From NCBI GenBank assembly GCA_017435565.1, contig JAFSEU010000023.1:1-64000 (forward strand): DNA of 64,000 nt. Direction: 5' to 3'. The position numbers and the translations under genes were made by a program. The DNA is from Oscillospiraceae bacterium. GTDB taxonomy: Bacteria > Bacillota > Clostridia > Oscillospirales > Ruminococcaceae. This document shows positions 1-64,000 of the stretch, piece after piece (the first letter of the stretch is position 1; each line of letters begins with the position of its first letter). Below the pieces are notes generated by a model. The model saw nothing but the letters and a program-made list of their open reading frames with translations. It was not told where the DNA came from and searched no databases.

Positions 1-1201
1 CTCTGCTGTAACAATCTACGGCGAAACCGGTTCTGCTGCTGAAACATTCGCTTCTGCAAACATGAACAATTTCGTTGCAAATGAAGAAATCTTCATCATT
101 GAAATCAACGAAGACGGCACAACAGCAACACTCGTTGGCTGCACAGACTACGAGAGTGCTGAAATCGTAATCCCCGAAACATACAAGGGATATACAATCA
201 CAGCAATCGCTGCAAGCGCTTTTGATGCAGATGACAAGCTTGACGAAAGCTTTGAAAATCTTACAGCAGTTACGATTCCTGCAACTGTTGAAGATATTGA
301 CTTCGCTGCTTTTGAAGATTGCGATAACCTTGCTTCAATCACTGTTGACAACGATACATATGCAAGCGCAGATAATGACAAGGCAGTATATTCCGCTGAC
401 GGTTCTGTTCTCTACTATGTAATACCTACTATTGGCGCTTACACAGTAGCTGACGGCACAGAGGAAATTGCTGCAAATGCTATGGCATACAACGACGATG
501 TAAACACAATCACAGAGGTTACAATTCCCGCTTCCGTTACTACAATCGGCAGAATGGCTACAGTTTACGGCTCTGCTGTAACAATCTACGGCGAAACCGG
601 TTCTGCTGCTGAAACATTCGCTTCTGCAAACATGAACAATTTCGTTGCAGACGAAGAACTCTTCATCATTGAAATCAACGAAGACGGCACAACAGCAACA
701 ATCGTTGGCTGCACAGATTATGAATCTTCAGAAATTGTAATTCCCGAAACATACAAGGGATATACAATCACAGCAATCGCTGCTGATGCATTCGACGGCG
801 GAAAAATGGGTACTAATTTTGAAAACCTCACATCAGTAACAATTCCTGCAACTGTTGAAGATATCGACTTTTCCGCATTCAATGATTGTGAAAATCTTGA
901 AGCAATCACAGTTGATTCCGCAAACGAAAACTATAAGAGTACAGACGGCGATACAGCTGTATATTCCGCTGACGGCAAGGTTCTTCACTATGTAATCCCT
1001 GCTGAAAGATCCTATACCGTAGCTGACGGTACAGAGGAAATTGCTCCTTATGCTCTTGCTTACGGCAATGAAAACTCCAACAATATCAAGGACGTTACAA
1101 TTCCTGAGTCTGTTACAACAATTGGCGACTTTGCAACAGTTTATGGCCCTGCAGTTATTATCCGTGGTTATGTAGGCTCTGCTGCAGAAACATTTGCTGA
1201 T
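1..1201 (+). repeat. 570-bp in-frame tandem repeat inside the LRR gene
   Basis: Bases 1 to about 79 recur exactly at 571 to about 649, and similarity continues along the whole 570-bp (190-codon) unit with scattered substitutions. Units start at 62 and 632, with another starting upstream of the window. This is a recent intragenic duplication of an LRR block. Confidence 0.9.
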
Positions 1202-1444
1202 GAAAACAAGAACACATTTATTGGTGACATTCTCTATGGTGACGCTGATGATGATGGTGACGTAGATGGTTACGATGCTCTCTACTGCTTGCAGGCAAGC
1301 GTATATCAGGTAGAACCCGGCGAAATCAATATTCTTCAGGGTAATGTTGACGGAATCGGTAGCGATGTTCTTACATCTGCTGATGCGCTTCTCATTCTCC
1401 AGTATTGCTCGATGTCAATCGATGCATTCCCGATCGAGGGTTAA
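2..1444 (+). CDS. BspA-type leucine-rich repeat protein with C-terminal dockerin (5' end off window)
   Basis: The frame is open from the left edge, so the Met at 62 is internal and the N-terminus, including any signal peptide, lies outside the window. The visible part holds two 190-residue units (62-631 and 632-1201) of BspA-type LRR_5 repeats, seen as recurring 'VTIPATVEDIDF..F..C.NL' and 'EIVIPETYKGYTITAIA' lines. Residues coded by about 1219-1441 form a type I dockerin-like module: the first calcium loop reads DADDDGDVDGYD, and a second, slightly expanded loop reads NVDGIGSDVLTSAD. In this family LRR domains mediate binding to other proteins or surfaces, and dockerins attach proteins to cohesins of a cellulosome or cell-wall scaffold. 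It is therefore probably secreted and scaffold-bound. What it binds cannot be told from sequence. A terminator follows directly. Confidence 0.88.
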   Translation, partial: SAVTIYGETGSAAETFASANMNNFVANEEIFIIEINEDGTTATLVGCTDYESAEIVIPETYKGYTITAIAASAFDADDKLDESFENLTAVTIPATVEDIDFAAFEDCDNLASITVDNDTYASADNDKAVYSADGSVLYYVIPTIGAYTVADGTEEIAANAMAYNDDVNTITEVTIPASVTTIGRMATVYGSAVTIYGETGSAAETFASANMNNFVADEELFIIEINEDGTTATIVGCTDYESSEIVIPETYKGYTITAIAADAFDGGKMGTNFENLTSVTIPATVEDIDFSAFNDCENLEAITVDSANENYKSTDGDTAVYSADGKVLHYVIPAERSYTVADGTEEIAPYALAYGNENSNNIKDVTIPESVTTIGDFATVYGPAVIIRGYVGSAAETFADENKNTFIGDILYGDADDDGDVDGYDALYCLQASVYQVEPGEINILQGNVDGIGSDVLTSADALLILQYCSMSIDAFPIEG

Positions 1445-1468
1445 TTATTAGATTTTCCGAAAAATTAA

Positions 1469-1500
1469 AAGGTCTGTACCGAAAGGTGCAGACCTTTTTT
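1469..1500 (+). terminator. Rho-independent terminator of the LRR-dockerin gene
   Basis: Arms AAGGTCTGTACC and GGTGCAGACCTT (one T-G wobble) close a GAAA tetraloop and are followed by a T run, 25 bases after the stop codon. Confidence 0.9.
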
Positions 1501-1576
1501 GTTGCCAACAAATTTATTATTGTCGATAATATCTGCCATTTTTGATATGCTGAGAAAAGACAGATGCTTTTTGTGC

Positions 1577-2050
1577 TTATATACCGTATATTGTTAATTC
1601 GGCAATGACAAAGATAATAACAATGATGTCAGATATCAGCTTGTCAGAGAGCAAGAAAACCAATATCTCTCTTTTTGTGATCTTTTGCTTGATTATAACA
1701 ACGGCTTCGGTAATGAATAAAAGTATCGGTGAAAGAAATATGCACCAAATCAGAATATAAAAAATCAAAATTTTAGTAAATTCGGATGCACGTGTGAAAA
1801 GATATATAGGTAGCTCAAAAAGTGTCAAAGAAATCAATAAAAATAATACTCGTGGTTTAAAAAAACGGCTTGTATCAATTCCGGCAAAAACGGTAAGCAG
1901 AATTGAAAGAACGCCTGAAATCAAAAGAACATAGGGCGAAAGCTTTGCTACGGGATTATGACTGTTTTGCCAATATATGTTCCATATCATACTCCCGATG
2001 ACCGTAATTGACGGAAAGATCAGAGATAATATCAAATTCTTGGTTTTCAT
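1577..2050 (-). CDS. Small multi-pass membrane protein, unknown function
   Basis: 157 residues, very hydrophobic, with about four to five predicted membrane segments (roughly residues 5-25, 38-58, 68-87, 92-115 and 135-155) separated by short basic loops. I do not recognise a family. It is a stand-alone transcription unit: a consensus promoter lies 36 bases upstream of the start and the next minus-strand gene upstream ends in its own terminator. The ATG at 2050 has GGAG about ten bases upstream. Short basic loops and the absence of catalytic motifs fit a small accessory membrane protein, but nothing more can be said. Confidence 0.7.
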   Translation of the reverse strand: MKTKNLILSLIFPSITVIGSMIWNIYWQNSHNPVAKLSPYVLLISGVLSILLTVFAGIDTSRFFKPRVLFLLISLTLFELPIYLFTRASEFTKILIFYILIWCIFLSPILLFITEAVVIIKQKITKREILVFLLSDKLISDIIVIIFVIAELTIYGI

Positions 2051-2085
2051 TGATACGACACTCCATTCGCGCTGTTTGCAATACT

Positions 2086-2114
2086 ATTATAGCAATCAAG
2101 TGGAGAAAAGTCAA
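2086..2114 (-). promoter_or_regulatory. Sigma-A promoter for the 1577-2050 gene
   Basis: Reading on the minus strand, TTGACT (2114-2109) and TATAAT (2091-2086) are 17 bases apart. Confidence 0.75.
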
Positions 2115-2117
2115 TAT

Positions 2118-2153
2118 AACAAAAGGCCGCTCTTGATGCACATCAAAAGCGGC
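2118..2153 (-). terminator. Terminator of the CAZyme string
   Basis: On the minus strand, GCCGCTTTTGAT and ATCAAGAGCGGC form a 12-bp stem with one wobble, followed by CTTTTGTT. It lies 24 bases after the GH130 stop. Confidence 0.8.
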
Positions 2154-2177
2154 TTGAATAGCTTAAAAGCTGATTGA

Positions 2178-3203
2178 TTAAACCTGTGAGTTGTTGTCAA
2201 GGAAGTCCATAACATCGTCAACGGTTGTGAATGCTAACGCTGTGCAGGTATCGGCACAGCCGTAATAAATGCAGATTCTGCCTGTGTCAGCATCGACGAG
2301 GTTTGCGCAGGGGAATGTTACTGCGTCGGTATCGCCGACGAGCTCATAATATTCCTGAGGGCTGAGAAGGTATGAAGCGCCTCTCTTGAGGACCTTCCAG
2401 GGCTCGTCCTTATCAAGAAGAGCAGCGGAGAAGCTGTAAACATAGCCATTGCAGGATGTAAGAACGCCGTGATAGAAAATGAGCCAGCCGCGCTCTGTTT
2501 CAATCGGAATAGGTCCTGCGCCCATTTTTGTGGATTCCCAACCCTTTGAGGGACCCATAACGTGTCTGTGCTGTCCCCAGAATGTAAGGTCGGGAGACTG
2601 GCTGATGAACATATCTCCGAAGGGTGTGTGACCGCTGTCGGAAGGACGGCTCATCATCATATACTTATCGTTAATCTTTCTGGGGAACATAACGCCGTTT
2701 CTGTTGAAGGGGAGATAAGCGTTTTCAAGCTGTGTAAAGGTTTCAAAATCGTATGTGTAAGCAATGCCGATTGTGGGCTTCCAGCCATAAGCGTTACACC
2801 ATGTAACGATATATCTGTCCTCGAGCTTGCATACTCTGGGGTCGTAACCGTACTGCCATGCTGCAACCTCGGGAATATCGCATTCAAAGTGAATTCGTTC
2901 CTCGTTGATATCCCAGTTAATTCCGTCCTTTGAAAAACCAACGTGAAGCTCCATATTTCTTTCTCTGTCATCAACGCGGAATACGCCTGCAAACTTGTAG
3001 TCGCCCTTTTCAAAAGGTACTACCGAGCTGTTGAAAATTGAGTTTGAAGGCTCTCTGTATCCGTTTGCCTTCTTGACCATAATATGGTCGCGCTTGATGA
3101 TAGGATTTGCGCTGTAACGCCAAACGACGTCTCTGCATCCTTCAGGCTTGTCCTGCCAGGGGAGATTGGGTATGCTCTGTTCTCCAAAAATTTGGTATTT
3201 CAT
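2178..3203 (-). CDS. GH130 beta-1,4-mannosyl phosphorylase
   Basis: 341 residues with no signal peptide, so cytoplasmic. GH130 enzymes cleave beta-mannosides with inorganic phosphate, releasing mannose 1-phosphate. The five-bladed propeller hallmarks are visible: the YDPRV strand carrying the presumed catalytic Asp (D121), 'WCNAYGWKPTIGIAYT', 'LFPFNRNGV'-like substrate loop (LPFNRNGVMFPRK) and 'GAGPIPIET'. Length and these blocks resemble the GH130_1/_2 phosphorylases known from Ruminococcus albus (RaMP1, RaMP2); the mannooligosaccharide-type RaMP2 seems closer, but the subfamily is not certain. It follows the GH26 mannanase gene by 64 bases and is last in the string, so it probably consumes mannooligosaccharides released outside. 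An AAGGCGG ribosome site precedes the ATG. Confidence 0.88.
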   Translation of the reverse strand: MKYQIFGEQSIPNLPWQDKPEGCRDVVWRYSANPIIKRDHIMVKKANGYREPSNSIFNSSVVPFEKGDYKFAGVFRVDDRERNMELHVGFSKDGINWDINEERIHFECDIPEVAAWQYGYDPRVCKLEDRYIVTWCNAYGWKPTIGIAYTYDFETFTQLENAYLPFNRNGVMFPRKINDKYMMMSRPSDSGHTPFGDMFISQSPDLTFWGQHRHVMGPSKGWESTKMGAGPIPIETERGWLIFYHGVLTSCNGYVYSFSAALLDKDEPWKVLKRGASYLLSPQEYYELVGDTDAVTFPCANLVDADTGRICIYYGCADTCTALAFTTVDDVMDFLDNNSQV

Positions 3204-3267
3204 AGTGAAAACCGCCTTTCTTTATTTTTTGTTTGTTTATATCTGAATTTGCTTATTGACGCAAATG

Positions 3268-4926
3268 TCATTCATCATCATTCAGCTCCGTGTAAATATC
3301 CTTGCCGTCTGCAAGCGTTAATGTATATACAGAGCTGTAGATACTGGTCAGATAGCCCTTGCTGTTGAAGTCACTGTAAGGTCTGCCGTATTCATCGGCG
3401 ATATAATCGCCGTACCATAATCCAAAATAGCTCCAGACAGAACCGTCGGTCAGCATCGAAGCAATATCGGGAATTGTTGAGCACTCGCTCAGCGAAAGTA
3501 CCTTTCTTCCCGCTGTAAGGTCGTGCAGAAGTGCAAATGCTCTATATTGTGAAGTGTTATCAGGTTCGGCGGTGTATATGTCGATTGAAGCAATGTCGTA
3601 CATATCCTCAGGCACGAGAAATACCTCGGACTGTCCGTTCCAGACCCAGATAAGGTTATCAAGCTCGTGATATTCGGTCATACGCTCAAACATCAGCTCC
3701 CACAATGCACAGTAGGCTTCGCCGCCGAAATCACCCCACCAGAACACTCCGTTTCCTGCTTCGTGCATCGGCCGCCAGATTACGGGCACATCGGCATCAC
3801 GCAGAATCGCAAGCTGCTGTGCTATGTTGTCAATATCACTTATCAATGCATAAGCTTCGGGCGAGATGGACTCGTCCTCAACTGCTTCTGCCAATTCGTC
3901 GGCATCCATATGGGCAAAGTCATAATTCTGAATGTCTTCAATTGCAACATCAAGTGCGAAAGTTGAGTGTGCTGCATATACGGTCGATTCTCCCAGTGGA
4001 GCAAGCCAATGCCACATAAGCGACACAACACCGCCCTTTTCATCCCATTCGAGCGAAGCACCGATTTCATCGGAGGAATTATCGCCGCCGTTGAGCGAAT
4101 AGCATCCCAGGTCGCCCATTCTTATAAGAGGATAATATCCTGTTGACTCATAAATCAGCTCAAGCTCGCTGTTTTCATCGCTTGAAGCAAACTGACCTGT
4201 AAGAGTCTTTTGCATAAAGCTGTTGCAGATAAATTGAAAAAGCTGATTTGTTCTATCGCTTGCGTCTTCGTTGCAAAGCTCACGGCTGAGGTCGAAATAT
4301 AAATCCTTGTATGTCTTGTTGTTACATATGTCAATTCTGTCAAGACAGAAGTCGTTATATCCGCCCAGAACGGTAATTTCGACATTGCCGCCTGAAAGAA
4401 GCACGTTTTCAACACGGTATTCGGTAAAAAGGTCGGATTGTGAAATTTCAATGTTATGTTCCGTATCGCCGATTGTGATTGTTGCCTTTGAAATATCGTC
4501 GCTGTCGGAAAGAATATAGAAGGCAAAGTCGTAATATTGTCTTGACGGCGCCTCAAAGCTTAACGTGACGCCGGATTCGGTGCTGAACGAAAATCCGTCA
4601 ATATAGCCTTCGCCCGAATAATCGCCTTTGTCATCTGAAACATATGTTCCGTTGAATAATTCAAAATCCTCCGCTTCAAGAGCCTGCGAAAACTCAGTCG
4701 GGACAATTCTTTCATATTCGGTACGGACAGGCTCTGCTGTTGTAATAGTTGTAACAGCGGTTGTTGTGGTAACGGTTGTTACCTCGGTCACAGTCGTAGT
4801 GACGGTGGATGCCGTAGTTGTTATCACCATTTTTTCGTGATCTGTTGATATTTCAGAACACGCAGACAGCAAAAGTGCAGTTGCAAGGCAGGTAAATATG
4901 TAAATGAGTTTGCGGTAGTTTTTCAT
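3268..4926 (-). CDS. GH26 beta-mannanase lipoprotein with CBM35-like domain
   Basis: Numbered from the ATG at 4926 (552 residues). An N-terminal lipoprotein signal ends in the lipobox LSAC (Cys23). A Thr/Val-rich linker (about 36-63), a CBM35-like carbohydrate-binding domain (about 80-203, beginning ALEAEDFELFNG) and a GH26 catalytic barrel (about 235-552) follow. The GH26 acid/base is Glu389 in WRPMHEAGNG and the nucleophile is Glu481 in LSLSECSTI. GH26 enzymes hydrolyse internal beta-1,4-mannan bonds; the lipid anchor puts this one on the outer face of the cell. It overlaps or abuts the GH95 stop: the ATG at 4926 follows that TAA by one base, suggesting translational coupling, although an in-frame ATG at 4935 is also possible. 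No dockerin is present, unlike many ruminococcal mannanases. Confidence 0.9.
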   Translation of the reverse strand: MKNYRKLIYIFTCLATALLLSACSEISTDHEKMVITTTASTVTTTVTEVTTVTTTTAVTTITTAEPVRTEYERIVPTEFSQALEAEDFELFNGTYVSDDKGDYSGEGYIDGFSFSTESGVTLSFEAPSRQYYDFAFYILSDSDDISKATITIGDTEHNIEISQSDLFTEYRVENVLLSGGNVEITVLGGYNDFCLDRIDICNNKTYKDLYFDLSRELCNEDASDRTNQLFQFICNSFMQKTLTGQFASSDENSELELIYESTGYYPLIRMGDLGCYSLNGGDNSSDEIGASLEWDEKGGVVSLMWHWLAPLGESTVYAAHSTFALDVAIEDIQNYDFAHMDADELAEAVEDESISPEAYALISDIDNIAQQLAILRDADVPVIWRPMHEAGNGVFWWGDFGGEAYCALWELMFERMTEYHELDNLIWVWNGQSEVFLVPEDMYDIASIDIYTAEPDNTSQYRAFALLHDLTAGRKVLSLSECSTIPDIASMLTDGSVWSYFGLWYGDYIADEYGRPYSDFNSKGYLTSIYSSVYTLTLADGKDIYTELNDDE

Positions 4927-4927
4927 T

Positions 4928-7291
4928 TTATGCATTCAAATTTATCAGGAAAATATCTCCGATTTCAGTTTCTGTTTCAAAAATCCTTCCACAGAGTGCC
5001 AGCCCCTTTGCCTTACATTCAAGGCAGACATCGGCATTTGCATTCAGGCGCAGTTTTTTTGCGCAGAGCGAAACAATCTCAGCGCTGACAAGCTTTGAGT
5101 TTTGCCATTTAATGCTGACTTCAAATCCGCCTCTTGCACGTAAGTGCTTGACCTCGCCGCTTTTCCATTCAAAGGGAAGCGCAGGAAGCAGAGTGATTAC
5201 ATCGTTGTGGCTTTGGAGAAGTGCTTCGGCAATGCCTGCTGTGCCGCCGAAATTGCCGTCAATCTGGAAGGGCGGGTGCTTGTCAAGCATATTATTATAC
5301 GTTGAAATTCCGATGAGCATAATCAGGTTCGAATAAACTCGTGAGCCGTTTTTTAGTCTCGCCCACATATTTATAAGCCATGCCCTGCTCCAACCGGTAT
5401 GACCGCCGCCGCATTTCAGCCTGCGTTCGATTGTTTTTTCAGCCGCCTTGGCAAGCTCAGGTGTGTTTTCTGTTGAAATAGCGCAGTCGGGATAAAGTGC
5501 AAAAAGCTGTGAAATATGGCGGTGCCCGGGCTCGACTTCGTCAAAGTCCTCAGCCCATTCCATAATCTGTCCGTGTTTTCCGATTTTTGTTGTGGGAAGC
5601 TTTGCACGAAGTTGTTCTATCTCGTCAATAAAATCATCGTGGCAAGAAAGCTCGCTTGCGGCAAAAACAGTTTCCCTCATAAGTGCGCTGATAATCTGCA
5701 TATCCATCGCACAGGAGTGGTAATTGCTCGATTGCAGTCCGTTTTCAGTGATAAAGGTGTTTTCGGGCGAAACCGACGGGCAGGAAACAAGCGTGCCGTC
5801 TTTCCCTTCAAACAGAAAGTCCGCAAAGAAAAGGCAGGCTTTTTTCATAATGGGAAAATATTCACTCAGAAAGGATTTGTCGTTTGTGAATCTGTAATGC
5901 TCAGCTATGTGCAGGCAAAGCCATGCCGCGCCCATAGGCCATAAGGTTCCCGGAATCCATTCGTCCTGCGGTGCGGTATCACCCCAGATATCAGTATTAT
6001 GATGAGCGCAGAATCCGCGGCAGCCGTACATGGTTTTTGCGGTTTCTTCGCCGTTTGCAACCATTTTTGTTATATGCTTGAGAAGGGGAGTGTGGCAAAC
6101 AGAAAGGTTGCAGATTTCCGCGGGCCAGTAGTTCATCTGAGTGTTGATGTTTATAGTATATCTTGAACCCCACGCCGGCCACATATCTTCATTCCATATG
6201 CCCTGAAGGTTCATAGGAAGAGAATCCTCTCTTGAGGCTGAAATCATAAGATATCTGCCGAAGTTGAAATAAAGCTCAAAAAGCTTGTTGTCATGGTTGA
6301 TGTTTTGAGAATCAAACGCCGCGGCAAGAGCGCTTTCGCTGTATGATGCATTTGTGAAATTTGAAGCAATGCGCTCAATGCGCTTGTCGGTCGGCATATT
6401 GCCGATATCTTCCACTCCGCTGTTGTCGCAAAGCGAAAGTGAACATCTGTTATAAAGCGATTGATAATCCTTAATGTGGCGCTTTTTTAAAGTGATGTAA
6501 TCATAGTCAAGTGCATTTTTGACGTCTTTAACGGCAAGCTCTTTGTAATCATCCGAATAAAAGCTTGACCTTATGCTTATAGCAACAGTGATTTCGTCAG
6601 CGTTTTCAGCGCAGATATGATTTCCGTGAAAATGCACCGAAGCGTTTTCACCGACTGTTTTCAGCCCGATTGCGCAGAAAAACGAAAGTCCGCATTTGCC
6701 GCCACACGAGCCCGAATAGATAAGGGTGCTTTCATCATAAGGTCGGTTTTCGTCGTAATAATCGTCCCTTCCGTCAACGGAAGCAGAAAGACAGAGCCTT
6801 TCAGCTTTACTGCAGCTCATATGTGCGATTATGCAGTTATCAATATGCGAAGAGAAATACTCACGCTCAAAATGAGCCGAGCCGGAATCAAATTGAGAAT
6901 AAACAACCGCTTCATTCAGATTCAAGCAGCGGCTGTAATTTTGATATTCGCTGATATCGGGGTAAATGATTGAAAGCGTTCCGGCCGGCATATAATGGCG
7001 GCAGTTTGTGGGCACGCCGTAGAAGTCAGTTTTGATAAGCTTTTCAGCCTCTTCAAACTGCTGCGAGAGCAAAAGCGAGCGCAGCTTTTCAAGGCTTTCA
7101 AATGCGCTTGGATTGTTTCTGTGACGATATCCGCCCGACCAAATTGAGTCCTCGTTGAGAGTCAGGCAATCGTGCTGTGGTTTTGTATATACGCTTGCGC
7201 CGAATCGTCCTGCGCCGATAGGCAGGGCTTCGTTAAAGTTTTCAGCAAATGTATTATAAAAAAGTATTGAAGATGATTTTTCGCAAGCCAT
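4928..7291 (-). CDS. GH95 family alpha-L-fucosidase-type glycosidase
   Basis: 787 residues, close to the usual GH95 catalytic core, without a signal peptide, so probably cytoplasmic. GH95 inverting enzymes remove alpha-1,2-linked L-fucose, or alpha-L-galactose in some members. Family residues are recognisable: Asn381 and Asn383 in NINTQMNYWPAE (water activation), Glu510 in PSVSPEN (general acid) and Asp678 in FQIDGNFGG. The N-terminal beta-sandwich starts LPIGAGRFGASV and contains LNEDSIWSGG. It sits 12 bases downstream of rqcP and overlaps the mannanase start region, so it is cotranscribed with GH26 and GH130. Mannans are not normally fucosylated, so the natural substrate may be a galacto- or fucosylated hemicellulose fragment; this is unresolved. 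Confidence 0.9.
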   Translation of the reverse strand: MACEKSSSILFYNTFAENFNEALPIGAGRFGASVYTKPQHDCLTLNEDSIWSGGYRHRNNPSAFESLEKLRSLLLSQQFEEAEKLIKTDFYGVPTNCRHYMPAGTLSIIYPDISEYQNYSRCLNLNEAVVYSQFDSGSAHFEREYFSSHIDNCIIAHMSCSKAERLCLSASVDGRDDYYDENRPYDESTLIYSGSCGGKCGLSFFCAIGLKTVGENASVHFHGNHICAENADEITVAISIRSSFYSDDYKELAVKDVKNALDYDYITLKKRHIKDYQSLYNRCSLSLCDNSGVEDIGNMPTDKRIERIASNFTNASYSESALAAAFDSQNINHDNKLFELYFNFGRYLMISASREDSLPMNLQGIWNEDMWPAWGSRYTININTQMNYWPAEICNLSVCHTPLLKHITKMVANGEETAKTMYGCRGFCAHHNTDIWGDTAPQDEWIPGTLWPMGAAWLCLHIAEHYRFTNDKSFLSEYFPIMKKACLFFADFLFEGKDGTLVSCPSVSPENTFITENGLQSSNYHSCAMDMQIISALMRETVFAASELSCHDDFIDEIEQLRAKLPTTKIGKHGQIMEWAEDFDEVEPGHRHISQLFALYPDCAISTENTPELAKAAEKTIERRLKCGGGHTGWSRAWLINMWARLKNGSRVYSNLIMLIGISTYNNMLDKHPPFQIDGNFGGTAGIAEALLQSHNDVITLLPALPFEWKSGEVKHLRARGGFEVSIKWQNSKLVSAEIVSLCAKKLRLNANADVCLECKAKGLALCGRIFETETEIGDIFLINLNA

Positions 7292-7303
7292 ATTATTTGT
7301 TCC

Positions 7304-7552
7304 TTACTGCCCGTCGATTACAATATAGTTGTCGGCGGCATTATCCTTTGTAGCATATTCAGAGACAGAAACTACCTTTACGGTCAGTGTGCGTGCTCCG
7401 AGTGTGATTTTGATAATATCATCGACCTTAACGTCGTATGAAGCCCTGGCAATTTTGCCGTTGACTTCAATTTTTCCGGCGTCGCAGGCCTCGTTTGCGA
7501 CTGTGCGCCGTTTGATAAGCCTTGTTACCTTTAAATATTTATCCAATCTCAT
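7304..7552 (-). CDS. rqcP: S4-domain RNA-binding protein RqcP
   Basis: 82 residues forming little more than an S4 domain (MRLDKYLKVTRLIKRRTVANEACDAGKIEVNGKI in outline), the size and shape of RqcP/YabO. In Bacillus RqcP binds 50S subunits and works with RqcH in C-terminal alanine tailing of stalled nascent chains. It starts 15 bases after mazG, a neighbour it also has in Bacillus-type genomes, which supports the assignment. Hsp15-like heat-shock proteins share the fold but are usually longer. Confidence 0.87.
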   Translation of the reverse strand: MRLDKYLKVTRLIKRRTVANEACDAGKIEVNGKIARASYDVKVDDIIKITLGARTLTVKVVSVSEYATKDNAADNYIVIDGQ

Positions 7553-7567
7553 ATTAAAACTCTCCGA

Positions 7568-8371
7568 TTAAAGCCCGAATTCTTTTTTGCACTTGTCCCA
7601 GTAAGCATTAAGCTCCTCTTCGCTGAGGTCGGTCATATCAAGATCGTCGTTTTTTACAAGCTCTTCGGTCTTTTCAAACCTGCCGATGAATTTTGTGCAA
7701 GAATTGCCCAAAGCCTCTTCAGCGTCGATTCCAAGCTTTCTTGCGGTATTTACGCAGGAAAACAGCAAATCGCCAAGCTCGTCCTTAATGTGCTCGATAT
7801 TCTCGCTCTCAATAGCACTTTCAAGCTCGTTGGCCTCTTTCATTACAGCCTCAAGCGATGCTTTTGCATCGGCAAAGTCCATATTTGCTCTTGAAGCTCT
7901 TTTTCCGATTTTTTCCGCACGCATCAAAGCGGGCAGCGCTTTCGGGATATCCTTTAAGGTCTGCGTATATGACTGGTTCTTGCTTTCTTTTTTTATGCTG
8001 TCCCAGTTTTTCAAAACAGTCTGCGAATCGTTGGCAACCACATCACCGAAAACGTGAGGATGTCTCACAATAAGCTTTTGGCAGATAGCATTGCATACGC
8101 TGTCAAAATCATATTGATTCGAGGTTTCCTTTTCAATCTGACAATGAAAAACAACCTGCAAAAGTACGTCGCCAAGCTCTTCCTCCTGCAATTCTGAGTT
8201 GTTCTCGTCAATCGCATCTGCCGCTTCGTAGGCTTCTTCAAGTAAATTTGAGCGAATGCTTTCGTGTGTCTGCTCGGCGTCCCAGGGACAGCCGTTTTCG
8301 CCTCTGAGAATTTCAAGTATACGGACAAGGTCGTTTATGCTGTATTTATCTTTAAAATCAAAATCAATCAT
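7568..8371 (-). CDS. mazG: Nucleoside triphosphate pyrophosphohydrolase MazG
   Basis: 267 residues, the length of two-domain MazG. It hydrolyses (d)NTPs to the monophosphate and pyrophosphate, a house-cleaning role. The first domain carries GENGCPWDAEQTHESI and the metal-binding EEAYEA and EELGDVLLQVVFH; the second carries ELGDLLFSCVN. It is first in a minus-strand string mazG-rqcP-GH95-GH26-GH130 with gaps of 15, 12, overlap and 64 bases. Its own promoter is visible at 8429-8457. Confident assignment. Confidence 0.95.
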   Translation of the reverse strand: MIDFDFKDKYSINDLVRILEILRGENGCPWDAEQTHESIRSNLLEEAYEAADAIDENNSELQEEELGDVLLQVVFHCQIEKETSNQYDFDSVCNAICQKLIVRHPHVFGDVVANDSQTVLKNWDSIKKESKNQSYTQTLKDIPKALPALMRAEKIGKRASRANMDFADAKASLEAVMKEANELESAIESENIEHIKDELGDLLFSCVNTARKLGIDAEEALGNSCTKFIGRFEKTEELVKNDDLDMTDLSEEELNAYWDKCKKEFGL

Positions 8372-8428
8372 ATTTTCACCTGAGATTCTTTAAAATGCGT
8401 TATATAACATCGTTACACAACTATATAT

Positions 8429-8457
8429 ATCATATCAAAATTGTGCTTAAATTGCAA
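8429..8457 (-). promoter_or_regulatory. Promoter for mazG and the downstream CAZyme string
   Basis: On the minus strand, TTGCAA (8457-8452) and TATGAT (8434-8429) are 17 bases apart, 57 bases before the mazG start. No other promoter is obvious between mazG and the GH95 gene. Confidence 0.65.
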
Positions 8458-8527
8458 TAGTATTTCAAAGTTTTTTTATCTTCTTTTATTGCGGAAAAAT
8501 GAGCGTAAATGGGCAAAAACGAACATA

Positions 8528-8556
8528 TTGACATATATTGACTCATATGATAAAAT
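8528..8556 (+). promoter_or_regulatory. Promoter for the NatAB-type ABC operon
   Basis: TTGACA (8528-8533) and TAAAAT (8551-8556) are 17 bases apart. Transcription would start near 8563, so the ATG at 8538 cannot be the start and the ATG at 8586, with GGGGGG upstream, is. Confidence 0.8.
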
Positions 8557-8585
8557 TTGATTATAACAAAAAAGGGGGGCTGCAA

Positions 8586-9329
8586 ATGGTTCTTGAAGTA
8601 AAAGAGCTTTCAAAGCAGTATTCAAAGGTTCTCGCAGCAAACAAAGTATCATTTTCAATCGAAGAGGGTGAAATATTTGCGCTGATAGGGCCTAACGGTG
8701 CAGGAAAAACCACAACTATCCGAATGATATCGACATTGATAAAGCCGACCGGAGGCGATGCGATAGTTGCAGGCTTCAGCGCAGTTAACGAGCCTGCAAG
8801 GGTGAGAGAGAATATAACATATCTTCCTGATGAGGCAGGCGCCTATAAGAATATGACGGGCAATGACTATCTTAATTTTATGGCGGGCATTTTCACAACC
8901 GACCTTGACAAGGCAAGAGAATATGTCAAGCGTGCGCAGGAAATCTGCGGTCTCGGAGAAAGGCTTGAGGATAAGATCGGCAGCTATTCGAGAGGTATGA
9001 TAAGAAAACTGCTGCTTGCAAGGGCAGTAATGACAAGACCTAAGCTGGCAATTCTTGACGAGCCGACATCCGGCCTTGATGTAATCAATGCAATTGAAAT
9101 ACGAAAGCTTATAAAGCGTTTGGCAAGCGAAGAAAAAATGTCGTTTTTGCTTTCGTCGCATAATATGCTGGAGATTGAGTTCGTATCCGATAAGGTTGGA
9201 ATTATATCCAAAGGCAAGCTTCACGTTGTCGGAAAGCCTTGCGAATTAAAGGCAAAATACGGCTGTGATAATCTTGAAGAGGTATTTGAAAAGGTGGTGA
9301 ACTCCGATGAAGTTTCTGACATTGCTTAA
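8586..9329 (+). CDS. ABC transporter ATP-binding protein, NatA type
   Basis: 247 residues. It has Walker A GPNGAGKTT (35-43), a modified signature SYSRGMIRK, Walker B LAILDEPTSGLD and the H-loop SSHNM. This is the ABC-2/NatA/DrrA exporter ATPase pattern: it hydrolyses ATP on the cytoplasmic face to drive the partner permease coded next, with which it overlaps by 23 bases. The start at 8586 is set by the promoter and by the poly-G ribosome site. Export substrates of this family include sodium, drugs and peptides; nothing in the sequence selects one. Confidence 0.92.
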   Translation: MVLEVKELSKQYSKVLAANKVSFSIEEGEIFALIGPNGAGKTTTIRMISTLIKPTGGDAIVAGFSAVNEPARVRENITYLPDEAGAYKNMTGNDYLNFMAGIFTTDLDKAREYVKRAQEICGLGERLEDKIGSYSRGMIRKLLLARAVMTRPKLAILDEPTSGLDVINAIEIRKLIKRLASEEKMSFLLSSHNMLEIEFVSDKVGIISKGKLHVVGKPCELKAKYGCDNLEEVFEKVVNSDEVSDIA

Positions 9330-10626
9330 AAAGGAGCTTAAAGAGCTTTTGAATTTTCAGACCATCCTCACAATGGTAATGATGCTGGTCGTGCTTTCTA
9401 TCCTGGGTGAGTTTATGGGCGGAGCTATGGAAGAATCGGCGGATTCGCAAGCAGGCACGGTTGCAATTTGCGATGACGACAAAACAGAGTTTACAGCCGA
9501 TTTGATAAACCAGATCGAGCTTTCCGGATATACGATTGAAATGAAGGAGAACACATCTGAAGACAAAGCACAGCTTCTTGATGATGCTGATACGGATTAT
9601 CTGATAATTATTCCGCAGGGCTTTACACAGTCGATTCTCGAGGAAAAGAAAACTGTTGATATTGAATATATAAGCAGGGTCAACAATGCGTCCGTGATGA
9701 GTGCAGTTGATTCTATGGATTCCGCATCGGCAGTAGCGATTATTCAGGATGCTATTTTCACAACAGTTATGACAGGTCAATACGGCATAGCAATTGATGA
9801 GCTTGAATTTATCAGTATGCCGGTCGGTGTTGATGAATATACGGTTGTTAAGGACAAAAGCGCTAATGCTTCGTCAGCACAGATTCAGAGCCATATGATG
9901 TCGCAGAGTATGCTTATCCCGATTGTTGTATTCGTGCTTGTTATTATGGCTTCGCAGATGATAATTAATGCTGTTGCCACAGAAAAGCTTGATAAAACTC
10001 TTGAAACGCTTCTTTCCGCACCCGTTTCGCGTTTTTCCGTGTTGGGCGCAAAAATGACTGCCGCAGCGATTGTGGCATTGCTTAACGCCCTTGTATATAT
10101 GATAGGCTTTGGAAATTATATGAAGAGCATTACTGATATGCAAGGCGATTTGGCAGCAGGAACACAGGCTACTGAAAGCGTTATCGAGCAGCTCGGACTT
10201 AATATGGGAATGACTGATTACATTCTTGTCGGCTTGCAGCTGTTTGTGAGTATTCTTATTTCACTTTCGGTTTCTCTTATTTTGGGAGCGTTAGTCAGCG
10301 ATGCCAAGGAAACCCAGACGATGATTCTTCCGATAACAGTTCTTACGATGATTCCGTATATGATGTCGCTGTTTATTGATATAAATACGGTTGAGCCTGC
10401 AATTTTGCGTTATGTTGCCTGGGCGATTCCCTTCACTCACACCTTCACGGCAATCAGCAATATAAGCTTTGGCAATATGGGAATTTATTGGGCAGGCTTT
10501 GCCTATCAGATAGTATTCTTGGCTGTGTGTATGTTCTTTGCGGTAAAACTCTTTACATCTGATAAAATATTCACTATATCGTTAAATCTTGGTCAGAAAA
10601 AGAAATTCAAAAAGAACACAAAATAA
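9307..10626 (+). CDS. ABC-2 type permease, NatB-like
   Basis: 439 residues with the NatB/ABC-2 topology: one N-terminal membrane helix (about 18-36), a long extracytoplasmic domain (about 40-195) and five to six C-terminal helices, including one near residues 200-222 (SMLIPIVVFVLVIMASQMI) and one near 300-325. The motif ATEKLDKTLETLLSAPVSR is the conserved coupling region of ABC-2 permeases. It forms the membrane channel for the upstream ATPase. The genes overlap, so the two are translationally coupled. A strong terminator follows the stop. Confidence 0.9.
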   Translation: MKFLTLLKKELKELLNFQTILTMVMMLVVLSILGEFMGGAMEESADSQAGTVAICDDDKTEFTADLINQIELSGYTIEMKENTSEDKAQLLDDADTDYLIIIPQGFTQSILEEKKTVDIEYISRVNNASVMSAVDSMDSASAVAIIQDAIFTTVMTGQYGIAIDELEFISMPVGVDEYTVVKDKSANASSAQIQSHMMSQSMLIPIVVFVLVIMASQMIINAVATEKLDKTLETLLSAPVSRFSVLGAKMTAAAIVALLNALVYMIGFGNYMKSITDMQGDLAAGTQATESVIEQLGLNMGMTDYILVGLQLFVSILISLSVSLILGALVSDAKETQTMILPITVLTMIPYMMSLFIDINTVEPAILRYVAWAIPFTHTFTAISNISFGNMGIYWAGFAYQIVFLAVCMFFAVKLFTSDKIFTISLNLGQKKKFKKNTK

Positions 10627-10631
10627 AACAA

Positions 10632-10668
10632 AGCTTCGGCGGGGGGACCTTGCCGAAGCTGTTTTTTT
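10632..10668 (+). terminator. Terminator of the ABC operon
   Basis: AGCTTCGGC and GCCGAAGCT form a 9-bp stem and a T run follows, six bases after the stop codon. Confidence 0.92.
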
Positions 10669-10827
10669 AACGCTGTTGAGATTTTACAAAAATCTCTCAT
10701 ATTAGGTTGAATCCGAAAATGCTCTGTGTGTTTTTTATACCGCCGAAAAGCTTATATGGTCGGGAAGCAACAAAAATCAATTAAACAACAAAGAGACGAA
10801 AAGTCCTGCCGAGGTCACTTGGCGGCA

Positions 10828-10857
10828 CCTACTTTCTGTCTTGAAACAGAAAGTAGG
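10828..10857. repeat. Perfect 12-bp hairpin
   Basis: CCTACTTTCTGT (10828-10839) and ACAGAAAGTAGG (10846-10857) are exact complements around a six-base loop. Confidence 0.85.
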
Positions 10858-10950
10858 CAAAGAATTCAATTTCTTTTTGAAGCATCAAAAAGAAAACAAA
10901 AAATGCTTCAGCGGCGCAAGAAGGCTTACGCCGGTTTCCGCCCAATACCC

Positions 10951-11252
10951 GCTTGCCCTCAGACAGTCCTCGATATTTTTAATCTGGCGATTAAAAATAT
11001 CTGCGGAACTCGGTCTGCGCTGGTGTATAATTGTATATTTTAATATTGCACTCCAGTATTACATTTGAAGAAACGCAGCGCAAGCTGAAATTCCACAAAA
11101 CTTACTGTGCCGCTATTGTGCGTGCGGTAAAGTCATACGGCAATCATTGAACAACTAAAACTGGGTGAGATATGAAAATAGCCTTATATAACCCAGCGTT
11201 AAGTGCGCCTTGAGCAGAAAACGCAGTTTTCGAGGACTGTCTGAGCACAAGC
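10951..11252. repeat. Long-range inverted repeat with about 300-bp span
   Basis: Bases 10951-10973 and 11230-11252 are reverse complements at 21 of 23 positions. The left arm leads directly into the perfect hairpin at 10972-11001, and the right arm follows a small hairpin at 11217-11231. Confidence 0.8.
10972..11001. repeat. Perfect 13-bp hairpin
   Basis: GATATTTTTAATC (10972-10984) and GATTAAAAATATC (10989-11001) pair perfectly around the tetraloop TGGC. Confidence 0.85.
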
Positions 11253-11285
11253 GGCACGGAGGAGAGTTGAACTTGTCTTTTTTGT

Positions 11286-11313
11286 CCCTCTTTTTGGACA
11301 AGCAAAAAGAGGG
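11286..11313. repeat. Perfect 11-bp hairpin
   Basis: CCCTCTTTTTG (11286-11296) and CAAAAAGAGGG (11303-11313) pair perfectly around a six-base loop. Confidence 0.85.
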
Positions 11314-11326
11314 CGAACTCTTTGGA

Positions 11327-11350
11327 GCTTTCTCTTTCGTCGGAGAAAGC
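11327..11350. repeat. Perfect 8-bp hairpin
   Basis: GCTTTCTC (11327-11334) and GAGAAAGC (11343-11350) pair perfectly around an eight-base loop. Confidence 0.75.
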
Positions 11351-11563
11351 GGAGCGCCATCAGGCGCAAGAGAGGAAAGGTGATATTCAGAGTTTGGCTT
11401 TGTATTTGTCAGTAACTATTGCATATTTAGCTGAAATTCCGTTTGCTTTGTTGAGCCGCTATTTTTGAGTGCAACTTAACCTGAATGTCTGAATTCCAGC
11501 AGCATAAATTAGGTGAAGCAACAATGCAGATTTTTGATACATCAACATAATCGAGCATACATC

Positions 11564-11600
11564 AAAAAAGACACTTTTGAAATTCATCAAAAGTGTCTTT
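11564..11600 (-). terminator. Terminator of the cinA-sortase-SpoIID operon
   Basis: On the minus strand, AAAGACACTTTTGA and TCAAAAGTGTCTTT form a 14-bp stem followed by a T run, just after the stop at 11609. Confidence 0.92.
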
Positions 11601-11608
11601 ATTTTGCA

Positions 11609-12832
11609 TTATTCAGCCGCAGGAACTGCGGGGTTATAGAAAACTTCCATATTAGCCGACTTCAATCCGAAGAAGCTACGGAAACGTTGCCCTTTGACTG
11701 TTACCTGATTGTCAACGTTGACTGAAGCGATATATCCGCCGTCGCCCTCGGTAAAGACAATCCAGTTTGCAGGGTCGCTTGAAAGAGTGATGCCAAGCTT
11801 TGATTCAAGCACGCTCTTTACATACTCTGCTGTGAAGTTTGTTTCTGTGCCGTAATGTGGGTCGTAAAGCTCATCATAGGGGCACTCAACGCTTCTTAAA
11901 TAAGGCAGGTCAGCTGTGAAGATATCCTTGCAGGAAGCCGAAGCACCGCCGCTTGAAGCGTAGAACTGCGAAAGAATGTACTGTCCGTCATAGAAGAGAG
12001 CCTGACCGAGAACCTCAGTTACAGCGTTTACAACATTTTCGGGCGGATTTGCTCTCATTCCGAGACCGCTTGCGCTTCCGCCGTTGTACATAACAAAGGT
12101 GTATGCCGCAACTGCCTGTGCCTTAATAGCCTCCGGGTGGAAGCTCGGACCGACTTCCTGGTTGCAGACCATTGAAATAATGTCGATTACATTTCCGGAA
12201 ACGCCGTTTACGGTAATGATTTCATCACCGGTAATTCCTGTGTTGGCAAGTGTTGCACCGGGGTAGAAGTGAGCGAGAATCTGAGCGTAATCATATCCGC
12301 CGTACATTGCAAAATAGTTTGCGCCGTTTTGGCTAAGGCCGCATCCGTGACCGTAGCCGTATGTCTTGAAGGTGAAGCCTGCGCCGTAAATTGAACTTGT
12401 GTCGCCTGTTGATGTATCCTCAGTAGTTGCGCTGTCAGTCGGTGCGGTGGTTGTAATTGCGGGCGCCGCCTGTGTTGAAACAACCGAGGTTGTCATTGCG
12501 GTTGTTGTAGTCGTTGTGGTCGTCGTAGTTGTGGTAGTTGTCGTGGTAGTGGTGACGAGTGCTTCGTAAAAATCATCATCGGCATAGGCCTTGTTCCACG
12601 TCATTACCACATATTCCGCATATTCCTGCTCGGGAACGGTAGTGGTTATTACCGGAGTATTGATTTTTACATTACCGGCGTAGTACTCGTTTGAAATTAT
12701 TACCGAGCCTTCGCTGATATGTGCTGAATCGTCATCTCCGCCGACAGTACCCACAAATGTGAATGCAAGACCGTAGAAAACGACCATTACAAGCACAGGT
12801 ATGAGCGACCTTAGCGGTAAAAGCTTTTTCAT
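11609..12832 (-). CDS. SpoIID/LytB-domain surface protein with apparently permuted motif order
   Basis: 407 residues: an N-terminal membrane anchor or signal (about 8-28), an 18-residue poly-Thr linker (94-111) and a SpoIID domain (about 155-400). SpoIID proteins are lytic transglycosylases that cut denuded glycan strands. The order is unusual. The signature GYGHGCGLSQNGA, normally near the C-terminus, sits at 159-171, ahead of the core with the candidate catalytic Glu226 (CNQEVGPSFHPEAIKAQAVAAYT), the YASSGGAS motif (about 291-298), YLRSVECPYD and the last strand block GQRFRSFFGLKSANM. The domain therefore looks circularly permuted. It lies 36 bases after a sortase gene and shares its Thr-rich linker style, suggesting a cell-envelope role rather than sporulation. 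Family assignment is firm; the function is inferred. Confidence 0.85.
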   Translation of the reverse strand: MKKLLPLRSLIPVLVMVVFYGLAFTFVGTVGGDDDSAHISEGSVIISNEYYAGNVKINTPVITTTVPEQEYAEYVVMTWNKAYADDDFYEALVTTTTTTTTTTTTTTTTTTAMTTSVVSTQAAPAITTTAPTDSATTEDTSTGDTSSIYGAGFTFKTYGYGHGCGLSQNGANYFAMYGGYDYAQILAHFYPGATLANTGITGDEIITVNGVSGNVIDIISMVCNQEVGPSFHPEAIKAQAVAAYTFVMYNGGSASGLGMRANPPENVVNAVTEVLGQALFYDGQYILSQFYASSGGASASCKDIFTADLPYLRSVECPYDELYDPHYGTETNFTAEYVKSVLESKLGITLSSDPANWIVFTEGDGGYIASVNVDNQVTVKGQRFRSFFGLKSANMEVFYNPAVPAAE

Positions 12833-12868
12833 TTAAAAAGTATGTCCTCTCATATTATGTTGGAAAAT

Positions 12869-13804
12869 TTACTCTTCGTAATTTTCTATATAGCTTCCGC
12901 CGTATATCTGGTAATATCTGTCCGGCATCAGCGGATTCGGATTGAGATATGCATCGGTTACGCCGTCGAATTCATCCTCGCCTTCGCGCAGGCGCCTTGC
13001 ATATACAACAAACCGTGAATCATCGAATTCAACTGTGCAGGTCGAAAGCGTGAGTAATTTGTCACCATATTCGACATCAACGCCGCTGACTATGAGCGAA
13101 CGCTTGAGCACTTCGTTCACATACCAGTCGAAATCCTCTTGGGTTTCAAAATTGTGGTATGTGTGGTAGTAGAAAACGGGACCATCCTTTTCGTATGCGT
13201 TTGTAATCATATACGCAAAAATTTTGTAATAATAGGTCTCGTAATTCGATTTTATTTCAATAATAGGGTATTGCTTATAAAACTCAATGTTGTTCTTATA
13301 ATAATGCAGATGTGAAAAATAGTCGTTCAAAGCGGTGTGATGTCCGTACAGGACAAGGTTGTCACTTTGAAGATCTTCATCAGCACCGAAATTACATCTG
13401 TAATCGGCATAGACCGTGCCGTATCTGTAATAATCACCGAAAAAGTCGGTTTCAAGATAATAAGAATTATCAAGGCACTGTGCAAAGGGATAATCGATAT
13501 TTGTTCCCTCGATATAAATTCGCCCGATATTATCGGGATTGGTTGCAAGAAGTGCGCTTGCCTCGTCGGAAAGCTCAATCTGCGGTGCGCTGACACTCTC
13601 AAAAGCGGTTGTGGTGGTAGTCACAGCAGTGACGATGGTAGTTGTTGAAGTGACAGACGGTGATGTTGTCTGCACATCGGTAGCCGAATCATTGCTTTTG
13701 CTGCAGGCTGTAAAAAAGCTCAGCAGAGCAATCGCTGCAGCGGAAGCTGCAATAAATTTCACAGAAATCGGGCTGTCCTTTTCTTGATTTATATGTTTAT
13801 TCAT
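12869..13804 (-). CDS. Class B-like sortase with lipoprotein-type N-terminus
   Basis: 311 residues. Sortases cleave a sorting signal and join the protein to the cell wall or to a pilin. Catalytic residues are visible: His155 in LVLYGHH, Cys256 in TLSTC and Arg264 in SRFVVYARR. The spacing, and the GTVYADYRCNF block before the His, fit class B. The N-terminus is odd: a hydrophobic segment (about 15-33) ends in FTAC, an imperfect lipobox (Cys34), then a Ser/Thr-rich linker (about 40-70), whereas most sortases have a plain N-terminal helix. It lies between cinA (9-base gap) and the SpoIID-like gene (36-base gap), so the three are one operon. No sorting-signal protein is visible in this window. 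Confidence 0.87.
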   Translation of the reverse strand: MNKHINQEKDSPISVKFIAASAAAIALLSFFTACSKSNDSATDVQTTSPSVTSTTTIVTAVTTTTTAFESVSAPQIELSDEASALLATNPDNIGRIYIEGTNIDYPFAQCLDNSYYLETDFFGDYYRYGTVYADYRCNFGADEDLQSDNLVLYGHHTALNDYFSHLHYYKNNIEFYKQYPIIEIKSNYETYYYKIFAYMITNAYEKDGPVFYYHTYHNFETQEDFDWYVNEVLKRSLIVSGVDVEYGDKLLTLSTCTVEFDDSRFVVYARRLREGEDEFDGVTDAYLNPNPLMPDRYYQIYGGSYIENYEE

Positions 13805-13813
13805 ATCGGATTA

Positions 13814-14368
13814 TTACTCGTTATGTGAGATAAGCTCATCTAAAATTTCAAAAACGCATTGGCATGTATATCTGCGAACCTTCTCTCTGTCGGAAAGCTT
13901 CATTTCGCTAAGCCTTAAGAGGCAGGCGAATTCAGCATCTTTATAAGAAAAGCCACAGTATACTGTTCCGACAGGCTTTTCTTCGGTTCCGCCTGAAGGA
14001 CCTGCAATCCCCGTGACGGAAACACCGATATCGCTTTTTGCAAGAGTTTTAATACCCTTTGCCATTTCAAGAGCGACCTCGCAGCTCACAGCACCGTGAT
14101 TTTCAAGGCTTTCAGACTTCACGCCGAGAAGCTGCATTTTTGCGTTGTTGGCATATGTGCAAACGCCCATATCAAAAACGCTTGAAGCATTCGGTACGCT
14201 TGTGATAAGCTGACTTATCATACCGCCTGTACAGCTTTCCGCCGTTGCGATTTTCAAAGACTTATCTAACAGTAATTTTACTATATCTGTAACCGTTTTG
14301 TCAAGATTTTGAGGGGTATGTTTGGGCAAATAACCCTTTTCAGATAACACTTTCGCTTGATTTTTCAC
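13814..14368 (-). CDS. CinA C-terminal family nicotinamide-nucleotide amidohydrolase (PncC-type)
   Basis: 184 residues consisting of the CinA-C domain only. PncC deamidates nicotinamide mononucleotide to nicotinate mononucleotide in pyridine nucleotide salvage. Family motifs are IATAESCTGGMIS with the catalytic Ser, 'GVCTYANNAKMQLLGV' and VSVTGIAGPSGGTEEKPVGTV. The start is GTG at 14368 with GGTGA five bases upstream; about 22 residues precede the usual domain start. It is the first gene of an operon with the sortase and SpoIID-like genes, with no obvious functional link to them. Confidence 0.9.
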   Translation of the reverse strand: MKNQAKVLSEKGYLPKHTPQNLDKTVTDIVKLLLDKSLKIATAESCTGGMISQLITSVPNASSVFDMGVCTYANNAKMQLLGVKSESLENHGAVSCEVALEMAKGIKTLAKSDIGVSVTGIAGPSGGTEEKPVGTVYCGFSYKDAEFACLLRLSEMKLSDREKVRRYTCQCVFEILDELISHNE

Positions 14369-14487
14369 ACATTCACCAAAAAACTATGTCCTAATACAAG
14401 ATTAAAAATTAACAAACAATGTACAAAAACAGCGTGATTATGCAGTTTTGTAACCACATTGTATCACTGTGTAACCGTTTTGTCAAG
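14288..14487. repeat. 18-base direct repeat carrying a -35-like element
   Basis: TGTAACCGTTTTGTCAAG occurs at 14288-14305, inside the cinA coding sequence, and again at 14470-14487, where its complement supplies the -35 of the operon promoter. The internal copy is followed on the minus strand by TAAAAT 18 bases on, so it could act as a second promoter. Confidence 0.6.
14458..14486 (-). promoter_or_regulatory. Promoter of the cinA-sortase-SpoIID operon
   Basis: On the minus strand, TTGACA (14486-14481) and TACAAT (14463-14458) are 17 bases apart. Confidence 0.75.
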
Positions 14488-14500
14488 TTTTCGGAAAACG

Positions 14501-14537
14501 AAAACAGCGGAAAAAAACGCAATTTTTCCGCTGTTTT
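14501..14537 (-). terminator. Terminator after thiI
   Basis: AAAACAGCGGAAAAA and TTTTTCCGCTGTTTT form a 15-bp stem between the thiI stop and the cinA promoter. The arms end in A and T runs, so it may work in both directions. Confidence 0.85.
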
Positions 14538-14590
14538 GTACAAAAAAATATATCGGATTTTGTGCAGGTTTGCTGTTGAAAAAGAAGAAA

Positions 14591-15763
14591 TCAAGATACC
14601 TGAATAAGTTCGGAGGTTGTATTTTCGACTGCTTGAACAATTAAAGGCTCAAAATTATATGCATTTTGCCCTTTTTCAATTTCCTCAAGCGAGGGTTTGG
14701 TCTTAGGGTGCTTCGGCGTGAATACCGTACAGCAGTCCTCGTAAGGCAGAACAGAGGTTTCAAAAGTATCGATTTTTCTGGCAATTTCAATAATCTCGGT
14801 CTTGTCCATTCCGACAACAGGTCGCAGAACGGGCATATGGCAAACCGCATCGGTGCATACCATAGCCTTCATAGTCTGGCTGGCAACCTGACCTACGCTT
14901 TCGCCGGTAATCAGCGCAACACATTCATCTTTTTTTGCAATTCTCTGTGCAATATCAAACATAATGCGGCGCATAATTATTGTAAAATACTCAGTCGGGC
15001 AGTTGTCCCTGATAGCTTCCTGAATTTCGGTAAAAGGCACGCAGAAAAGCATTATATTTCCGCAATAGCCCGTAAGTTTTTCGCAGAGCTTTACGACCTT
15101 GAGCCTTGCTCTTTCCGAAGTATAAGGCGGGCTGACAAAATGCACGGCAGAAATGTGAATGCCGCGCTTTGCCATCATATAGGCGGCAACGGGGCTGTCG
15201 ATACCGCCCGAAAGCAGAAGCATAGCGTTTCCGCTGGAGCCTACCGGCAGGCCACCTGCACCATCAATTCTTCCGGCGTGGATATATGCATTGGTATCAC
15301 GGATTTCAACGATTACGTCAACCTCGGCATTGTCCAGTGAAACGGAAAGGTGCGGATATTTTTCAAGAATACAGCCGCCAAGATTTGCACATATCGCAGG
15401 TGAATTCAAGGGGAATTTCTTATCTGCACGCTTTGCCGAAACACGGAAGGTTTTTGCATATTCAAGCGTTTCGCTTAAGTAGTCAAGCGTAATTTTGCAG
15501 ATTTCGTCAAAATCCTTGGGGGCAACAACACTCTTGCAGAGCTTTGCAATTCCGAAAACCTTGGAAAGCTTTTCGATAAGCTCGTCCGCGGTAATATTCT
15601 CGTTGGGCTCAATATATATGGTGGACTGTGCCTTTGTTATTGCAAATTTTCCGTAAGGTTTGAGCCTTTTGCGTATGTTTTTAATCAGAATATCTTCAAA
15701 AGTATTTCTGTTAAGCCCTTTCAGGGCGATTTCGCCATATTTGGCAAGAACAATTTCTTTCAT
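14591..15763 (-). CDS. thiI: tRNA 4-thiouridine synthase ThiI
   Basis: 390 residues: an N-terminal ferredoxin-like and THUMP region (about 1-165), then a PP-loop ATPase with LLSGGIDSPVAAYM near residue 183. ThiI adenylates U8 of tRNA and inserts sulfur received from a cysteine desulfurase; in many bacteria it also serves thiazole synthesis. The C-terminal rhodanese domain of the E. coli enzyme is missing, as usual in Firmicutes. It starts ten bases after iscS, the expected sulfur donor, in the operon cysteine synthase-iscS-thiI. Confidence 0.95.
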   Translation of the reverse strand: MKEIVLAKYGEIALKGLNRNTFEDILIKNIRKRLKPYGKFAITKAQSTIYIEPNENITADELIEKLSKVFGIAKLCKSVVAPKDFDEICKITLDYLSETLEYAKTFRVSAKRADKKFPLNSPAICANLGGCILEKYPHLSVSLDNAEVDVIVEIRDTNAYIHAGRIDGAGGLPVGSSGNAMLLLSGGIDSPVAAYMMAKRGIHISAVHFVSPPYTSERARLKVVKLCEKLTGYCGNIMLFCVPFTEIQEAIRDNCPTEYFTIIMRRIMFDIAQRIAKKDECVALITGESVGQVASQTMKAMVCTDAVCHMPVLRPVVGMDKTEIIEIARKIDTFETSVLPYEDCCTVFTPKHPKTKPSLEEIEKGQNAYNFEPLIVQAVENTTSELIQVS

Positions 15764-15773
15764 TTAAAATTCC

Positions 15774-16910
15774 TCACTGTTTTCTGAATCTTGCAATGCC
15801 GTCAGCAATTGCGGCACACAAAACCTTTACCTCGCCGACAGTATTTTCTGCACAAAAGCTTACTCTCAATGCGCTGTCAATGCGGTCATCTGAAAGACCG
15901 AAGCCTTTTAATACAGAACTTTTTGCTCCTTTTGAGCAGGCAGAACCGCTTGAAACAAAGATTTCCTTTTCTTCAAGATAATGCAGCATAATTTCCGAAC
16001 GAACACCCATTACTGAGAAGTTTGCGATATAGGGAGAGCTGTCCTCGGTGCCGCTGTTGAAGCTCACACCGTCAAGGCGCATTAGGCTGCGGAAAAGAGC
16101 CGATTTAAGCTCCTGCGCTTTGGCGGCATTCTCGTTTGCGTTTGCCATATTAACACGCACGGCAGCGCCAAAGCCTGCAATTGCGGGAATGTTTTCGGTT
16201 CCGCTGCGTTTTTTGTTTTCTTGACCACCGCCGATAATATGCGGAGAAATGCGCACATCCTTTTTGATATAAAGCGCACCAACGCCTTTTGGACCGTGAA
16301 TTTTGTGGGCGCTTATTGATATAAGATCGGCGTTGAGTTCGCTTGCTTTAAAGGGGATTTTTAAAAATCCCTGAACGGCATCGGTATGAGTGATAATATG
16401 CGGATAAAGCCTTTTGATTGAATTAAAAGCCTTTTTTACCGGCATAATCAGACCGTTTTCGTTGTTTACTAGCATACAGCTTACAAGGCAGGTATTGTCG
16501 TCAACCGCGTCTATAAAATCTTCAAAGCAGTATTCGCCGTCGCTTCTGGCGTTTACTCTTACGATTTCATATCCGTTTGCTTCCAAAAGCTTCATGGCTT
16601 CGCTTACAGAAGGATGTTCAACCGAGGTTGTAACAATTTTCTTGCGACGTTTTCCGTGAGCCTTTGCAGCGCCTAAAATGGCTGTATTGTTGCTTTCGGT
16701 AGCGCCCGATGTAAAATATACACATTCGCTTTCGCATCCCAATGCAGCAGCAATGGCTTTTCTTGAGTTTTCAGCTACTTCCTGAGCTTCAATGCCCATT
16801 TTGTGCAGCGAAGAAGGGTTGCCCCATTTTTCGTTAAGCGCACGCAAAACAGCCCTGTTGCATTCTTCAAACGGCTTTGTTGTTGCTGCATTATCAAAAT
16901 AAATACTCAT
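15774..16910 (-). CDS. iscS: Cysteine desulfurase, IscS/NifS type
   Basis: 378 residues from the ATG at 16910, which has GGTGA five bases upstream; the longer frame would begin with TTG and has no site. It is a PLP enzyme releasing sulfur from cysteine as a persulfide. Motifs are IYFDNAATTKP, FTSGATESNN, the PLP lysine in SISAHKIHGPKG and the persulfide Cys in VSSGSACSKG. Placed between a cysteine synthase-like gene and thiI, it most likely supplies sulfur for tRNA thiolation. A second, different desulfurase lies at 23070-24215. Confidence 0.95.
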   Translation of the reverse strand: MSIYFDNAATTKPFEECNRAVLRALNEKWGNPSSLHKMGIEAQEVAENSRKAIAAALGCESECVYFTSGATESNNTAILGAAKAHGKRRKKIVTTSVEHPSVSEAMKLLEANGYEIVRVNARSDGEYCFEDFIDAVDDNTCLVSCMLVNNENGLIMPVKKAFNSIKRLYPHIITHTDAVQGFLKIPFKASELNADLISISAHKIHGPKGVGALYIKKDVRISPHIIGGGQENKKRSGTENIPAIAGFGAAVRVNMANANENAAKAQELKSALFRSLMRLDGVSFNSGTEDSSPYIANFSVMGVRSEIMLHYLEEKEIFVSSGSACSKGAKSSVLKGFGLSDDRIDSALRVSFCAENTVGEVKVLCAAIADGIARFRKQ

Positions 16911-16929
16911 CGTTGTCACCAACTTTTTG

Positions 16930-17940
16930 TTATTTTATAGCCCTTACCCCTACAAGCTCAATATATTTTGTAAGGTGATTTTCGTTTGGTTCAAATGTGT
17001 GCGAATAATCGGTTGAAAGATATTTTTTGTTGTCATCTGCAAAAACAGTGGCAACAACAGCATCGCTTCCGAGCCTTTCCTGTGCCATAAGACAGCCCAA
17101 TACATTTGCACCGCTGGAAACTCCGACGCCGATTCCGAAGGTTTTTGAAAGCATTTGTGCCATTATGATTGAGTCAATATCATCAACCGATACGACCGAA
17201 TGTGCCTGCGACAAATCCATAATATCGGGAATAAATTCATCGGATATTCCCTGAATTCTGTGCTTGCCGACCTTATATCCCGTAGAAAGGGTGGGGGAGT
17301 TAAGCGGCTCTAAAGGGAACATTGCCATATTTTTGTTATCTTCTTTAAGTCTTTTTGAAACGCCCATAACTGTTCCGCCGGTGCCAACGCCGGCAACAAA
17401 GCCATCAGCAACAAGGCCTAAGGATTTGAGCTGCTGCGAAATCTCTTCGCCTGTTGAATAATAATGTGCCATTGTGTTATCGCTGTTGGAAAACTGCTTG
17501 GGCAAAAATACGCCGCCTTTTGCTGCAAGATCTTCGGTCATCTGAATCGAGCCTAAAAATCCGCCTTCTTCTTTTGAAACAAGCCTTACCTGTGCGCCAA
17601 AGCTTTCCATAAGTGTAATACGCTCACGGCTCATCCAATCGGGCATATATATAATAACCTTGTGTCCTAAGTATCTGCCCAATGCCGAAAATGCAATGCC
17701 CGTATTTCCGCTTGTGGCTTCTGCAATAATGTCGTTTTCGTTAATTTGTCCTGTTTCGTAAGCTTTTTTCAGAACATAGTAAGCTACTCTGTCCTTAATG
17801 CTTCCCGAAAGCGAAAAATATTCTGCCTTGGCATAAATCTTACGCATCTGCCCCTTGAATCTCAGCGAGATCTCAAGCAGGGGAGTGTTTCCTATCATTG
17901 ATTTGATATTGTCAAAACGAAGCTGTTTTTCTTGTGTCAT
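16930..17940 (-). CDS. PLP-dependent cysteine synthase family protein
   Basis: 336 residues from the ATG at 17940 (GGTGA five bases upstream; 12 residues shorter than the longest frame). It is a fold-type II PLP enzyme: the PLP lysine lies in SLSGSIKDRVA, the substrate loop is EATSGNTGIA and the phosphate loop is GVGTGGTVMGV. Family members make cysteine from O-acetylserine and sulfide, or run related beta-replacements. Cotranscription with iscS and thiI suggests a role in cysteine and sulfur supply. Exact substrate (CysK versus CysM or cystathionine synthase type) is not decided. cysE, which makes O-acetylserine, lies separately at 34115-34780. Confidence 0.88.
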   Translation of the reverse strand: MTQEKQLRFDNIKSMIGNTPLLEISLRFKGQMRKIYAKAEYFSLSGSIKDRVAYYVLKKAYETGQINENDIIAEATSGNTGIAFSALGRYLGHKVIIYMPDWMSRERITLMESFGAQVRLVSKEEGGFLGSIQMTEDLAAKGGVFLPKQFSNSDNTMAHYYSTGEEISQQLKSLGLVADGFVAGVGTGGTVMGVSKRLKEDNKNMAMFPLEPLNSPTLSTGYKVGKHRIQGISDEFIPDIMDLSQAHSVVSVDDIDSIIMAQMLSKTFGIGVGVSSGANVLGCLMAQERLGSDAVVATVFADDNKKYLSTDYSHTFEPNENHLTKYIELVGVRAIK

Positions 17941-17979
17941 AAAAATCACCGTTAGCATATAAAAATAATGAATCATAAT

Positions 17980-18008
17980 ATTATATCATATTATAATCAT
18001 ATGCACAA
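17980..18008 (-). promoter_or_regulatory. Promoter of the cysteine synthase-iscS-thiI operon
   Basis: On the minus strand, TTGTGC (18008-18003) and TATAAT (17985-17980) are 17 bases apart; the predicted transcript starts shortly before the ATG at 17940. Confidence 0.65.
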
Positions 18009-18113
18009 TACTATTTGCGATGATAAAATTAAAATTCGTCATTTTTATCAATAATCCGCCTGAAAAATCGTCATCAAAAGCTCAGTTTGACCCAAATTAC
18101 AGGGGATTTTGGC

Positions 18114-18142
18114 TTGATTTTTATGTGGAATAATGGTATAAT
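18114..18142 (+). promoter_or_regulatory. Promoter of the LOG family gene
   Basis: TTGATT (18114-18119) and TATAAT (18137-18142) are 17 bases apart; GGGAGG follows at 18185-18190 before the ATG at 18199. Confidence 0.78.
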
Positions 18143-18198
18143 GCTAATATATATTTATTATGTATATAAAGTATAAAGATAATCGGGAGGTAACATTT

Positions 18199-18822
18199 AT
18201 GAATATTTGCGTATACGGCGCATCAAGCAATGCGATTGATTCAATTTATATCTCTGAGGTTGAAAGACTGGGCGAACTGATGGCGCAAAAGGGCTACGGA
18301 CTGGTTTTCGGAGCGGGCGCACAGGGTCTTATGGGTGCAGCCGCAAGAGGCGTTACCAAGGGGGGCGGCACCATAATCGGCGTAGCGCCTTCGTTTTTCA
18401 ATGTGGATGGTGTTTTGTATGATAAATGCACCGAAATGATTTTTACCGAAACAATGCGTGAACGCAAGCAGACTATGGAAGACAGAGCCGACGCATTTAT
18501 TATGACACCCGGCGGTTTCGGCACATTTGAAGAATTCTATGAGATTCTCACATTAAAGCAGTTGAAGCGTCATTCAAAGCCGATTGTTGTTCTCAACACA
18601 AATCATTATTATGACAATATGCGTGATTTGATTGAAGCTGCTATGGACCAGCACTTCATAAAGCCTGCCTGCCGTGTACTTTATCAGTTCTGTAACACCC
18701 CTGAAGAGGCTTTGAGCTATATTGAGGATTATGTCGAGCCCGAGTTTGATATCAGAAATATGCGTATGCTTGAAGAAACCTTCACATACGATATGGTTGA
18801 AAAAACCGCAAAAACAAGATGA
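18199..18822 (+). CDS. LOG family protein (nucleotide 5'-monophosphate phosphoribohydrolase type)
   Basis: 207 residues. It carries the family signature PGGFGTFEE (104-112) and the N-terminal Rossmann-like start MNICVYGASS with GLVFGAGAQGLMGA. LOG enzymes cleave ribose 5-phosphate from nucleoside monophosphates; in plants this releases cytokinin, in bacteria the role is mostly nucleotide salvage or stress-related. It is monocistronic with its own promoter and terminator. The ATG at 18199 is chosen over an upstream ATG at 18160 because a good GGGAGG site precedes it. Confidence 0.92.
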   Translation: MNICVYGASSNAIDSIYISEVERLGELMAQKGYGLVFGAGAQGLMGAAARGVTKGGGTIIGVAPSFFNVDGVLYDKCTEMIFTETMRERKQTMEDRADAFIMTPGGFGTFEEFYEILTLKQLKRHSKPIVVLNTNHYYDNMRDLIEAAMDQHFIKPACRVLYQFCNTPEEALSYIEDYVEPEFDIRNMRMLEETFTYDMVEKTAKTR

Positions 18823-18844
18823 TTTTTCTTAATGACAAAAATGA

Positions 18845-18882
18845 CCCCGAAGATGTAAATGCTCATCTTCGGGGGATTTTTT
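18845..18882 (+). terminator. Terminator between the convergent LOG and barstar genes
   Basis: CCCCGAAGATG (18845-18855) and CATCTTCGGGG (18864-18874) form an 11-bp stem followed by a T run. The stem may also serve the minus-strand barnase-barstar unit. Confidence 0.9.
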
Positions 18883-19150
18883 ATAATCTGATATGTATAT
18901 TGGAATTTGCTTTTGCCGCATTTTGCAGAACTTTTTTGAAAGCTTGCGCATATTTGTCACCCAAGGTATTTTCAAGCTTTTCAAGTCCTAAAATTGTAAT
19001 TGTGGTTTCCTGCGCTATATCTCCAAGGCAGTCGGCAAGTGCGTCAAGGTTGCCGCCATACCATTCGGGCAATTTCAAAGCCTGCTTCAGATGTGAATGG
19101 AGCTGCTGCTTTTCGGTAATGAATGCACCGCTGAAAATAATGTGCGTCAT
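18881..19150 (-). CDS. Barstar family ribonuclease inhibitor
   Basis: 89 residues, the size of barstar. The helix carrying LPEWYGGNLDALADCLGD matches the barnase-binding face of barstar, in which an Asp and neighbouring residues plug the RNase active site; the C-terminal strand (ITILGLEKLENTLG) also fits. It acts in the cytoplasm to protect the producer. It starts two bases after the barnase-like gene with a GGAGG site, so it is coexpressed with its presumed target. Confidence 0.9.
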   Translation of the reverse strand: MTHIIFSGAFITEKQQLHSHLKQALKLPEWYGGNLDALADCLGDIAQETTITILGLEKLENTLGDKYAQAFKKVLQNAAKANSNIHIRL

Positions 19151-19152
19151 AA

Positions 19153-19854
19153 TTATTCCTCCCCGTAAAGAAGCTCAAAGGATTCGTAATGGTCTTCAGT
19201 GTAGTAAACAAGGCCATCGTTTGAGAAAACGATTCGCTTTGCGCCACGGCTTGAAGCACCTAAAGTATCGATATCGCATTCGGTATATTCTCTGCCTTCG
19301 GATTCGGGCAGAAGGCCTTCATAGTTTCCGAAGTGATCACCGCCGATGCACATTCCCGGTGCGAAAGGTTCAAGCGAGCCGCCCTCCCAGCCGAGGTCGC
19401 GGGCTTCGCTTTTGGTCATAAAGTTTGAAGGCAGACAGCCGTATGTGGATATGTAAAGCGCAACATCTTCCTTGGTGGTATAAGAGCCATCAAAATCAAT
19501 TGTATTTTCTGAAACATATTCCGATTCACTTAAAGGATATGATTCTGAAATCATTGATGATTGGCTTTCGGATTCAGAAACAAATTCCGATTCGCTTGAC
19601 AGTTCTGATTCAGACTCGGACTGTGAATCAGATTCAGCCTGAGATTCTGATATTAAACTGCTGTCAGAATCTGAGCTGATGTCTGCATCGATCTGTGATT
19701 GTGTTGCAACACTCGCACTCGTAGAGGAATACTCGATTTCAGTCGGGCCTTCGGGGGTATTCGCAGCATAAAGGTAAGCACAGCTTGAGAATGTGATAAG
19801 GCAGGCAAGTGCCATAAGAGAAATAAGATATTTTTTCATTTTAAGTTTCATCAT
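19153..19854 (-). CDS. Barnase-type secreted ribonuclease with Ser/Glu-rich spacer
   Basis: 233 residues from the ATG at 19854, where AGAGG lies five bases upstream; the longer frame reaching 19998 is not credible because it runs through the promoter. The N-terminal signal (about 5-24) ends in FSSC, a possible lipobox (Cys25). A low-complexity Ser/Glu/Asp spacer (about 43-117) leads to a barnase/RNase N1 domain (about 120-233). Active-site residues line up with barnase: Lys148 in LPSNFMTKSEA, Glu192 in YTECDID, Arg203 and Arg207 in SSRGAKRIVFS, and His222 in YYTEDHYESF. It cleaves single-stranded RNA. Paired with barstar, it is either an extracellular nutritional RNase or an antagonism toxin; the long spacer and possible lipid anchor suggest surface display. 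Confidence 0.9.
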   Translation of the reverse strand: MMKLKMKKYLISLMALACLITFSSCAYLYAANTPEGPTEIEYSSTSASVATQSQIDADISSDSDSSLISESQAESDSQSESESELSSESEFVSESESQSSMISESYPLSESEYVSENTIDFDGSYTTKEDVALYISTYGCLPSNFMTKSEARDLGWEGGSLEPFAPGMCIGGDHFGNYEGLLPESEGREYTECDIDTLGASSRGAKRIVFSNDGLVYYTEDHYESFELLYGEE

Positions 19855-19912
19855 CAATACCTCTTTTAAATTGATTAAAAAACCCACTATAAATTCAGTG
19901 CTGTTTTCAACA

Positions 19913-19941
19913 ATTATATCACAGTCTGGCGGCATTATCAA
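19913..19941 (-). promoter_or_regulatory. Promoter of the barnase-barstar operon
   Basis: On the minus strand, TTGATA (19941-19936) and TATAAT (19918-19913) are 17 bases apart, immediately after the stop of the preceding gene. Confidence 0.72.
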
Positions 19942-19945
19942 GAGG

Positions 19946-20455
19946 TTAAATATTAACGCCGAGAATTGTAAGCAGGGCGCACGCTGCCATCTGGTCATAA
20001 ATATCAGTGTTATCCCTTATTATGAATGGCGACTCCGAGGGCATATGGCATCCGCCGCTGATATCTGTAAGACAGCGCTGCGTTGCGATTACTGCACGGT
20101 TTTCAATAATGCTTGTACAGGTGATTGTATCCTTTGCGCACATTCCGCAGGTAACCACACGGGACTTTGTTTTTGAAAGGCGGCATAACAATTGCTTGTT
20201 GTCGGATGAAACTATGGATATGCTGTTTTCGGGAAATGTCAGGATATTTCCCTTGTAATTTCGTGAGAATACAGCGATATATGGCTGTGCGGCTGATATC
20301 GGCTTTTTGGTGCTTATGAGAAGAATTTTTTTGCCGGTACCTTTTGCCGCAAGTTTTTCGCCGTTAAAAAAAGTTGTATTATAATGCTCCGAAAGAGCCG
20401 TAAACAAGCTTTCTGCCAGCTCCTTGCTTCCGATTGAAAACACACAAAACATCGC
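19946..20455 (-). CDS. Hypothetical protein, unrecognised
   Basis: 169 residues if it starts at the ATG at 20455; the longer frame overlaps the cdaR gene and runs through its terminator. The protein is soluble, with clustered cysteines in the C-terminal half (CGMC, and others spaced along 110-145) and a short aliphatic C-terminus (ACALLTILGVNI). I do not recognise a family. It starts ten bases after the cdaR terminator, so its expression would need read-through or a promoter I cannot see. The coding call is moderate because the start is weak, but the frame is long and does not shadow another gene. Confidence 0.55.
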   Translation of the reverse strand, partial: AMFCVFSIGSKELAESLFTALSEHYNTTFFNGEKLAAKGTGKKILLISTKKPISAAQPYIAVFSRNYKGNILTFPENSISIVSSDNKQLLCRLSKTKSRVVTCGMCAKDTITCTSIIENRAVIATQRCLTDISGGCHMPSESPFIIRDNTDIYDQMAACALLTILGVNI

Positions 20456-20464
20456 ACCATTCCC

Positions 20465-20505
20465 GAAAATAAAAAATCCGCAGAGTACAAATATATACTC
20501 TGCGG
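20465..20505 (-). terminator. Terminator after the cdaA-cdaR operon
   Basis: On the minus strand, CCGCAGAGTA and TACTCTGCGG form a 10-bp stem followed by ATTTTTTATTTTC. Confidence 0.88.
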
Positions 20506-20552
20506 TGTTATTATCTGTCGTATAATGCGAAAAATACTTGGCAAGCAACAAT

Positions 20553-21905
20553 TTATTCTTCACTTGATTCGGTATCCTTTTTTGAAACGTCAACCGAAAC
20601 AATGTATTTGCTTGTATCACCTGCTGCCCACACAGCGTCGCTGTCTGCAATTGAAACTGTGACAGGTATGCTTCGTGAACCGAGAACGCTGTCTTCCTTG
20701 CTGAAATCAACAGAAAGAACCACATCGAGGGTTGTTATCGGGTCATCGCCGAAAAGCTCGTCGGCAGGTCCGACAAGCGTTACTGAAACGCTGTTTGTAA
20801 TAAAGCTTATATCATACTGTGACGGCAGATTTTTAACGACAATATCTGTGCAGGAAATGCTGCTCATATTTTTTACGTCGTAATCTTCAAGATTGAAGGT
20901 GACGCGTACCGAAGTAACGCCCGAAAGATTTTCACAGCCGTCAGGGATGCTCAGCGGAACCTCAATGACGCTGCCGGGCTCAATATCGAGAAGGTTGATT
21001 TCCTCGGTTTCGATTTCGCTCAGCTCGCGTATGAATTCATCATCGCTTATGAGGGTGATTTCATCAACGCTCAAAGAATATTTACCTTCCAGCGTAGAAA
21101 CATCGAAGCTGGAGGTAGTTGAATTTGTATTTACGATTTTCGGTTTTATGGGAAGAGTTTTCTTGACGCTGAGATTTATGTTGACATAAAACTCTTCGTT
21201 TTGCAGATTAAGCTTGCTGGAGCTTAAATCTATCAGCGAGTTATCAGCAGTATAAAGCTGGATGTTGTTTGTAAGGATGTTTGTTGATTCGGAAATTTCG
21301 CTTTCACTTTCAGGCATAGCAACGATTTTTCCGATGCGCTCGATTTCACTCTTAGGGCCATTGATTTCAACAACGTCGGGTTCGACTGTTATATCTTCCC
21401 TGTCATAGTACAAATCCTGTGCAAATTGCAATTGTGATATGCTGATTTCGTCAATCGGCAGTGATACCGTGATGATCTCATCGAATTCGACATTTACTGA
21501 CGGCACAGAAACATAGGTGGTTTCAAAATCAATACCTTCGGTGCTTTCGATGATTATGTCGAGCGTATATTTTCCTGCCGCCTTGACATCACTTACATTG
21601 ACCTTTGCGGTAAGCTGGTCTGCTCTGATATCGCCGATTCTTGTTCGTGCGCCCTGGATTTTGACATCTACTGTTGAGGGAATGTCTGCGGAAACTACGC
21701 TGAGATTCATAGCTCCTGCTATTGTTCCGTCAAGAGAAATCTGCTCGACGGCAACATCCTCAATGGTTTTGGGCATATCGGGGAAGACGTTTATTGAAAT
21801 GATAAACCAGACCAGTATCGCTGAAATCAGCGAGATTATAAGAATCGCCGCATTTCTTTTCAAATAATTGAATATTCTGTTGTCGTGCAGCTGCGAGTTT
21901 GACAT
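20553..21905 (-). CDS. cdaR: YbbR-domain protein CdaR, regulator of diadenylate cyclase
   Basis: 450 residues from the ATG at 21905 (GGAG six bases upstream). One N-terminal membrane helix (about 22-43) is followed by an extracytoplasmic region of repeated YbbR domains, each about 80-90 residues, with recurring 'VEINGPKSEIERI' and 'VTLVGPADELFG' segments. In Bacillus CdaR binds CdaA and tunes c-di-AMP synthesis, possibly sensing the wall. It lies directly downstream of cdaA, the standard order. glmM, the usual third gene, is not next here. Confidence 0.92.
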   Translation of the reverse strand: MSNSQLHDNRIFNYLKRNAAILIISLISAILVWFIISINVFPDMPKTIEDVAVEQISLDGTIAGAMNLSVVSADIPSTVDVKIQGARTRIGDIRADQLTAKVNVSDVKAAGKYTLDIIIESTEGIDFETTYVSVPSVNVEFDEIITVSLPIDEISISQLQFAQDLYYDREDITVEPDVVEINGPKSEIERIGKIVAMPESESEISESTNILTNNIQLYTADNSLIDLSSSKLNLQNEEFYVNINLSVKKTLPIKPKIVNTNSTTSSFDVSTLEGKYSLSVDEITLISDDEFIRELSEIETEEINLLDIEPGSVIEVPLSIPDGCENLSGVTSVRVTFNLEDYDVKNMSSISCTDIVVKNLPSQYDISFITNSVSVTLVGPADELFGDDPITTLDVVLSVDFSKEDSVLGSRSIPVTVSIADSDAVWAAGDTSKYIVSVDVSKKDTESSEE

Positions 21906-21959
21906 AAATTCTCCGTTCCGCTGTAATTTCAATTATTGAAACACAGCCATTTTCCTGAT

Positions 21960-22823
21960 TCAATCCTTTGTGTTTTTATCTGATTTTAAACGCTTTTTTG
22001 ATTTTTTTGTTTCACTTTGGTCGATTTGGATTTTCTCGCGAAGTGTTTTTCGCAAGGACTCCTTATCGAAGCCCCTTGTCAATTCGCCGTTTTCAGCAAT
22101 AGAAATAACGCCTGTTTCTTCGGAAACCACAATTATTACCGCGTCTGAATTTTCGCTCATTCCGATTGCGGCTCTGTGACGTGAGCCGAGCTGCTTGTTG
22201 ATAAGTTCTTCCTTCTGGGGCTTCGGGAGATAGCACGCAGCGGCGAGAAGCATACCGTCCCTGACGATTACCGCACCGTCGTGCAAAGGCGTTTTCGGGT
22301 AGAAGATATTGCAAAGCAATTCACTCGAGGGCTTTGCATTCATCATAGTACCCGTTTCGATCTGTTCGCCGAGCCTTGTCGTGCGTTCAAGAACAATCAG
22401 AGCACCGGTAGATGTTTCCGAAAGGCTTTCGCAGGCATCTGTAATTTCGTTTATGGCTATGTGCCATATAGTGCTACGCTCGCTGTTTTCACCGAAGGCA
22501 AGAACGTTTGAGCTTACTCTGCCGAAACGCTCCAAAGCCCTGCGAAGCTCCGGCTGAAACACGATTACAATGGTAATCAGCCCGACGCTCAATGCACTTT
22601 CGAGTATGTAGGTCATTGCTCTTAGCTCAAACTGCTGACAGGCAAAAAATACAACCAGATATAGAAATATGCCTTTGATGAGCTGTCCTGCTCTGGTTTC
22701 GCGCATAAATGTTATTAAGATATATATAACCACAGTAAGCAGCATAATGTCAATGATATCACGAAAGGTCATTGATATTGCCACATTCGAGATTATATCC
22801 AGAAAATCCTTTATAAATTCCAT
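21960..22823 (-). CDS. cdaA: Membrane diadenylate cyclase CdaA
   Basis: 287 residues from the ATG at 22823; the longer frame would need a TTG. Three N-terminal membrane helices (about 24-40, 48-63, 70-90) precede a DAC domain with the two signatures TPLHDGAVIV (DGA at 182-184) and GSRHRAAIG (RHR at 215-217). It condenses two ATP to c-di-AMP, which controls potassium and osmolyte transport and wall homeostasis. It is followed by cdaR. The last 30 residues are a Lys-rich tail. Confidence 0.95.
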   Translation of the reverse strand: MEFIKDFLDIISNVAISMTFRDIIDIMLLTVVIYILITFMRETRAGQLIKGIFLYLVVFFACQQFELRAMTYILESALSVGLITIVIVFQPELRRALERFGRVSSNVLAFGENSERSTIWHIAINEITDACESLSETSTGALIVLERTTRLGEQIETGTMMNAKPSSELLCNIFYPKTPLHDGAVIVRDGMLLAAACYLPKPQKEELINKQLGSRHRAAIGMSENSDAVIIVVSEETGVISIAENGELTRGFDKESLRKTLREKIQIDQSETKKSKKRLKSDKNTKD

Positions 22824-22857
22824 ATTTTTTTGAATTTCCTTCGTCGTAGGTTTATGT

Positions 22858-22876
22858 ATCGGGCGCAATGCCCGAT
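22858..22876. repeat. Short perfect hairpin upstream of cdaA
   Basis: ATCGGGC and GCCCGAT flank a five-base loop, in the 246-base stretch between cdaA and the desulfurase gene. It may be a leader structure of the cdaA mRNA; there is no T run. Confidence 0.5.
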
Positions 22877-23069
22877 TGATTATACTTATACAATGGCTGC
22901 TCCGGCCGTATTATTACGTCAAAAGAACTGAAATCGGCAGATCGATATGATACGATGTATCTGCAAAGGTTGCTGTAAAGCAGACAAAGAACCGATGCTC
23001 TCACGGAACAGTACTTGTTATTATAGCATATTTTTGTGTGTTTTTCAATAGCTCTTTAGGTTTTTTATT

Positions 23070-24215
23070 TCAATTTTCCAACAAAATTTTCTCCGTATTT
23101 TCCAAAATCCGCAGTGTTTTCAAAACTTCTTCTTTTTTATTGAAAATTGACGGCGCAAAGCGCACTGTGCCCTGCTTTGTTCCGAGGTGATTATGTGCAA
23201 GAGCCGCACAATGCAGACCTGCACGCATACATATACCATTGTTATCAAGATAAGAAGCAATGACTTCAGGTTCTGTATCTCTGAAATTGAAGGCAACGAT
23301 CGGAGCATAGCTTGCATTGCTGTCACGATAGATTTTAAAGCCATCGATTTTTGCAAGACCGTTTATGAAGATTTTGCACAGCTCGCTTTCCTCGGCAAAT
23401 ATCCTTTCGCAGGTATATTTTTTTACAAAATCGACTCCCTTTGAAAGTGCGATAATGCCAGAAGTATTTACCGTGCCCGATTCAAGAGACTCGGGCAAAC
23501 GTGAGGATTGCACAAGGCTTTTGGAATCTGTTCCTGTTCCGCCTTCAATAATCGGTTTAATCGGATACTTTCCGTTTGAAACAAGAATACCCGTGCCGGG
23601 CGGGCCGTAAAGTCCCTTGTGACCCGAGGTGCAGATGATATCTATGCCGTCGTCGAGCAGAATCTGCCTTGCGCCGCACAGCTGTGAAGCATCGGCGATA
23701 AAGCAGATACCTTTTCTTTGGCACAGCTTGCCGATTTGTCGGTACGGAGTTATCTGACCTGTGACATTGCTTGCCAAGGTGAAGGCTATTGCCTTTGTTG
23801 AAGGCTTTATCATTCTTTCAAGCTCACGCAGGGTCTTTTCATCGTCGCTGTATACATTTGCGATTGAAAAGCTTACATTTCTTGTTTTTGACAAAGCAAA
23901 AACAGGTCTTGAAACAGAATTGTGCTCAAGCGAGCTGATAATAATATGGCCGCCCTTGCTCATAATCCCTTTTATTGCCATATTAAGCGCATAGGTGCAG
24001 TTCAGGGTGAAGGCAACGTTCTCAGCATTTGTGCCGAAAAAATCAGCCACATTATCCCTTGCGGCATAAACAGCTTGAGCAGTTCTTAATGCAAGCTGAT
24101 GTCCGCCTCTCGACGGGTTTCCTCCTGTTGCGGCAAGAGCCTCGCTCAGCGTAGTGATTACTTGCCTGGGCTTGGGAAAGGTTGTTGCAGCATTGTCGAA
24201 ATTTATCATATGCAT
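23070..24215 (-). CDS. Cysteine desulfurase family protein (TIGR01977-like)
   Basis: 381 residues from the ATG at 24215, which has AGAGG about five bases upstream; a GTG two codons earlier is also possible. It is a class V PLP aminotransferase-fold enzyme with NFDNAATTFPKP, the PLP lysine in CTSGHKGLYGPPG and the catalytic Cys in MRAGLHCA. It resembles the SufS/CsdA-like branch annotated as 'cysteine desulfurase family', often found near selenium or molybdenum-hydroxylase genes. Directly upstream and nearly overlapping is a DUF3343 gene, a known partner proposed to carry sulfur or selenium. It is distinct from iscS at 15774-16910. Confidence 0.88.
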   Translation of the reverse strand: MHMINFDNAATTFPKPRQVITTLSEALAATGGNPSRGGHQLALRTAQAVYAARDNVADFFGTNAENVAFTLNCTYALNMAIKGIMSKGGHIIISSLEHNSVSRPVFALSKTRNVSFSIANVYSDDEKTLRELERMIKPSTKAIAFTLASNVTGQITPYRQIGKLCQRKGICFIADASQLCGARQILLDDGIDIICTSGHKGLYGPPGTGILVSNGKYPIKPIIEGGTGTDSKSLVQSSRLPESLESGTVNTSGIIALSKGVDFVKKYTCERIFAEESELCKIFINGLAKIDGFKIYRDSNASYAPIVAFNFRDTEPEVIASYLDNNGICMRAGLHCAALAHNHLGTKQGTVRFAPSIFNKKEEVLKTLRILENTEKILLEN

Positions 24216-24217
24216 GT

Positions 24218-24451
24218 TCACCTCTGAATGCTCACAGGCTCAATGCCGCTTCTTCTCAGTGCGCTATAGGCATTTTCAACGTCGCCCCTTACCGAAACGC
24301 CGTAAACACATCCGTTGCCGGTATTCGCCAGCTTCACAATAGAGCTGTCAAAGCCGTTAGCTTTTAAAATGCTGTTTGCTTTGTATGCCATTGTCGGCGA
24401 GGACATACCAAAGGTTGTCGCAGTGTTCATATATCTGTAATTTTCTGTCAT
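24218..24451 (-). CDS. DUF3343 protein, putative S/Se carrier
   Basis: 77 residues from the ATG at 24451 (GGGAGG about 12 bases upstream); an ATG seven codons later is also possible. It has the DUF3343 pattern: a short alpha/beta protein with 'AYKANSILKANGFDSSIVKL', a Cys in NGCVYGVSV, and a C-terminal 'ALRRSGIEP'. The family is a presumed sulfur or selenium carrier by genomic association only. It abuts the desulfurase gene and probably accepts or relays its product. Confidence 0.75.
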   Translation of the reverse strand: MTENYRYMNTATTFGMSSPTMAYKANSILKANGFDSSIVKLANTGNGCVYGVSVRGDVENAYSALRRSGIEPVSIQR

Positions 24452-24561
24452 AGTGCAGAAAAACCTCCCTTCATTAAAATGCATGGAATGAAACGGTTTT
24501 TGAAAAACAGTTTCCCATAGCATTTTATGCGGGAGGAAAGAAATTTGTCAATAATAGTTGT

Positions 24562-25041
24562 TTACAGTCGATTCTCAAGCAGGCAGACTGAATGTGCCGC
24601 AATGCCTTCGCATTTGCCCGTAAAGCCTAATCCCTCTTCGGTAGTTGCCTTGACGCTGACAAGTTCTTTTTCAATTTTTAAAGCGTCTGCGATATTTTGG
24701 CGCATATTATCGATATGAGGTGCCATTTTAGGCTTCTGTGCAAGAATGGTCGAGTCGATGTTGCAGATTTTGTAGCCTTTTTCATATATAAGCTCGCCAA
24801 CAAGCTCAAGCAGCTTTATGCTGTCAGCACCTTTATATTTTTCATCAGTATCGGGGAAATGCTTGCCGATATCTCCCAAAGCAAGTGCGCCCAGAAGCGA
24901 ATCCATAATTGCGTGTGTTAAAACATCCGCATCGGAGTGACCTATCAGCCCCAGTTCATACGGAATATCAACGCCGCCGATTATCAGTCTGCGGTTTTCG
25001 CCGATTTTGTGCACATCATATCCGTGACCTATTCTGAACAT
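24562..25041 (-). CDS. ispF: 2-C-methyl-D-erythritol 2,4-cyclodiphosphate synthase
   Basis: 159 residues, the usual IspF length. It performs the fifth step of the methylerythritol phosphate isoprenoid pathway. Motifs are [13 protein letters not shown] with the metal ligands Asp and His, [22 protein letters not shown], and the C-terminal [12 protein letters not shown]. ispD, the third enzyme of the pathway, lies two genes upstream in the same direction, separated by a small membrane protein gene. Confidence 0.97.
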
Positions 25042-25082
25042 TTACTCTTCCTCCTTTATTGCGGTTACAGTAAGTATATGTA

Positions 25083-25325
25083 TTATTTCATGCCGCCGCT
25101 TTCGGCAAATTTTGCCAATCCCACAACCATGCACCAATATAATATCTGACTGATAATACCTGTTACAAGATATATTATCCGTAATGATAAAAGCTCAGGC
25201 CTCCTGCCTTCTTTCTTTGCTTTGCGAATGCGTGCTCTGGCGGAAAGACAGTAAAATCCGTACCATATTGCTGCGCCTGCAAGAGAATAAAGCACGGTAT
25301 ACAACCAGGCGCTTATGTTGGTCAT
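25083..25325 (-). CDS. Small membrane protein between ispD and ispF
   Basis: 80 residues from the ATG at 25325 (GGGAG eight bases upstream). Two membrane segments (about 5-25 and 48-70) flank a strongly basic cytoplasmic-looking loop (ARARIRKAKKEGRRPE). I do not recognise a family. It lies 17 bases after ispD and 41 before ispF, so it is probably cotranscribed. Confidence 0.65.
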   Translation of the reverse strand: MTNISAWLYTVLYSLAGAAIWYGFYCLSARARIRKAKKEGRRPELLSLRIIYLVTGIISQILYWCMVVGLAKFAESGGMK

Positions 25326-25342
25326 AACAATTCTCCCATAAA

Positions 25343-26020
25343 TCAATAGCCGAGCATAACCTGCGCAATTTTGATATCTTCGGGCGTTGTGATTTTTATG
25401 TTTTCATAATCGCCTAAGGTCATATAAACCTTTGTGCCGATTGCTTCAACAAGCTGACAGTCATCGGTAAAATCCAGATTATGCTCAAGTGCAAAATCAA
25501 CGCCTTCAAAATAAACCCTTTTTGAAAAAACCTGAGGTGTCTGGGTTATGAAAAGAGAGCTTCTCGGCGGAGTGTCCTTCACAAAGCCGCCGTCGCACAC
25601 TTTTATTGTATCCTTTACGGGAACGCCGAGTACCGCCGCACCGAAAACCCTTGCATCCTTAATGGTATTTTCAATATGCTCAGGCTTTACAAGCGGGCGT
25701 GCACCGTCGTGAACGGCGATGAATTTTGCGCTTTTGTCAACGTGTTCAAGTGCGCTGAAAACGCTTTTCTGACGTGTTGACGAGCCTTCGCATATGGTTA
25801 CGGGCTTTGAAAGCTCAAGCTTATCGATAATAGCCTGAAGCTTTTGAATATTCTCGTTTGCTACGACAACTATTATCTGCAAAACGCTTTCACATTTTTC
25901 AAATGCCGATATGCTTGTTTCGATAACGGTTTTGTCGCCAATTGGCGCAAATTGTTTGTCAACACCGTTCATCCTTGTGGATTTTCCTGCGCTGACGATT
26001 ATGACTGCGGTATCGCTCAT
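25343..26020 (-). CDS. ispD: 2-C-methyl-D-erythritol 4-phosphate cytidylyltransferase
   Basis: 225 residues, standard IspD length. It transfers CMP to methylerythritol phosphate. Motifs are IIVSAGKSTRM (nucleotide-binding loop, with the usual Gly-rich start slightly changed), VAVHDGARP-type AVHDGARPLVKPE, VPVKDTIK and the C-terminal KITTPEDIKIA. It works in the same pathway as ispF nearby. TarI-type cytidylyltransferases are similar, but proximity to ispF supports IspD. Confidence 0.94.
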   Translation of the reverse strand: MSDTAVIIVSAGKSTRMNGVDKQFAPIGDKTVIETSISAFEKCESVLQIIVVVANENIQKLQAIIDKLELSKPVTICEGSSTRQKSVFSALEHVDKSAKFIAVHDGARPLVKPEHIENTIKDARVFGAAVLGVPVKDTIKVCDGGFVKDTPPRSSLFITQTPQVFSKRVYFEGVDFALEHNLDFTDDCQLVEAIGTKVYMTLGDYENIKITTPEDIKIAQVMLGY

Positions 26021-26045
26021 AAATATATCCTGCCTTTATAAAGAA

Positions 26046-28319
26046 TTACTGCGCCAAAACCTCAAACTCTTCGTCGCTTGTTTTAATGGTGATTTTCGAG
26101 ATTGCGTTTGAATCGATGATGACATTTGCGACCTTGTCTTCAACTTCCTTGCGCAAAATGCAGCGGATATCTCTCGCACCGCTTTTGGTCATTCCGAATG
26201 CCTTTTTAGCGATAAGTTTTAAAACTTCATCGGTATATTCAAGCTCAATTTTCTTTTCGCTTAAAGGCTCGCGCATTTCTTCAAGCATAAGCTTTGCAAT
26301 TCTTTCGTAATCTTCAATATCAAGCGGACGGAACACAACAATTTCGTCAACTCTGCCTAAAAATTCGGGACGCAGAAAATCACTCAAAGCCTTCAAAGCT
26401 TTTTCTTTTGAAATATCGCCTGCGGTTTTTGCAAAGCCGAGTCCTGTTGATTTGTCCGATGAACCTGCGTTTGAAGTCATAACGATAACCGTGTTTTCAA
26501 AGCTCACAGTACGTCCCTGCGCATCATTGATTTTGCCCTCATCAAGAATCTGCAAAAGGATATTCATAACATCGGGGTGTGCCTTTTCAATTTCATCAAA
26601 AAGAATTACCGAATACGGCTTGCGTCTTACCTTTTCTGTCAGCTGACCTGCCTCGTCATATCCGACATATCCGGGGGGCGAGCCGATAATTCTTGAAACA
26701 GCGTGCTTTTCCATAAATTCCGACATATCAAGCCTGATAAGCGGGTCGGCGGTATCAAAAAGCTCCTGAGAAAGAACCTTTACAAGCTCAGTTTTGCCCA
26801 CGCCTGTCGGTCCGACAAAGATGAAGGATGCAGGTCTTTTGCGTTTTGAAAGGCGCACTCTGGTGCGTTTTACAGCTTTTGCCACAAGCTCGACAGCTTC
26901 GTCCTGACCGATAATCTTTTCGCTGATTCTTTCGCCGATATTTGATATCTTGACAAATTCGGTCTGTTCGATTTTCTTGGCGGGAATACCCGTCCACAGC
27001 TCGATTACCTTTGCAATATCGTTTTCGGTAACGCAGATGTCGGAAACGACATTTTCAAGCCTGTCAACAGTATCCTGCGATTTTAATATATCGGCCTTGA
27101 TTTTTGCAATCTGCTCATAATCGGGCGATTCCTGCTCTTCAAGCTCTTTGAGAGAAGCGTTGAATTTTTCTAAGTTTGCCTTTGCCTCGCTGTATTCGTC
27201 AAGCTCCTTGCTGCGGATTTCGGCGCAGGCGCAGCTTTCGTCAAGAAGATCGATAGCCTTGTCGGGCAAAAAGCGATCGTGAATATATCTTTCAGAGAGG
27301 ATAACACATTGTCTTATCATTTCGCCGCTGATTTTTACCCTGTGGAAATCCTCGTAATACTTACGGATTCCGAGCAGAACGTCGATTGTTTCGTCAATGG
27401 TAGGCTCATTTACGGGTACGGGCTGGAAACGTCTTTCCAGAGCGCCGTCCTTTTCAATATATTTTCTGTATTCATCAAATGTGGTTGCACCGATTACCTG
27501 AACCTCGCCTCGCGAAAGTGCGGGTTTTAAAATGTTTGCGGCGTTCATACTGCCTTCAGAGTCGCCCGTTCCCACAAGACTGTGCACCTCGTCAATAAAC
27601 AGTATTATATCGCCCTCGCGCTTGACCTCATCGATAAGCCCCTTCACTCTGCTTTCAAACTGTCCTCGAAACTGCGTTCCCGCAACGAGCGCTGTCAAGT
27701 CAAGCAGCCACACCTTTTTACTGCGCAGATTGAACGGAACGCTGCCCGAAGCAATCTTCAGTGCAATGCCCTCGGCAATGGCGGTCTTGCCGACGCCGGG
27801 CTCACCGATAAGACAGGGGTTATTCTTTGTGCGCCTTGAGAGAATCTGAATCACTCTTGAAATTTCCTTGTCCCTGCCGATTATTGCGTCGAGCTTGCCG
27901 CTTTCTGCTTTTGCGCTCAGATTGGTGCAGTAGGATGATAGGAATTTAAGCCTTTTTTTCTCGGCCTTTTCTGTTTTTTTTGCGTTCTTTTCTTCACGCT
28001 TTGCGTCCGCTTCGCCTTGCTGCGAATTTCCGAAAATGTTCTGAATAAAGGGAGAAAATGTGCCTGCGCCGCCTGCTTCAAAGCTGTCGCCCTCGTCGTC
28101 ATTCATAGGGTCGTTTGAAAAAGCGCTTGCCATCTGGTCAGCAAATTGCTCAAGGTCATCATCGGAAATGCCGAGCTTTTGCATATATTCCGATATCTGC
28201 GGAACGTTAAGCTCCTTTGCGCAGACAAGACAAAGCCCTTCGTTTTTTTTGTTGTCGCCCTGCATAGTGGTTATGAAAACCGTTGCGGGGCGCTTTTTGC
28301 ATCTTGTACACATCATCAT
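26046..28319 (-). CDS. clpE: Clp ATPase with N-terminal zinc finger (ClpE type)
   Basis: 757 residues. The N-terminus is a four-cysteine zinc finger (Cys4, Cys7, Cys30, Cys33) instead of the Clp-N repeat domain, the layout of ClpE rather than ClpC. After a charged linker (about 70-130) come AAA1 with Walker A GEPGVGKT (172-179), a coiled-coil middle region (about 380-430) and AAA2 with GPTGVGKTE. The LGF tripeptide in STGLGFAK matches the ClpP-docking loop, so it probably feeds ClpP. Such unfoldases remove damaged proteins in stress. No CtsR-type operator was recognised upstream. The assignment to ClpE rather than a ClpC variant rests on the zinc finger. Confidence 0.87.
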   Translation of the reverse strand: MMMCTRCKKRPATVFITTMQGDNKKNEGLCLVCAKELNVPQISEYMQKLGISDDDLEQFADQMASAFSNDPMNDDEGDSFEAGGAGTFSPFIQNIFGNSQQGEADAKREEKNAKKTEKAEKKRLKFLSSYCTNLSAKAESGKLDAIIGRDKEISRVIQILSRRTKNNPCLIGEPGVGKTAIAEGIALKIASGSVPFNLRSKKVWLLDLTALVAGTQFRGQFESRVKGLIDEVKREGDIILFIDEVHSLVGTGDSEGSMNAANILKPALSRGEVQVIGATTFDEYRKYIEKDGALERRFQPVPVNEPTIDETIDVLLGIRKYYEDFHRVKISGEMIRQCVILSERYIHDRFLPDKAIDLLDESCACAEIRSKELDEYSEAKANLEKFNASLKELEEQESPDYEQIAKIKADILKSQDTVDRLENVVSDICVTENDIAKVIELWTGIPAKKIEQTEFVKISNIGERISEKIIGQDEAVELVAKAVKRTRVRLSKRKRPASFIFVGPTGVGKTELVKVLSQELFDTADPLIRLDMSEFMEKHAVSRIIGSPPGYVGYDEAGQLTEKVRRKPYSVILFDEIEKAHPDVMNILLQILDEGKINDAQGRTVSFENTVIVMTSNAGSSDKSTGLGFAKTAGDISKEKALKALSDFLRPEFLGRVDEIVVFRPLDIEDYERIAKLMLEEMREPLSEKKIELEYTDEVLKLIAKKAFGMTKSGARDIRCILRKEVEDKVANVIIDSNAISKITIKTSDEEFEVLAQ

Positions 28320-28410
28320 TTTGAAATCACCGTATCCTTTCCGATTTGTTTGTCGCCAAAGCGTCGTTTTCTTTTATATTGACGCTGCTTGTTCCGTTAA
28401 TGTTTATGCT

Positions 28411-29289
28411 CTACAGAATAATATATTTGAACAATTTTGTTTTTTCGATAGTGCTTTCGTTGAGAAAGATGAGATTTCCGTCACTCAGTGTTATAAGCGT
28501 GTCGGTGCCCATTCCGATAACTATTGAAATTATCAGTCCGAGCGACGCACCGATGATAAGTCCTGCGAATTTGTCCACCGCCTTGACAGGGGATGGAAGA
28601 ATCGCCTTGAGCAAAAATCCGGAAACAAAGTTTATTATTACTGATAATACAAGGAAAATAAGTATTATAACGGCAGTTTTGATTACTGCAACAACGACGG
28701 GCCTGATGTATGTTGTTTCAATAAATTCGGCTGCTGTCTGAGAATTTCCCGATACAACCGCATAGACTGTGTCTGCAAGAATTTCGTTGCTGCTTTTTGT
28801 TTCCTCGCGAAGCTTCTGCATGCAAAATGAGGGAAGCATTTCGTTGACCCTGTTTGAAAAGGTTGTTTCAAATGCGTCCTGCAAAAGCTTGTCCGTTTCT
28901 TGTTGTGATAGAGTCTGACCTGTGCCCGAGCATATCAGCGTATTAATACTTTCGCTGATGCTTTCGGGATTGCTGAGCGCCTTTGATACATCGTTGCTTG
29001 TTATCGAAACACCTTCATAATTTGACGCAAGAGCAAGTGAAATTTCGTCGGTCGCTTCGTATGAGGCTATTGCTTCGCCTGCTTTTGTGCGGATGCTTTC
29101 GGACAAGAGCGAATCATAAAGAGAGTCACTCAGCGGCGATGAAACCGCGACTGCAAACGCCATTGATACAACACAACCGAGCGTTGAGGCGAGCGTGCCC
29201 AAAAAGCCTTTTTTTGCGCCGCAATATGCGGATATAATGATTACTGACACAATCAATGCGTCAAGAAACCACCAGAATGAGCTTGCCAT
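28411..29289 (-). CDS. CvpA-like membrane protein
   Basis: 292 residues with about four membrane segments: two at the N-terminus (about 8-28 and 30-50) and two in the C-terminal third (about 190-220 and 240-262). The pattern 'FLDALIVSVIIISAYCGAKKGF' at the start and 'AVDKFAGLIIGASLGLIISI' late are typical of the CvpA/colicin V production family, whose role remains unclear. A long extracytoplasmic region (about 60-170) is inserted. It is followed by the DUF5711-like gene on the same strand with a five-base gap. Confidence 0.75.
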   Translation of the reverse strand: MASSFWWFLDALIVSVIIISAYCGAKKGFLGTLASTLGCVVSMAFAVAVSSPLSDSLYDSLLSESIRTKAGEAIASYEATDEISLALASNYEGVSITSNDVSKALSNPESISESINTLICSGTGQTLSQQETDKLLQDAFETTFSNRVNEMLPSFCMQKLREETKSSNEILADTVYAVVSGNSQTAAEFIETTYIRPVVVAVIKTAVIILIFLVLSVIINFVSGFLLKAILPSPVKAVDKFAGLIIGASLGLIISIVIGMGTDTLITLSDGNLIFLNESTIEKTKLFKYIIL

Positions 29290-29294
29290 AAAAC

Positions 29295-30488
29295 TTAACT
29301 ACCTTCCGATTGCTGACCTCCTGAAGAAATCAGCGAGTCAATTCTTTCTATTCTGTCATAAGTAAGCAGATATATATAATCGCCGTTGACAACTATATCT
29401 GAGCATTTGTCGGCGGTGCCGATGTTTTTTGAAAGTGTGCCGTCGAATTTATACGACACCAGAGCTCCGTCGGCTGCCGTGTATATTTCTCCGTCACAGT
29501 AATCTATTGCGCTGCAGCTTTGCGGAAGCGTGAGTGTAACGGGGGTTGTTTCACCCTGCTGCATAAGAATCAGATTTGAACAGCGCATATCCTTGTTTTC
29601 AAAAAGCAGGGCAACCTTTCCGCTTTCGTCGGTAAGAAACGCCGTCAAAGCATCGTCATATGAATACATTTTTTCAACATTATTCTGCGAATCGTAGAAT
29701 ACAGTCACGGTATCACCGACAATAGCATAGCCACCGTTTTCAAAAAATACGGTTTCGAGTGCAAGTGTTGCGCTTGAAACGCCGTAATCCGAATCAGAGT
29801 TTTGTGAATCCTGTGAAAAATCATAATAATCGATTGCGGTCATAAGAACGCCGCCCGATACATCGACATAGGTTGCATAACAGCCTTCGGATTCGCCTTT
29901 AAAGGTTATATCCGTGATTTTGTTTGTGCAGCCTCGTGTATAGATATTTTTACCCTTGTCGTCATACACGTAGAGCATACATACATACATATCACTTGTT
30001 GTCACGACAGCCGCATAGCCCTCGTTGCTGATTCTCGCAAGCAAAATGTTTTCGTCCATTGTCTTTTCGTAAATCTCATCGGTTTCGGAATCAACTCGGA
30101 ACTTTACTCCGCCGTTGTCATAGACAAGAATACGTTTTGATGAGGTTTCAAGCACAGGGGTGGTGTAGGCGTGCTGAAAATTTGCGGTAAGCTTTCCGTT
30201 TTTGGAATACACCTTGAAGCTTGTGTTTCCGAGCACGACGATTGAGTCGCCGCACCTTTCCATTTCATAGCGCACGCCTGTTGAAACAGAAATAGGGAAG
30301 CTCGCATCCGAATCGAGCACGTCCTCATATTTTGAACCGATACCTTCAAGCTTGTGGAACCACTTGTCCCTGTTTGCGTATATAAAAACAATTGCAAGCA
30401 CGACAAACAATGCGATAAGAAGCTGTTTTATCAGACGGTCACGTCTTTTTTGCCTTCTGATATCATTTATATCTGTGTTTTGTGCCAT
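29295..30488 (-). CDS. Membrane-anchored DUF5711-like beta-propeller protein
   Basis: 397 residues from the ATG at 30488 (AAAGG upstream). A basic cytoplasmic N-terminus is followed by one membrane helix (about 24-41), then a long extracytoplasmic domain of repeating beta-strand segments such as 'RILVYDNGGVKFRV' and 'GEIYTAADGALVSY', consistent with a propeller fold. This resembles the uncharacterised DUF5711 family common in clostridia; I am not certain of the family number. Its gene sits between truA and the CvpA-like gene. Confidence 0.7.
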   Translation of the reverse strand: MAQNTDINDIRRQKRRDRLIKQLLIALFVVLAIVFIYANRDKWFHKLEGIGSKYEDVLDSDASFPISVSTGVRYEMERCGDSIVVLGNTSFKVYSKNGKLTANFQHAYTTPVLETSSKRILVYDNGGVKFRVDSETDEIYEKTMDENILLARISNEGYAAVVTTSDMYVCMLYVYDDKGKNIYTRGCTNKITDITFKGESEGCYATYVDVSGGVLMTAIDYYDFSQDSQNSDSDYGVSSATLALETVFFENGGYAIVGDTVTVFYDSQNNVEKMYSYDDALTAFLTDESGKVALLFENKDMRCSNLILMQQGETTPVTLTLPQSCSAIDYCDGEIYTAADGALVSYKFDGTLSKNIGTADKCSDIVVNGDYIYLLTYDRIERIDSLISSGGQQSEGS

Positions 30489-30510
30489 TATTCTGCCTTT
30501 CGTAAGATTA

Positions 30511-31245
30511 TCAATAAAACACTTTGTTGAGGTACAGACCGTGAGCAAGTGCCGTTCTTCCCGAAGAACCTCTGTCTTTTGCTTCGATAATTGATGGGAT
30601 ATCATCGGGCGTAAGTCTTCCTTCGTTAATCCACAGCAGAGTTCCCACCATAATCCTTATCATATTATAAAGAAAACCGTCGCCGCAAATTGTCATTTTT
30701 ACGGCAGTATCGTTTTTTTCAATATCAAATTTATATATGGTGCGCACGGTATTTTCTTTTTCGCCGTTTTTAGAGCAAAAGCTCAGAAAATCATGCGTTC
30801 CGAGAAAGTGCTCCGCCCCTTTTTTCATAAGCTCAATGTCCATTGGCCTGCGATAATGCAGAGCCAGATCCCTTGTAAAAGGGTTTTTGCTTTCGCTGTT
30901 GTGAATAAGATAAATATATTCCTTTGCTTTTGTGTCGTACCTTGCGTGAAAATCAAGCGGCACGTCCTCGCATGAAATCAGCGAAATATCATCGGGCAGG
31001 CGGTCGTTTATTCCGCGCAGAAAGTTTCTGTGCCGAATCTGATTTTCAGTCTTCAGGTTAAAGCAGTATTCATTTGCGTGAACACCCTTATCCGTGCGTG
31101 AGCATCCGAAAATAGTCACTTTCTCGTTAAGAACACTGCCGACGGCTTCTTCAACCGTCTGCTGAACGGTTTTTATGCCGCTTTGCCGCTGAAAGCCGTG
31201 ATAATCGGTGCCCTTGAATGCCATTATTACTTTAAGATTGCGCAT
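30511..31245 (-). CDS. truA: tRNA pseudouridine(38-40) synthase TruA
   Basis: 244 residues from the ATG at 31245 with GAGGGAG upstream; the 74-residue longer frame runs backwards through the cyclophilin gene and is rejected. TruA converts uridines 38-40 in tRNA anticodon arms. The catalytic Asp52 lies in FGCSRTDKGVHA and the C-terminal FLYNMIRIMVGTLL motif is conserved. It overlaps the end of the cyclophilin gene by 14 bases. Confidence 0.96.
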   Translation of the reverse strand: MRNLKVIMAFKGTDYHGFQRQSGIKTVQQTVEEAVGSVLNEKVTIFGCSRTDKGVHANEYCFNLKTENQIRHRNFLRGINDRLPDDISLISCEDVPLDFHARYDTKAKEYIYLIHNSESKNPFTRDLALHYRRPMDIELMKKGAEHFLGTHDFLSFCSKNGEKENTVRTIYKFDIEKNDTAVKMTICGDGFLYNMIRIMVGTLLWINEGRLTPDDIPSIIEAKDRGSSGRTALAHGLYLNKVFY

Positions 31246-32002
31246 TTTCGGCTCCCTCTGCCTCTTCGGAAGAATATTCAGAAATCTCAATGCTTTCGAT
31301 GATAATATCTTCCTTCGGCTTGTCCTGAGAGGTTTGGGCCGCAAGAATTGCGTCGAGAACATCAAAGCCTTCATAGGTCTGCGCAAAAACAGTTGCGGTC
31401 TGGCTGTATGCCGGGATACCGCCCATCTGCTCAAATGCGTCAGCGATAAGCGTTTCGCCTTCGGCACCGAGAAGCGATTCTCTTGTTTCGCTGTCGATTG
31501 TTACGCTTGAGCACACAACAAAGCGGTTACCTGAAGCGGTCGTGCCGTCTTCGCAAAGTGTTCCCTGATATGTCAGCGAGAGAAATGCGCCCTTGAACGG
31601 CCACAGGTTTGCGTGAATTTCCGAATCAAAGCCCTTGTCGTTTTCATCGCTTCCCGTGCCATCGCGGTTTTCGGCACCTGCAACAAACTGTCTGCTTTTT
31701 GAAACGGAATATATATATGTTCCGTCGTAAAAGCCTTCGTTTGCAAGCTTTACGAAATTCTCGACTGTTTTGGGGGCGTATTCGGGATAGAGTACAGCTC
31801 TTATTTCACCCATTGAGGTGCTGATAATTGCAATCGGAGCACCGTCTTCAATTTCCTGACATTGAACCAGCTCAACATCGTCTATATCGATATATATTTT
31901 ATCCTCGTCGCCCATTACGGAAAGTATTCCGAACAAAATTGAAACAGCTGCCGTAATGCCCATAATAACGCCGAGAGTAGTGATAAGATATTTTCTGTTC
32001 AT
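31232..32002 (-). CDS. Membrane-anchored cyclophilin-type peptidyl-prolyl isomerase
   Basis: 256 residues. One N-terminal membrane helix (about 8-29) precedes a cyclophilin domain (about 57-240) with 'YPEYAPKTVENFVKLANEGFYDG', 'SEIHANLWPFKGAFLSL' and 'SGNRFVVC'. It would catalyse proline isomerisation on the outer face of the membrane, aiding folding of secreted proteins. Some active-site positions differ from classical cyclophilins (YSVSKSRQFVAGA in place of HRV..FM.QGG), so catalytic activity may be reduced. A soluble cyclophilin lies at 56871-57341. Confidence 0.85.
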   Translation of the reverse strand: MNRKYLITTLGVIMGITAAVSILFGILSVMGDEDKIYIDIDDVELVQCQEIEDGAPIAIISTSMGEIRAVLYPEYAPKTVENFVKLANEGFYDGTYIYSVSKSRQFVAGAENRDGTGSDENDKGFDSEIHANLWPFKGAFLSLTYQGTLCEDGTTASGNRFVVCSSVTIDSETRESLLGAEGETLIADAFEQMGGIPAYSQTATVFAQTYEGFDVLDAILAAQTSQDKPKEDIIIESIEISEYSSEEAEGAENAQS

Positions 32003-32008
32003 TATGTT

Positions 32009-33421
32009 TTAGTTTGCGGGCTTTATGATTGTACCCTGTCTTGTCTCCTCAATAATGTATCCTGCCTGTGTGATTTTATCACGCAGCTCGTCTGCCTTTG
32101 CAAAGTCTTTGTTTTTTCTGGCCTGAGCTCTTTCTTCAAGCAGTGCTGCAATTTCAGCAGGGATTTCAAATTCGTTCTTTCCGGATTTTGCCTTCTGAGC
32201 GTGGCTGATTAAATCAAGCGACAAAACTTTATCAAAATCAGCGATAAGAGCAAGCTTTGTGCCATCGTTTGTTTTTGCCTTGAGAACATCATAAACCGCT
32301 GTTATTGCAAGCGATGTGTTTATGTCATTATCAAGCGCTTCGGTAAATTTTGATTTAAGCTCGGCAAATGCAGCATTGTCAATATTTTTATCGTTAAAAT
32401 CAAGAGCGGCGATGCGTGCAACAAGCTTGTCGTAAGAAACAACCGCATTATCAAGATTTTCATAGCTGAAAACAAGCGATTTTCTGTAATGCGATAAAAG
32501 GCAGAAGAATCTGTATACAATAGGGTCATATCCCTTTGATTCGAGAAGTGATACTGTAAGGAATTCGCCCTTTGATTTGCTCATTTTTCCGCCGCTGGTG
32601 TTAAGGTGCAGAACATGGAACCAGTAGTTGCACCACTTGTGACCGATATAAGCCTCGGACTGTGCAATTTCGTTTGTGTGATGGGGGAATGCGTTGTCAA
32701 TACCGCCGCAGTGGATATCAAGATATTCGCCCAAGTGCTTCATGCTGATGCATGAGCATTCAATGTGCCATCCCGGATAGCCTATGCCCCAGGGGCTGTT
32801 CCATTTCAGTTCCTGGTCATCAAATTTTGATTTTGTAAACCAAAGAACAAAGTCTGCCTTGTTGCGCTTGTTTGTGTCCTCTTCAACGCCCTCGCGCACG
32901 CCAACGGCAAGGTCTTCTTCTTTAAAATCGTTGAAAACGTAGTACTGTTGCAGCTTTGAAGTATCAAAATAAACATTTCCGCCTGCAATATATGCAAAGC
33001 CCTTTTCAAGCAAGCCTTCAATAACCTTTATAAAGTCATCGATACAGCCGGTTGCGGGTTCGACAATTTCTGGCTTTTTGATGTTCAGCTTGCGGCAGTC
33101 TTCAAAAAAAGCGTCGGTGTAGAATTTTGCAATTTCAAGAACGGTTTTGTTTTCACGCTTTGCGCCTTTAAGCATTTTGTCATCGCCTGTGTCACCATCG
33201 CTTGTAAGATGTCCTACGTCGGTGATGTTCATTACACGGGTAACGTCAAGCCCCGAATAAACCATGTATTTTTCAAGAACATCCTCCATAATGTAGCTTC
33301 TTAAGTTTCCGATGTGCGCATAGTGATATACTGTAGGTCCGCAGGTGTACATGCTTACTTTACCTGCTTCTCTCGGGATGAATTCGTCCTTTTTTCTTGT
33401 CAGTGAATTATATAACTGCAT
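32009..33421 (-). CDS. cysS: Cysteinyl-tRNA synthetase
   Basis: 470 residues, typical for CysRS. The class I signatures are HIGN (36-39, in the 'VYHYAHIGNLRSY' line) and KMSKS (279-283). The zinc-binding Cys27 and the 'GWHIECSCISMKHLG' and 'HCGGIDNAFPHHTNEIAQSEA' blocks are present. It charges tRNA-Cys. It lies downstream of cysE and an unknown gene on the same strand, the cysE-cysS linkage common in Firmicutes. The last residues overlap nothing; a seven-base gap leads to the cyclophilin. Confidence 0.97.
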   Translation of the reverse strand: MQLYNSLTRKKDEFIPREAGKVSMYTCGPTVYHYAHIGNLRSYIMEDVLEKYMVYSGLDVTRVMNITDVGHLTSDGDTGDDKMLKGAKRENKTVLEIAKFYTDAFFEDCRKLNIKKPEIVEPATGCIDDFIKVIEGLLEKGFAYIAGGNVYFDTSKLQQYYVFNDFKEEDLAVGVREGVEEDTNKRNKADFVLWFTKSKFDDQELKWNSPWGIGYPGWHIECSCISMKHLGEYLDIHCGGIDNAFPHHTNEIAQSEAYIGHKWCNYWFHVLHLNTSGGKMSKSKGEFLTVSLLESKGYDPIVYRFFCLLSHYRKSLVFSYENLDNAVVSYDKLVARIAALDFNDKNIDNAAFAELKSKFTEALDNDINTSLAITAVYDVLKAKTNDGTKLALIADFDKVLSLDLISHAQKAKSGKNEFEIPAEIAALLEERAQARKNKDFAKADELRDKITQAGYIIEETRQGTIIKPAN

Positions 33422-33482
33422 ATTTATTTTCCTTTCTGTACTTATCTGTATTCATCGGTTAGGGCTAAAGCCGCTCCGAATG

Positions 33483-34118
33483 TTAAAACACGGGTTTGCC
33501 AAAATCTATGTTATCGCCTTGCAATTTCTGCCAATATTCTATTTTGCCGAAAAAAATTTTTGCAAATTCTTCGGCTTGATTAAGACTGCGGAAAATACAG
33601 TCTGCGATTTCGACTTTTTCCTCCGTTTCAACGGCGGCAATAAATCCGTTATTGCCCGAAAGCTTACATATATAAACAGCAATCGGATTTTTATAGCAGG
33701 GCTCTGCTTTGCCTGCAATTTCTTTGTGACAATGTTTCATGCTGCTGTTGTAATATCTGTTTTCTGCGTTTAGAACAGCTTTTTTGCCGTTTGCCATTTT
33801 AAGAGATTTAAACTCATCAAAAAGTTCAAAAAACCTATCAAGTGCGACTGATTCATCACCGTTGCAATAGCGAAGTATCATTTCACACCAGCCCGATGTG
33901 CTTTCTTTTTCGCCGCATTTTATCTTTGCGAATTCATGCATAAACCACCAATTCAGCGGAAGCAGACTGTTGCTTGGCTCGGCATTTTCGGTCAGACCGT
34001 AATCATGCTCTGCGGTGGCATATCCTGTAAGAAATGTATACAGGCGAGTTATGCTTTTTTCGCCGATATATAACGCGGTTTTTTGCCTTAACCGTTCGAT
34101 AGGTTCAAATGTTTTCAT
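33483..34118 (-). CDS. Unknown protein coupled to cysE
   Basis: 211 residues, soluble, no signal or membrane segment. I do not recognise a family. It is rich in aromatic residues and has several Cys and His (for example SSMKHCHKEIAGK and KAEPCYKNP). Its first codons overlap the cysE stop by four bases (ATGA type), which implies translational coupling with serine acetyltransferase, and cysS follows 61 bases later. A role in cysteine metabolism is possible only by context. Confidence 0.7.
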   Translation of the reverse strand: MKTFEPIERLRQKTALYIGEKSITRLYTFLTGYATAEHDYGLTENAEPSNSLLPLNWWFMHEFAKIKCGEKESTSGWCEMILRYCNGDESVALDRFFELFDEFKSLKMANGKKAVLNAENRYYNSSMKHCHKEIAGKAEPCYKNPIAVYICKLSGNNGFIAAVETEEKVEIADCIFRSLNQAEEFAKIFFGKIEYWQKLQGDNIDFGKPVF

Positions 34119-34780
34119 AATTCGTCTTTTGCCTGATTCATCTGCGCAATTTTCTTGTTGAGCTTATTGATTTCATGCTGCAAGCGGCAAAGCTCCTGAG
34201 AAACAGGGTCGGGAATATGAATCTGGTCGATTTCCTGTGTGACCTTTTTCTCACTTACCTTTTCGCCGTTTTGCTTAACTATTCTCGCAGGCACGCCCAC
34301 AGCGGTGCAATTGTCGGGAATAGCGTTTAAAACAACGGCGTTTGCCGCAATTTTCACGTTGTTGCCCACTTTAAAGGGCCCCAACACCTTTGCGCCCGAG
34401 CCGACAAGCACATTGTCGCCCAAAGTAGGGTGACGCTTGCCCTTATCTTTACCCGTACCGCCTAAGGTAACGCCCTGATATATAAGGCAGTTATCGCCGA
34501 TTATTGCGGTTTCGCCGATAACAACGCCCATACCGTGGTCGATGAAAAGCCCCTTACCGATTTGTGCACCGGGGTGGATTTCAATACCGGTTTTATTCCT
34601 TGCGTGCTGAGAAATAATGCGTGCAATCGTGAAAAAACCGTGATTATAAAACCAGTGTGCTTTGCGATATGCCCTGATCGCCTTTAAGCTTGAATATGTC
34701 AGCAGAATTTCAAGGGTGTTTCGTGCTGCAGGGTCACGCTCCTTGATTACTGCAATGTCCTCTCTAAGACTTTTAAACAT
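34115..34780 (-). CDS. cysE: Serine O-acetyltransferase
   Basis: 221 residues from the ATG at 34780, with GAGGAG upstream and a promoter whose transcript starts near 34817; the longer frame is thus excluded. CysE acetylates serine with acetyl-CoA, the first step of cysteine synthesis. The left-handed beta-helix hexapeptides are clear: IHPGAQIGKGLFIDHGMGVVIG in outline, the catalytic His in the DHGMGVVIGE region, and GGTGKDKGKRHPTLGDNVLVGSGA. The C-terminus carries an extra charged tail. It leads the unit cysE-unknown-cysS. Confidence 0.96.
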   Translation of the reverse strand: MFKSLREDIAVIKERDPAARNTLEILLTYSSLKAIRAYRKAHWFYNHGFFTIARIISQHARNKTGIEIHPGAQIGKGLFIDHGMGVVIGETAIIGDNCLIYQGVTLGGTGKDKGKRHPTLGDNVLVGSGAKVLGPFKVGNNVKIAANAVVLNAIPDNCTAVGVPARIVKQNGEKVSEKKVTQEIDQIHIPDPVSQELCRLQHEINKLNKKIAQMNQAKDEL

Positions 34781-34823
34781 AAATCTCCTCACAAATATAA
34801 TTGGATAATAATTACCCACGATG

Positions 34824-34852
34824 ATTATACTACAAATTTCAAATAAATGCAA
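34824..34852 (-). promoter_or_regulatory. Promoter of the cysE operon
   Basis: On the minus strand, TTGCAT (34852-34847) and TATAAT (34829-34824) are 17 bases apart. Confidence 0.72.
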
Positions 34853-34997
34853 GACATATTTGCATTGATATTATAAGCATTTTAAAAGAAAATGTGACTG
34901 TATTTTAAATGATAAATGTTTTTGTGTAAATTGTGCAACAATATCCGCTTCAAAAAACATCCATAATCATACAAACCTTTCAAAAATGTGCCAAGCC

Positions 34998-35026
34998 TTG
35001 ACTTTTTTTTCACAATGTTGTATAAT
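34998..35026 (+). promoter_or_regulatory. Promoter of glyS
   Basis: TTGACT (34998-35003) and TATAAT (35021-35026) are 17 bases apart. Confidence 0.8.
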
Positions 35027-35111
35027 TTTTAATGTGTAAATTTGCGGTTTGCCGCCGCCAGAAGTGCAACCGCTGCAATATATAAATTTTCAAGGCGGAG
35101 AAGGAGCAGTT

Positions 35112-36512
35112 ATGCTGAAAAATACCGAAAAAACAATGGAAAAGCTTGTGGCACTCTGCAAGGGCAGGGGCTTTGTATATCCCGGAAGTGAAATTTACGG
35201 CGGTCTTGCCAATTCGTGGGACTACGGCCCTCTTGGCGTTGAGCTGAAAAACAATATCAAGCGTGCATGGTGGAAGAAATTCGTGCAGGAATGTCCCTAT
35301 AACGTAGGTCTTGACAGTGCTATATTGATGAATTCGCAGGCGTGGGTCGCTTCGGGTCACGTTACAAACTTTAATGATCCGCTTATCGACTGCAAGGCAT
35401 GTAAGGCAAGATACAGAGCAGATAAGCTTATTGAAGACTATATCGCCGAAAACAACATTGAAGGCGTTTGCGTTGAAGCTATGGATAACGATGCGCTTAC
35501 AGCATATATTGAAGATAACAAAATTCCCTGTCCCAAGTGCGGAAAGAACGAATTTACGGGAATCCGCAAGTTCAATATGATGTTCAAGACACATCAGGGC
35601 GTAACCGAAGACAGCTCTACCGAGGTTTATCTGCGTCCCGAAACTGCCCAAGGTATTTTTGTAAACTTTGCAAATATTGCCCGCACAACCCGTAAAAAGG
35701 TTCCCTTCGGCGTTTGCCAGGTCGGCAAATCCTTCAGAAACGAAATCACACCCGGAAACTTTATTTTCCGTATCAGAGAGTTTGAACAGATGGAGCTTGA
35801 ATTCTTCTGCAAGCCCGGAACTGACCTTGAATGGTTTGAATACTGGCGCAGCTACTGCAAAAACTGGCTCAATTCGCTCGGCATAAAGGATGAAAACCTT
35901 CGCTTGCGTGACCACGAACCCGAAGAACTTGCATTTTACTCCAAGGCTACGACCGACTTTGAATTTATGTTTCCGTTCGGCTGGGGCGAATTGTGGGGCA
36001 TTGCCGACAGAACCGACTACGACCTTAATCAGCATATTAAGGAAAGCGGCAAGTCACTTGAATATTTTGACCCCGAAACAAACGAAAAATATGTGCCCTA
36101 TGTAATTGAACCTTCGCTCGGTGCAGACAGAGTTCTGCTCGCGTTCCTGACTGAGGCTTATGACGAGGAAGAGCTTGAAGACGGCACAACAAGAACAGTT
36201 ATGCATTTCCATCCCGCACTGGCTCCTGTAAAGGCGTGCGTTCTTCCCCTCACCAAGAAGCTGAAGGACCAGTCTATGGAAGTTTACAATATGCTTGCAA
36301 AGAAGTTCAATGTTGAATATGATGAAGCAGGAGCTATCGGCAAGCGTTATCGCAGACAGGACGAAATCGGAACACCCTTCTGCATTACCTACGACTTTGA
36401 CACACTTGAAAAGGACGGCTGTGTAACCGTCCGCGACAGAGATACAATGCAGCAGGAAAGAGTAAAAATTGACGAGCTGGTTGCTTATCTCGAAGCAAAA
36501 ATGGAATTCTGA
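35112..36512 (+). CDS. glyS: Glycyl-tRNA synthetase, dimeric type
   Basis: 466 residues from the ATG at 35112 (GGAGAAGGAG upstream). This is the single-chain alpha-2 class II enzyme, as in other Firmicutes of this group, not the alpha/beta form. Motifs: '[22 protein letters not shown]', the class II motif 2 region '[23 protein letters not shown]', and motif 3 '[16 protein letters not shown]'. It charges tRNA-Gly. It has its own promoter and is probably a single-gene unit. Confidence 0.97.
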
Positions 36513-36525
36513 TTATAAATGCTTC

Positions 36526-36561
36526 CAGCCCAAATCCGCACATTCAAGCGGATTCGGGCTG
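36526..36561 (+). terminator. Hairpin after glyS, possible terminator
   Basis: CAGCCCAAATCCGC and GCGGATTCGGGCTG pair over 14 positions with one mismatch. There is no immediate T run, so termination is uncertain and read-through into the operon below is possible. Confidence 0.5.
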
Positions 36562-36673
36562 ATTGTGCAAAATCAGGCGGATTTTTATAAAGAATTCGGC
36601 GTAAAAATCAACAACTATTTTTATCAAATATAAAATCGGTTCACTAAATCTACTGATAACGGAGAGAAATTTT

Positions 36674-37621
36674 ATGAGCAGAAAAATTACGATAATCGGC
36701 GCAGGCAACGTAGGTGCTACAGTTGCGTATACACTTTCCAACGAGCATCTGGCTTCTGAAATCGTACTCATCGACATTGACAGGAAAAAGCTTCTCGGAG
36801 AAGTTATGGATATCGCACAGGGAACGGGATTTCGTGACCCTATATCCGTCGTTGCGGGTGATTATGAGGACGCAAAGGGCTCCGATATTGTCATCATTAC
36901 CTCGGGTATTGCGAGAAAGCCCGGACAGACAAGAATCGAGCTTGTGCAGACAAATGTTGATATTATCAAGGATATTACGCCGAAAATCGTTTCGCAGGCA
37001 CCGAATGCTCTGTATATAATCGTCAGCAATCCTGTTGATATCATAACCTATGTTTTCACAAAAATATCAGGTCTGCCCGAGAGACAGGTCATCGGTTCGG
37101 GAACGCTGCTTGATACAACACGTCTTCGTTCAACATTGGCAGGCATGTTCAATGTTTCGCAGAAAAATATCCACGCATATGTTTTCGGCGAGCACGGCGA
37201 TTCTTCGTTTGTTCCGTGGTCGCGCTGTGAGGTTTCCGGCTCGGAGTTCGACGCTTATGTCGAGTTGATGCTCGAAAGAGGTCAGCTCACCGAAAGACCT
37301 AACAAGTTTGCAATTACCGAGCAGATTCATACCTCGGGCTCGCAGATTATTGCCAACAAGGGCGCAACCTACTACGCTGTTTCCGTTGCAATCTGCCGTA
37401 TATGCAGTATGCTGCTGGCAGCTTATGACTCAATCGTTACCGTATCGAGCATGATGCACGGAGAATACGGAATCGATGATGTGTGCGTGAGCACGCTTTC
37501 GCTTATGGGACCTAAAGGCATTGTCGGAAAGGTTCCCGTAAAGCTTACAAAATACGAAATAGGACAGCTTCAGGCAAGCGCAAACAAGCTTAAAGAGGTT
37601 ATTGCACAGATTCATATATAA
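36674..37621 (+). CDS. LDH/MDH-family dehydrogenase, predicted malate dehydrogenase
   Basis: 315 residues of the L-lactate/malate dehydrogenase superfamily: NAD loop IIGAGNVGATVAY (7-19), acidic NAD-selecting end of strand 2 (VLIDID), catalytic His174 in FGEHGDSS, Asp147 and Arg150 in LLDTTRLRS, and substrate Arg87. Overall it looks LDH-like, but the specificity position, Gln102 in lactate dehydrogenases, is Arg81 here (GIARKPGQTR), the residue that selects oxaloacetate/malate in MDH. It lies 25 bases upstream of hdrB, in a unit that also codes fumarase and a fumarate reductase. The predicted reaction is oxaloacetate + NADH to malate. Automatic annotation would probably say lactate dehydrogenase. 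A GGAGAG site precedes the ATG. Confidence 0.85.
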   Translation: MSRKITIIGAGNVGATVAYTLSNEHLASEIVLIDIDRKKLLGEVMDIAQGTGFRDPISVVAGDYEDAKGSDIVIITSGIARKPGQTRIELVQTNVDIIKDITPKIVSQAPNALYIIVSNPVDIITYVFTKISGLPERQVIGSGTLLDTTRLRSTLAGMFNVSQKNIHAYVFGEHGDSSFVPWSRCEVSGSEFDAYVELMLERGQLTERPNKFAITEQIHTSGSQIIANKGATYYAVSVAICRICSMLLAAYDSIVTVSSMMHGEYGIDDVCVSTLSLMGPKGIVGKVPVKLTKYEIGQLQASANKLKEVIAQIHI

Positions 37622-37646
37622 GCTAACAAATTTTTAGGAGATAGAT

Positions 37647-38441
37647 ATGGCATTGAAATACAGCTACTACCCGGGGTGCACATTGAAAAATAAGGCTAAA
37701 AGCCTTGATATCACAGCGCGCAAATGTGCATCTGCTTTGGGGTTTGAGCTTGAAGAAATAGAAAACTGGCAGTGCTGCGGCGGTGTTTATCCATTGGGAA
37801 GCGATGAAATTGCGACAAAGCTTTCAAGCGTGCGTGCTCTTGATTATGCCAAGAGCAAAAGTCAAAAGCTTGTAACGCTTTGCTCTGCTTGCCATCACGT
37901 TATAAAGCGTGTGAATGATGATATGAAAAACGTTCCCGATACAAGAATGCGTGCCAACAATTATTTAAAGCTTGATACGCCCTATTGCGGAGAAACACAG
38001 GTTCTGCATTATCTTGAGGTTCTGCGTGATGAAATCGGGTTTGATAATATCGCAAAGGCTGTAAAAAACCCCTTAAAGGGTGTGAAAATCGGTGCGTATT
38101 ATGGCTGTATGCTTCTGCGCCCTTCGAAAATAATGGAATTTGACAACCCCGAAAATCCGCAGATTATGGAGGATTTTATCAAGGCACTTGGCGCACAAAG
38201 TGTGATTTTTCCCTACAGGAATGAATGCTGCGGCGGTCACGTTGCGTTAAAATCACCTGAAAGTGCGCAGAAATTAAGCGGCAAGGTGACTCGAAGCGCC
38301 GAAGGCTTCGGCGCAGATATGCTTATTACCGCCTGCCCCTTGTGCCTGTATAATCTTAATAAGAATTCACAAAGCGATATTCCCGTATATTATTTTACCG
38401 AGCTTCTTGCAAAGGCTCTCGGGATTGATTCGGAGGAATGA
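37647..38441 (+). CDS. hdrB: HdrB-like subunit with two CCG domains
   Basis: 264 residues. Both cysteine-rich CCG motifs are complete: Cys11, Cys43-Cys44, Cys79, Cys82; and Cys154, Cys194-Cys195, Cys230, Cys233. In methanogen HdrB these hold two non-cubane [4Fe-4S] clusters that split the CoM-S-S-CoB disulfide. The TfrB subunit of methanogen thiol:fumarate reductase ends in a homologous domain. Here hdrB is followed by hdrC and hdrA within six-base gaps and leads into fumarate reductase genes. This organism is not expected to have CoM or CoB, so the natural partner is either another disulfide or direct electron transfer to the fumarate reductase. The GGAG site before the ATG is good. Confidence 0.93.
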   Translation: MALKYSYYPGCTLKNKAKSLDITARKCASALGFELEEIENWQCCGGVYPLGSDEIATKLSSVRALDYAKSKSQKLVTLCSACHHVIKRVNDDMKNVPDTRMRANNYLKLDTPYCGETQVLHYLEVLRDEIGFDNIAKAVKNPLKGVKIGAYYGCMLLRPSKIMEFDNPENPQIMEDFIKALGAQSVIFPYRNECCGGHVALKSPESAQKLSGKVTRSAEGFGADMLITACPLCLYNLNKNSQSDIPVYYFTELLAKALGIDSEE

Positions 38442-38447
38442 AACGCA

Positions 38448-38828
38448 ATGAGCAACAGAGAAGAAAAAGTTTTGCAAATCAGCGGTGTTAATCCAAGAAA
38501 GTGTATGAAATGCGGAAAATGCTCGGCTTCGTGTCCTTCCTATGATGAAATGGATATAAAACCGCATCAGTTTGTTTCATATGTTTTAAACGGGCGCACT
38601 AAAGCACTTGCCGAAAGCAAATCGGTTGAAAAGTGCCTTGCGTGCTTTGCCTGCGTTGAACGCTGCCCGAGAAATGTTGAACCCGCAAAAATTATCGACG
38701 CGGCACGCCAGCTTAATGTAAGACAGCGCTATGGAGATACCTTAAGCGCGAACGATATTCCTTCGCTTATTGATGAAGATACTCCGCAGCAGCTTCTTGT
38801 CAGCGCATTCAGAAAGTATAAAAGGTGA
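38448..38828 (+). CDS. hdrC: HdrC-like iron-sulfur subunit
   Basis: 126 residues with two classical [4Fe-4S] motifs: Cys19, 22, 25, 29 (CMKCGKCSASCP) and Cys63, 66, 69, 73 (CLACFACVERCP). HdrC wires electrons between HdrA and HdrB. Its length is shorter than the methanogen protein but usual for bacterial Hdr sets. It starts six bases after hdrB, and its stop region contains the ribosome site of hdrA. Confidence 0.93.
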   Translation: MSNREEKVLQISGVNPRKCMKCGKCSASCPSYDEMDIKPHQFVSYVLNGRTKALAESKSVEKCLACFACVERCPRNVEPAKIIDAARQLNVRQRYGDTLSANDIPSLIDEDTPQQLLVSAFRKYKR

Positions 38829-38833
38829 GATAT

Positions 38834-40822
38834 ATGCAGAGAATTGGTGTTTTTGTATGTCATTGCGGAAGCAACATTGCGGCGACTGTCGATGTTAAAA
38901 GAGTAGCACTTGCAATGCTTTCAGAAAACGGCGTTGTTTTTGCCGATGATTATCAGTATATGTGCTCTGAATCGGGCCAGTTGAAAATTGCGCAGGCAGT
39001 AAAAGAGCATAATCTTACAGGACTTGTAATCTGCTCGTGTTCACCGAGAATGCACGAGGCAACCTTCAGAAAGGCTGCCGAAAAAGCAGGCATAAACCCG
39101 TATATGGTTGAAATTGCAAATATCCGTGAGCAGTGCTCGTGGATTCATAAGGATATAGAGCAGGCAACACAGAAGGCAATTATTCTTGCAAGGGCGGCTG
39201 TTGCAAAGGTTAATCTCAACTCACCGCTTATCGCAGGCAAAAGTCCCGTAAAAAAGCGTGCGCTTGTAATTGGCGGCGGCATTGCGGGTATTCAGACTGC
39301 ACTTGATATTGCCGATGCAGGCTTTGAGGTTGATATTGTCGAAAAAACTCCGAGCATAGGCGGCAAAATGTCACAGCTTGACAAGACATTCCCCACACTT
39401 GATTGCTCGGCTTGTATTCTTACACCTAAAATGGTTGATTGCGCCGCACACGAAAAAATTACGATTTTTACCTATAGCGAGGTGGAAAATGTAAGCGGCT
39501 TTGTGGGCAATTTTACAGTTGATATAAAGAAAAAAGCCCGTTATGTAGATTCGGCAAAGTGTACCGGCTGCGGACTTTGCCAGGAAAAGTGTCCTTCCAA
39601 AAAGGCTTTGAGTGAATTTAACTGCGGTCTTTCAAACAGAAGCGCAATTTATACTCCGTTTGCACAGGCTGTACCCAATGTTCCCGTAATTGATCCTTTA
39701 CAGTGTATTAAGCTGAAAACGGGCAAGTGCGGTCTTTGCGAAAAGGTGTGCGCTGCAAACGCAATTGATTATACCCAGAAAGATGAAATCATCACCCGTG
39801 AATACGGCGCAATTGTCGTAGCAACAGGTTTTGATGTGATAAATCTTGATAATTATGATGAATATGCCTATTCGCAGAGCAAGGATGTAATTACCTCTTT
39901 GGAGCTTGAGCGTATTATGAACGCGGCAGGCCCCACAAAAGGACATCTTGAGCGTATGTCCGATGGAAAAGCGCCCAAGAATATCGTATTTGTTCAGTGT
40001 GTGGGCAGCAGATGCGCAGATAACAAGGGCAAGAGCTATTGTTCAAAAATCTGCTGTATGTATACCGCAAAGCACGCAATGCTTATCAGAGATAAATACC
40101 CCGATGTCAACGTCAGCGTATTTTATATTGACGTGCGTACACCGGGTAAGAATTTTGATGAATTCTACAGACGTGCCGTTGAAGAATACGGCGTTAACTA
40201 TATCAAAGGTCAGGTCGGAAAAGTAACGCCTGAACCCGATGGCTCGCTCACCGTTCACGGCGTTGACCTTATAGATGGAAGACAGGTTAAAATCAGCGCC
40301 GATATGGTTGTGCTTGCGGCGGCGATCGAGCCGAACGCTTCGGTTCGTCAGCTTGCAACACAGCTTACGGCAAGTATTGATACAAATAATTTCCTTACAG
40401 AAGCGCACCCCAAGCTGCGCCCTGTTGAATCGCCCACTGCAGGTGTTTTCCTTTCGGGCGTATGTCAGGGACCGAAAGATATTCCCGAAACTGTTTCACA
40501 GGCGGGTGCTGCCGCTGCAAAGGTTATCGGACTTCTTGCGAAAAATGAACTTACAACCAACCCATGCACGGCACATTCCGATGAGCTTTTGTGCAACGGC
40601 TGCTCAGCTTGCGCAAATGTCTGCCCATATGGTGCAATATCCTATCAGGATAAGGAAGTAAATGACCACGGTATACGTGAAACAAGACGAATTGCAATGG
40701 TTAACACGGCACTTTGTCAGGGCTGCGGTGCCTGCACCGTAACTTGCCCTTCGGGCGCTATGGATTTAAACGGATTTTCAAATAAACAGATTATTGCGGA
40801 GGTGGATGCGATATGCCGATGA
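38834..40822 (+). CDS. hdrA: HdrA-like flavin-based electron-bifurcating subunit
   Basis: 662 residues from the ATG at 38834 (AAAGGTGAG upstream), equal to methanogen HdrA. Layout: an N-terminal cluster domain with Cys9, Cys11, Cys44, Cys67, Cys69 and Cys101; a thioredoxin-reductase-like FAD domain with VIGGGIAGIQTA (147-152 loop) and the CSACILTPKM segment; an inserted ferredoxin pair (Cys243/246/249/253 and Cys291/299/302/306); and a C-terminal ferredoxin pair (Cys587/590/593/597 and Cys628/631/634/638). All cluster sites of bifurcating HdrA are kept. HdrA's FAD splits electron pairs, one to a high-potential acceptor through HdrC/HdrB and one to ferredoxin through its own clusters. It overlaps the next gene by ten bases. 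Confidence 0.94.
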   Translation: MQRIGVFVCHCGSNIAATVDVKRVALAMLSENGVVFADDYQYMCSESGQLKIAQAVKEHNLTGLVICSCSPRMHEATFRKAAEKAGINPYMVEIANIREQCSWIHKDIEQATQKAIILARAAVAKVNLNSPLIAGKSPVKKRALVIGGGIAGIQTALDIADAGFEVDIVEKTPSIGGKMSQLDKTFPTLDCSACILTPKMVDCAAHEKITIFTYSEVENVSGFVGNFTVDIKKKARYVDSAKCTGCGLCQEKCPSKKALSEFNCGLSNRSAIYTPFAQAVPNVPVIDPLQCIKLKTGKCGLCEKVCAANAIDYTQKDEIITREYGAIVVATGFDVINLDNYDEYAYSQSKDVITSLELERIMNAAGPTKGHLERMSDGKAPKNIVFVQCVGSRCADNKGKSYCSKICCMYTAKHAMLIRDKYPDVNVSVFYIDVRTPGKNFDEFYRRAVEEYGVNYIKGQVGKVTPEPDGSLTVHGVDLIDGRQVKISADMVVLAAAIEPNASVRQLATQLTASIDTNNFLTEAHPKLRPVESPTAGVFLSGVCQGPKDIPETVSQAGAAAAKVIGLLAKNELTTNPCTAHSDELLCNGCSACANVCPYGAISYQDKEVNDHGIRETRRIAMVNTALCQGCGACTVTCPSGAMDLNGFSNKQIIAEVDAICR

Positions 40823-41256
40823 ACAGCACAGAGAGCTTTGCTCCCAAAATTGTTGCTTTTTGCTGCAACTGGTGCAGCTATGCAGGCGCAGACCTTGCGG
40901 GAAGCAGCCGTCTGGCATATCCTGCCGATGTGAAAATTATCAAGGTGCCCTGCTCGTGCAGGGTAAACCCCATGTTCATACTCCGTGCATTTGAAAAGGG
41001 CGCCGATGGTGTCATCATCTGCGGTTGTCACCCGGGTGACTGCCATTACAGCACGGGCAACTATTATGCCCGTCGCCGAATGACCTTGCTGTTTTCAATG
41101 CTTGAATATATCGGCATTGAAAAGGACAGAGTCAGAGTTGAATGGGTTTCTGCCGCCGAAGCGGTGAAATTTTCCGAAACAATGAACAGCTTTGTCTTGC
41201 AGATAAAAAATCTCGGCGAAAACGTCAGATTGGGGGATCTTCGATGCAAGAGCTGA
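40813..41256 (+). CDS. flxD: MvhD/FlxD-type [2Fe-2S] connector subunit
   Basis: 147 residues of the MvhD family: cysteines in FCCNWCSYAGAD (17, 18, 21), PCSCRV (47, 49) and CGCHPGDCHY (70, 72, 77), which bind a [2Fe-2S] cluster in MvhD. In methanogens it links the hydrogenase to HdrA; in bacterial HdrABC-FlxABCD it links the NAD(P)H module to HdrA. The start at 40813 is supported by GGAGGT nine bases upstream, inside the end of hdrA. Overlaps on both sides (ten and 13 bases) indicate coupling. Confidence 0.92.
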   Translation: MPMNSTESFAPKIVAFCCNWCSYAGADLAGSSRLAYPADVKIIKVPCSCRVNPMFILRAFEKGADGVIICGCHPGDCHYSTGNYYARRRMTLLFSMLEYIGIEKDRVRVEWVSAAEAVKFSETMNSFVLQIKNLGENVRLGDLRCKS

Positions 41257-42206
41257 AAAACCGTATAAAGCAGCTTATGGAAGAAAATGTGGCGCAGCGT
41301 GCCTTAGGCTGGAAAAAAGGTGAATTCGGATATGATGCGCAAGCGGCGTTTTTTGAAAGCACCGATGAGCTTGACGATTTTGTTTATAACGGATTTTGCG
41401 GTGCAAATTTAAGCAAGTATATGATAGAAGCGTGCAAAAAGGAAGGCAGAACCATAATCTGCTTAAAGCCGTGCGATACCTACAGCTTCAACCAGCTGCT
41501 GAAGGAACACAGAATACAGCGTGAAAAAGCATATATTATCGGCGTTGGCTGCAAGGGCACGCTTGATATTTCAAAAATAAAAGCAAACGGTATTGAGGGT
41601 ATTGTTGATATAGAAGGCGCAGATATGTTTTCATCTGAAAATCTGCTTAAAATCAAGACCGTTTATGGCGATCACGAACTTGCCTACAGCGATGCTCTGC
41701 TTGAAAGATGCAATTGCTGCAAGGGCAAGGAGCATATGATTTTTGATGAAATCATCGGCGAAAGTGCCGATACCGTATCTGCCGACAGATTTGAGCAGAT
41801 TGAAAAAATTGAACAGCTGACATCAATCGAAAAGTTTGAATTTTTCAGAAACGAGCTTTCAAAGTGCATTCGCTGCAACGCCTGCCGCAATGCGTGTCCT
41901 GCGTGCAATTGCCGCAAATGCGTGTTCGACAGTGATAAATTCGACAGCGCACAAAAAGCAAATTCCGATTCGTTTGAAGAAAAAATGTTTCACATTATCC
42001 GTGCGTTTCACGTTGCGGGAAGATGTACAGACTGCGGCGAATGTTCAAGAGTATGTCCGCAGAATATTCCGCTGCACCTTTTCAACCGCAAGTTCATCAA
42101 GGATATAAATATGCTTTACGGTGATTTTAGTGCGGGAAGCAACTGCGAAGAAAACTGCCCGCTTACATCATATTCATTCGATGATGCCGAACCGGGAAAA
42201 ATCTGA
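41244..42206 (+). CDS. Flx-type 4Fe-4S subunit (FlxB/FlxC group), coenzyme F420 hydrogenase beta-like N-half
   Basis: 320 residues from the ATG at 41244 (TTGGGGGA upstream). The N-terminal half (1-195) resembles the FrhB/FdhB-like domain seen in bacterial Hdr gene sets, with Cys73, Cys77, Cys103 and CNCC (156-159). The C-terminal half has two ferredoxin motifs, Cys208/211/214/218 and Cys261/264/267/271, plus a further cysteine cluster ACNCRKC between them. It probably carries electrons from the flavin subunit to FlxD. Which Flx letter applies is uncertain. It overlaps flxD by 13 bases and the next gene follows after 29. Confidence 0.85.
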   Translation: MQELKNRIKQLMEENVAQRALGWKKGEFGYDAQAAFFESTDELDDFVYNGFCGANLSKYMIEACKKEGRTIICLKPCDTYSFNQLLKEHRIQREKAYIIGVGCKGTLDISKIKANGIEGIVDIEGADMFSSENLLKIKTVYGDHELAYSDALLERCNCCKGKEHMIFDEIIGESADTVSADRFEQIEKIEQLTSIEKFEFFRNELSKCIRCNACRNACPACNCRKCVFDSDKFDSAQKANSDSFEEKMFHIIRAFHVAGRCTDCGECSRVCPQNIPLHLFNRKFIKDINMLYGDFSAGSNCEENCPLTSYSFDDAEPGKI

Positions 42207-42235
42207 AAAAAGCATAAATTACGGTGATTTGTATT

Positions 42236-43258
42236 ATGAAAAAAATCAATCTTAATAAATTGAAAGAGCTTTTTGCGTATATTTCAGAAAAAAGCTCACT
42301 GTTTCTGCCGATAGAATCTGCCAATAGTATAAATTTCGGGATGTATGACGAAAAGGCAAAGGTGCGTCTTGATGTTTTAAAAACATCAAAATCTCCGAAG
42401 GATCTGTTCTTTCCGCAGAGCGAAACGCTTTATTCCTGCCAGAGTGCAAAGGGAAAAATTTCAATAGAGCCACAGGCTTTGCAAAACGATGAATTTGTGG
42501 TTTTTGGTATGAAAAACTGCGATTTTGCGGCGCTTGAAATTCTTGATAAGGTTTTCCTTTCCGAGCCTGTTGATACATTTTATAAGGCACGCAGAGATAA
42601 TGCCACAATTGTAACGCTTGCCTGCGCAAGACCTTCCGAAAGCTGCTTCTGCAAGGCTTATGGTATAGATTGCGCACAAGGCGCAGGCGATGTATCTGCG
42701 TGGATTATCGGCGAATATTTCTATTGGTGCGCAAATACTCAAAAAGGCGTTGCTCTTTTGGAAAAAACAGCACATCTTTTTGAAGATGCCGATGAGGCGG
42801 ATGTTGAAAGCGCCAAGGCGCAGATTCGTGATATTGTTGCAAAAATGCCGCTTATGTCGCTTGATTTGAAAAACTGGGGCAAGGGCAAAACTGCCGAAAA
42901 GTTTGATTCGCCCTTGTGGGATGAGCTTTATAAGCCCTGCCTTGCGTGCGGAACCTGCACTTTTGTGTGCCCTACCTGCCAGTGCTATGATATTAAGGAT
43001 TATAAAGCAGGCGAAAAAGTTGTGCGTTATCGCTGCTGGGATTCGTGTATGTATTCCGATTTTACAATGATGGCGCACGGCAACAACCGTACAAGCCAGA
43101 TGCAGCGCTTCAGACAGCGCTTTATGCACAAGCTTGTGTATTTTCCTGATAATAACGATGGCGTTTTCTCGTGCACAGGCTGCGGCAGATGCGTTGACAA
43201 ATGCCCTGCATCATTAAATATAGTCAAAGTCATAAAGGCATTTGACAAGGAGGCGTGA
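42236..43258 (+). CDS. Flx-type 4Fe-4S subunit (FlxB/FlxC group), AsrA-like
   Basis: 340 residues from the ATG at 42236 (GGTGA upstream). It resembles anaerobic sulfite reductase subunit A and hydrogenase beta-type proteins: an N-terminal alpha/beta domain with Cys95 and the cluster CARPSESCFC, then two ferredoxin motifs, Cys235/238/241/245 and Cys313/316/319/323, separated by a conserved 'YRCWDSCMYSDFTMMAHG' block. AsrA-like proteins pass electrons between an NAD(P)H/FAD subunit and a partner, matching the next gene. No siroheme sulfite reductase catalytic subunit is present, so this is not an asr operon. Confidence 0.86.
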   Translation: MKKINLNKLKELFAYISEKSSLFLPIESANSINFGMYDEKAKVRLDVLKTSKSPKDLFFPQSETLYSCQSAKGKISIEPQALQNDEFVVFGMKNCDFAALEILDKVFLSEPVDTFYKARRDNATIVTLACARPSESCFCKAYGIDCAQGAGDVSAWIIGEYFYWCANTQKGVALLEKTAHLFEDADEADVESAKAQIRDIVAKMPLMSLDLKNWGKGKTAEKFDSPLWDELYKPCLACGTCTFVCPTCQCYDIKDYKAGEKVVRYRCWDSCMYSDFTMMAHGNNRTSQMQRFRQRFMHKLVYFPDNNDGVFSCTGCGRCVDKCPASLNIVKVIKAFDKEA

Positions 43259-43260
43259 AA

Positions 43261-44115
43261 ATGAGCGAATGTACTTGTCATAAGGATTATAAGCTTGATA
43301 CTTTAGTGCCGCAAATCGGCGTGATAACAGATATTACAGACGAAACACCCGATGTAAAAACCTTTAAGGTGCAAGCTCTGGGCGGCGGCAAGCTTTTTGA
43401 GCATATGCCCGGACAATGCGCAATGCTTTGCGTGCCGGGAATAAGCGAAGCTATGTTTTCGATAACTTCTTCGCCCACAAATAAAGAATATCAGGAATTC
43501 AGCATAAAAAAATGCGGCAGTCTTACAAATTATCTGCATGAGATGAACGTTGGCGACCAGATTGCAGTACGTGGACCTTACGGAAATCATTTTCCCGTGG
43601 AAGATGAGCTTTTGTCAAAGGATTTGCTTTTTATTGCAGGCGGTATCGGTCTTGCACCCTTGCGCAGTGTGATAAACTATGTTCTGGATAACAGAGAAAA
43701 ATACGGCAAGGTTGATATACTTTACGGCTCACGCTCAAAGCAGGACCTTGTAAAACTGCAGGAAATTGAAACTGTATGGAAAAATGCAAAGGATGTTGAC
43801 GTTCACCTGACTATTGATAATCCGCAGGATGACTGGGATGGTCATGTTGGATTTGTTCCGAGTTATCTTGAAGAGCTTGCGTTTTCAAATGACAGAACCG
43901 TGCTTGTCTGCGGACCGCCCGTTATGATAAAGTTTGTTCTGCAATCGCTGAAGAAAATGGGCTTTAGCGATGATAAAATCTATACCACATTTGAACTCAG
44001 AATGAAATGCGGAATAGGTAAATGCGGAAGATGTAACATCGGTTCAAAATATGTCTGCAAGGACGGACCTGTTTTCAGAAACGATGAAATCGAAGAATTA
44101 CCGAATGAATATTAA
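43261..44115 (+). CDS. flxA: FlxA-like NAD(P)H:FAD oxidoreductase subunit
   Basis: 284 residues from the ATG at 43261, with GGAGGC six bases upstream. It is a ferredoxin-reductase-type protein: an FAD barrel (MFSITSSPT around 65-73), a pyridine-nucleotide domain with GGIGLAPLRS (127-136) and VCGPPVM, and a C-terminal [2Fe-2S] motif (Cys250, 255, 258, 266). AsrB and dihydroorotate dehydrogenase PyrK are relatives. In the D. vulgaris HdrABC-FlxABCD complex FlxA is the NAD(P)H entry point. The choice between NADH and NADPH cannot be made from sequence. It completes the Flx set, 15 bases before the fumarate-reductase iron-sulfur gene. Confidence 0.9.
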   Translation: MSECTCHKDYKLDTLVPQIGVITDITDETPDVKTFKVQALGGGKLFEHMPGQCAMLCVPGISEAMFSITSSPTNKEYQEFSIKKCGSLTNYLHEMNVGDQIAVRGPYGNHFPVEDELLSKDLLFIAGGIGLAPLRSVINYVLDNREKYGKVDILYGSRSKQDLVKLQEIETVWKNAKDVDVHLTIDNPQDDWDGHVGFVPSYLEELAFSNDRTVLVCGPPVMIKFVLQSLKKMGFSDDKIYTTFELRMKCGIGKCGRCNIGSKYVCKDGPVFRNDEIEELPNEY

Positions 44116-44130
44116 AGGAGAACCGTAAAT

Positions 44131-44805
44131 ATGGCTGATATGGTAAATGTGTTCTTTTTCGGAAAAAAATACAGCGTTCCCGCTGATATGACAGTTATGA
44201 CGGCGATGGAATACGCAGGTTATACCTTAAAAAGAGGCTGCGGATGCCGCCACGGCTTTTGCGGTGCGTGCGCTACAATTTACAGAATAAAGGGCGATAA
44301 CGAGCTTAAAACCTGTCTTGCCTGCCAGAAGCAGGTTGAAGACGGTATGTATGTTGCAAGCATCCCGTTTTTTCCCACAGATAAAAGAGCTTATGATATA
44401 AATCAAATCAAGCCTACACAGCAGATTATGATGGAGCTTTATCCCGAAATTTACAGCTGTATCGGCTGCAATGCCTGCACAAATGCCTGCACACAAAAGC
44501 TTGATGTTATGCATTATATTGCATATGCCCAGCGAGGCGAGTTTGAAAAGTGCGCTGAAGAATCCTTTGACTGCGTGGGCTGTGGCTGCTGTTCGGTGCG
44601 CTGCCCTGCAGGTATTTCTCACCCTATGGTAGGTGTGCTTGCAAGAAGACTTACAGGAAAATATTTAGCCCCCGAAACCTTGCACCTTAAAGATCGTGTA
44701 GAGCAGGTAAACAGCGGCGCTTTTGATGAGCTTATCGAGCAGGTTATGCAAAAGCCCATTACCGAAATGAAAGAGCTTTATAACAACAGAGATATAGAGA
44801 AATAA
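44131..44805 (+). CDS. Fumarate reductase-type iron-sulfur subunit, soluble (TfrB N-half-like)
   Basis: 224 residues. A plant-type [2Fe-2S] site (Cys39, 44, 47, 62; CRHGFCGAC) is followed by two complete four-cysteine ferredoxin motifs, Cys110/113/116/120 and Cys148/151/154/158. Ordinary succinate dehydrogenase or fumarate reductase B subunits have one [4Fe-4S] and one [3Fe-4S]; here the motifs predict two [4Fe-4S], as in the front half of methanogen TfrB. There is no CCG domain attached; that domain is supplied separately by hdrB in the same operon. It should wire electrons to the flavoprotein coded next. No frdC/frdD or sdhC membrane anchor exists in the operon. Confidence 0.9.
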   Translation: MADMVNVFFFGKKYSVPADMTVMTAMEYAGYTLKRGCGCRHGFCGACATIYRIKGDNELKTCLACQKQVEDGMYVASIPFFPTDKRAYDINQIKPTQQIMMELYPEIYSCIGCNACTNACTQKLDVMHYIAYAQRGEFEKCAEESFDCVGCGCCSVRCPAGISHPMVGVLARRLTGKYLAPETLHLKDRVEQVNSGAFDELIEQVMQKPITEMKELYNNRDIEK

Positions 44806-44822
44806 GGAAAGGGGGAGAGAAT

Positions 44823-46424
44823 ATGTTTACTCAGACAATGCTTGAATCAATCAAAAAAGTCGAAAGCACAAGATCGGCACGAATCGGCGCTGTGCTTGAA
44901 AGAATGAGCGCAAAAGAGAAGGAAGAGCTTTTAAAGGCATATCACCCCGATCATCGTGAAGATGGCTTTGATACTATAAAAATCGGGCCGAATGCAGGTC
45001 AGAAGGCACCTTGCGAGCTTGTAAAGCTCCTTCATTCAAACAGCCGTATTTTAAATGAAAATATCGACCTTTCCAAAATTGATTATGACGTTGATGTTCT
45101 TGTAATAGGCGGAGGCGGTGCCGGTGCTTCGGCTGCAATTGAAGCGCACAACGCAGGCGCTGATGTTATGATTGTTACAAAGCTGCGAATAGGCGATGCC
45201 AACACTATGATGGCAGAAGGCGGAATTCAGGCGGCTGACAAGCCCAACGATTCTCCCGTGCAGCATTATATAGATGCATTCGGCGGCGGCCATTTTGCCG
45301 CAAGACCCGAATTGCTCAGAAGACTTGTAATGGAAGCTCCCGATGCAATTGCATGGCTCAATTCCCTGGGCGTTATGTTCGATAAGGATGAAAACGGCGA
45401 TATGGTAACAACCCATGGCGGCGGAACTTCCAGAAAGAGAATGCACGCCTGCAAGGATTATTCAGGCGCAGAAATTATGCGCAATCTGCGTGATGAAGTT
45501 TTAAACAGAAAAATTCCCGTTGTTGATTTTACCTCGGCAGTAGAACTGATTATGGATGACAAGGGGCAGGCGGCAGGTGCTGTTCTGCTTAATATGGAAA
45601 CAGGGGATTATCTGGTAGCACGCGCTAAAACCGTAATTATCGCAACAGGCGGTGCAGGCAGACTGCACTACCAGAATTTCCCCACATCAAATCACTATGG
45701 TGCCACAGCTGATGGACTTGTTCTCGGCTATCGTGCAGGTGCCCCTTTGCTTTATCAGGATACCATTCAGTATCATCCCACAGGTGTGGCTTATCCTTCA
45801 CAGCTTTTCGGAGCGCTTGTTACTGAAAAGGTACGTTCGCTTGGCGCTATGCTTGTAAATGTCAACGGGCAGGCATTTATGCATCCGCTTGAAACACGAG
45901 ATGTTGCGGCAGCCGCAATCATCCGTGAATGCTCTGACAGAAAATTGGGCGTAAATACACCTCTTGGAAGCGGAGTCTGGCTTGATACCCCGATGATTGA
46001 GATTATAGGCGGAGAAGGCACAATTGAAAAGCGTATTCCTGCAATGCTTAGAATGTATATGAATTATGGCATTGATATGCGTAAAGTCCCGATTCTTGTT
46101 TATCCTACTCTTCATTATCAGAACGGCGGACTTGAAATCAACGGCGAAGGCTTTACGAATACAATACCCAATCTGCTTGTTGCAGGCGAGGCCGTAGGCG
46201 GAATTCACGGAAGAAACCGTCTTATGGGCAATTCTCTGCTTGATATTATTGTTTTCGGAAGAAACGCAGGCAAAAAGGCAAGCGCAAAGGCAAAGGAAAT
46301 CACTTTGGGCAAGCTTTCTCTTTCACATCTTGAAAAATATGCAAAAGAACTTGAAGAAGCAGGTATAGCTACAGATTGTGTTTCGCCGATGCTTTTGCCC
46401 GATTATACACGCCACGAAAGATAA
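44823..46424 (+). CDS. Fumarate reductase flavoprotein subunit, soluble (TfrA-like)
   Basis: 533 residues of the SdhA/FrdA family. FAD loop GGGGAGASAA (96-105), QYHPTG (316-321), the Arg359 of ETRD, HYQNGG (431-436) and HGRNRLMGNS (462-471) cover the substrate-binding His and Arg set, so it should reduce fumarate. The His that bonds FAD covalently in membrane FrdA/SdhA is Asn127 here (GDANTMMAEGG), so FAD is probably non-covalent, as in methanogen TfrA and L-aspartate oxidase. An extra N-terminal 80 residues precede the FAD domain. Pathway logic (malate dehydrogenase, fumarase and this) points to fumarate reduction to succinate. L-aspartate oxidase is excluded by the neighbours and the iron-sulfur partner. 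Confidence 0.92.
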   Translation: MFTQTMLESIKKVESTRSARIGAVLERMSAKEKEELLKAYHPDHREDGFDTIKIGPNAGQKAPCELVKLLHSNSRILNENIDLSKIDYDVDVLVIGGGGAGASAAIEAHNAGADVMIVTKLRIGDANTMMAEGGIQAADKPNDSPVQHYIDAFGGGHFAARPELLRRLVMEAPDAIAWLNSLGVMFDKDENGDMVTTHGGGTSRKRMHACKDYSGAEIMRNLRDEVLNRKIPVVDFTSAVELIMDDKGQAAGAVLLNMETGDYLVARAKTVIIATGGAGRLHYQNFPTSNHYGATADGLVLGYRAGAPLLYQDTIQYHPTGVAYPSQLFGALVTEKVRSLGAMLVNVNGQAFMHPLETRDVAAAAIIRECSDRKLGVNTPLGSGVWLDTPMIEIIGGEGTIEKRIPAMLRMYMNYGIDMRKVPILVYPTLHYQNGGLEINGEGFTNTIPNLLVAGEAVGGIHGRNRLMGNSLLDIIVFGRNAGKKASAKAKEITLGKLSLSHLEKYAKELEEAGIATDCVSPMLLPDYTRHER

Positions 46425-46444
46425 GGATTGAAGGTGTAAAAAAT

Positions 46445-47287
46445 ATGCGTGAAATAAATACAGCACTTATTACCGATACAGTAGAAAAGCTTTGCATTGA
46501 AGCAAACCTTCATCTGCCATGCGATGTTAAATGTGCAATAAAAAAGTGCAGAGAATGTGAAGATGGCAACCTTGCAAAGAATATCTTAGATGATATTATA
46601 AGAAATTATGAAATTGCAGATGCAGAAAATGTTCCGATTTGTCAGGATACGGGAATGGCTTGTGTATTTTTGGAAATCGGTCAGGATGTGCACATTGTCG
46701 GCGGTGATTTGTATGAAGCAATTCACGAAGGTGTTCGCAGGGGCTATACAAACGGATATCTTCGCAAGTCCGTAGTTAAAGACCCTGTTCGCCGTGGAAA
46801 CACGGGCGACAACACACCTGCAATGATTTATGTCGATATAGTTCCCGGTGAAAATATCAGAATCACAGTAGGTCCCAAGGGCTTTGGCAGTGAGAATATG
46901 AGTGCAATCCGTATGTTCAAGCCTTCGGCAGGCTTGCAGGGAATTAAGGATTTTATTCTTGAAACCGTAGAAAATGCAGGTCCCAACCCTTGCCCGCCCA
47001 TGGTTGTCGGCGTTGGAATAGGTGGTACTTTCGATAAAGCGGCGCTGCTTGCAAAAAAAGCGCTGATGCGCCCTGTTGATTCAAAAAACCCCGATCCTTT
47101 CTATGCAGAGCTTGAAGAAGAAATGCTTGAAAAAATCAACAAGCTCGGAATAGGCCCGCAGGGCTTTGGCGGCAAAACAACCGCTATAGGTCTTAATATC
47201 GAAACGTTACCCACACACATTGCAGGAATGCCCTGTGCTATAAATATAAATTGTCACGTTACACGTCACAAAACGGAGGTGCTCTGA
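46445..47287 (+). CDS. Class I fumarase alpha subunit
   Basis: 280 residues from the ATG at 46445 (GAAGGTG upstream). It is the N-terminal half of class I, oxygen-labile [4Fe-4S] fumarases, with likely cluster cysteines Cys66 (ICQDTGMAC), Cys183 (NPCPPMVVGVGIGG) and Cys270. It interconverts malate and fumarate with the beta subunit coded next. L-tartrate dehydratase alpha is a close relative; the malate dehydrogenase and fumarate reductase in the same operon favour fumarase. Four bases separate it from the beta gene. Confidence 0.93.
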   Translation: MREINTALITDTVEKLCIEANLHLPCDVKCAIKKCRECEDGNLAKNILDDIIRNYEIADAENVPICQDTGMACVFLEIGQDVHIVGGDLYEAIHEGVRRGYTNGYLRKSVVKDPVRRGNTGDNTPAMIYVDIVPGENIRITVGPKGFGSENMSAIRMFKPSAGLQGIKDFILETVENAGPNPCPPMVVGVGIGGTFDKAALLAKKALMRPVDSKNPDPFYAELEEEMLEKINKLGIGPQGFGGKTTAIGLNIETLPTHIAGMPCAININCHVTRHKTEVL

Positions 47288-47290
47288 TTT

Positions 47291-47851
47291 ATGGAAAAGC
47301 ATATTAAGCTTCCGCTTACAAAAGAGCTTGCGCAAACCCTTAAAGCAGGCGACAGAGTATATCTTACGGGTGAGATTTATACCTCGCGTGATGCAGGCCA
47401 CAAGCGTATGTGCGAGGCGCTGGCTTCAGGCGAAAAGCTACCTTTTGATCCTGAAAATGCAACAATATACTATGTTGGTCCCACACCTGCAAAGCCGGGT
47501 GAGGTAATCGGTTCGGCAGGCCCCACAACAAGCGGCAGAATGGATGCTTATGCCCCGACAATGATGTCTGTGGGAGCAAGAGGAATGATCGGCAAGGGCG
47601 CACGTCTGCCTGAAGTTGTTGAAGCTATGAAAGAATACAGCGGCGTGTATTTCGGCGCGATCGGCGGCGCAGGCGCTTTGCTTGCAAAGTGCATAAAAAG
47701 TGCCGAGCTTATTGCATATGAAGACCTTGGCGCCGAAGCTTTAAGAAAGCTTTATGTTGAAGAAATGCCCCTAATTGTAATTATTGATTCACAAGGCAAT
47801 AATCTTTATGAAATCGGCAGAAGCGAATATCTTACAAATGCTGAAAACTGA
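47291..47851 (+). CDS. Class I fumarase beta subunit
   Basis: 186 residues, the C-terminal half of class I fumarase. Signatures are 'YVGPTPAKPGEVIGSAGPTTSGRMD' in outline, 'MMSVGARGMIGKG' and 'FGAIGGAGALLAKCIKSA'. It forms the substrate-binding swivel domain that joins the alpha subunit. It is the last gene of the twelve-gene unit; a strong terminator follows after 11 bases. Confidence 0.94.
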   Translation: MEKHIKLPLTKELAQTLKAGDRVYLTGEIYTSRDAGHKRMCEALASGEKLPFDPENATIYYVGPTPAKPGEVIGSAGPTTSGRMDAYAPTMMSVGARGMIGKGARLPEVVEAMKEYSGVYFGAIGGAGALLAKCIKSAELIAYEDLGAEALRKLYVEEMPLIVIIDSQGNNLYEIGRSEYLTNAEN

Positions 47852-47861
47852 GCAAAAAAAC

Positions 47862-47900
47862 CAACACCTTCGGAAAAAATTCCGAAGGTGTTGTTTTTTT
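47862..47900 (+). terminator. Strong terminator closing the mdh-hdr-flx-frd-fum operon
   Basis: CAACACCTTCGGAA (47862-47875) and TTCCGAAGGTGTTG (47880-47893) form a perfect 14-bp stem followed by eight T. The A run on the other side lets it also serve the convergent flippase gene. Confidence 0.95.
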
Positions 47901-47911
47901 TGTGTATGCTT

Positions 47912-49537
47912 CTATAAACTGAATTTAAACCTGCGTTTTTTCATCAGAAAAAGCATTGCAAGATATACAATCCCCGCTGTAAAAATAGCTGCGCATATTG
48001 CATATTTTTCGGGCAAAAAGCCGATATACAGCTTTTGAGAAAATTTTGCCGCAACTGCGCATATCACACCCGAAAATACGAAGGGGAAAACAGTTTGCTT
48101 TGCGTTCAGTAGAATTCCGCACTTGGCTTTCAATGATATTGCCGAAAGAGCAAAAATCAAAACGTAGCACAAAAGTGTGGAAATTGCCGCACCGAAAACC
48201 GCTGTCTGCGGTATTGAAAGAAATATAAGATTCCCTATGAACTTGGCTCCTACGCCTGCAAGCATAATTTTTACGGGGATCATGGCGTTTGATGTTCCCT
48301 GAAGCATACTGAACATCGGCGAGGACAGGCACAGGAAAATTACGCTCAGCCCGAGATATGCCAGCGAGGTATGCGAAGCGCTTATTTCTTCGGGCCTTGA
48401 TGAATACAGAAGTGTAAGAATCTGCTGTGACATTGCCGCAATTCCGAAGGCGCAGGGTGCCGCAATCAGTGAGGTGAGTGAAATAGCCTTGTCGGATGTG
48501 TTTTGCAATGCTTTGCAGTCGCCCCTTGCAAAAGCCTTGCTTGAGGCTGACAAAACACTTTTTGAGAGCATATTTGTCACCGAAGGTACAAGATTGAAGA
48601 TGGTGATTGCAAGCCCTGAAAACGAACCGAAGATAAAGCCTGTGATATCATTAGGCGGAATTCTTTTTATAAAATCGTACCTGTCGCTGAAATATTCTGC
48701 ATTGTCTGAAATGCATTTTTCTAAAATTCGGTTTATGGTGAAAAGGTCAACAAGTGAAGTTAGGTTTGTCACGAGTGCACCTAATGCAATCGGCAGCATC
48801 ACGCTGAATACATCGCCTGCAACCCGGCGAATGGGTGCTTTTTCTTTGTGTCTTTTGTTTGTATCAGTATGCGTAGGACTTCTGAACGCAAGAAGTGATA
48901 TTGCCCCGAACAGGGTTGAAAGCGAAACGCCGGCGATTGCAAAAGCTGCCGCAAGCGATTGCGGTGTTGGGTCAAAATTTAAAAGCTGTGAAATTTTGCT
49001 GAAATACTTTATTGATATGAATGTGCCGAAAAGTCCGAGACCGAGCTTTGCAAGTGCTTCGACGACCTGCGAAACAGCTGTCGGGTACATATTCTGCCAT
49101 CCCTCGTGGTGTCCTCTTATCACCGAAGAAATGCACGCAAAGAATACGCAGGGCGAAATTGCCGCTACGGCAAGATGGGATTGCGGAGAACCGAGGATGT
49201 TTTCGGCAAAGGGCTTTGAAAAAACAAATATTATAAATGATATAAACAGGCTCGGTATTCCGAAAAAGAGCAATGAAATATTTCTGATTCTTCTTACATT
49301 GTTATAGTCGTTTTGTGCAACACTTTGTGCAGTAAGCGTTGCTACCGCTGCTCCAAGACCGTTTCCGAGGACAGCATATATCGGCAGAAAAATTCCGTAC
49401 GCGCATGAAAAGTATCCCATTGCCGTTCCGCCGAGCATATTCGTAAGCGGAATTTTAAAAAGTGCTCCAATGATTTTTACCAGTGTTGCGGATATCAGCA
49501 GCAGTACTGACCCGAAAAGAAAGCTCTGCTTTTTCAT
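47912..49537 (-). CDS. SpoVB/MurJ-family lipid flippase
   Basis: 541 residues with about 14 membrane segments across the length, the MOP superfamily pattern. The start 'SFLFGSVLLLISATLVKIIGALFKIPLTNMLG' and the 'AAVATLTAQSVA' block match SpoVB-type polysaccharide biosynthesis proteins, which move lipid-linked wall precursors across the membrane. SpoVB acts in cortex synthesis; paralogues serve vegetative growth. With sporulation genes nearby at 55-59 kb, SpoVB is plausible, but the sequence alone does not separate it from its paralogues. Confidence 0.86.
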   Translation of the reverse strand: MKKQSFLFGSVLLLISATLVKIIGALFKIPLTNMLGGTAMGYFSCAYGIFLPIYAVLGNGLGAAVATLTAQSVAQNDYNNVRRIRNISLLFFGIPSLFISFIIFVFSKPFAENILGSPQSHLAVAAISPCVFFACISSVIRGHHEGWQNMYPTAVSQVVEALAKLGLGLFGTFISIKYFSKISQLLNFDPTPQSLAAAFAIAGVSLSTLFGAISLLAFRSPTHTDTNKRHKEKAPIRRVAGDVFSVMLPIALGALVTNLTSLVDLFTINRILEKCISDNAEYFSDRYDFIKRIPPNDITGFIFGSFSGLAITIFNLVPSVTNMLSKSVLSASSKAFARGDCKALQNTSDKAISLTSLIAAPCAFGIAAMSQQILTLLYSSRPEEISASHTSLAYLGLSVIFLCLSSPMFSMLQGTSNAMIPVKIMLAGVGAKFIGNLIFLSIPQTAVFGAAISTLLCYVLIFALSAISLKAKCGILLNAKQTVFPFVFSGVICAVAAKFSQKLYIGFLPEKYAICAAIFTAGIVYLAMLFLMKKRRFKFSL

Positions 49538-49568
49538 TTTTTATCTCCTTGTTTGTGTTTTGGGTGAC

Positions 49569-49597
49569 TTGATTAAAAAATATATATGATGTATAAT
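49569..49597 (+). promoter_or_regulatory. Promoter of the small membrane protein gene
   Basis: TTGATT (49569-49574) and TATAAT (49592-49597) are 17 bases apart. Confidence 0.72.
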
Positions 49598-49625
49598 GAA
49601 ATCGGATTTGTAAGGGGGAGTTTGC

Positions 49626-49919
49626 GTGAAAAAGATAAAGAAAAAATTGCCGTTTATAATTTTTGTGCTCTGTTTTTTGCCATATGTACTCATTCTCGCA
49701 ATGAGCGTATATTACGCCTTTGCAGGTTATGAAATAAGAACGTTTGTGACAGGTGAGCACATAGAAACATTTTACGGCCTTGAAGCTTTTTGCAGGTGTG
49801 CAACAGCGGCATTTGCAATTTTATGGTATGTTTGGATAATTCCTCTGTGTCTTATATATCAGGCGGTTTATCTTTTTGTGCGTTTTTATTTGTGTGATAA
49901 AATGAAAAACAGCGATTAA
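49626..49919 (+). CDS. Small two-helix membrane protein, unknown
   Basis: 97 residues starting with GTG at 49626 (AAGGGGGAG six bases upstream). Two hydrophobic segments (about 8-31 and 58-85) flank an extracytoplasmic stretch; the N-terminus is strongly basic. No family is recognised. A consensus promoter and a good ribosome site make the gene real. It is a separate unit between the flippase and the aminotransferase. Confidence 0.72.
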   Translation: MKKIKKKLPFIIFVLCFLPYVLILAMSVYYAFAGYEIRTFVTGEHIETFYGLEAFCRCATAAFAILWYVWIIPLCLIYQAVYLFVRFYLCDKMKNSD

Positions 49920-49923
49920 AATC

Positions 49924-49952
49924 TTGCTATTTTAAAATAAATATGCTATAAT
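49924..49952 (+). promoter_or_regulatory. Promoter of the aminotransferase-trpS operon
   Basis: TTGCTA (49924-49929) and TATAAT (49947-49952) are 17 bases apart. Confidence 0.7.
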
Positions 49953-50033
49953 GTATTGAACTTAAAAGCTCTTTTGCGCTTTTTTATGATATGATTACTA
50001 CTATATATATGCAACGAAAGGAAATTTAAAGCT

Positions 50034-51227
50034 ATGAATTATAATTTTTCAGCAAAAGTGTCGGGACTACAGGCTTCCGCAATCAGAGAAATTCTTAAGT
50101 TTACAGCGTTTCCGGATGTAATCTCCTTTGCTGCGGGAAATCCCGCACCCGAGGCTTTCCCTGCCAAGGAAATTGCAAAAATCAGCGCTGAGCTTGTTGA
50201 AAATGAGCCGATACTTGCGCTGCAATACAGCATAACCGAAGGATATACACCCTTGCGCGATACATTGAAGACTATGATGAGCAAAAAGAACTGCTTTAGT
50301 CCCGATAATGACGAGCTTATTATTACCTCGGGTGCACAGCAGGGTATTGAACTTTCGTGCAAGTCCTTCTGCAACGAGGGCGATACGCTCATTGCAGAGG
50401 CTCCGAGCTTTATCGGTTCGCTCAACGCTTTCAGGTCATATAATGTAAACCTTGTCGGCGTTGAAATGGAAGATGACGGAATTGTTATCGATAAGCTTGA
50501 GCAGACTTTAAAAGCAAACCCCAACACCAAGATTATTTATGTAATACCCAATTTCCAGAATCCTACGGGAAGAACAATGTCGTTTGAAAAGCGCAAGGCT
50601 GTATATGACCTTGCCTGCAAATATGACGTGATGATTCTTGAAGACAACCCCTATGGCGATTTGAGATTTGAAGGTGAGGATATTCCTTCAATCAAATCTC
50701 TTGATACACAGGGAAGAGTTATCTATGTGGGAAGCTTTTCCAAGGTGCTTGCTCCGGGTCTGCGTGTGGGCTATGTCAGCGCACCAAAGGAGGTTATTCA
50801 GAAAATCGTTGTGTGCAAGCAGGTTGCCGATGTACATACAAATATCTGGGCACAGGTTGTCTGCGACAGATTTATCAAAGAAAATGACTTTGACGCGCAT
50901 ATTCGATATCTGCGCGGAATCTACCGCAAGAAGTATAACCTTATGCGTGATTGCATTGAAGCAAACTTTTCAAAGAAAATTACATTCAGCACACCGCAGG
51001 GCGGCTTGTTTGTCTGGGGCACTTTGCCTTCAGACTGTGATATGACGGGCTTTTGCAAAAAGGCTGTTGCGGATTATAAGGTTGCGGTCGTTCCCGGTAA
51101 TGCATTCCTTATCAAGGAAAGCGACCCGACAACTTCATTCAGACTGAATTATTCCACACCGACAGATGAGCAGATTATCAAGGGTTGCGAAATGCTCGGC
51201 AAGCTCTCTAAAGATATGTTTGACTAA
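50034..51227 (+). CDS. PLP-dependent class I/II aminotransferase (2-aminoadipate/MocR-type)
   Basis: 397 residues, fold-type I aminotransferase. Conserved blocks are ISFAAGNPAPEAFP, 'LQYSITEGYTPLRD', the Asn/Pro block 'YVIPNFQNPTGR', EDNPYGDLRF and the PLP lysine in GSFSKVLAPGLRVGYV. The closest characterised group is 2-aminoadipate transaminase (LysN) and the aminotransferase domains of MocR regulators, which use aromatic, branched-chain or aminoadipate substrates. There is no helix-turn-helix domain, so it is an enzyme. It heads an operon with an unknown gene and trpS, so an aromatic amino acid link is possible but not shown. Confidence 0.88.
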   Translation: MNYNFSAKVSGLQASAIREILKFTAFPDVISFAAGNPAPEAFPAKEIAKISAELVENEPILALQYSITEGYTPLRDTLKTMMSKKNCFSPDNDELIITSGAQQGIELSCKSFCNEGDTLIAEAPSFIGSLNAFRSYNVNLVGVEMEDDGIVIDKLEQTLKANPNTKIIYVIPNFQNPTGRTMSFEKRKAVYDLACKYDVMILEDNPYGDLRFEGEDIPSIKSLDTQGRVIYVGSFSKVLAPGLRVGYVSAPKEVIQKIVVCKQVADVHTNIWAQVVCDRFIKENDFDAHIRYLRGIYRKKYNLMRDCIEANFSKKITFSTPQGGLFVWGTLPSDCDMTGFCKKAVADYKVAVVPGNAFLIKESDPTTSFRLNYSTPTDEQIIKGCEMLGKLSKDMFD

Positions 51228-51247
51228 ATAGATTACACGGAGGAACT

Positions 51248-51817
51248 ATGAACGATAATGTAACGATGGGCAATGCACTTCCCGTGCATCCCGAATATTT
51301 GAAAATGCGTGAGCAGATGCTTACCAAGACTGCTGACGAACTTAAAATCATCAATATGCCCGATGACAAAACCTGTGCTTACGGTGCGGTTATCGATATG
51401 GCGCTGGACGGCAGAATTATGACGCTCGTGTGTTATTTTAACGGTGAGGTTTCAATGCTTTATTCAACGGGCGGTGCAGTTGCGGGCCTCGGCCAGCATT
51501 ACCCCAATGTCAGAGAGCAGGCCAAGGTTATGCTTGCAAGCATTGGTCAGGCGGCGCATCTTTTTGCCGAGCCGAAAGATTTTGCGCTCCCCGGCGGCAC
51601 ATATAACCACGTTTATCTTCTGACAAACAAGGGCAAGCTTTTTATCAGACTCAACCCTCGCACCATTACGACCGAGCCCAGAGAGCGCCAGTTTGTGTTT
51701 ATGCTCTATAACCGAGTAATGAATGAGGTCACGAAAATTATGCCTCAGGTAATGCACGCACAGCGTAGTGTTACTCCTGTGCAATTCTTCCCCAACCGAA
51801 AGGATGGAAACAAGTAA
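51248..51817 (+). CDS. Conserved-looking soluble protein of unknown function
   Basis: 189 residues, no signal or membrane helix. I do not recognise a family. It reads as a compact alpha/beta protein with a glycine-rich strand-turn (STGGAVAGLGQ) and a C-terminal segment with many Arg and Gln. It lies 20 bases after the aminotransferase and overlaps trpS by one base (TAATG), so the three genes are cotranscribed and the last two are coupled. Confidence 0.72.
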   Translation: MNDNVTMGNALPVHPEYLKMREQMLTKTADELKIINMPDDKTCAYGAVIDMALDGRIMTLVCYFNGEVSMLYSTGGAVAGLGQHYPNVREQAKVMLASIGQAAHLFAEPKDFALPGGTYNHVYLLTNKGKLFIRLNPRTITTEPRERQFVFMLYNRVMNEVTKIMPQVMHAQRSVTPVQFFPNRKDGNK

Positions 51818-52818
51818 TGTTTGATAAGGATAAAAAGTTGATTTTCAGCGGCATTCAGCCTACGGGCGTTTTTACCCTGGGAAATTATATCGGTGCGGTG
51901 CGCAACTGGGGTCCTCTGCAGGATGAATACAACTGCATTTACTGCATTGTTGACCTTCACGCAATTACCGTAAAGCAGGAGCCTGCTGTTTTGAGAAAGA
52001 ATACATTAGGAGCGTATGCTCTGCTTCTTGCCTGCGGAATCGATCCGGAAAAGTCAATCGCATTTATTCAGAGCCACAACCCCAATCATGCAGAACTCAG
52101 CTGGGTGCTTTCGTGCTCGACTCAGTTCGGTGAGCTTTCGAGAATGACTCAATTCAAGGACAAGAGTGCGAAGCACGCCGATAATATCAATGCAGGTCTG
52201 TTTACATATCCCGTTTTGATGGCGGCTGATATTCTTGCATATAATGCTGACTTGGTGCCGATCGGCGCCGACCAGAAGCAGCATCTTGAGCTTGCAAGAA
52301 ATATCGCTGTTCGCTTCAATCAGAAATACAGCGAAACATTCACCGTGCCCGAACCCTATATTCCCACAGTCGGTGCAAGAGTAATGTCGCTTCAGGACCC
52401 TGAAAAGAAAATGTCAAAGTCAGACGCAAATCCCAATGCCTGCGTGTATATTCTTGATGATAAGGATACGATTATCCGCAAATTCAAGCGTGCTGTGACA
52501 GACAGCGAGGCTGAAGTGGTATATCGCGAAGGCAAGGCAGGCATAAACAACCTTATCACAATATATTCCGCTGTAACAGGCAAGGCTGTTGCTGAAGTTG
52601 AACGTGAATTTGAAGGTAAGGGCTATGGCGATTTTAAGCTTGCGGTAGGTGAGGCAGTTGCCGACAGTCTTGAAAATGTTCGCACAGAATATGCACGTCT
52701 GATTGCCGATAAGGCATACCTTGAACAGTGTTATAAGCAAGGGGCTGAGCAGGCATATTCAATTTCCCGAAGAGTTGTTTCAAAGGCATATAAAAAGGTC
52801 GGATTTATTCAGAGATAA
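51817..52818 (+). CDS. trpS: Tryptophanyl-tRNA synthetase
   Basis: 333 residues, typical bacterial TrpRS. Class I signatures are TLGNYIG (20-26, HIGH-type) and KMSKS (198-202); 'SGIQPTGVFTLGNYIGA' and 'MAADILAYNADLVPIGADQKQH' are diagnostic in outline. It charges tRNA-Trp. It is the third gene of the operon and has no separate T-box leader. A terminator follows. Confidence 0.97.
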   Translation: MFDKDKKLIFSGIQPTGVFTLGNYIGAVRNWGPLQDEYNCIYCIVDLHAITVKQEPAVLRKNTLGAYALLLACGIDPEKSIAFIQSHNPNHAELSWVLSCSTQFGELSRMTQFKDKSAKHADNINAGLFTYPVLMAADILAYNADLVPIGADQKQHLELARNIAVRFNQKYSETFTVPEPYIPTVGARVMSLQDPEKKMSKSDANPNACVYILDDKDTIIRKFKRAVTDSEAEVVYREGKAGINNLITIYSAVTGKAVAEVEREFEGKGYGDFKLAVGEAVADSLENVRTEYARLIADKAYLEQCYKQGAEQAYSISRRVVSKAYKKVGFIQR

Positions 52819-52828
52819 ATATTATATA

Positions 52829-52862
52829 AAAGCGGAAAGATGTATTTTCTTTCCGCTTTATT
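52829..52862 (+). terminator. Terminator after trpS
   Basis: AAAGCGGAAAG and CTTTCCGCTTT form an 11-bp stem followed by TATTTATT. Confidence 0.85.
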
Positions 52863-53170
52863 TATTAACAAAAAAATGTGGTGCGCATCAATTCGATAAA
52901 ATGTTGAAAGTTATTTGTGCAAAAAAACGAAAGACAAGCGTTTTGTAAACGTTTACAGCGGTTTCGAGGTAGAAAGTGATAGTTTTGTGAAAATTTTCTT
53001 CAAAAACTCTTGACATTTTCTTTAGGGGTTGTTATAATGTCATTGTAAGGAGAGGACGACAAAGAAAATCCAAAATCCTTTAAAGTGGTTTTTGGATTGT
53101 ATTTTTCGCTCACCGTGAACACACACCAAGGCCGAACGCCTTGGAAAAATATTTAAGGAGGAATTTTATT
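52863..53170 (+). other. Control region and leader of the major pilin gene
   Basis: No gene. It contains an AT-rich stretch, the perfect promoter at 53010-53038 and a transcribed leader of about 125 bases with two hairpins: AATCCAAAA with TTTTGGATT (53067-53098), then CCAAGGC with GCCTTGG (53126-53144). AAGGAGG then precedes the ATG at 53171. The first hairpin is followed by GTATTTTT, so it could attenuate, or the second could stabilise the mRNA. Confidence 0.6.
53010..53038 (+). promoter_or_regulatory. Perfect-consensus promoter of the major pilin gene
   Basis: TTGACA (53010-53015) and TATAAT (53033-53038), spacing 17. Confidence 0.88.
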
Positions 53171-53671
53171 ATGAAATTCAAAGGTTTTACACTCGTTGAG
53201 CTTATCGTTGTTATCGCTATCATCGGTATCCTCGCAGCAATTCTCGTACCCTCAATGATGGGTTACATCAAGAGCTCCAGATTTAAGAGCGCAAACTCCA
53301 ACGCTAAGACAGTTTACACAGCAGCTGCTACATACATCACCGAGTACGGTGAGGATTCAGCTTCCAGAAGTGCTCCTTCTTCCGCAAACGGCTTGAGCGG
53401 CGTTGTTGGAACAAACGCAGCAAGCACAAAGATCACTTCCGTTGCAATGTCCGTTAACAAGTACCTCGGCGCTGACGCTGTTGACTCTGTTTACGTTGTT
53501 TACTGTACAGATACAGCTGTTACAGGTTCTTTCTGGGCAAGCGATGCAAACTCCAACTATGTAGGTTCTTATCCTGAGTCCGTTGACCCCGATACAGCTC
53601 CTGACTCTCTCAAGATTGCTTCTGTTACAGGTAAGGCTGATTACGCTACAGCATTTGGTGAGACAGACTAA
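53171..53671 (+). CDS. Type IV pilin-like protein, probable major pilin
   Basis: 166 residues from the ATG at 53171 (AAGGAGG). The short leader KFKG is cut before FTLVELIVV; Glu at +5 is present. A hydrophobic helix (about 6-27) precedes a small globular domain with two cysteines at most. Its C-terminal part contains FWASDANSNYVGSYPESVD, a motif shared by all four neighbouring pilins. Codon use is unlike the neighbours (frequent TCC, AAC, TAC, GGT), and the promoter is perfect, so expression is probably high. Type IV pilins assemble surface fibres for adhesion, motility or DNA uptake; R. albus uses a Pil-family protein for cellulose attachment. No assembly ATPase or peptidase lies in the window. 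Confidence 0.9.
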   Translation: MKFKGFTLVELIVVIAIIGILAAILVPSMMGYIKSSRFKSANSNAKTVYTAAATYITEYGEDSASRSAPSSANGLSGVVGTNAASTKITSVAMSVNKYLGADAVDSVYVVYCTDTAVTGSFWASDANSNYVGSYPESVDPDTAPDSLKIASVTGKADYATAFGETD

Positions 53672-53717
53672 TTTTGAAAATTAATTCGAGTTTAATTTGA
53701 TTAAAATTGAAAAGTGG

Positions 53718-53746
53718 AAAGCCCCGTAACCATCCGGGGCTTTTTT
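53718..53746 (+). terminator. Terminator after the first pilin gene
   Basis: AAAGCCCCG and CGGGGCTTT form a 9-bp stem with a T run; expression of later pilins may need partial read-through. Confidence 0.85.
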
Positions 53747-53789
53747 ACACAAAAAGTATTATTAAAAACACAAATTGAGGTGCAAAAAC

Positions 53790-54296
53790 GTGAAATCCGT
53801 TTTCTCAAAAAAGCTCAGAGGATTCACGCTCGTTGAGCTTATCGTTGTAATCGCCATAATCGGAATTTTAGCGGCGATTCTTGTCCCTTCAATGATGGGG
53901 TATATTCGTTCTTCCCGCTTCAGGTCAGCCAACAGCAATGCGAAAACTGTTTATACAGCAGCCGCAACATATTGCGCTGAGTATTCGTCATCAGACGGAA
54001 GCGATAAGGAAGAACCGAAAAACGTCCAGGCAACAGTTCATTCGTGGAACGACGGTGCGGAAATGAAGTCGATTCCCGATGCTGTCAATAAATATCTCGG
54101 TGCCGACGCTGCAGGTTCTGTTTTTGCAGTTGAGGTTCAGGGTCAGCTTGTTCACGAAGCATATTGGGCAGAAAATATGACAACTGAGTTCGTAGGCGCT
54201 TACCCGGAAGCAAATGATGATGATGCCCCCAAGTGGTCTAACATTGTCGAATGCGTAAGCGAAGAAATTGACGGCGACGTTGAGGACGAAACTTAA
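53790..54296 (+). CDS. Type IV pilin-like protein 2
   Basis: 168 residues starting with GTG at 53790 (TTGAGGTG seven bases upstream). Leader KSVFSKKLRG then FTLVELIVVIAIIG, with Glu at +5. The N-terminal helix is nearly identical to the first pilin, including SMMGYIRSSRF. The globular part diverges and is acidic. The C-terminal motif is YWAENMTTEFVGAYPE. Probably a minor pilin or alternative subunit made by duplication. A hairpin follows at 54316. Confidence 0.88.
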   Translation: MKSVFSKKLRGFTLVELIVVIAIIGILAAILVPSMMGYIRSSRFRSANSNAKTVYTAAATYCAEYSSSDGSDKEEPKNVQATVHSWNDGAEMKSIPDAVNKYLGADAAGSVFAVEVQGQLVHEAYWAENMTTEFVGAYPEANDDDAPKWSNIVECVSEEIDGDVEDET

Positions 54297-54315
54297 ATTT
54301 GAAATTTTGAATAAC

Positions 54316-54350
54316 GGCAGGCAACCTGTGTAATTGGCTGCCTGCCTTAT
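54316..54350 (+). terminator. Weak terminator after pilin 2
   Basis: GGCAGGCA (54316-54323) and TGCCTGCC (54339-54346) pair; only a short T-rich tail follows. Confidence 0.55.
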
Positions 54351-54376
54351 CCTCTTATAAAAAGGTGTGATTTAAG

Positions 54377-54820
54377 ATGAATAATGTCAGATTGAAAGGT
54401 TTTTCAATTGTAAAACTCCTTGTTTTTCTCGGCTTTTGTGCGCTCTGCTACTTTGTGCTCTGGCCTCTGGGCAAGGAATGGTATTACGAAAATCAATATG
54501 AAACAATGAACAACGGCGCAAGAATGGTATATGAAGCTGCCGAAAGCTACTGCGAGGGCAAAGCTGTTGATTCTGTTGAGTCGATTTATTGCAAAAAATT
54601 CGGCACGTGGGATGGTAATGTAAAACAGCTGTCCGATCAGATTGATAATCGCATTACAAATGAATTTGATGATTGCTACTATACCGTAATAATTCAGGGC
54701 GGTAAGGTGCAGGCTGCATATGTTGCCAAATCTGAGGATAGCAGTATAGTTGGGTCGTATCCCGATGAATCGTCACTGGAATCACACGTTTTAGATAAGC
54801 TTTCTGACTTAAAACAGTAA
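54377..54820 (+). CDS. Divergent pilin-like protein with Lys in place of Glu+5
   Basis: 147 residues. It keeps the pilin layout (basic leader RLKG, hydrophobic helix about 8-30) but the start of the mature part reads FSIVKLLVF, with Lys where pilins have the Glu needed for packing against the neighbouring subunit. Such a change is known for tip pseudopilins of the GspK type, but this protein is much smaller. The C-terminal AYVAKSEDSSIVGSYPD retains the shared motif. It might cap or block a fibre, or be decaying; the intact frame argues against decay. Confidence 0.75.
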   Translation: MNNVRLKGFSIVKLLVFLGFCALCYFVLWPLGKEWYYENQYETMNNGARMVYEAAESYCEGKAVDSVESIYCKKFGTWDGNVKQLSDQIDNRITNEFDDCYYTVIIQGGKVQAAYVAKSEDSSIVGSYPDESSLESHVLDKLSDLKQ

Positions 54821-54828
54821 ATTTCCTG

Positions 54829-54857
54829 TTGACAAATTTGTGTATATCTGCTATAAT
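54829..54857 (+). promoter_or_regulatory. Perfect-consensus promoter of pilin 4
   Basis: TTGACA (54829-54834) and TATAAT (54852-54857), spacing 17, right after the preceding stop. Confidence 0.87.
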
Positions 54858-54900
54858 TACTACGGATAACTGTATATTTTTGTTCGGAAGGTGATTGTTT

Positions 54901-55455
54901 GTGAAATTTAGGGGCTTTACTTTGATTGAGCTTATTGTTGTAATGGCGATAATCGGTGTTCTTGCCGGTCTGCTTGTCCCGAACATTCTCAATTATGTCA
55001 AGGACGCTAAGTATGACGACGCAAATACCATGGCTCGTATTGTCTACAACAGCTCTGCGCAGTATTGTGTTGAGTATAAGGTTAATGATGTATGGTACGT
55101 TGAAAGTGACGAAACTATCGTAAATAAAACCAATCCTTATGATGATGTAAACGAAACTATTATCGGTGATTATTGTTATAATCAGTTTGAAATCGGTGTT
55201 TTTGAGCCTGTAACCGACAAATCGGTTTCTCTTGGTTCGCTTGAAATGGCTGCAGAAAAATATATTTCTGACAAATCGTCAATTGACACTACCGGAAGCT
55301 CCGCAATAGTTGTTGTCGATAAAAACGGAACTGTTGTGCGTGCGTTCTGGGCAGAAGATGCTGATTCAAAATATGTCGGCGCTTTCCCTCATCCGGTTGA
55401 TTCCGACGCTCCCGATTTTGCGAATATGACCGACGTTATGTCATGGACTCCGTAA
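54901..55455 (+). CDS. Type IV pilin-like protein 4
   Basis: 184 residues starting with GTG at 54901 (GGAAGGTGA seven bases upstream). Leader KFRG then FTLIELIVVMAIIG with Glu at +5. The globular part is larger than in the others and includes a Cys pair; the C-terminal motif is FWAEDADSKYVGAFPHPVD. It has its own promoter, so it can be regulated apart from the first three. Probably a pilin or minor pilin of the same system. Confidence 0.88.
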   Translation: MKFRGFTLIELIVVMAIIGVLAGLLVPNILNYVKDAKYDDANTMARIVYNSSAQYCVEYKVNDVWYVESDETIVNKTNPYDDVNETIIGDYCYNQFEIGVFEPVTDKSVSLGSLEMAAEKYISDKSSIDTTGSSAIVVVDKNGTVVRAFWAEDADSKYVGAFPHPVDSDAPDFANMTDVMSWTP

Positions 55456-55473
55456 TGATTTGATATCTTAACA

Positions 55474-55508
55474 AAAACGCATCTGCATTTTGTGCAGATG
55501 CGTTTTTT
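55474..55508 (+). terminator. Terminator between pilin 4 and spoIVB
   Basis: ACGCATCTGCA and TGCAGATGCGT form an 11-bp stem extended by A and T runs; probably bidirectional. Confidence 0.92.
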
Positions 55509-55512
55509 TATT

Positions 55513-56703
55513 TTATCCGATACTATCGAGCATCGTTTCTGCAAATACAGCATATCCCTTTGTAGGGTCGTTTACGAAAACGTGTGTAACCGCAGCAACC
55601 AGCTTGTTGTTTTGAATGATGGGGCTTCCGGACATTCCTCTGACAATTCCACCGCAGCTTTCGAGAATATCCTGGTCAGTCACTCTGATTGTTATACTTT
55701 TCAGACCGTCCTTGCTGTTATAGTTGATATCCTCGATATAAATGTCGTATTCGCAAGGCGTGTCGCCGTCGATTGTTGTTAGCATTTTTGCCTCGCCGAT
55801 TGATATATCCTGTTTGAGTCCCAGTTGAATCAAATCTGAGTTGAAATCGAATTCGTTAAGATATCCGAATACACCGCAGTCATTATTAACGGTAATTGTT
55901 CCGCAGATATTTTCGTTGATAAACCTTCCACATAGCTCTCCCGGAGTGCCTTTTGAGCTTTTGTTGATATTGAAAATTTCGACGCCCGTAACTTTTCCGC
56001 TTAATAGAGGCACTATTTCTCTTGTGTCGCTATCGCACACAGCATGTCCGAGTCCGCCGAAGGCTCCGCTTTGTGGGTCGTAAAAAGTCATTGTTCCGAT
56101 GCCGGCGGAGCTGTCTCTTACCCAGATGCCGGCGCAATACTGCCCTTGCTCATCTGAAAATATCGGTGTAAGTGCAAGCTCAAGCTCCTCATCGTTGCGA
56201 ACCACATCAACAGCAAGTGTCTGACCCTGTGAGTCGGCAATGATTTCTTGAAGCGCTGAATTTGTCGAAACCTCGTTGCCTTCAATGCTCGTTATAATAT
56301 CACCGACCCGCAAACCGCTTTCATTTGCCGGCGAAATCCCCTCAATATCGCTTATTGATACTACCATAACACCGTCTGACATTATTTTGATTCCGAAAGG
56401 CTCGCCGCCCGGAATTACATATCTTTCACCGATTGCTTCTACCTCGATATCCTTTATCGGAAATACGCCGAGCAGCTTCATTGTGGCACAGCAGGTTTCA
56501 CTGTTTGTACTGCCATAAGTTTGTCGGGCGCTTTCGTACTCGATATCAATAGGAAAGACCGTTGAAACCAAAGGCTTGTCCGTTGTATAAACATAATATC
56601 TGTCAGGAAGTTCACCCTTATAGTAGCCGCACAACGACATCAGAAACATTGCCGGAACGAAAAGAAATGCCGATAATTTTTTGAAAAATATCCCTTTTTT
56701 CAT
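55513..56703 (-). CDS. spoIVB: SpoIVB-family sporulation serine peptidase
   Basis: 396 residues. An N-terminal membrane helix (about 8-26), a PDZ domain (about 100-180) and an S55 peptidase domain with His220 in GGLGHAVCD and Ser358 in VRGMSGSPI follow. In Bacillus, SpoIVB is secreted from the forespore and triggers pro-sigma-K processing by cutting SpoIVFA. Its presence suggests that this organism sporulates or keeps a sporulation program. spoIVFA and spoIVFB are not in the window. Confidence 0.93.
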   Translation of the reverse strand: MKKGIFFKKLSAFLFVPAMFLMSLCGYYKGELPDRYYVYTTDKPLVSTVFPIDIEYESARQTYGSTNSETCCATMKLLGVFPIKDIEVEAIGERYVIPGGEPFGIKIMSDGVMVVSISDIEGISPANESGLRVGDIITSIEGNEVSTNSALQEIIADSQGQTLAVDVVRNDEELELALTPIFSDEQGQYCAGIWVRDSSAGIGTMTFYDPQSGAFGGLGHAVCDSDTREIVPLLSGKVTGVEIFNINKSSKGTPGELCGRFINENICGTITVNNDCGVFGYLNEFDFNSDLIQLGLKQDISIGEAKMLTTIDGDTPCEYDIYIEDINYNSKDGLKSITIRVTDQDILESCGGIVRGMSGSPIIQNNKLVAAVTHVFVNDPTKGYAVFAETMLDSIG

Positions 56704-56821
56704 ATATTTCTCCTTTGCATATTTATATCACATCATTATAATTTGAAGTTTGCAAAAGATTATGTTTGAAATTATCTTCATTATTTTTAAAAATTTGACT
56801 TTGAAACTACAATTTTCAATT

Positions 56822-56861
56822 TTAAAAAAATAACCGCTGCATTGATGCCAATGCAACGGTT
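56822..56861 (-). terminator. Terminator after the soluble cyclophilin
   Basis: On the minus strand, AACCGTTGCAT and ATGCAGCGGTT form an 11-bp stem with one mismatch, followed by a T run. Confidence 0.88.
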
Positions 56862-56870
56862 GATTTGCGC

Positions 56871-57341
56871 TTATTCAATTGTTACGCTTTTCATAATCTG
56901 AGGGGTAATCGGCTTGTCGGCATAATTTGTGTCAACTGCAGCAATTTCGTCAACAACCTCAATGCCTTCGGTGACTCTGCCGAATGCTGCATAGTTTCCG
57001 TCAAGATGAGGCGAATCCTTGTGCATAATGAAGAATTGCGAGCCTGCTGAATTGGGCATCATTGAGCGCGCCATTGAAATTACGCCTCTTTCGTGCTTCA
57101 AATCATTCTTTATGCCATTTGAAGCAAATTCGCCCTTAATGCTCCAACCCGGACCGCCCATACCGGTTCCGTCGGGACAGCCGCCCTGAATCATAAATCC
57201 GCTGATAACTCTGTGAAAGCAGAGTCCGTTGTAAAAACCATCGTTTACGAGCTTTTCAAAATTTTCGACCGTAATCGGTGCGATTTCGGGATAAAGCTCA
57301 ATTTTGATTTTTTTGCCGTTTTCCATTTCAATAACAACCAT
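56871..57341 (-). CDS. Cyclophilin-type peptidyl-prolyl isomerase, cytosolic
   Basis: 156 residues, no signal. Active-site segments match classical bacterial cyclophilins: LCFHRVISGFMIQGG, SMARSMMPNSAGSQFFI and 'LDGNYAAFGRV'. It assists folding by isomerising Xaa-Pro bonds. It is monocistronic with its own promoter and terminator. Unlike the membrane-anchored paralogue at 31232-32002, all expected catalytic residues are kept. Confidence 0.94.
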   Translation of the reverse strand: MVVIEMENGKKIKIELYPEIAPITVENFEKLVNDGFYNGLCFHRVISGFMIQGGCPDGTGMGGPGWSIKGEFASNGIKNDLKHERGVISMARSMMPNSAGSQFFIMHKDSPHLDGNYAAFGRVTEGIEVVDEIAAVDTNYADKPITPQIMKSVTIE

Positions 57342-57370
57342 TATTATTACCTGCCTTTCATTATAAATAC

Positions 57371-57399
57371 AGTATAATGCATTTTTACATAAAAGTCAA
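57371..57399 (-). promoter_or_regulatory. Promoter of the soluble cyclophilin gene
   Basis: On the minus strand, TTGACT (57399-57394) and TATACT (57376-57371) are 17 bases apart. Confidence 0.75.
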
Positions 57400-57475
57400 A
57401 TCATAACATCAAATCTGAATATTATTATGTGACATTGGGAAAAACAGTAACAAAAATTGAAAGGCAAAAACTGAT

Positions 57476-58501
57476 ATGTCAAAAAAACTGAGTAAAATAA
57501 CCTTCAGTCTCGACAACGCACCGTCGATTCGCTCTTTTGCGTCGATTGTGGGCGAAAAAGAGGGCGAGGGGCCGCTTGCCGCATATTTTGATATGACAAC
57601 AAAGGATGATTATTTCGGTCAGGATACCTGGGAAAAGGCGGAAAGTGAGTTCCTTAATACTGCTGTAAACACAGCACTTTCCAAGGCGGAGCTTGCGCAG
57701 AAGGATATTGATATGATTTTTGCGGGCGATTTACTAAATCAATGTATAAGTTCAACATACGGATTGCGTGATTTTGATATCGCCGTAGTCGGAATATTCG
57801 GTGCTTGCTCAACATTTGCGCAGGGACTGATGCTTTCGTCGCTGTTTGTGGACAATGAGCTTGCGGATAATGTAATCGCTGCCACATCGTCGCATTTTTC
57901 CACTGCTGAAAGGCAATTCCGTTTTCCACTTTCTTACGGCGGACAGCGAACCCCAACCTCGCAATGGACAGTAACAGGTTCGGGTGCCGTTGTTGTTTCA
58001 AAAAGCTCTGAGCCGCCATTTGTTCGCGGCGTTACCATCGGAACAATTGTAGACCTTGGTGTTAACGATGCCAACAATATGGGCGCGGCGATGGCGCCTG
58101 CGGCGGCTCGCACAATAAAGCAGTATCTTGATGACACATCAACCAATCCGAATGACTATGATTATATTATAACGGGAGATTTGGGTGAAGTCGGAAGCGA
58201 GCTTCTGATTGAGCTGTTGAATAGGGAAGGAATCGATATCAGTTCGGTTCATCGTGACTGCGGTAAGATGATTTTTGATTCTGACAAGCAGGATACTCAC
58301 GCAGGTGGTTCGGGCTGTGGATGCTGTGCAAGTGTGATGTGCGGATACTTTTTGCCGAAAATCAAATCGGGCGAAATAAAGAATGTTCTGCTGGCTGCAA
58401 CCGGTGCGCTGATGTCTACAACAGCTTCACAGCAAGGTGAGAGCATTCCGTCGATTTCGCATCTTGTGCACATTTCAAACGAAAGGGGAAATGAAAGATG
58501 A
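57476..58501 (+). CDS. spoVAD: Stage V sporulation protein AD
   Basis: 341 residues with the thiolase-like fold of SpoVAD, including 'FGACSTFAQGL', 'ATSSHFSTAERQFRFPL', 'YDYIITGDLGEVGSELL' and 'HAGGSGCGCCASV'. SpoVAD binds dipicolinic acid and helps to load it into spores. The stop overlaps spoVAE by four bases (ATGA). spoVAC, normally just upstream, is missing here; the upstream neighbour is a divergent cyclophilin gene. Confidence 0.95.
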   Translation: MSKKLSKITFSLDNAPSIRSFASIVGEKEGEGPLAAYFDMTTKDDYFGQDTWEKAESEFLNTAVNTALSKAELAQKDIDMIFAGDLLNQCISSTYGLRDFDIAVVGIFGACSTFAQGLMLSSLFVDNELADNVIAATSSHFSTAERQFRFPLSYGGQRTPTSQWTVTGSGAVVVSKSSEPPFVRGVTIGTIVDLGVNDANNMGAAMAPAAARTIKQYLDDTSTNPNDYDYIITGDLGEVGSELLIELLNREGIDISSVHRDCGKMIFDSDKQDTHAGGSGCGCCASVMCGYFLPKIKSGEIKNVLLAATGALMSTTASQQGESIPSISHLVHISNERGNER

Positions 58502-58854
58502 ATTATCTTATTGCATTTGCTATCGGAGGGTTGTTTTGTGCAATCGGACAGGTTCTTATTGACTATACTAAGCTTACCCCTGCGAGGATTCTGGTTGCAT
58601 ATGTTGTAAGTGGAGTGATTCTGGGAGCAATGGGCTTTTATCAGAAAATTGCAGATTTTGCCGGTGCGGGAGCAACAGTGCCCTTGACGGGATTCGGAAA
58701 CCTTTTGGCTAAGGGCGTAAAAAAAGCCGTCGATGAGGACGGCTTTCTCGGAATATTCACGGGTGGACTTACAGCTTCAGCGGCAGGAATTACAGCGGCA
58801 ATAATCAGCGGATTGATAATTGCACTTTTGTTCAAGCCCAAAATGAAGCGTTAA
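58498..58854 (+). CDS. spoVAE: Stage V sporulation protein AE
   Basis: 118 residues, four membrane segments (about 1-22, 30-48, 58-75 and 95-114), typical of SpoVAE: 'FAIGGLFCAIGQVLIDYTKLTPARILV' and 'FGNLLAKGVKKAVDEDGFLGIFTGG' in outline. It is a membrane part of the dipicolinate channel with SpoVAC. The stop overlaps the convergent tetR gene by four bases. Confidence 0.94.
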   Translation: MNYLIAFAIGGLFCAIGQVLIDYTKLTPARILVAYVVSGVILGAMGFYQKIADFAGAGATVPLTGFGNLLAKGVKKAVDEDGFLGIFTGGLTASAAGITAAIISGLIIALLFKPKMKR

Positions 58855-59408
58855 TCAACATCAAATTCTCTTGAAATGGTTTTTTCAATCATAGTAAGAG
58901 TTTCGTCATCACAATTCAATCCGCCATTGTCAATCATCAGCGCCGCACCATAGATAATAGCGCGCACAACAAAGGTTTTTCGCTTCCTGACATCGGGCGG
59001 CATATTGACTTCCTTGCAGTATTTTTCAATAAGCTTTACCGTTTCGGTGCTGATTTGAAGTCGTAATTTCTGCTGTGATTCGTTCAGCAGGTGGCTGCTT
59101 ATCATTATTATCGAACGAAATTCGGGGTTTTCTACCAAAAATCTGATGTAATCTATGCTGATAAGCTCAATCTGGCGCCTTGTCGAAAGGTTCGGTGTTT
59201 CGATGATTTTTCGCTGCCTTGCGTGCCATTGTTCGTTTATATATCTGACAATTTCAAGTATAAAGTCCTGATTGTCTTTAAAATGCTTGTAGGGTGCGCC
59301 ACTGCTTAAGTTGCAATGCGCAGCGACCTTGCGCATTGAAAAGTCCTGCAAGCCGTTATCACGAATTTCTTTGATTCCCTGGACAATCAGCTTCTCTTTT
59401 GAGTTCAC
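58851..59408 (-). CDS. TetR family transcription regulator
   Basis: 185 residues from the GTG at 59408 (GGAG nine bases upstream); an upstream TTG at 59429 is less likely. An N-terminal helix-turn-helix (about 8-50; MRKVAAHCNLSSGAPYKHF) and an all-helical ligand domain follow. It is divergent from the degV-type gene; a palindrome lies over its own -35 and close to the degV promoter, so autoregulation and control of degV are likely. The ligand cannot be predicted. Confidence 0.9.
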   Translation of the reverse strand: MNSKEKLIVQGIKEIRDNGLQDFSMRKVAAHCNLSSGAPYKHFKDNQDFILEIVRYINEQWHARQRKIIETPNLSTRRQIELISIDYIRFLVENPEFRSIIMISSHLLNESQQKLRLQISTETVKLIEKYCKEVNMPPDVRKRKTFVVRAIIYGAALMIDNGGLNCDDETLTMIEKTISREFDVD

Positions 59409-59450
59409 AAACTTCGTCTCCGTTTCCAAAGTTCATATATTCAGATTTTT

Positions 59451-59479
59451 ATGATAGCATATTTTGGCTGAAATGTCAA
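59451..59479 (-). promoter_or_regulatory. Promoter of the tetR gene
   Basis: On the minus strand, TTGACA (59479-59474) and TATCAT (59456-59451) are 17 bases apart; the -35 lies inside the palindrome. Confidence 0.78.
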
Positions 59480-59490
59480 ATTAGTTTGAC
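59475..59490. promoter_or_regulatory. Palindromic operator candidate
   Basis: GTCAAA and TTTGAC flank TTAG. It overlaps the tetR -35 and ends 16 bases before the degV -35, an arrangement usual for TetR repressors. Confidence 0.6.
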
Positions 59491-59505
59491 GGAATTGTGA
59501 TTGCC

Positions 59506-59534
59506 TTGACATCGTATTTTGTGTGTGATATAAT
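59506..59534 (+). promoter_or_regulatory. Perfect-consensus promoter of the degV-type gene
   Basis: TTGACA (59506-59511) and TATAAT (59529-59534), spacing 17. Confidence 0.85.
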
Positions 59535-59588
59535 GATATTTGGTGAGCAGTGCTTACTGAAACAATATCTAATATATCGGAGGATGCA

Positions 59589-60470
59589 ATGAGCAATAAT
59601 TTCAGAATAGTAACTGATTCAAGTTGTGATATGCCTGCAAAAATGGCGGATGAACTCGGCTTGACCGTAGTGCCTCTTTCTTTTACAAGAACTGACGGAA
59701 AGACATATACCAATTATCTCGATGAAAGAGAGATTAAATTAAAGGACTATTACGATTATCTGAGAGGCAAGGGCAACAGTGCTACAACCGCTGCTCCCGG
59801 AATCGACCTTTTTATCGACGCTATGGAAGAAATTCTCAAAGCGGGTGATGATGTACTCTATCTCGGTTTTACAAGCGGACTCAGCGCAACATATCAGTCG
59901 GGCGTTGCTGCAGCGGCAGAGCTTAGCGAAAAATATCCTGAGCGCAAAATTATTACAGTAGATACACTTTGCGCCTGCGGCGGTCAGGGTCTGATTGTTG
60001 CACTTGCGGTAAGAGAACGTGAAAACGGCAAATCAATTGAAGAAGTAGCAGAATTTACAAAGTCGATGATACCTAAAATTTGCCATGTTTTTACTGTTGA
60101 AACGCTTGAATATCTGCATCGCGGCGGAAGAGTTTCGAAGACAACAAAGGTTGTCGGCGGACTTTTGAACATCAAGCCCATTATGCATGTTACACCTGAA
60201 GGCAAGCTTGAAAAAATTGGTGTTGCCAAGGGCAGAAAAGCATCAATTGAAGCTCTTGTGGTACGTTGCAAGGAGGGCGGCATTGAACCGGAAAATACAT
60301 TGATGTTTATAAACCATGCAGATTGCGAAGATGATGCATTGCTTCTTAAGTCAATGCTTGAAAAAGAATGTGGCGCAAAGAATATCATAATCAGTAACAT
60401 CGGACCCGTAATCGGTACACATACAGGTCCCGGCGGCCTTGCGTTCTTCTATGTAGGAAACAACAAGTAA
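59589..60470 (+). CDS. DegV family fatty-acid-binding protein
   Basis: 293 residues from the ATG at 59589 (CGGAGG upstream). The DegV fold is shown by the start 'FRIVTDSSCDMP', 'VVPLSF', 'TTAAPGIDLF', 'FTSGLSATYQSG' and 'YLHRGGRVSKTT'. Members bind a fatty acid; FakB proteins of this family present it to the kinase FakA for phosphorylation. With a divergent TetR regulator it may respond to fatty acids, which is inference. No fakA is nearby. Confidence 0.9.
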   Translation: MSNNFRIVTDSSCDMPAKMADELGLTVVPLSFTRTDGKTYTNYLDEREIKLKDYYDYLRGKGNSATTAAPGIDLFIDAMEEILKAGDDVLYLGFTSGLSATYQSGVAAAAELSEKYPERKIITVDTLCACGGQGLIVALAVRERENGKSIEEVAEFTKSMIPKICHVFTVETLEYLHRGGRVSKTTKVVGGLLNIKPIMHVTPEGKLEKIGVAKGRKASIEALVVRCKEGGIEPENTLMFINHADCEDDALLLKSMLEKECGAKNIIISNIGPVIGTHTGPGGLAFFYVGNNK

Positions 60471-60476
60471 AATAAT

Positions 60477-60513
60477 CACCGCATTGAAATCAGAATTTCG
60501 GTGCGGTGTTTTT
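60477..60513 (+). terminator. Terminator after the degV-type gene
   Basis: CACCGCA and TGCGGTG close an interrupted stem with inner GAAAT/ATTTC pairs, followed by TTTTTG. Confidence 0.82.
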
Positions 60514-60524
60514 GTAAACGAAGA

Positions 60525-60557
60525 AAACCTCGGAAACATAAACAGCTTCCGAGGTTT
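60525..60557 (-). terminator. Terminator after ftsZ
   Basis: On the minus strand, AAACCTCGGAA and TTCCGAGGTTT form an 11-bp stem followed by TTCTTCG. Confidence 0.82.
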
Positions 60558-60565
60558 GTTTGTAA

Positions 60566-61693
60566 TTACTTGTTGTTCTTGGAATCAAGCATTTCAAAGA
60601 TGTCGTCATAGCTTGAATCGTTGATAACATTCATAACGGGGTTGTTGATAACGGGGCTGTTAAGCAGGGGGTTATCAATCACAGGGGGCTCAAAGCTGGG
60701 AGCTTCCGATTCGGAAGAACCGAAGTCAGAATCCTCAAAGCCTGCAGCAATAACTGTAATAATCATTTCATCCTGCAAGTCTTCCTTGAATGCAGTACCC
60801 CAGATAAACTCTACATCGGGAGCTGCGTGATCGCTGATTTCCTTTGTAACAGCATTTACTTCTTCTGCAAGAACGTCCTCGCTCATTACAATGTTGATAA
60901 GCAATCTCTTAGCACCGGAAATCGATGTTTCAAGAAGCGGACTTGTGATAACAGCCTCGGCAGCTTCCTTCGCCTTGTCCTTGCCGGAGCCGTGACCGAT
61001 TGCCATATGAGCATAGCCTGCGCCTTTCATGATTTCGGAAACGTCTGCGAAATCGAGGTTGATGAAGCCTTCGTCAACGATAAGATCGGAAATGCTCTTG
61101 ACGCCCGTCTTGAGAATGTCATCAGCAAGAGAGAAGGATTCACGCATTGTCAAAGGCTTGTTTACGCTGAGAAGCAATCTCTCGTTAGGGATAACAATGA
61201 GGGAGTCAACGTGCTTTTTAAGCTCTGTAATACCTCTTTCAGCCTGAAGCATTTTCTGCTGCTGCTCAAAAAGGAAGGGCTTTGTAACAACCGCAACCGT
61301 GAGAATATCCATTTCCTTAGCGATTTCGGCAATTACAGGAGCTGCACCTGTACCTGTGCCGCCGCCCATACCTGCGGTAATAAAAATCATATCTGCATCT
61401 TTAAGTGCGGACTGGATCTCTTCTCTGTTTTCTTCAGCACTGCGCTGACCGATTTCGGGCTTGTTGCCTGCACCTCTGCCTCGTGTAAGTTTGGTGCCTA
61501 TCTGAATTTTTGATGTAGCCTTTGAATTTCTCAGCGCAGCTGCGTCAGTGTTTACCGATATGTACTCTACATTCTTAACGCCTGCTGTAACCATACAGTT
61601 CAAAGCGTTTCCGCCGCCGCCGCCGACGCCTACAACCTTGATGTTGACGTTTGGTGCGAGTGTGTCGGTGTTGTCAAAAACGAAACTTGACAT
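60566..61693 (-). CDS. ftsZ: Cell division protein FtsZ
   Basis: 375 residues, the tubulin-like GTPase that forms the division ring. The GTP-binding signature GGGTGTG is at 110-116, with 'NTDAAAL' and '[11 protein letters not shown]' also present. The C-terminal spacer contains repeated Asn-Pro units ([17 protein letters not shown]), and the last residues ([16 protein letters not shown]) do not match the usual FtsZ tail peptide with its Phe-Leu-Arg type ending. It lies downstream of ftsQ and murA with a 231-base gap containing a promoter. ftsA is absent, as in related clostridia. Confidence 0.97.
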
Positions 61694-61760
61694 TTTCCAT
61701 CCTCCTGCTTTCTCTCTTTATATTCCGTGCTCAGTTTGAGCAATTATAATGCATAATATT

Positions 61761-61789
61761 ATATTAGCACAATCCTACAGAAATTTCAA
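61761..61789 (-). promoter_or_regulatory. Promoter of ftsZ
   Basis: On the minus strand, TTGAAA (61789-61784) and TAATAT (61766-61761) are 17 bases apart. Confidence 0.6.
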
Positions 61790-61924
61790 GACATTTATAA
61801 AATTTTTCTAAATTCATTAAAATAACAAGATGTGGGGCGCCTGATTTGTGCAATCAATCAAAAAACGCAAGATATACGCATCGAATTATTGCGAAATCTC
61901 TGTGATTTTCCTGAATTTTCCATT

Positions 61925-62833
61925 TTATTCATCCTGTCCGTTTTCTGAAGACGAAGGGTTGCTTTCGCTGTCGGAAACGCTTTCGTCATCTTGTACATCA
62001 TTTTGATTTTGCTGAGCGTTGTTCTTGTTTTCCTCATATTGCTGCATACTTTCCTCGCTGACAAAATGACCCTCGCCGTTTTCGTCAATCATAAGCACGC
62101 CCTCTGCGTTTGAGCCGATTTTGTTGCTTTCAAAAACGCTTTTTGCATATTCGATTTTATAGCCGATATTTGCAGAGTTTCCAATCATTACCTCAATACG
62201 GTCATCATAATTCAATGAAATATCGTATTTATCCGAAAGGTCAACCGATAAAATGCATTCAATTTCGCTTTTGTCAAAAGCACTTTTAATTTCAATCAGA
62301 ATATCGGCCTTGTTGGATTCTTTATCCTTGAGAATTGAAAAAGGCTCACAGTTTTCGGGGTCAATTCCGTAAACTGTCAGAAGTCCCTCAATAGGCGAAA
62401 CAAGTAAGTCAAGCACCTTGCCGTTTTGTGAAACTATCAGGTAGCCGTTTTGGGTTTCAATATTATAGCAGGGCTTTGTTTCGGTTACTGTAATAACTAC
62501 CGTTGTGGGAAATTTTTTCTTTACGCTTACCGTTTCAACATACAGCAGACTTCCCAGAACTTTTTCTTCTGCTTCGGAGTAATCTGCTCTGATGATGTTC
62601 TCTCCCAGTTTTACGCCGCTTGCTTCAATGATGTCGGCATCGTTATAGGGCGTTTGACCGTTGACGATGATTTTGTCGGTTTTGAACAATACTGTCAGCG
62701 ACAGAATCACACCCACAACAGTCACAAGTATAAGTACAAGCACATAATAAAGTGAAAGATTTTTTCTGCTTGTGCGTTTTTTCTTTTTTGCGCCCGTTTG
62801 TTCGGGTGCGTCGCTTTTTATAATATCCCTCAT
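61925..62833 (-). CDS. ftsQ: Division protein FtsQ/DivIB
   Basis: 302 residues: a basic cytoplasmic tail (KKKKRTSRK), one membrane helix (about 28-50), a POTRA domain (about 52-122; 'FKTDKIIVNGQTPYNDADIIEASGVKLGENI' in outline) and a second beta domain. The C-terminus is a low-complexity Asn/Gln/Ser-rich acidic tail. It stabilises the divisome outside the membrane. Its ATG overlaps the murA stop by one base, the usual coupling of murA and ftsQ in this group. Confidence 0.93.
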   Translation of the reverse strand: MRDIIKSDAPEQTGAKKKKRTSRKNLSLYYVLVLILVTVVGVILSLTVLFKTDKIIVNGQTPYNDADIIEASGVKLGENIIRADYSEAEEKVLGSLLYVETVSVKKKFPTTVVITVTETKPCYNIETQNGYLIVSQNGKVLDLLVSPIEGLLTVYGIDPENCEPFSILKDKESNKADILIEIKSAFDKSEIECILSVDLSDKYDISLNYDDRIEVMIGNSANIGYKIEYAKSVFESNKIGSNAEGVLMIDENGEGHFVSEESMQQYEENKNNAQQNQNDVQDDESVSDSESNPSSSENGQDE

Positions 62834-64000
62834 CAGAAATCCTTTTTCAAAATGTGTTCTCTTTTTATATCTGCACCGAGTGCCGTAAGATAGTTTTCGA
62901 TTGCTTCATAACCTCTGTCGATGTGTGAGATTTCATATATTTCGCTTTTTCCTGTGGCTGAAAGCGCCGCAACGACAAGTGCCGCTCCACCGCGCAAATC
63001 AGTCGAGCCGACTCTTGCTCCCGATAATTCATCAACACCTTCGATGATTGCCGCCTTGCCTTCTACTCTGATGTCAGCGCCCATTTTGCATAAAGCGTCA
63101 ACATGGCGGAAGCGTGATTCAAAAATGTTTTCAACAAAAACGCTTGTGCCCTGAGCTTTTGTGAGAACCGCCATAGTAATTGCCTGAATGTCCGTCGGAA
63201 AACCCGGGTGGGGCATGGTGCGGATGGTCTTTACGCTTGAAAGCCTGTGCGCTGCGTTTATATAAATCTTGTTGGAATACGGATACAGCTTGCAGCCCAT
63301 TTGCTCAAAAACAGGCAGAAACGATTCCATATCCTCGCTGTTTACCCTGTTGATGATACCTTCGCCCCTTGTTGCGGCGATTGCGGCAATATATGTACCT
63401 GCGGCGATTCTGTCGGGCATTATGCTGTACTCACAGCCTGAAAGCTTAGCAACACCCTCGATTATGATTTTGCTCTGCCCTGCATTTTTGATTTTTGCGC
63501 CGCATTTGTTGAGGAAATTTGCAAGGTCTTTAATCTCCGGCTCTCTTGCTGCGTTGTAGATTACTGTTTCACCCTTTGCCTTTACTGCCGCAAGGATGAT
63601 ATTTTCGGTAGCGCCGACCGAAGGAAAGGGGAGATTGATTTTTGCTCCTGTTATACCGCTTGGCGTATCGCAAATCAGCGCACCGTGCTTTTCGGTTATG
63701 CGGACGCCCATTTTTCTCAATGCGGAAATGTGCATATCAATAGGTCTTGGCCCCAATTCACACCCACCGGGGTAATAGAGCGTGCATCTGCCCTTTGCTC
63801 CCAGAGTTGCCCCCAAGAAAATTATCGACGAACGCATTTTCAGCATCAATTCCTCGGATATTTCCGCATCGTCATTCTGATTGCATTCGAGCAATGCCGT
63901 ATTGCCGTTAATTGTGGCTTTTACGCCAAGCTGTGCAAGAATTCTGCAGGCACAGAATACATCGCTTAAAGCAGGGCAATTTTCAAGAACTGTTTTGCCC
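62833..64000 (-). CDS. murA: UDP-N-acetylglucosamine 1-carboxyvinyltransferase MurA (5' end off window)
   Basis: The frame continues to the right edge (about 35 codons beyond the Leu at 63894, reading VLENCPALSDV and so on), so the N-terminus is outside; about 388 of the usual 420 residues are visible. MurA makes the first committed step of peptidoglycan synthesis by moving enolpyruvate from PEP. The catalytic Cys lies in YPGGCELGPRP, and the 'MRSSIIFLGATLGAKG' and 'GFPTDIQAI' blocks are conserved. It is followed directly by ftsQ. Confidence 0.95.
   Translation of the reverse strand, partial: GKTVLENCPALSDVFCACRILAQLGVKATINGNTALLECNQNDDAEISEELMLKMRSSIIFLGATLGAKGRCTLYYPGGCELGPRPIDMHISALRKMGVRITEKHGALICDTPSGITGAKINLPFPSVGATENIILAAVKAKGETVIYNAAREPEIKDLANFLNKCGAKIKNAGQSKIIIEGVAKLSGCEYSIMPDRIAAGTYIAAIAATRGEGIINRVNSEDMESFLPVFEQMGCKLYPYSNKIYINAAHRLSSVKTIRTMPHPGFPTDIQAITMAVLTKAQGTSVFVENIFESRFRHVDALCKMGADIRVEGKAAIIEGVDELSGARVGSTDLRGGAALVVAALSATGKSEIYEISHIDRGYEAIENYLTALGADIKREHILKKDF

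Follow-up and report, generated by a model that had tools for sequence, protein, structure and literature searches.

The flavoprotein encoded at 44823-46424 on the plus strand of the analysed stretch of DNA (64,000 nucleotides, hereafter the window) and its iron-sulfur partner, FrdA and FrdB, probably form the fumarate-reducing end of a soluble HdrABC-FlxABCD complex, in which electrons from NADH would enter through Flx, reach HdrA and be split there between ferredoxin and fumarate. That FrdBA is a soluble, NADH-driven fumarate reductase served via Flx-Hdr appears to us highly probable, and true electron bifurcation by the FrdBA-Hdr-Flx complex is, on balance, likely. Most likely, an Oscillospiraceae bacterium of the gut, devoid of quinones, makes succinate from NADH while charging ferredoxin.

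The two fumarate reductase genes are embedded in an unbroken plus-strand operon of the order MDH-HdrB-HdrC-HdrA-FlxD-FlxC-FlxB-FlxA-FrdB-FrdA-FumA-FumB, the distance between adjacent genes ranging from -13 to +25 bp, and a terminator-like hairpin followed by a T run, read in the sequence, closes it (47863-47900; AACACCTTCGGAA/TTCCGAAGGTGTT, then T). In the malate/lactate dehydrogenase family, an Arg at the substrate position is of the malate type and a Gln of the lactate type. The first gene of the operon (36674-37621, 25 bp from the next) encodes a member of this family (Pfam Ldh_1_N/C), probably a malate dehydrogenase (MDH): it scores over the NCBIfam cut-off as an L-lactate dehydrogenase, but this naming is argued against by its substrate residue Arg81 in the motif IARKPG. 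Since Arg likewise precedes KPG in 38 of 38 neighbouring homologues, the L-lactate dehydrogenase label on genes of this type is likely a widespread mis-naming. At the other end, the alpha subunit of a two-subunit class I fumarase (46445-47287, with the start codon chosen at 46445; Pfam Fumerase, E 1.2e-120) is followed by the open reading frame of the beta subunit (47291-47851), which directly follows FumA in relatives as well, mostly at 83-90% identity. With MDH, fumarase and FrdBA in one run, the path from oxaloacetate via malate and fumarate to succinate would be encoded by a single operon, and fumarate would be supplied from oxaloacetate by the neighbouring MDH and fumarase. None of the operon's proteins contains a transmembrane-like stretch, the highest 19-residue Kyte-Doolittle mean being 1.59.

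FrdA (533 residues; ATG start, open frame and a good ribosome site) is a member of the FAD_binding_2 superfamily (Pfam, E 1.8e-68). Alignment with E. coli FrdA bore out two claims of a first-pass annotation made from the letters of the window, namely that (i) the position of the FAD-linked His is taken by Asn127, which lies opposite His45 (counting Met; His44 of the mature chain; DANT-MMAEGG vs RSHT-VAAEGG), and (ii) the substrate residues are kept, in that H318, T334/E335, R338, R359, H431 and R466 lie opposite substrate-binding or catalytic residues of the E. coli enzyme. Each of N127, H318, E335, R338, R359, H431 and R466 is found in 160 of 160 homologous loci; 80 of these owe their selection to the patterns GDANTMM/AEGGIQAA, which biases them for Asn127, so that only the other 80, retrieved by whole-protein or profile search, are independent for this residue. 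A one-off chance substitution at the FAD site is ruled out by the invariance of Asn127 in the family. When 26 flavoproteins are placed in a phylogeny, all members of the family fall into a single clade (100/99), which sits on a long branch, with long branches leaving the nearest outgroup unplaced, and relatives outside the clade with the motif KAHTVMAEGG retain the His.

In the MFR (SdhABE) of Wolinella, a periplasmic, quinol-oxidising membrane enzyme with a second [4Fe-4S] cluster, the FAD His is replaced by Ala86; the FAD is bound non-covalently, the Ala-to-His change creates the flavin bond, and in several enzymes the loss of this bond accompanies loss of succinate oxidation (PMC2680327). 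By analogy with these findings, FrdA of the operon should bind FAD non-covalently and run mainly toward succinate.

FrdA also differs in architecture from the classical, covalently flavinylated SdhA/FrdA proteins, whose C-terminal helical domain (PF02910) gave no Pfam match in the open reading frame: the chain stops about 45 residues past the core, so that over 100 residues at the C terminus of E. coli FrdA are without counterpart in the alignment. An N-terminal extension of about 85 residues (residues 1-85; window 44823-45080) is conserved and present in all family members. This domain carries the family-wide motif RMTAxEK..LL..YHPD...IGPNKG.K.P.EL, is absent from E. coli FrdA and is predicted with good confidence. 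Beginning near residue 72, the predicted structure of FrdA (mean pLDDT 77.8) can be superposed on those of flavocytochrome c3 and E. coli FrdA, residues 1-71 being barely covered by structural searches; since residues 127-142 and 196-213 fall below a pLDDT of 50, the model is unsuited to reading the geometry of the FAD site.

The FrdB-type iron-sulfur subunit (44131-44805) contains one [2Fe-2S] and two [4Fe-4S] motifs and is devoid of the C-terminal CCG half of TfrB; consistently, the NCBIfam TfrB model covers only residues 12-81. The ligands of the [2Fe-2S] cluster (C39/44/47/65) are kept in all 152 readable loci, and those of the two cubanes (C110/113/116/120 and C148/151/154/158), all eight of them, in 153 of 153, in agreement with the earlier claim of two full four-cysteine motifs. 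The second cubane motif reads CVGCGCCSVRC as compared with CTFVGYCSEVC in E. coli FrdB, which has Val at the second position; the motifs were compared by eye, a pairwise MAFFT alignment having misplaced the clusters. The predicted structure of FrdB (pLDDT 53) was discarded.

Upstream of FrdB, one cluster encodes HdrA, HdrB, HdrC, an MvhD-like FlxD and an FlxA of NADH-binding type, as in FlxABCD-HdrABC systems. The HdrB-like protein (37647-38441; Pfam CCG) has two CCG domains with all ten ligand Cys, nine of which are present in 69 of 69 loci and the tenth, C11, in 66 of 66 readable ones. It matches HdrB in the PDB (8rvv_B, E 5.5e-34), scores 148 bits with the NCBIfam model MFR_anch_SdhE (cut-off 500) and 140 bits with HdrB, both under cut-off, and is, judged from its sequence, homologous to SdhE, the anchor of MFR. 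The HdrC-like protein (38448-38828) carries two [4Fe-4S] motifs in Fer4 domains, with all eight Cys invariant. HdrA (38825-40822), an FAD and [4Fe-4S] protein and the presumed bifurcating site, aligns over its entire length with the HdrA structure 5odc_A of the PDB (E 2.5e-205), both ferredoxin-type cluster regions being intact. Its K416 (61 of 61 readable loci) and E362 (59 of 59) are the counterparts of K409 and E356 in the HdrA from M. thermolithotrophicus, a Lys and a Glu at the FAD N5 position that have been proposed as markers of bifurcating HdrA (PMC12054007); being present in most HdrAs, they are weak discriminators. The Flx part comprises the electron entry protein FlxD/MvhD (40813-41256; Pfam FlpD, E 1.7e-55), an FlxC-like protein with a 4Fe-4S dicluster (41244-42206), whose nearest solved structures are formate dehydrogenase beta subunits in Hdr-associated entries, an FlxB-like iron-sulfur protein of the AsrA/sulfhydrogenase beta family (42224-43258; Fer4_22, E 2.3e-30; ShyB/HydB/AsrA models), and an FlxA-like NAD(P)H:flavin oxidoreductase of the AsrB/DHODB electron-transfer family (43255-44115; NAD_binding_1, FAD_binding_6, DHODB_Fe-S_bind), the presumed NADH site.

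The draft genome (96.5% complete, 33 contigs) contains no recognisable quinone pathway, since a search for the UbiA prenyltransferase (PF01040), which was found in all 14 control genomes, gave no match genome-wide. Likewise, neither Sdh_cyt (PF01127, SdhC type) nor Fumarate_red_C (PF02300, FrdC type) was found anywhere in this draft, so that the anchor of a classical complex II and a recognisable quinone pathway are both missing; a quinone-binding anchor encoded elsewhere in the genome, which would have refuted the first-pass annotation, was thus looked for and not found. Its statement that no anchor gene is present therefore holds for the FrdC/D and SdhC types but has to be amended for SdhE, a homologue of which is present as HdrB. 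Similarly, its conclusion of a soluble, protein-fed, quinone-independent enzyme is well supported, although the argument then offered was insufficient because the quinone-linked MFR shares two of the three features invoked (the missing FAD His and the second [4Fe-4S] cluster); it is the contiguous Hdr-Flx genes, together with the failure to find SdhC/FrdC or UbiA anywhere in the genome, that argue for quinone independence. That reading missed the Hdr-Flx context and stopped short of naming a donor. The gene content of the operon suggests NADH, feeding in by way of Flx-HdrABC and probably with bifurcation. The sole other full-length FAD_binding_2 protein in the genome is NadB, encoded within nadABC, and candidates for ferredoxin sinks are two PF03116 (Rnf/Nqr-type) proteins and an FeFe hydrogenase.

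A profile search for the FrdA family in 398 genomes of the phylum separated cleanly: 39 genomes contained it, with a total of 40 full-length loci scoring no less than about 690 bits, and nothing else exceeded 287 bits, the lower matches covering the core only; within the order, the family occurs in 43 of 297 genomes. The best 80 named loci share 74-85% identity and stem from gut Clostridia, e.g., Blautia, Mordavella and [Clostridium] asparagiforme. All 55 named loci with enough upstream DNA, which are the closest relatives by construction, have the nine Hdr-Flx-Frd genes in identical order, where locus counts do not equal independent species and one genome may recur via two collections. FumAB lies directly downstream of FrdA in 58 of 72 loci, and an MDH/LDH-like gene is in reach in 35 of 51. 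The Hdr-Flx-Frd block is common in gut Clostridia.

Distant FrdBA pairs of Bacillota (53-63% identity) reside in varied gene settings: a full Hdr-Flx block (L167), HdrC-HdrB alone (L155, L159, L160), HdrB-HdrC-HdrA following FrdBA (L158, L161, L162), or a fumarase without Hdr (L154, L157, L164, L166). This variety marks FrdBA as a portable soluble module that is fixed to Hdr-Flx in the relatives of the window. The loci with HdrC-HdrB only would agree with a direct contact between HdrB and FrdB, by analogy with the homologous SdhE in MFR. At two further loci (L152, 1778-7736; L153, 2018-7819), FrdBA is located directly behind a 1144-residue pyruvate carboxylase-like protein, a name based on the first part of its sequence, and no Hdr, Flx or fumarase gene is nearby. 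One genome (G386) carries two FrdA copies of the family in different neighbourhoods (L164 and L165), the latter without a recognisable adjacent FrdB. At another locus (L171), a soluble-type FrdA (3183-4811) is followed 8 kb on (12265-15589) by a second flavoprotein with its partner and two short SdhC/SdhD-like proteins.

Judged from its family, FlxA would oxidise NADH, and electrons would pass via the clusters of FlxB, FlxC and FlxD to the FAD of HdrA, which would split each pair, one electron going to ferredoxin and the other by way of HdrC and HdrB to FrdB. From FrdB they would reach the non-covalently bound FAD of FrdA, where fumarate would be reduced to succinate, the net reaction being 2 NADH + fumarate + Fd(ox) -> 2 NAD+ + succinate + Fd(red, two electrons), and ferredoxin may be reoxidised by an Rnf-type complex or the FeFe hydrogenase. 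The sequences themselves establish the gene order, the motifs, their conservation and the lack of SdhC/FrdC and UbiA genes, and from these we infer complex formation, NADH as the donor, bifurcation, direct HdrB-to-FrdB transfer and the flavin linkage. Standard potentials of -320 mV for NADH and +33 mV for fumarate (quoted in PMC5861303) make ferredoxin-coupled bifurcation feasible, without demonstrating it. For the scheme as a whole, i.e., NADH:ferredoxin/fumarate bifurcation with direct HdrB-to-FrdB transfer and no disulfide, by a free FrdBA module that joined HdrABC-FlxABCD to become, in gut Clostridia, a widespread succinate route that yields energy as reduced ferredoxin, we see about even chances.

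If HdrABC served as a mere wire, the same complex would be a simple soluble NADH:fumarate reductase that maintains redox balance and stores no energy. The occurrence of FrdBA without HdrA in other lineages would be in line with this, as would the NADH:fumarate activity of Pelotomaculum, which is soluble (35.7 vs 5.7 mU/mg in membranes; likened here by its activity) and was reported without ferredoxin coupling (PMC10308238). This activity would equally suit the NADH-driven reductase of our preferred reading. However, a plain reductase would need neither a complete HdrA with the proposed bifurcation residues nor the two ferredoxin-type regions, all of which are strictly kept, and we consider a non-bifurcating complex rather unlikely. 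Against bifurcation with direct transfer it must be said that other Bacillota possess FrdBA in the absence of both Hdr and Flx, so that other donors can serve, and that the ten catalytic Cys retained in HdrB are compatible with a disulfide acting as substrate between the Hdr and Frd parts. These Cys would also suit two separate enzymes, Flx-HdrABC reducing a disulfide (of a small thiol or a DsrC-like protein) and FrdBA using the resulting dithiol in the manner of methanogen Tfr with CoM-SH/CoB-SH; among the NCBIfam models, TfrA indeed fits the flavoprotein best, and for the Riftia symbiont a DsrC-like carrier has been published as one option (PMC11636981). Yet FrdB lacks the thiol-oxidising CCG half of TfrB, which leaves FrdBA alone without a thiol site, and the strict linkage of the nine genes likewise makes two enzymes improbable.

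It is even less credible that the enzyme is a quinone-linked one of the MFR/SdhABE type with HdrB as an SdhE-like membrane anchor. The non-covalent FAD, the second [4Fe-4S] cluster and the HdrB-like anchor of MFR (PMC2680327), along with the 148 bits of HdrB against the anchor model, lend this idea its appeal, but HdrB stays far below the cut-off of 500, HdrC, HdrA and Flx are attached, hydrophobic stretches are lacking and the genome has no UbiA for a quinol donor. If the ferredoxin coupling of our preferred reading is real, reducing fumarate provides quinone-free organisms with energy by way of ferredoxin (and Rnf), and current assumptions on the energy and redox balances of succinate-forming gut bacteria change. 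The conservation in 55 of 55 loci, including those of Blautia, Mordavella and [Clostridium] asparagiforme, makes a published hypothesis testable in culturable organisms.

E. coli FrdABCD shares the fold and all substrate residues with FrdA of the window, but has the covalent FAD His, a [3Fe-4S] cluster, membrane subunits and menaquinol as donor. Flavocytochrome c3 is not known to carry the C-terminal helical domain of classical FrdA, a domain that FrdA of the window lacks. The enzyme from Shewanella, soluble and with non-covalent FAD (PMC2680327), gives the top structural Z-score for the predicted core of FrdA (33.5; 383 residues; r.m.s.d. 2.8) but has a haem domain where FrdA has an Fe-S partner. 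MFR shares with the window the replaced FAD His, two [4Fe-4S] motifs and an HdrB-like third protein, but is quinone-linked and periplasmic, and has Ala where FrdA has Asn. Methanogen TfrAB resembles FrdBA in providing the best NCBIfam match (TfrA, 333 bits) and in its HdrB/HdrC-type partners; membership in Tfr was nevertheless rejected, as the score lies far under the cut-off of 718, the C-terminal flavoprotein domain is absent from FrdA, and the CCG part is encoded by an HdrB gene of its own rather than in one chain with FrdB.

Fumarate reductase genes linked to Hdr-Flx or Hdr-Mvh, for which a functional coupling or a direct transfer of electrons has been suggested, are known as tfrAB-flxABCD-hdrABC clusters from tubeworm symbionts and Thioflavicoccus (PMC6315080; a similar Frd-Hdr link is also proposed in PMC11636981) and as tfr with hdr and mvh from Cloacimonadota (PMC8542988). 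There, TfrAB belongs to rTCA carbon-fixation clusters with OGOR, whereas the window operon, with its MDH and fumarase and an FrdB devoid of the TfrB-type CCG half, looks like a succinate branch. Our literature search found no report of bifurcation by a purified Flx-Hdr-linked fumarate reductase. The closest counterpart is the 'succinate operon' of Pseudoclostridium thermosuccinogenes, for which transcription and a redox interpretation have been given (PMC7282089), and a 2019 preprint (Koendjbiharie and van Kranenburg), as cited there, proposes that a new type of fumarate reductase takes part in electron bifurcation. Compared by description, that operon likewise unites fumarase, a seven-gene Flx-Hdr block and a two-gene fumarate reductase with the same proposed ferredoxin coupling, but has the fumarase at the opposite end and is described without mention of an MDH (PMC7282089). 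Hence, the window operon belongs to an already proposed, still unproven kind, to which the present analysis adds its strict conservation in gut Clostridia, the modular FrdBA variants elsewhere in the phylum, and the N-terminal domain and absent C-terminal domain of FrdA.
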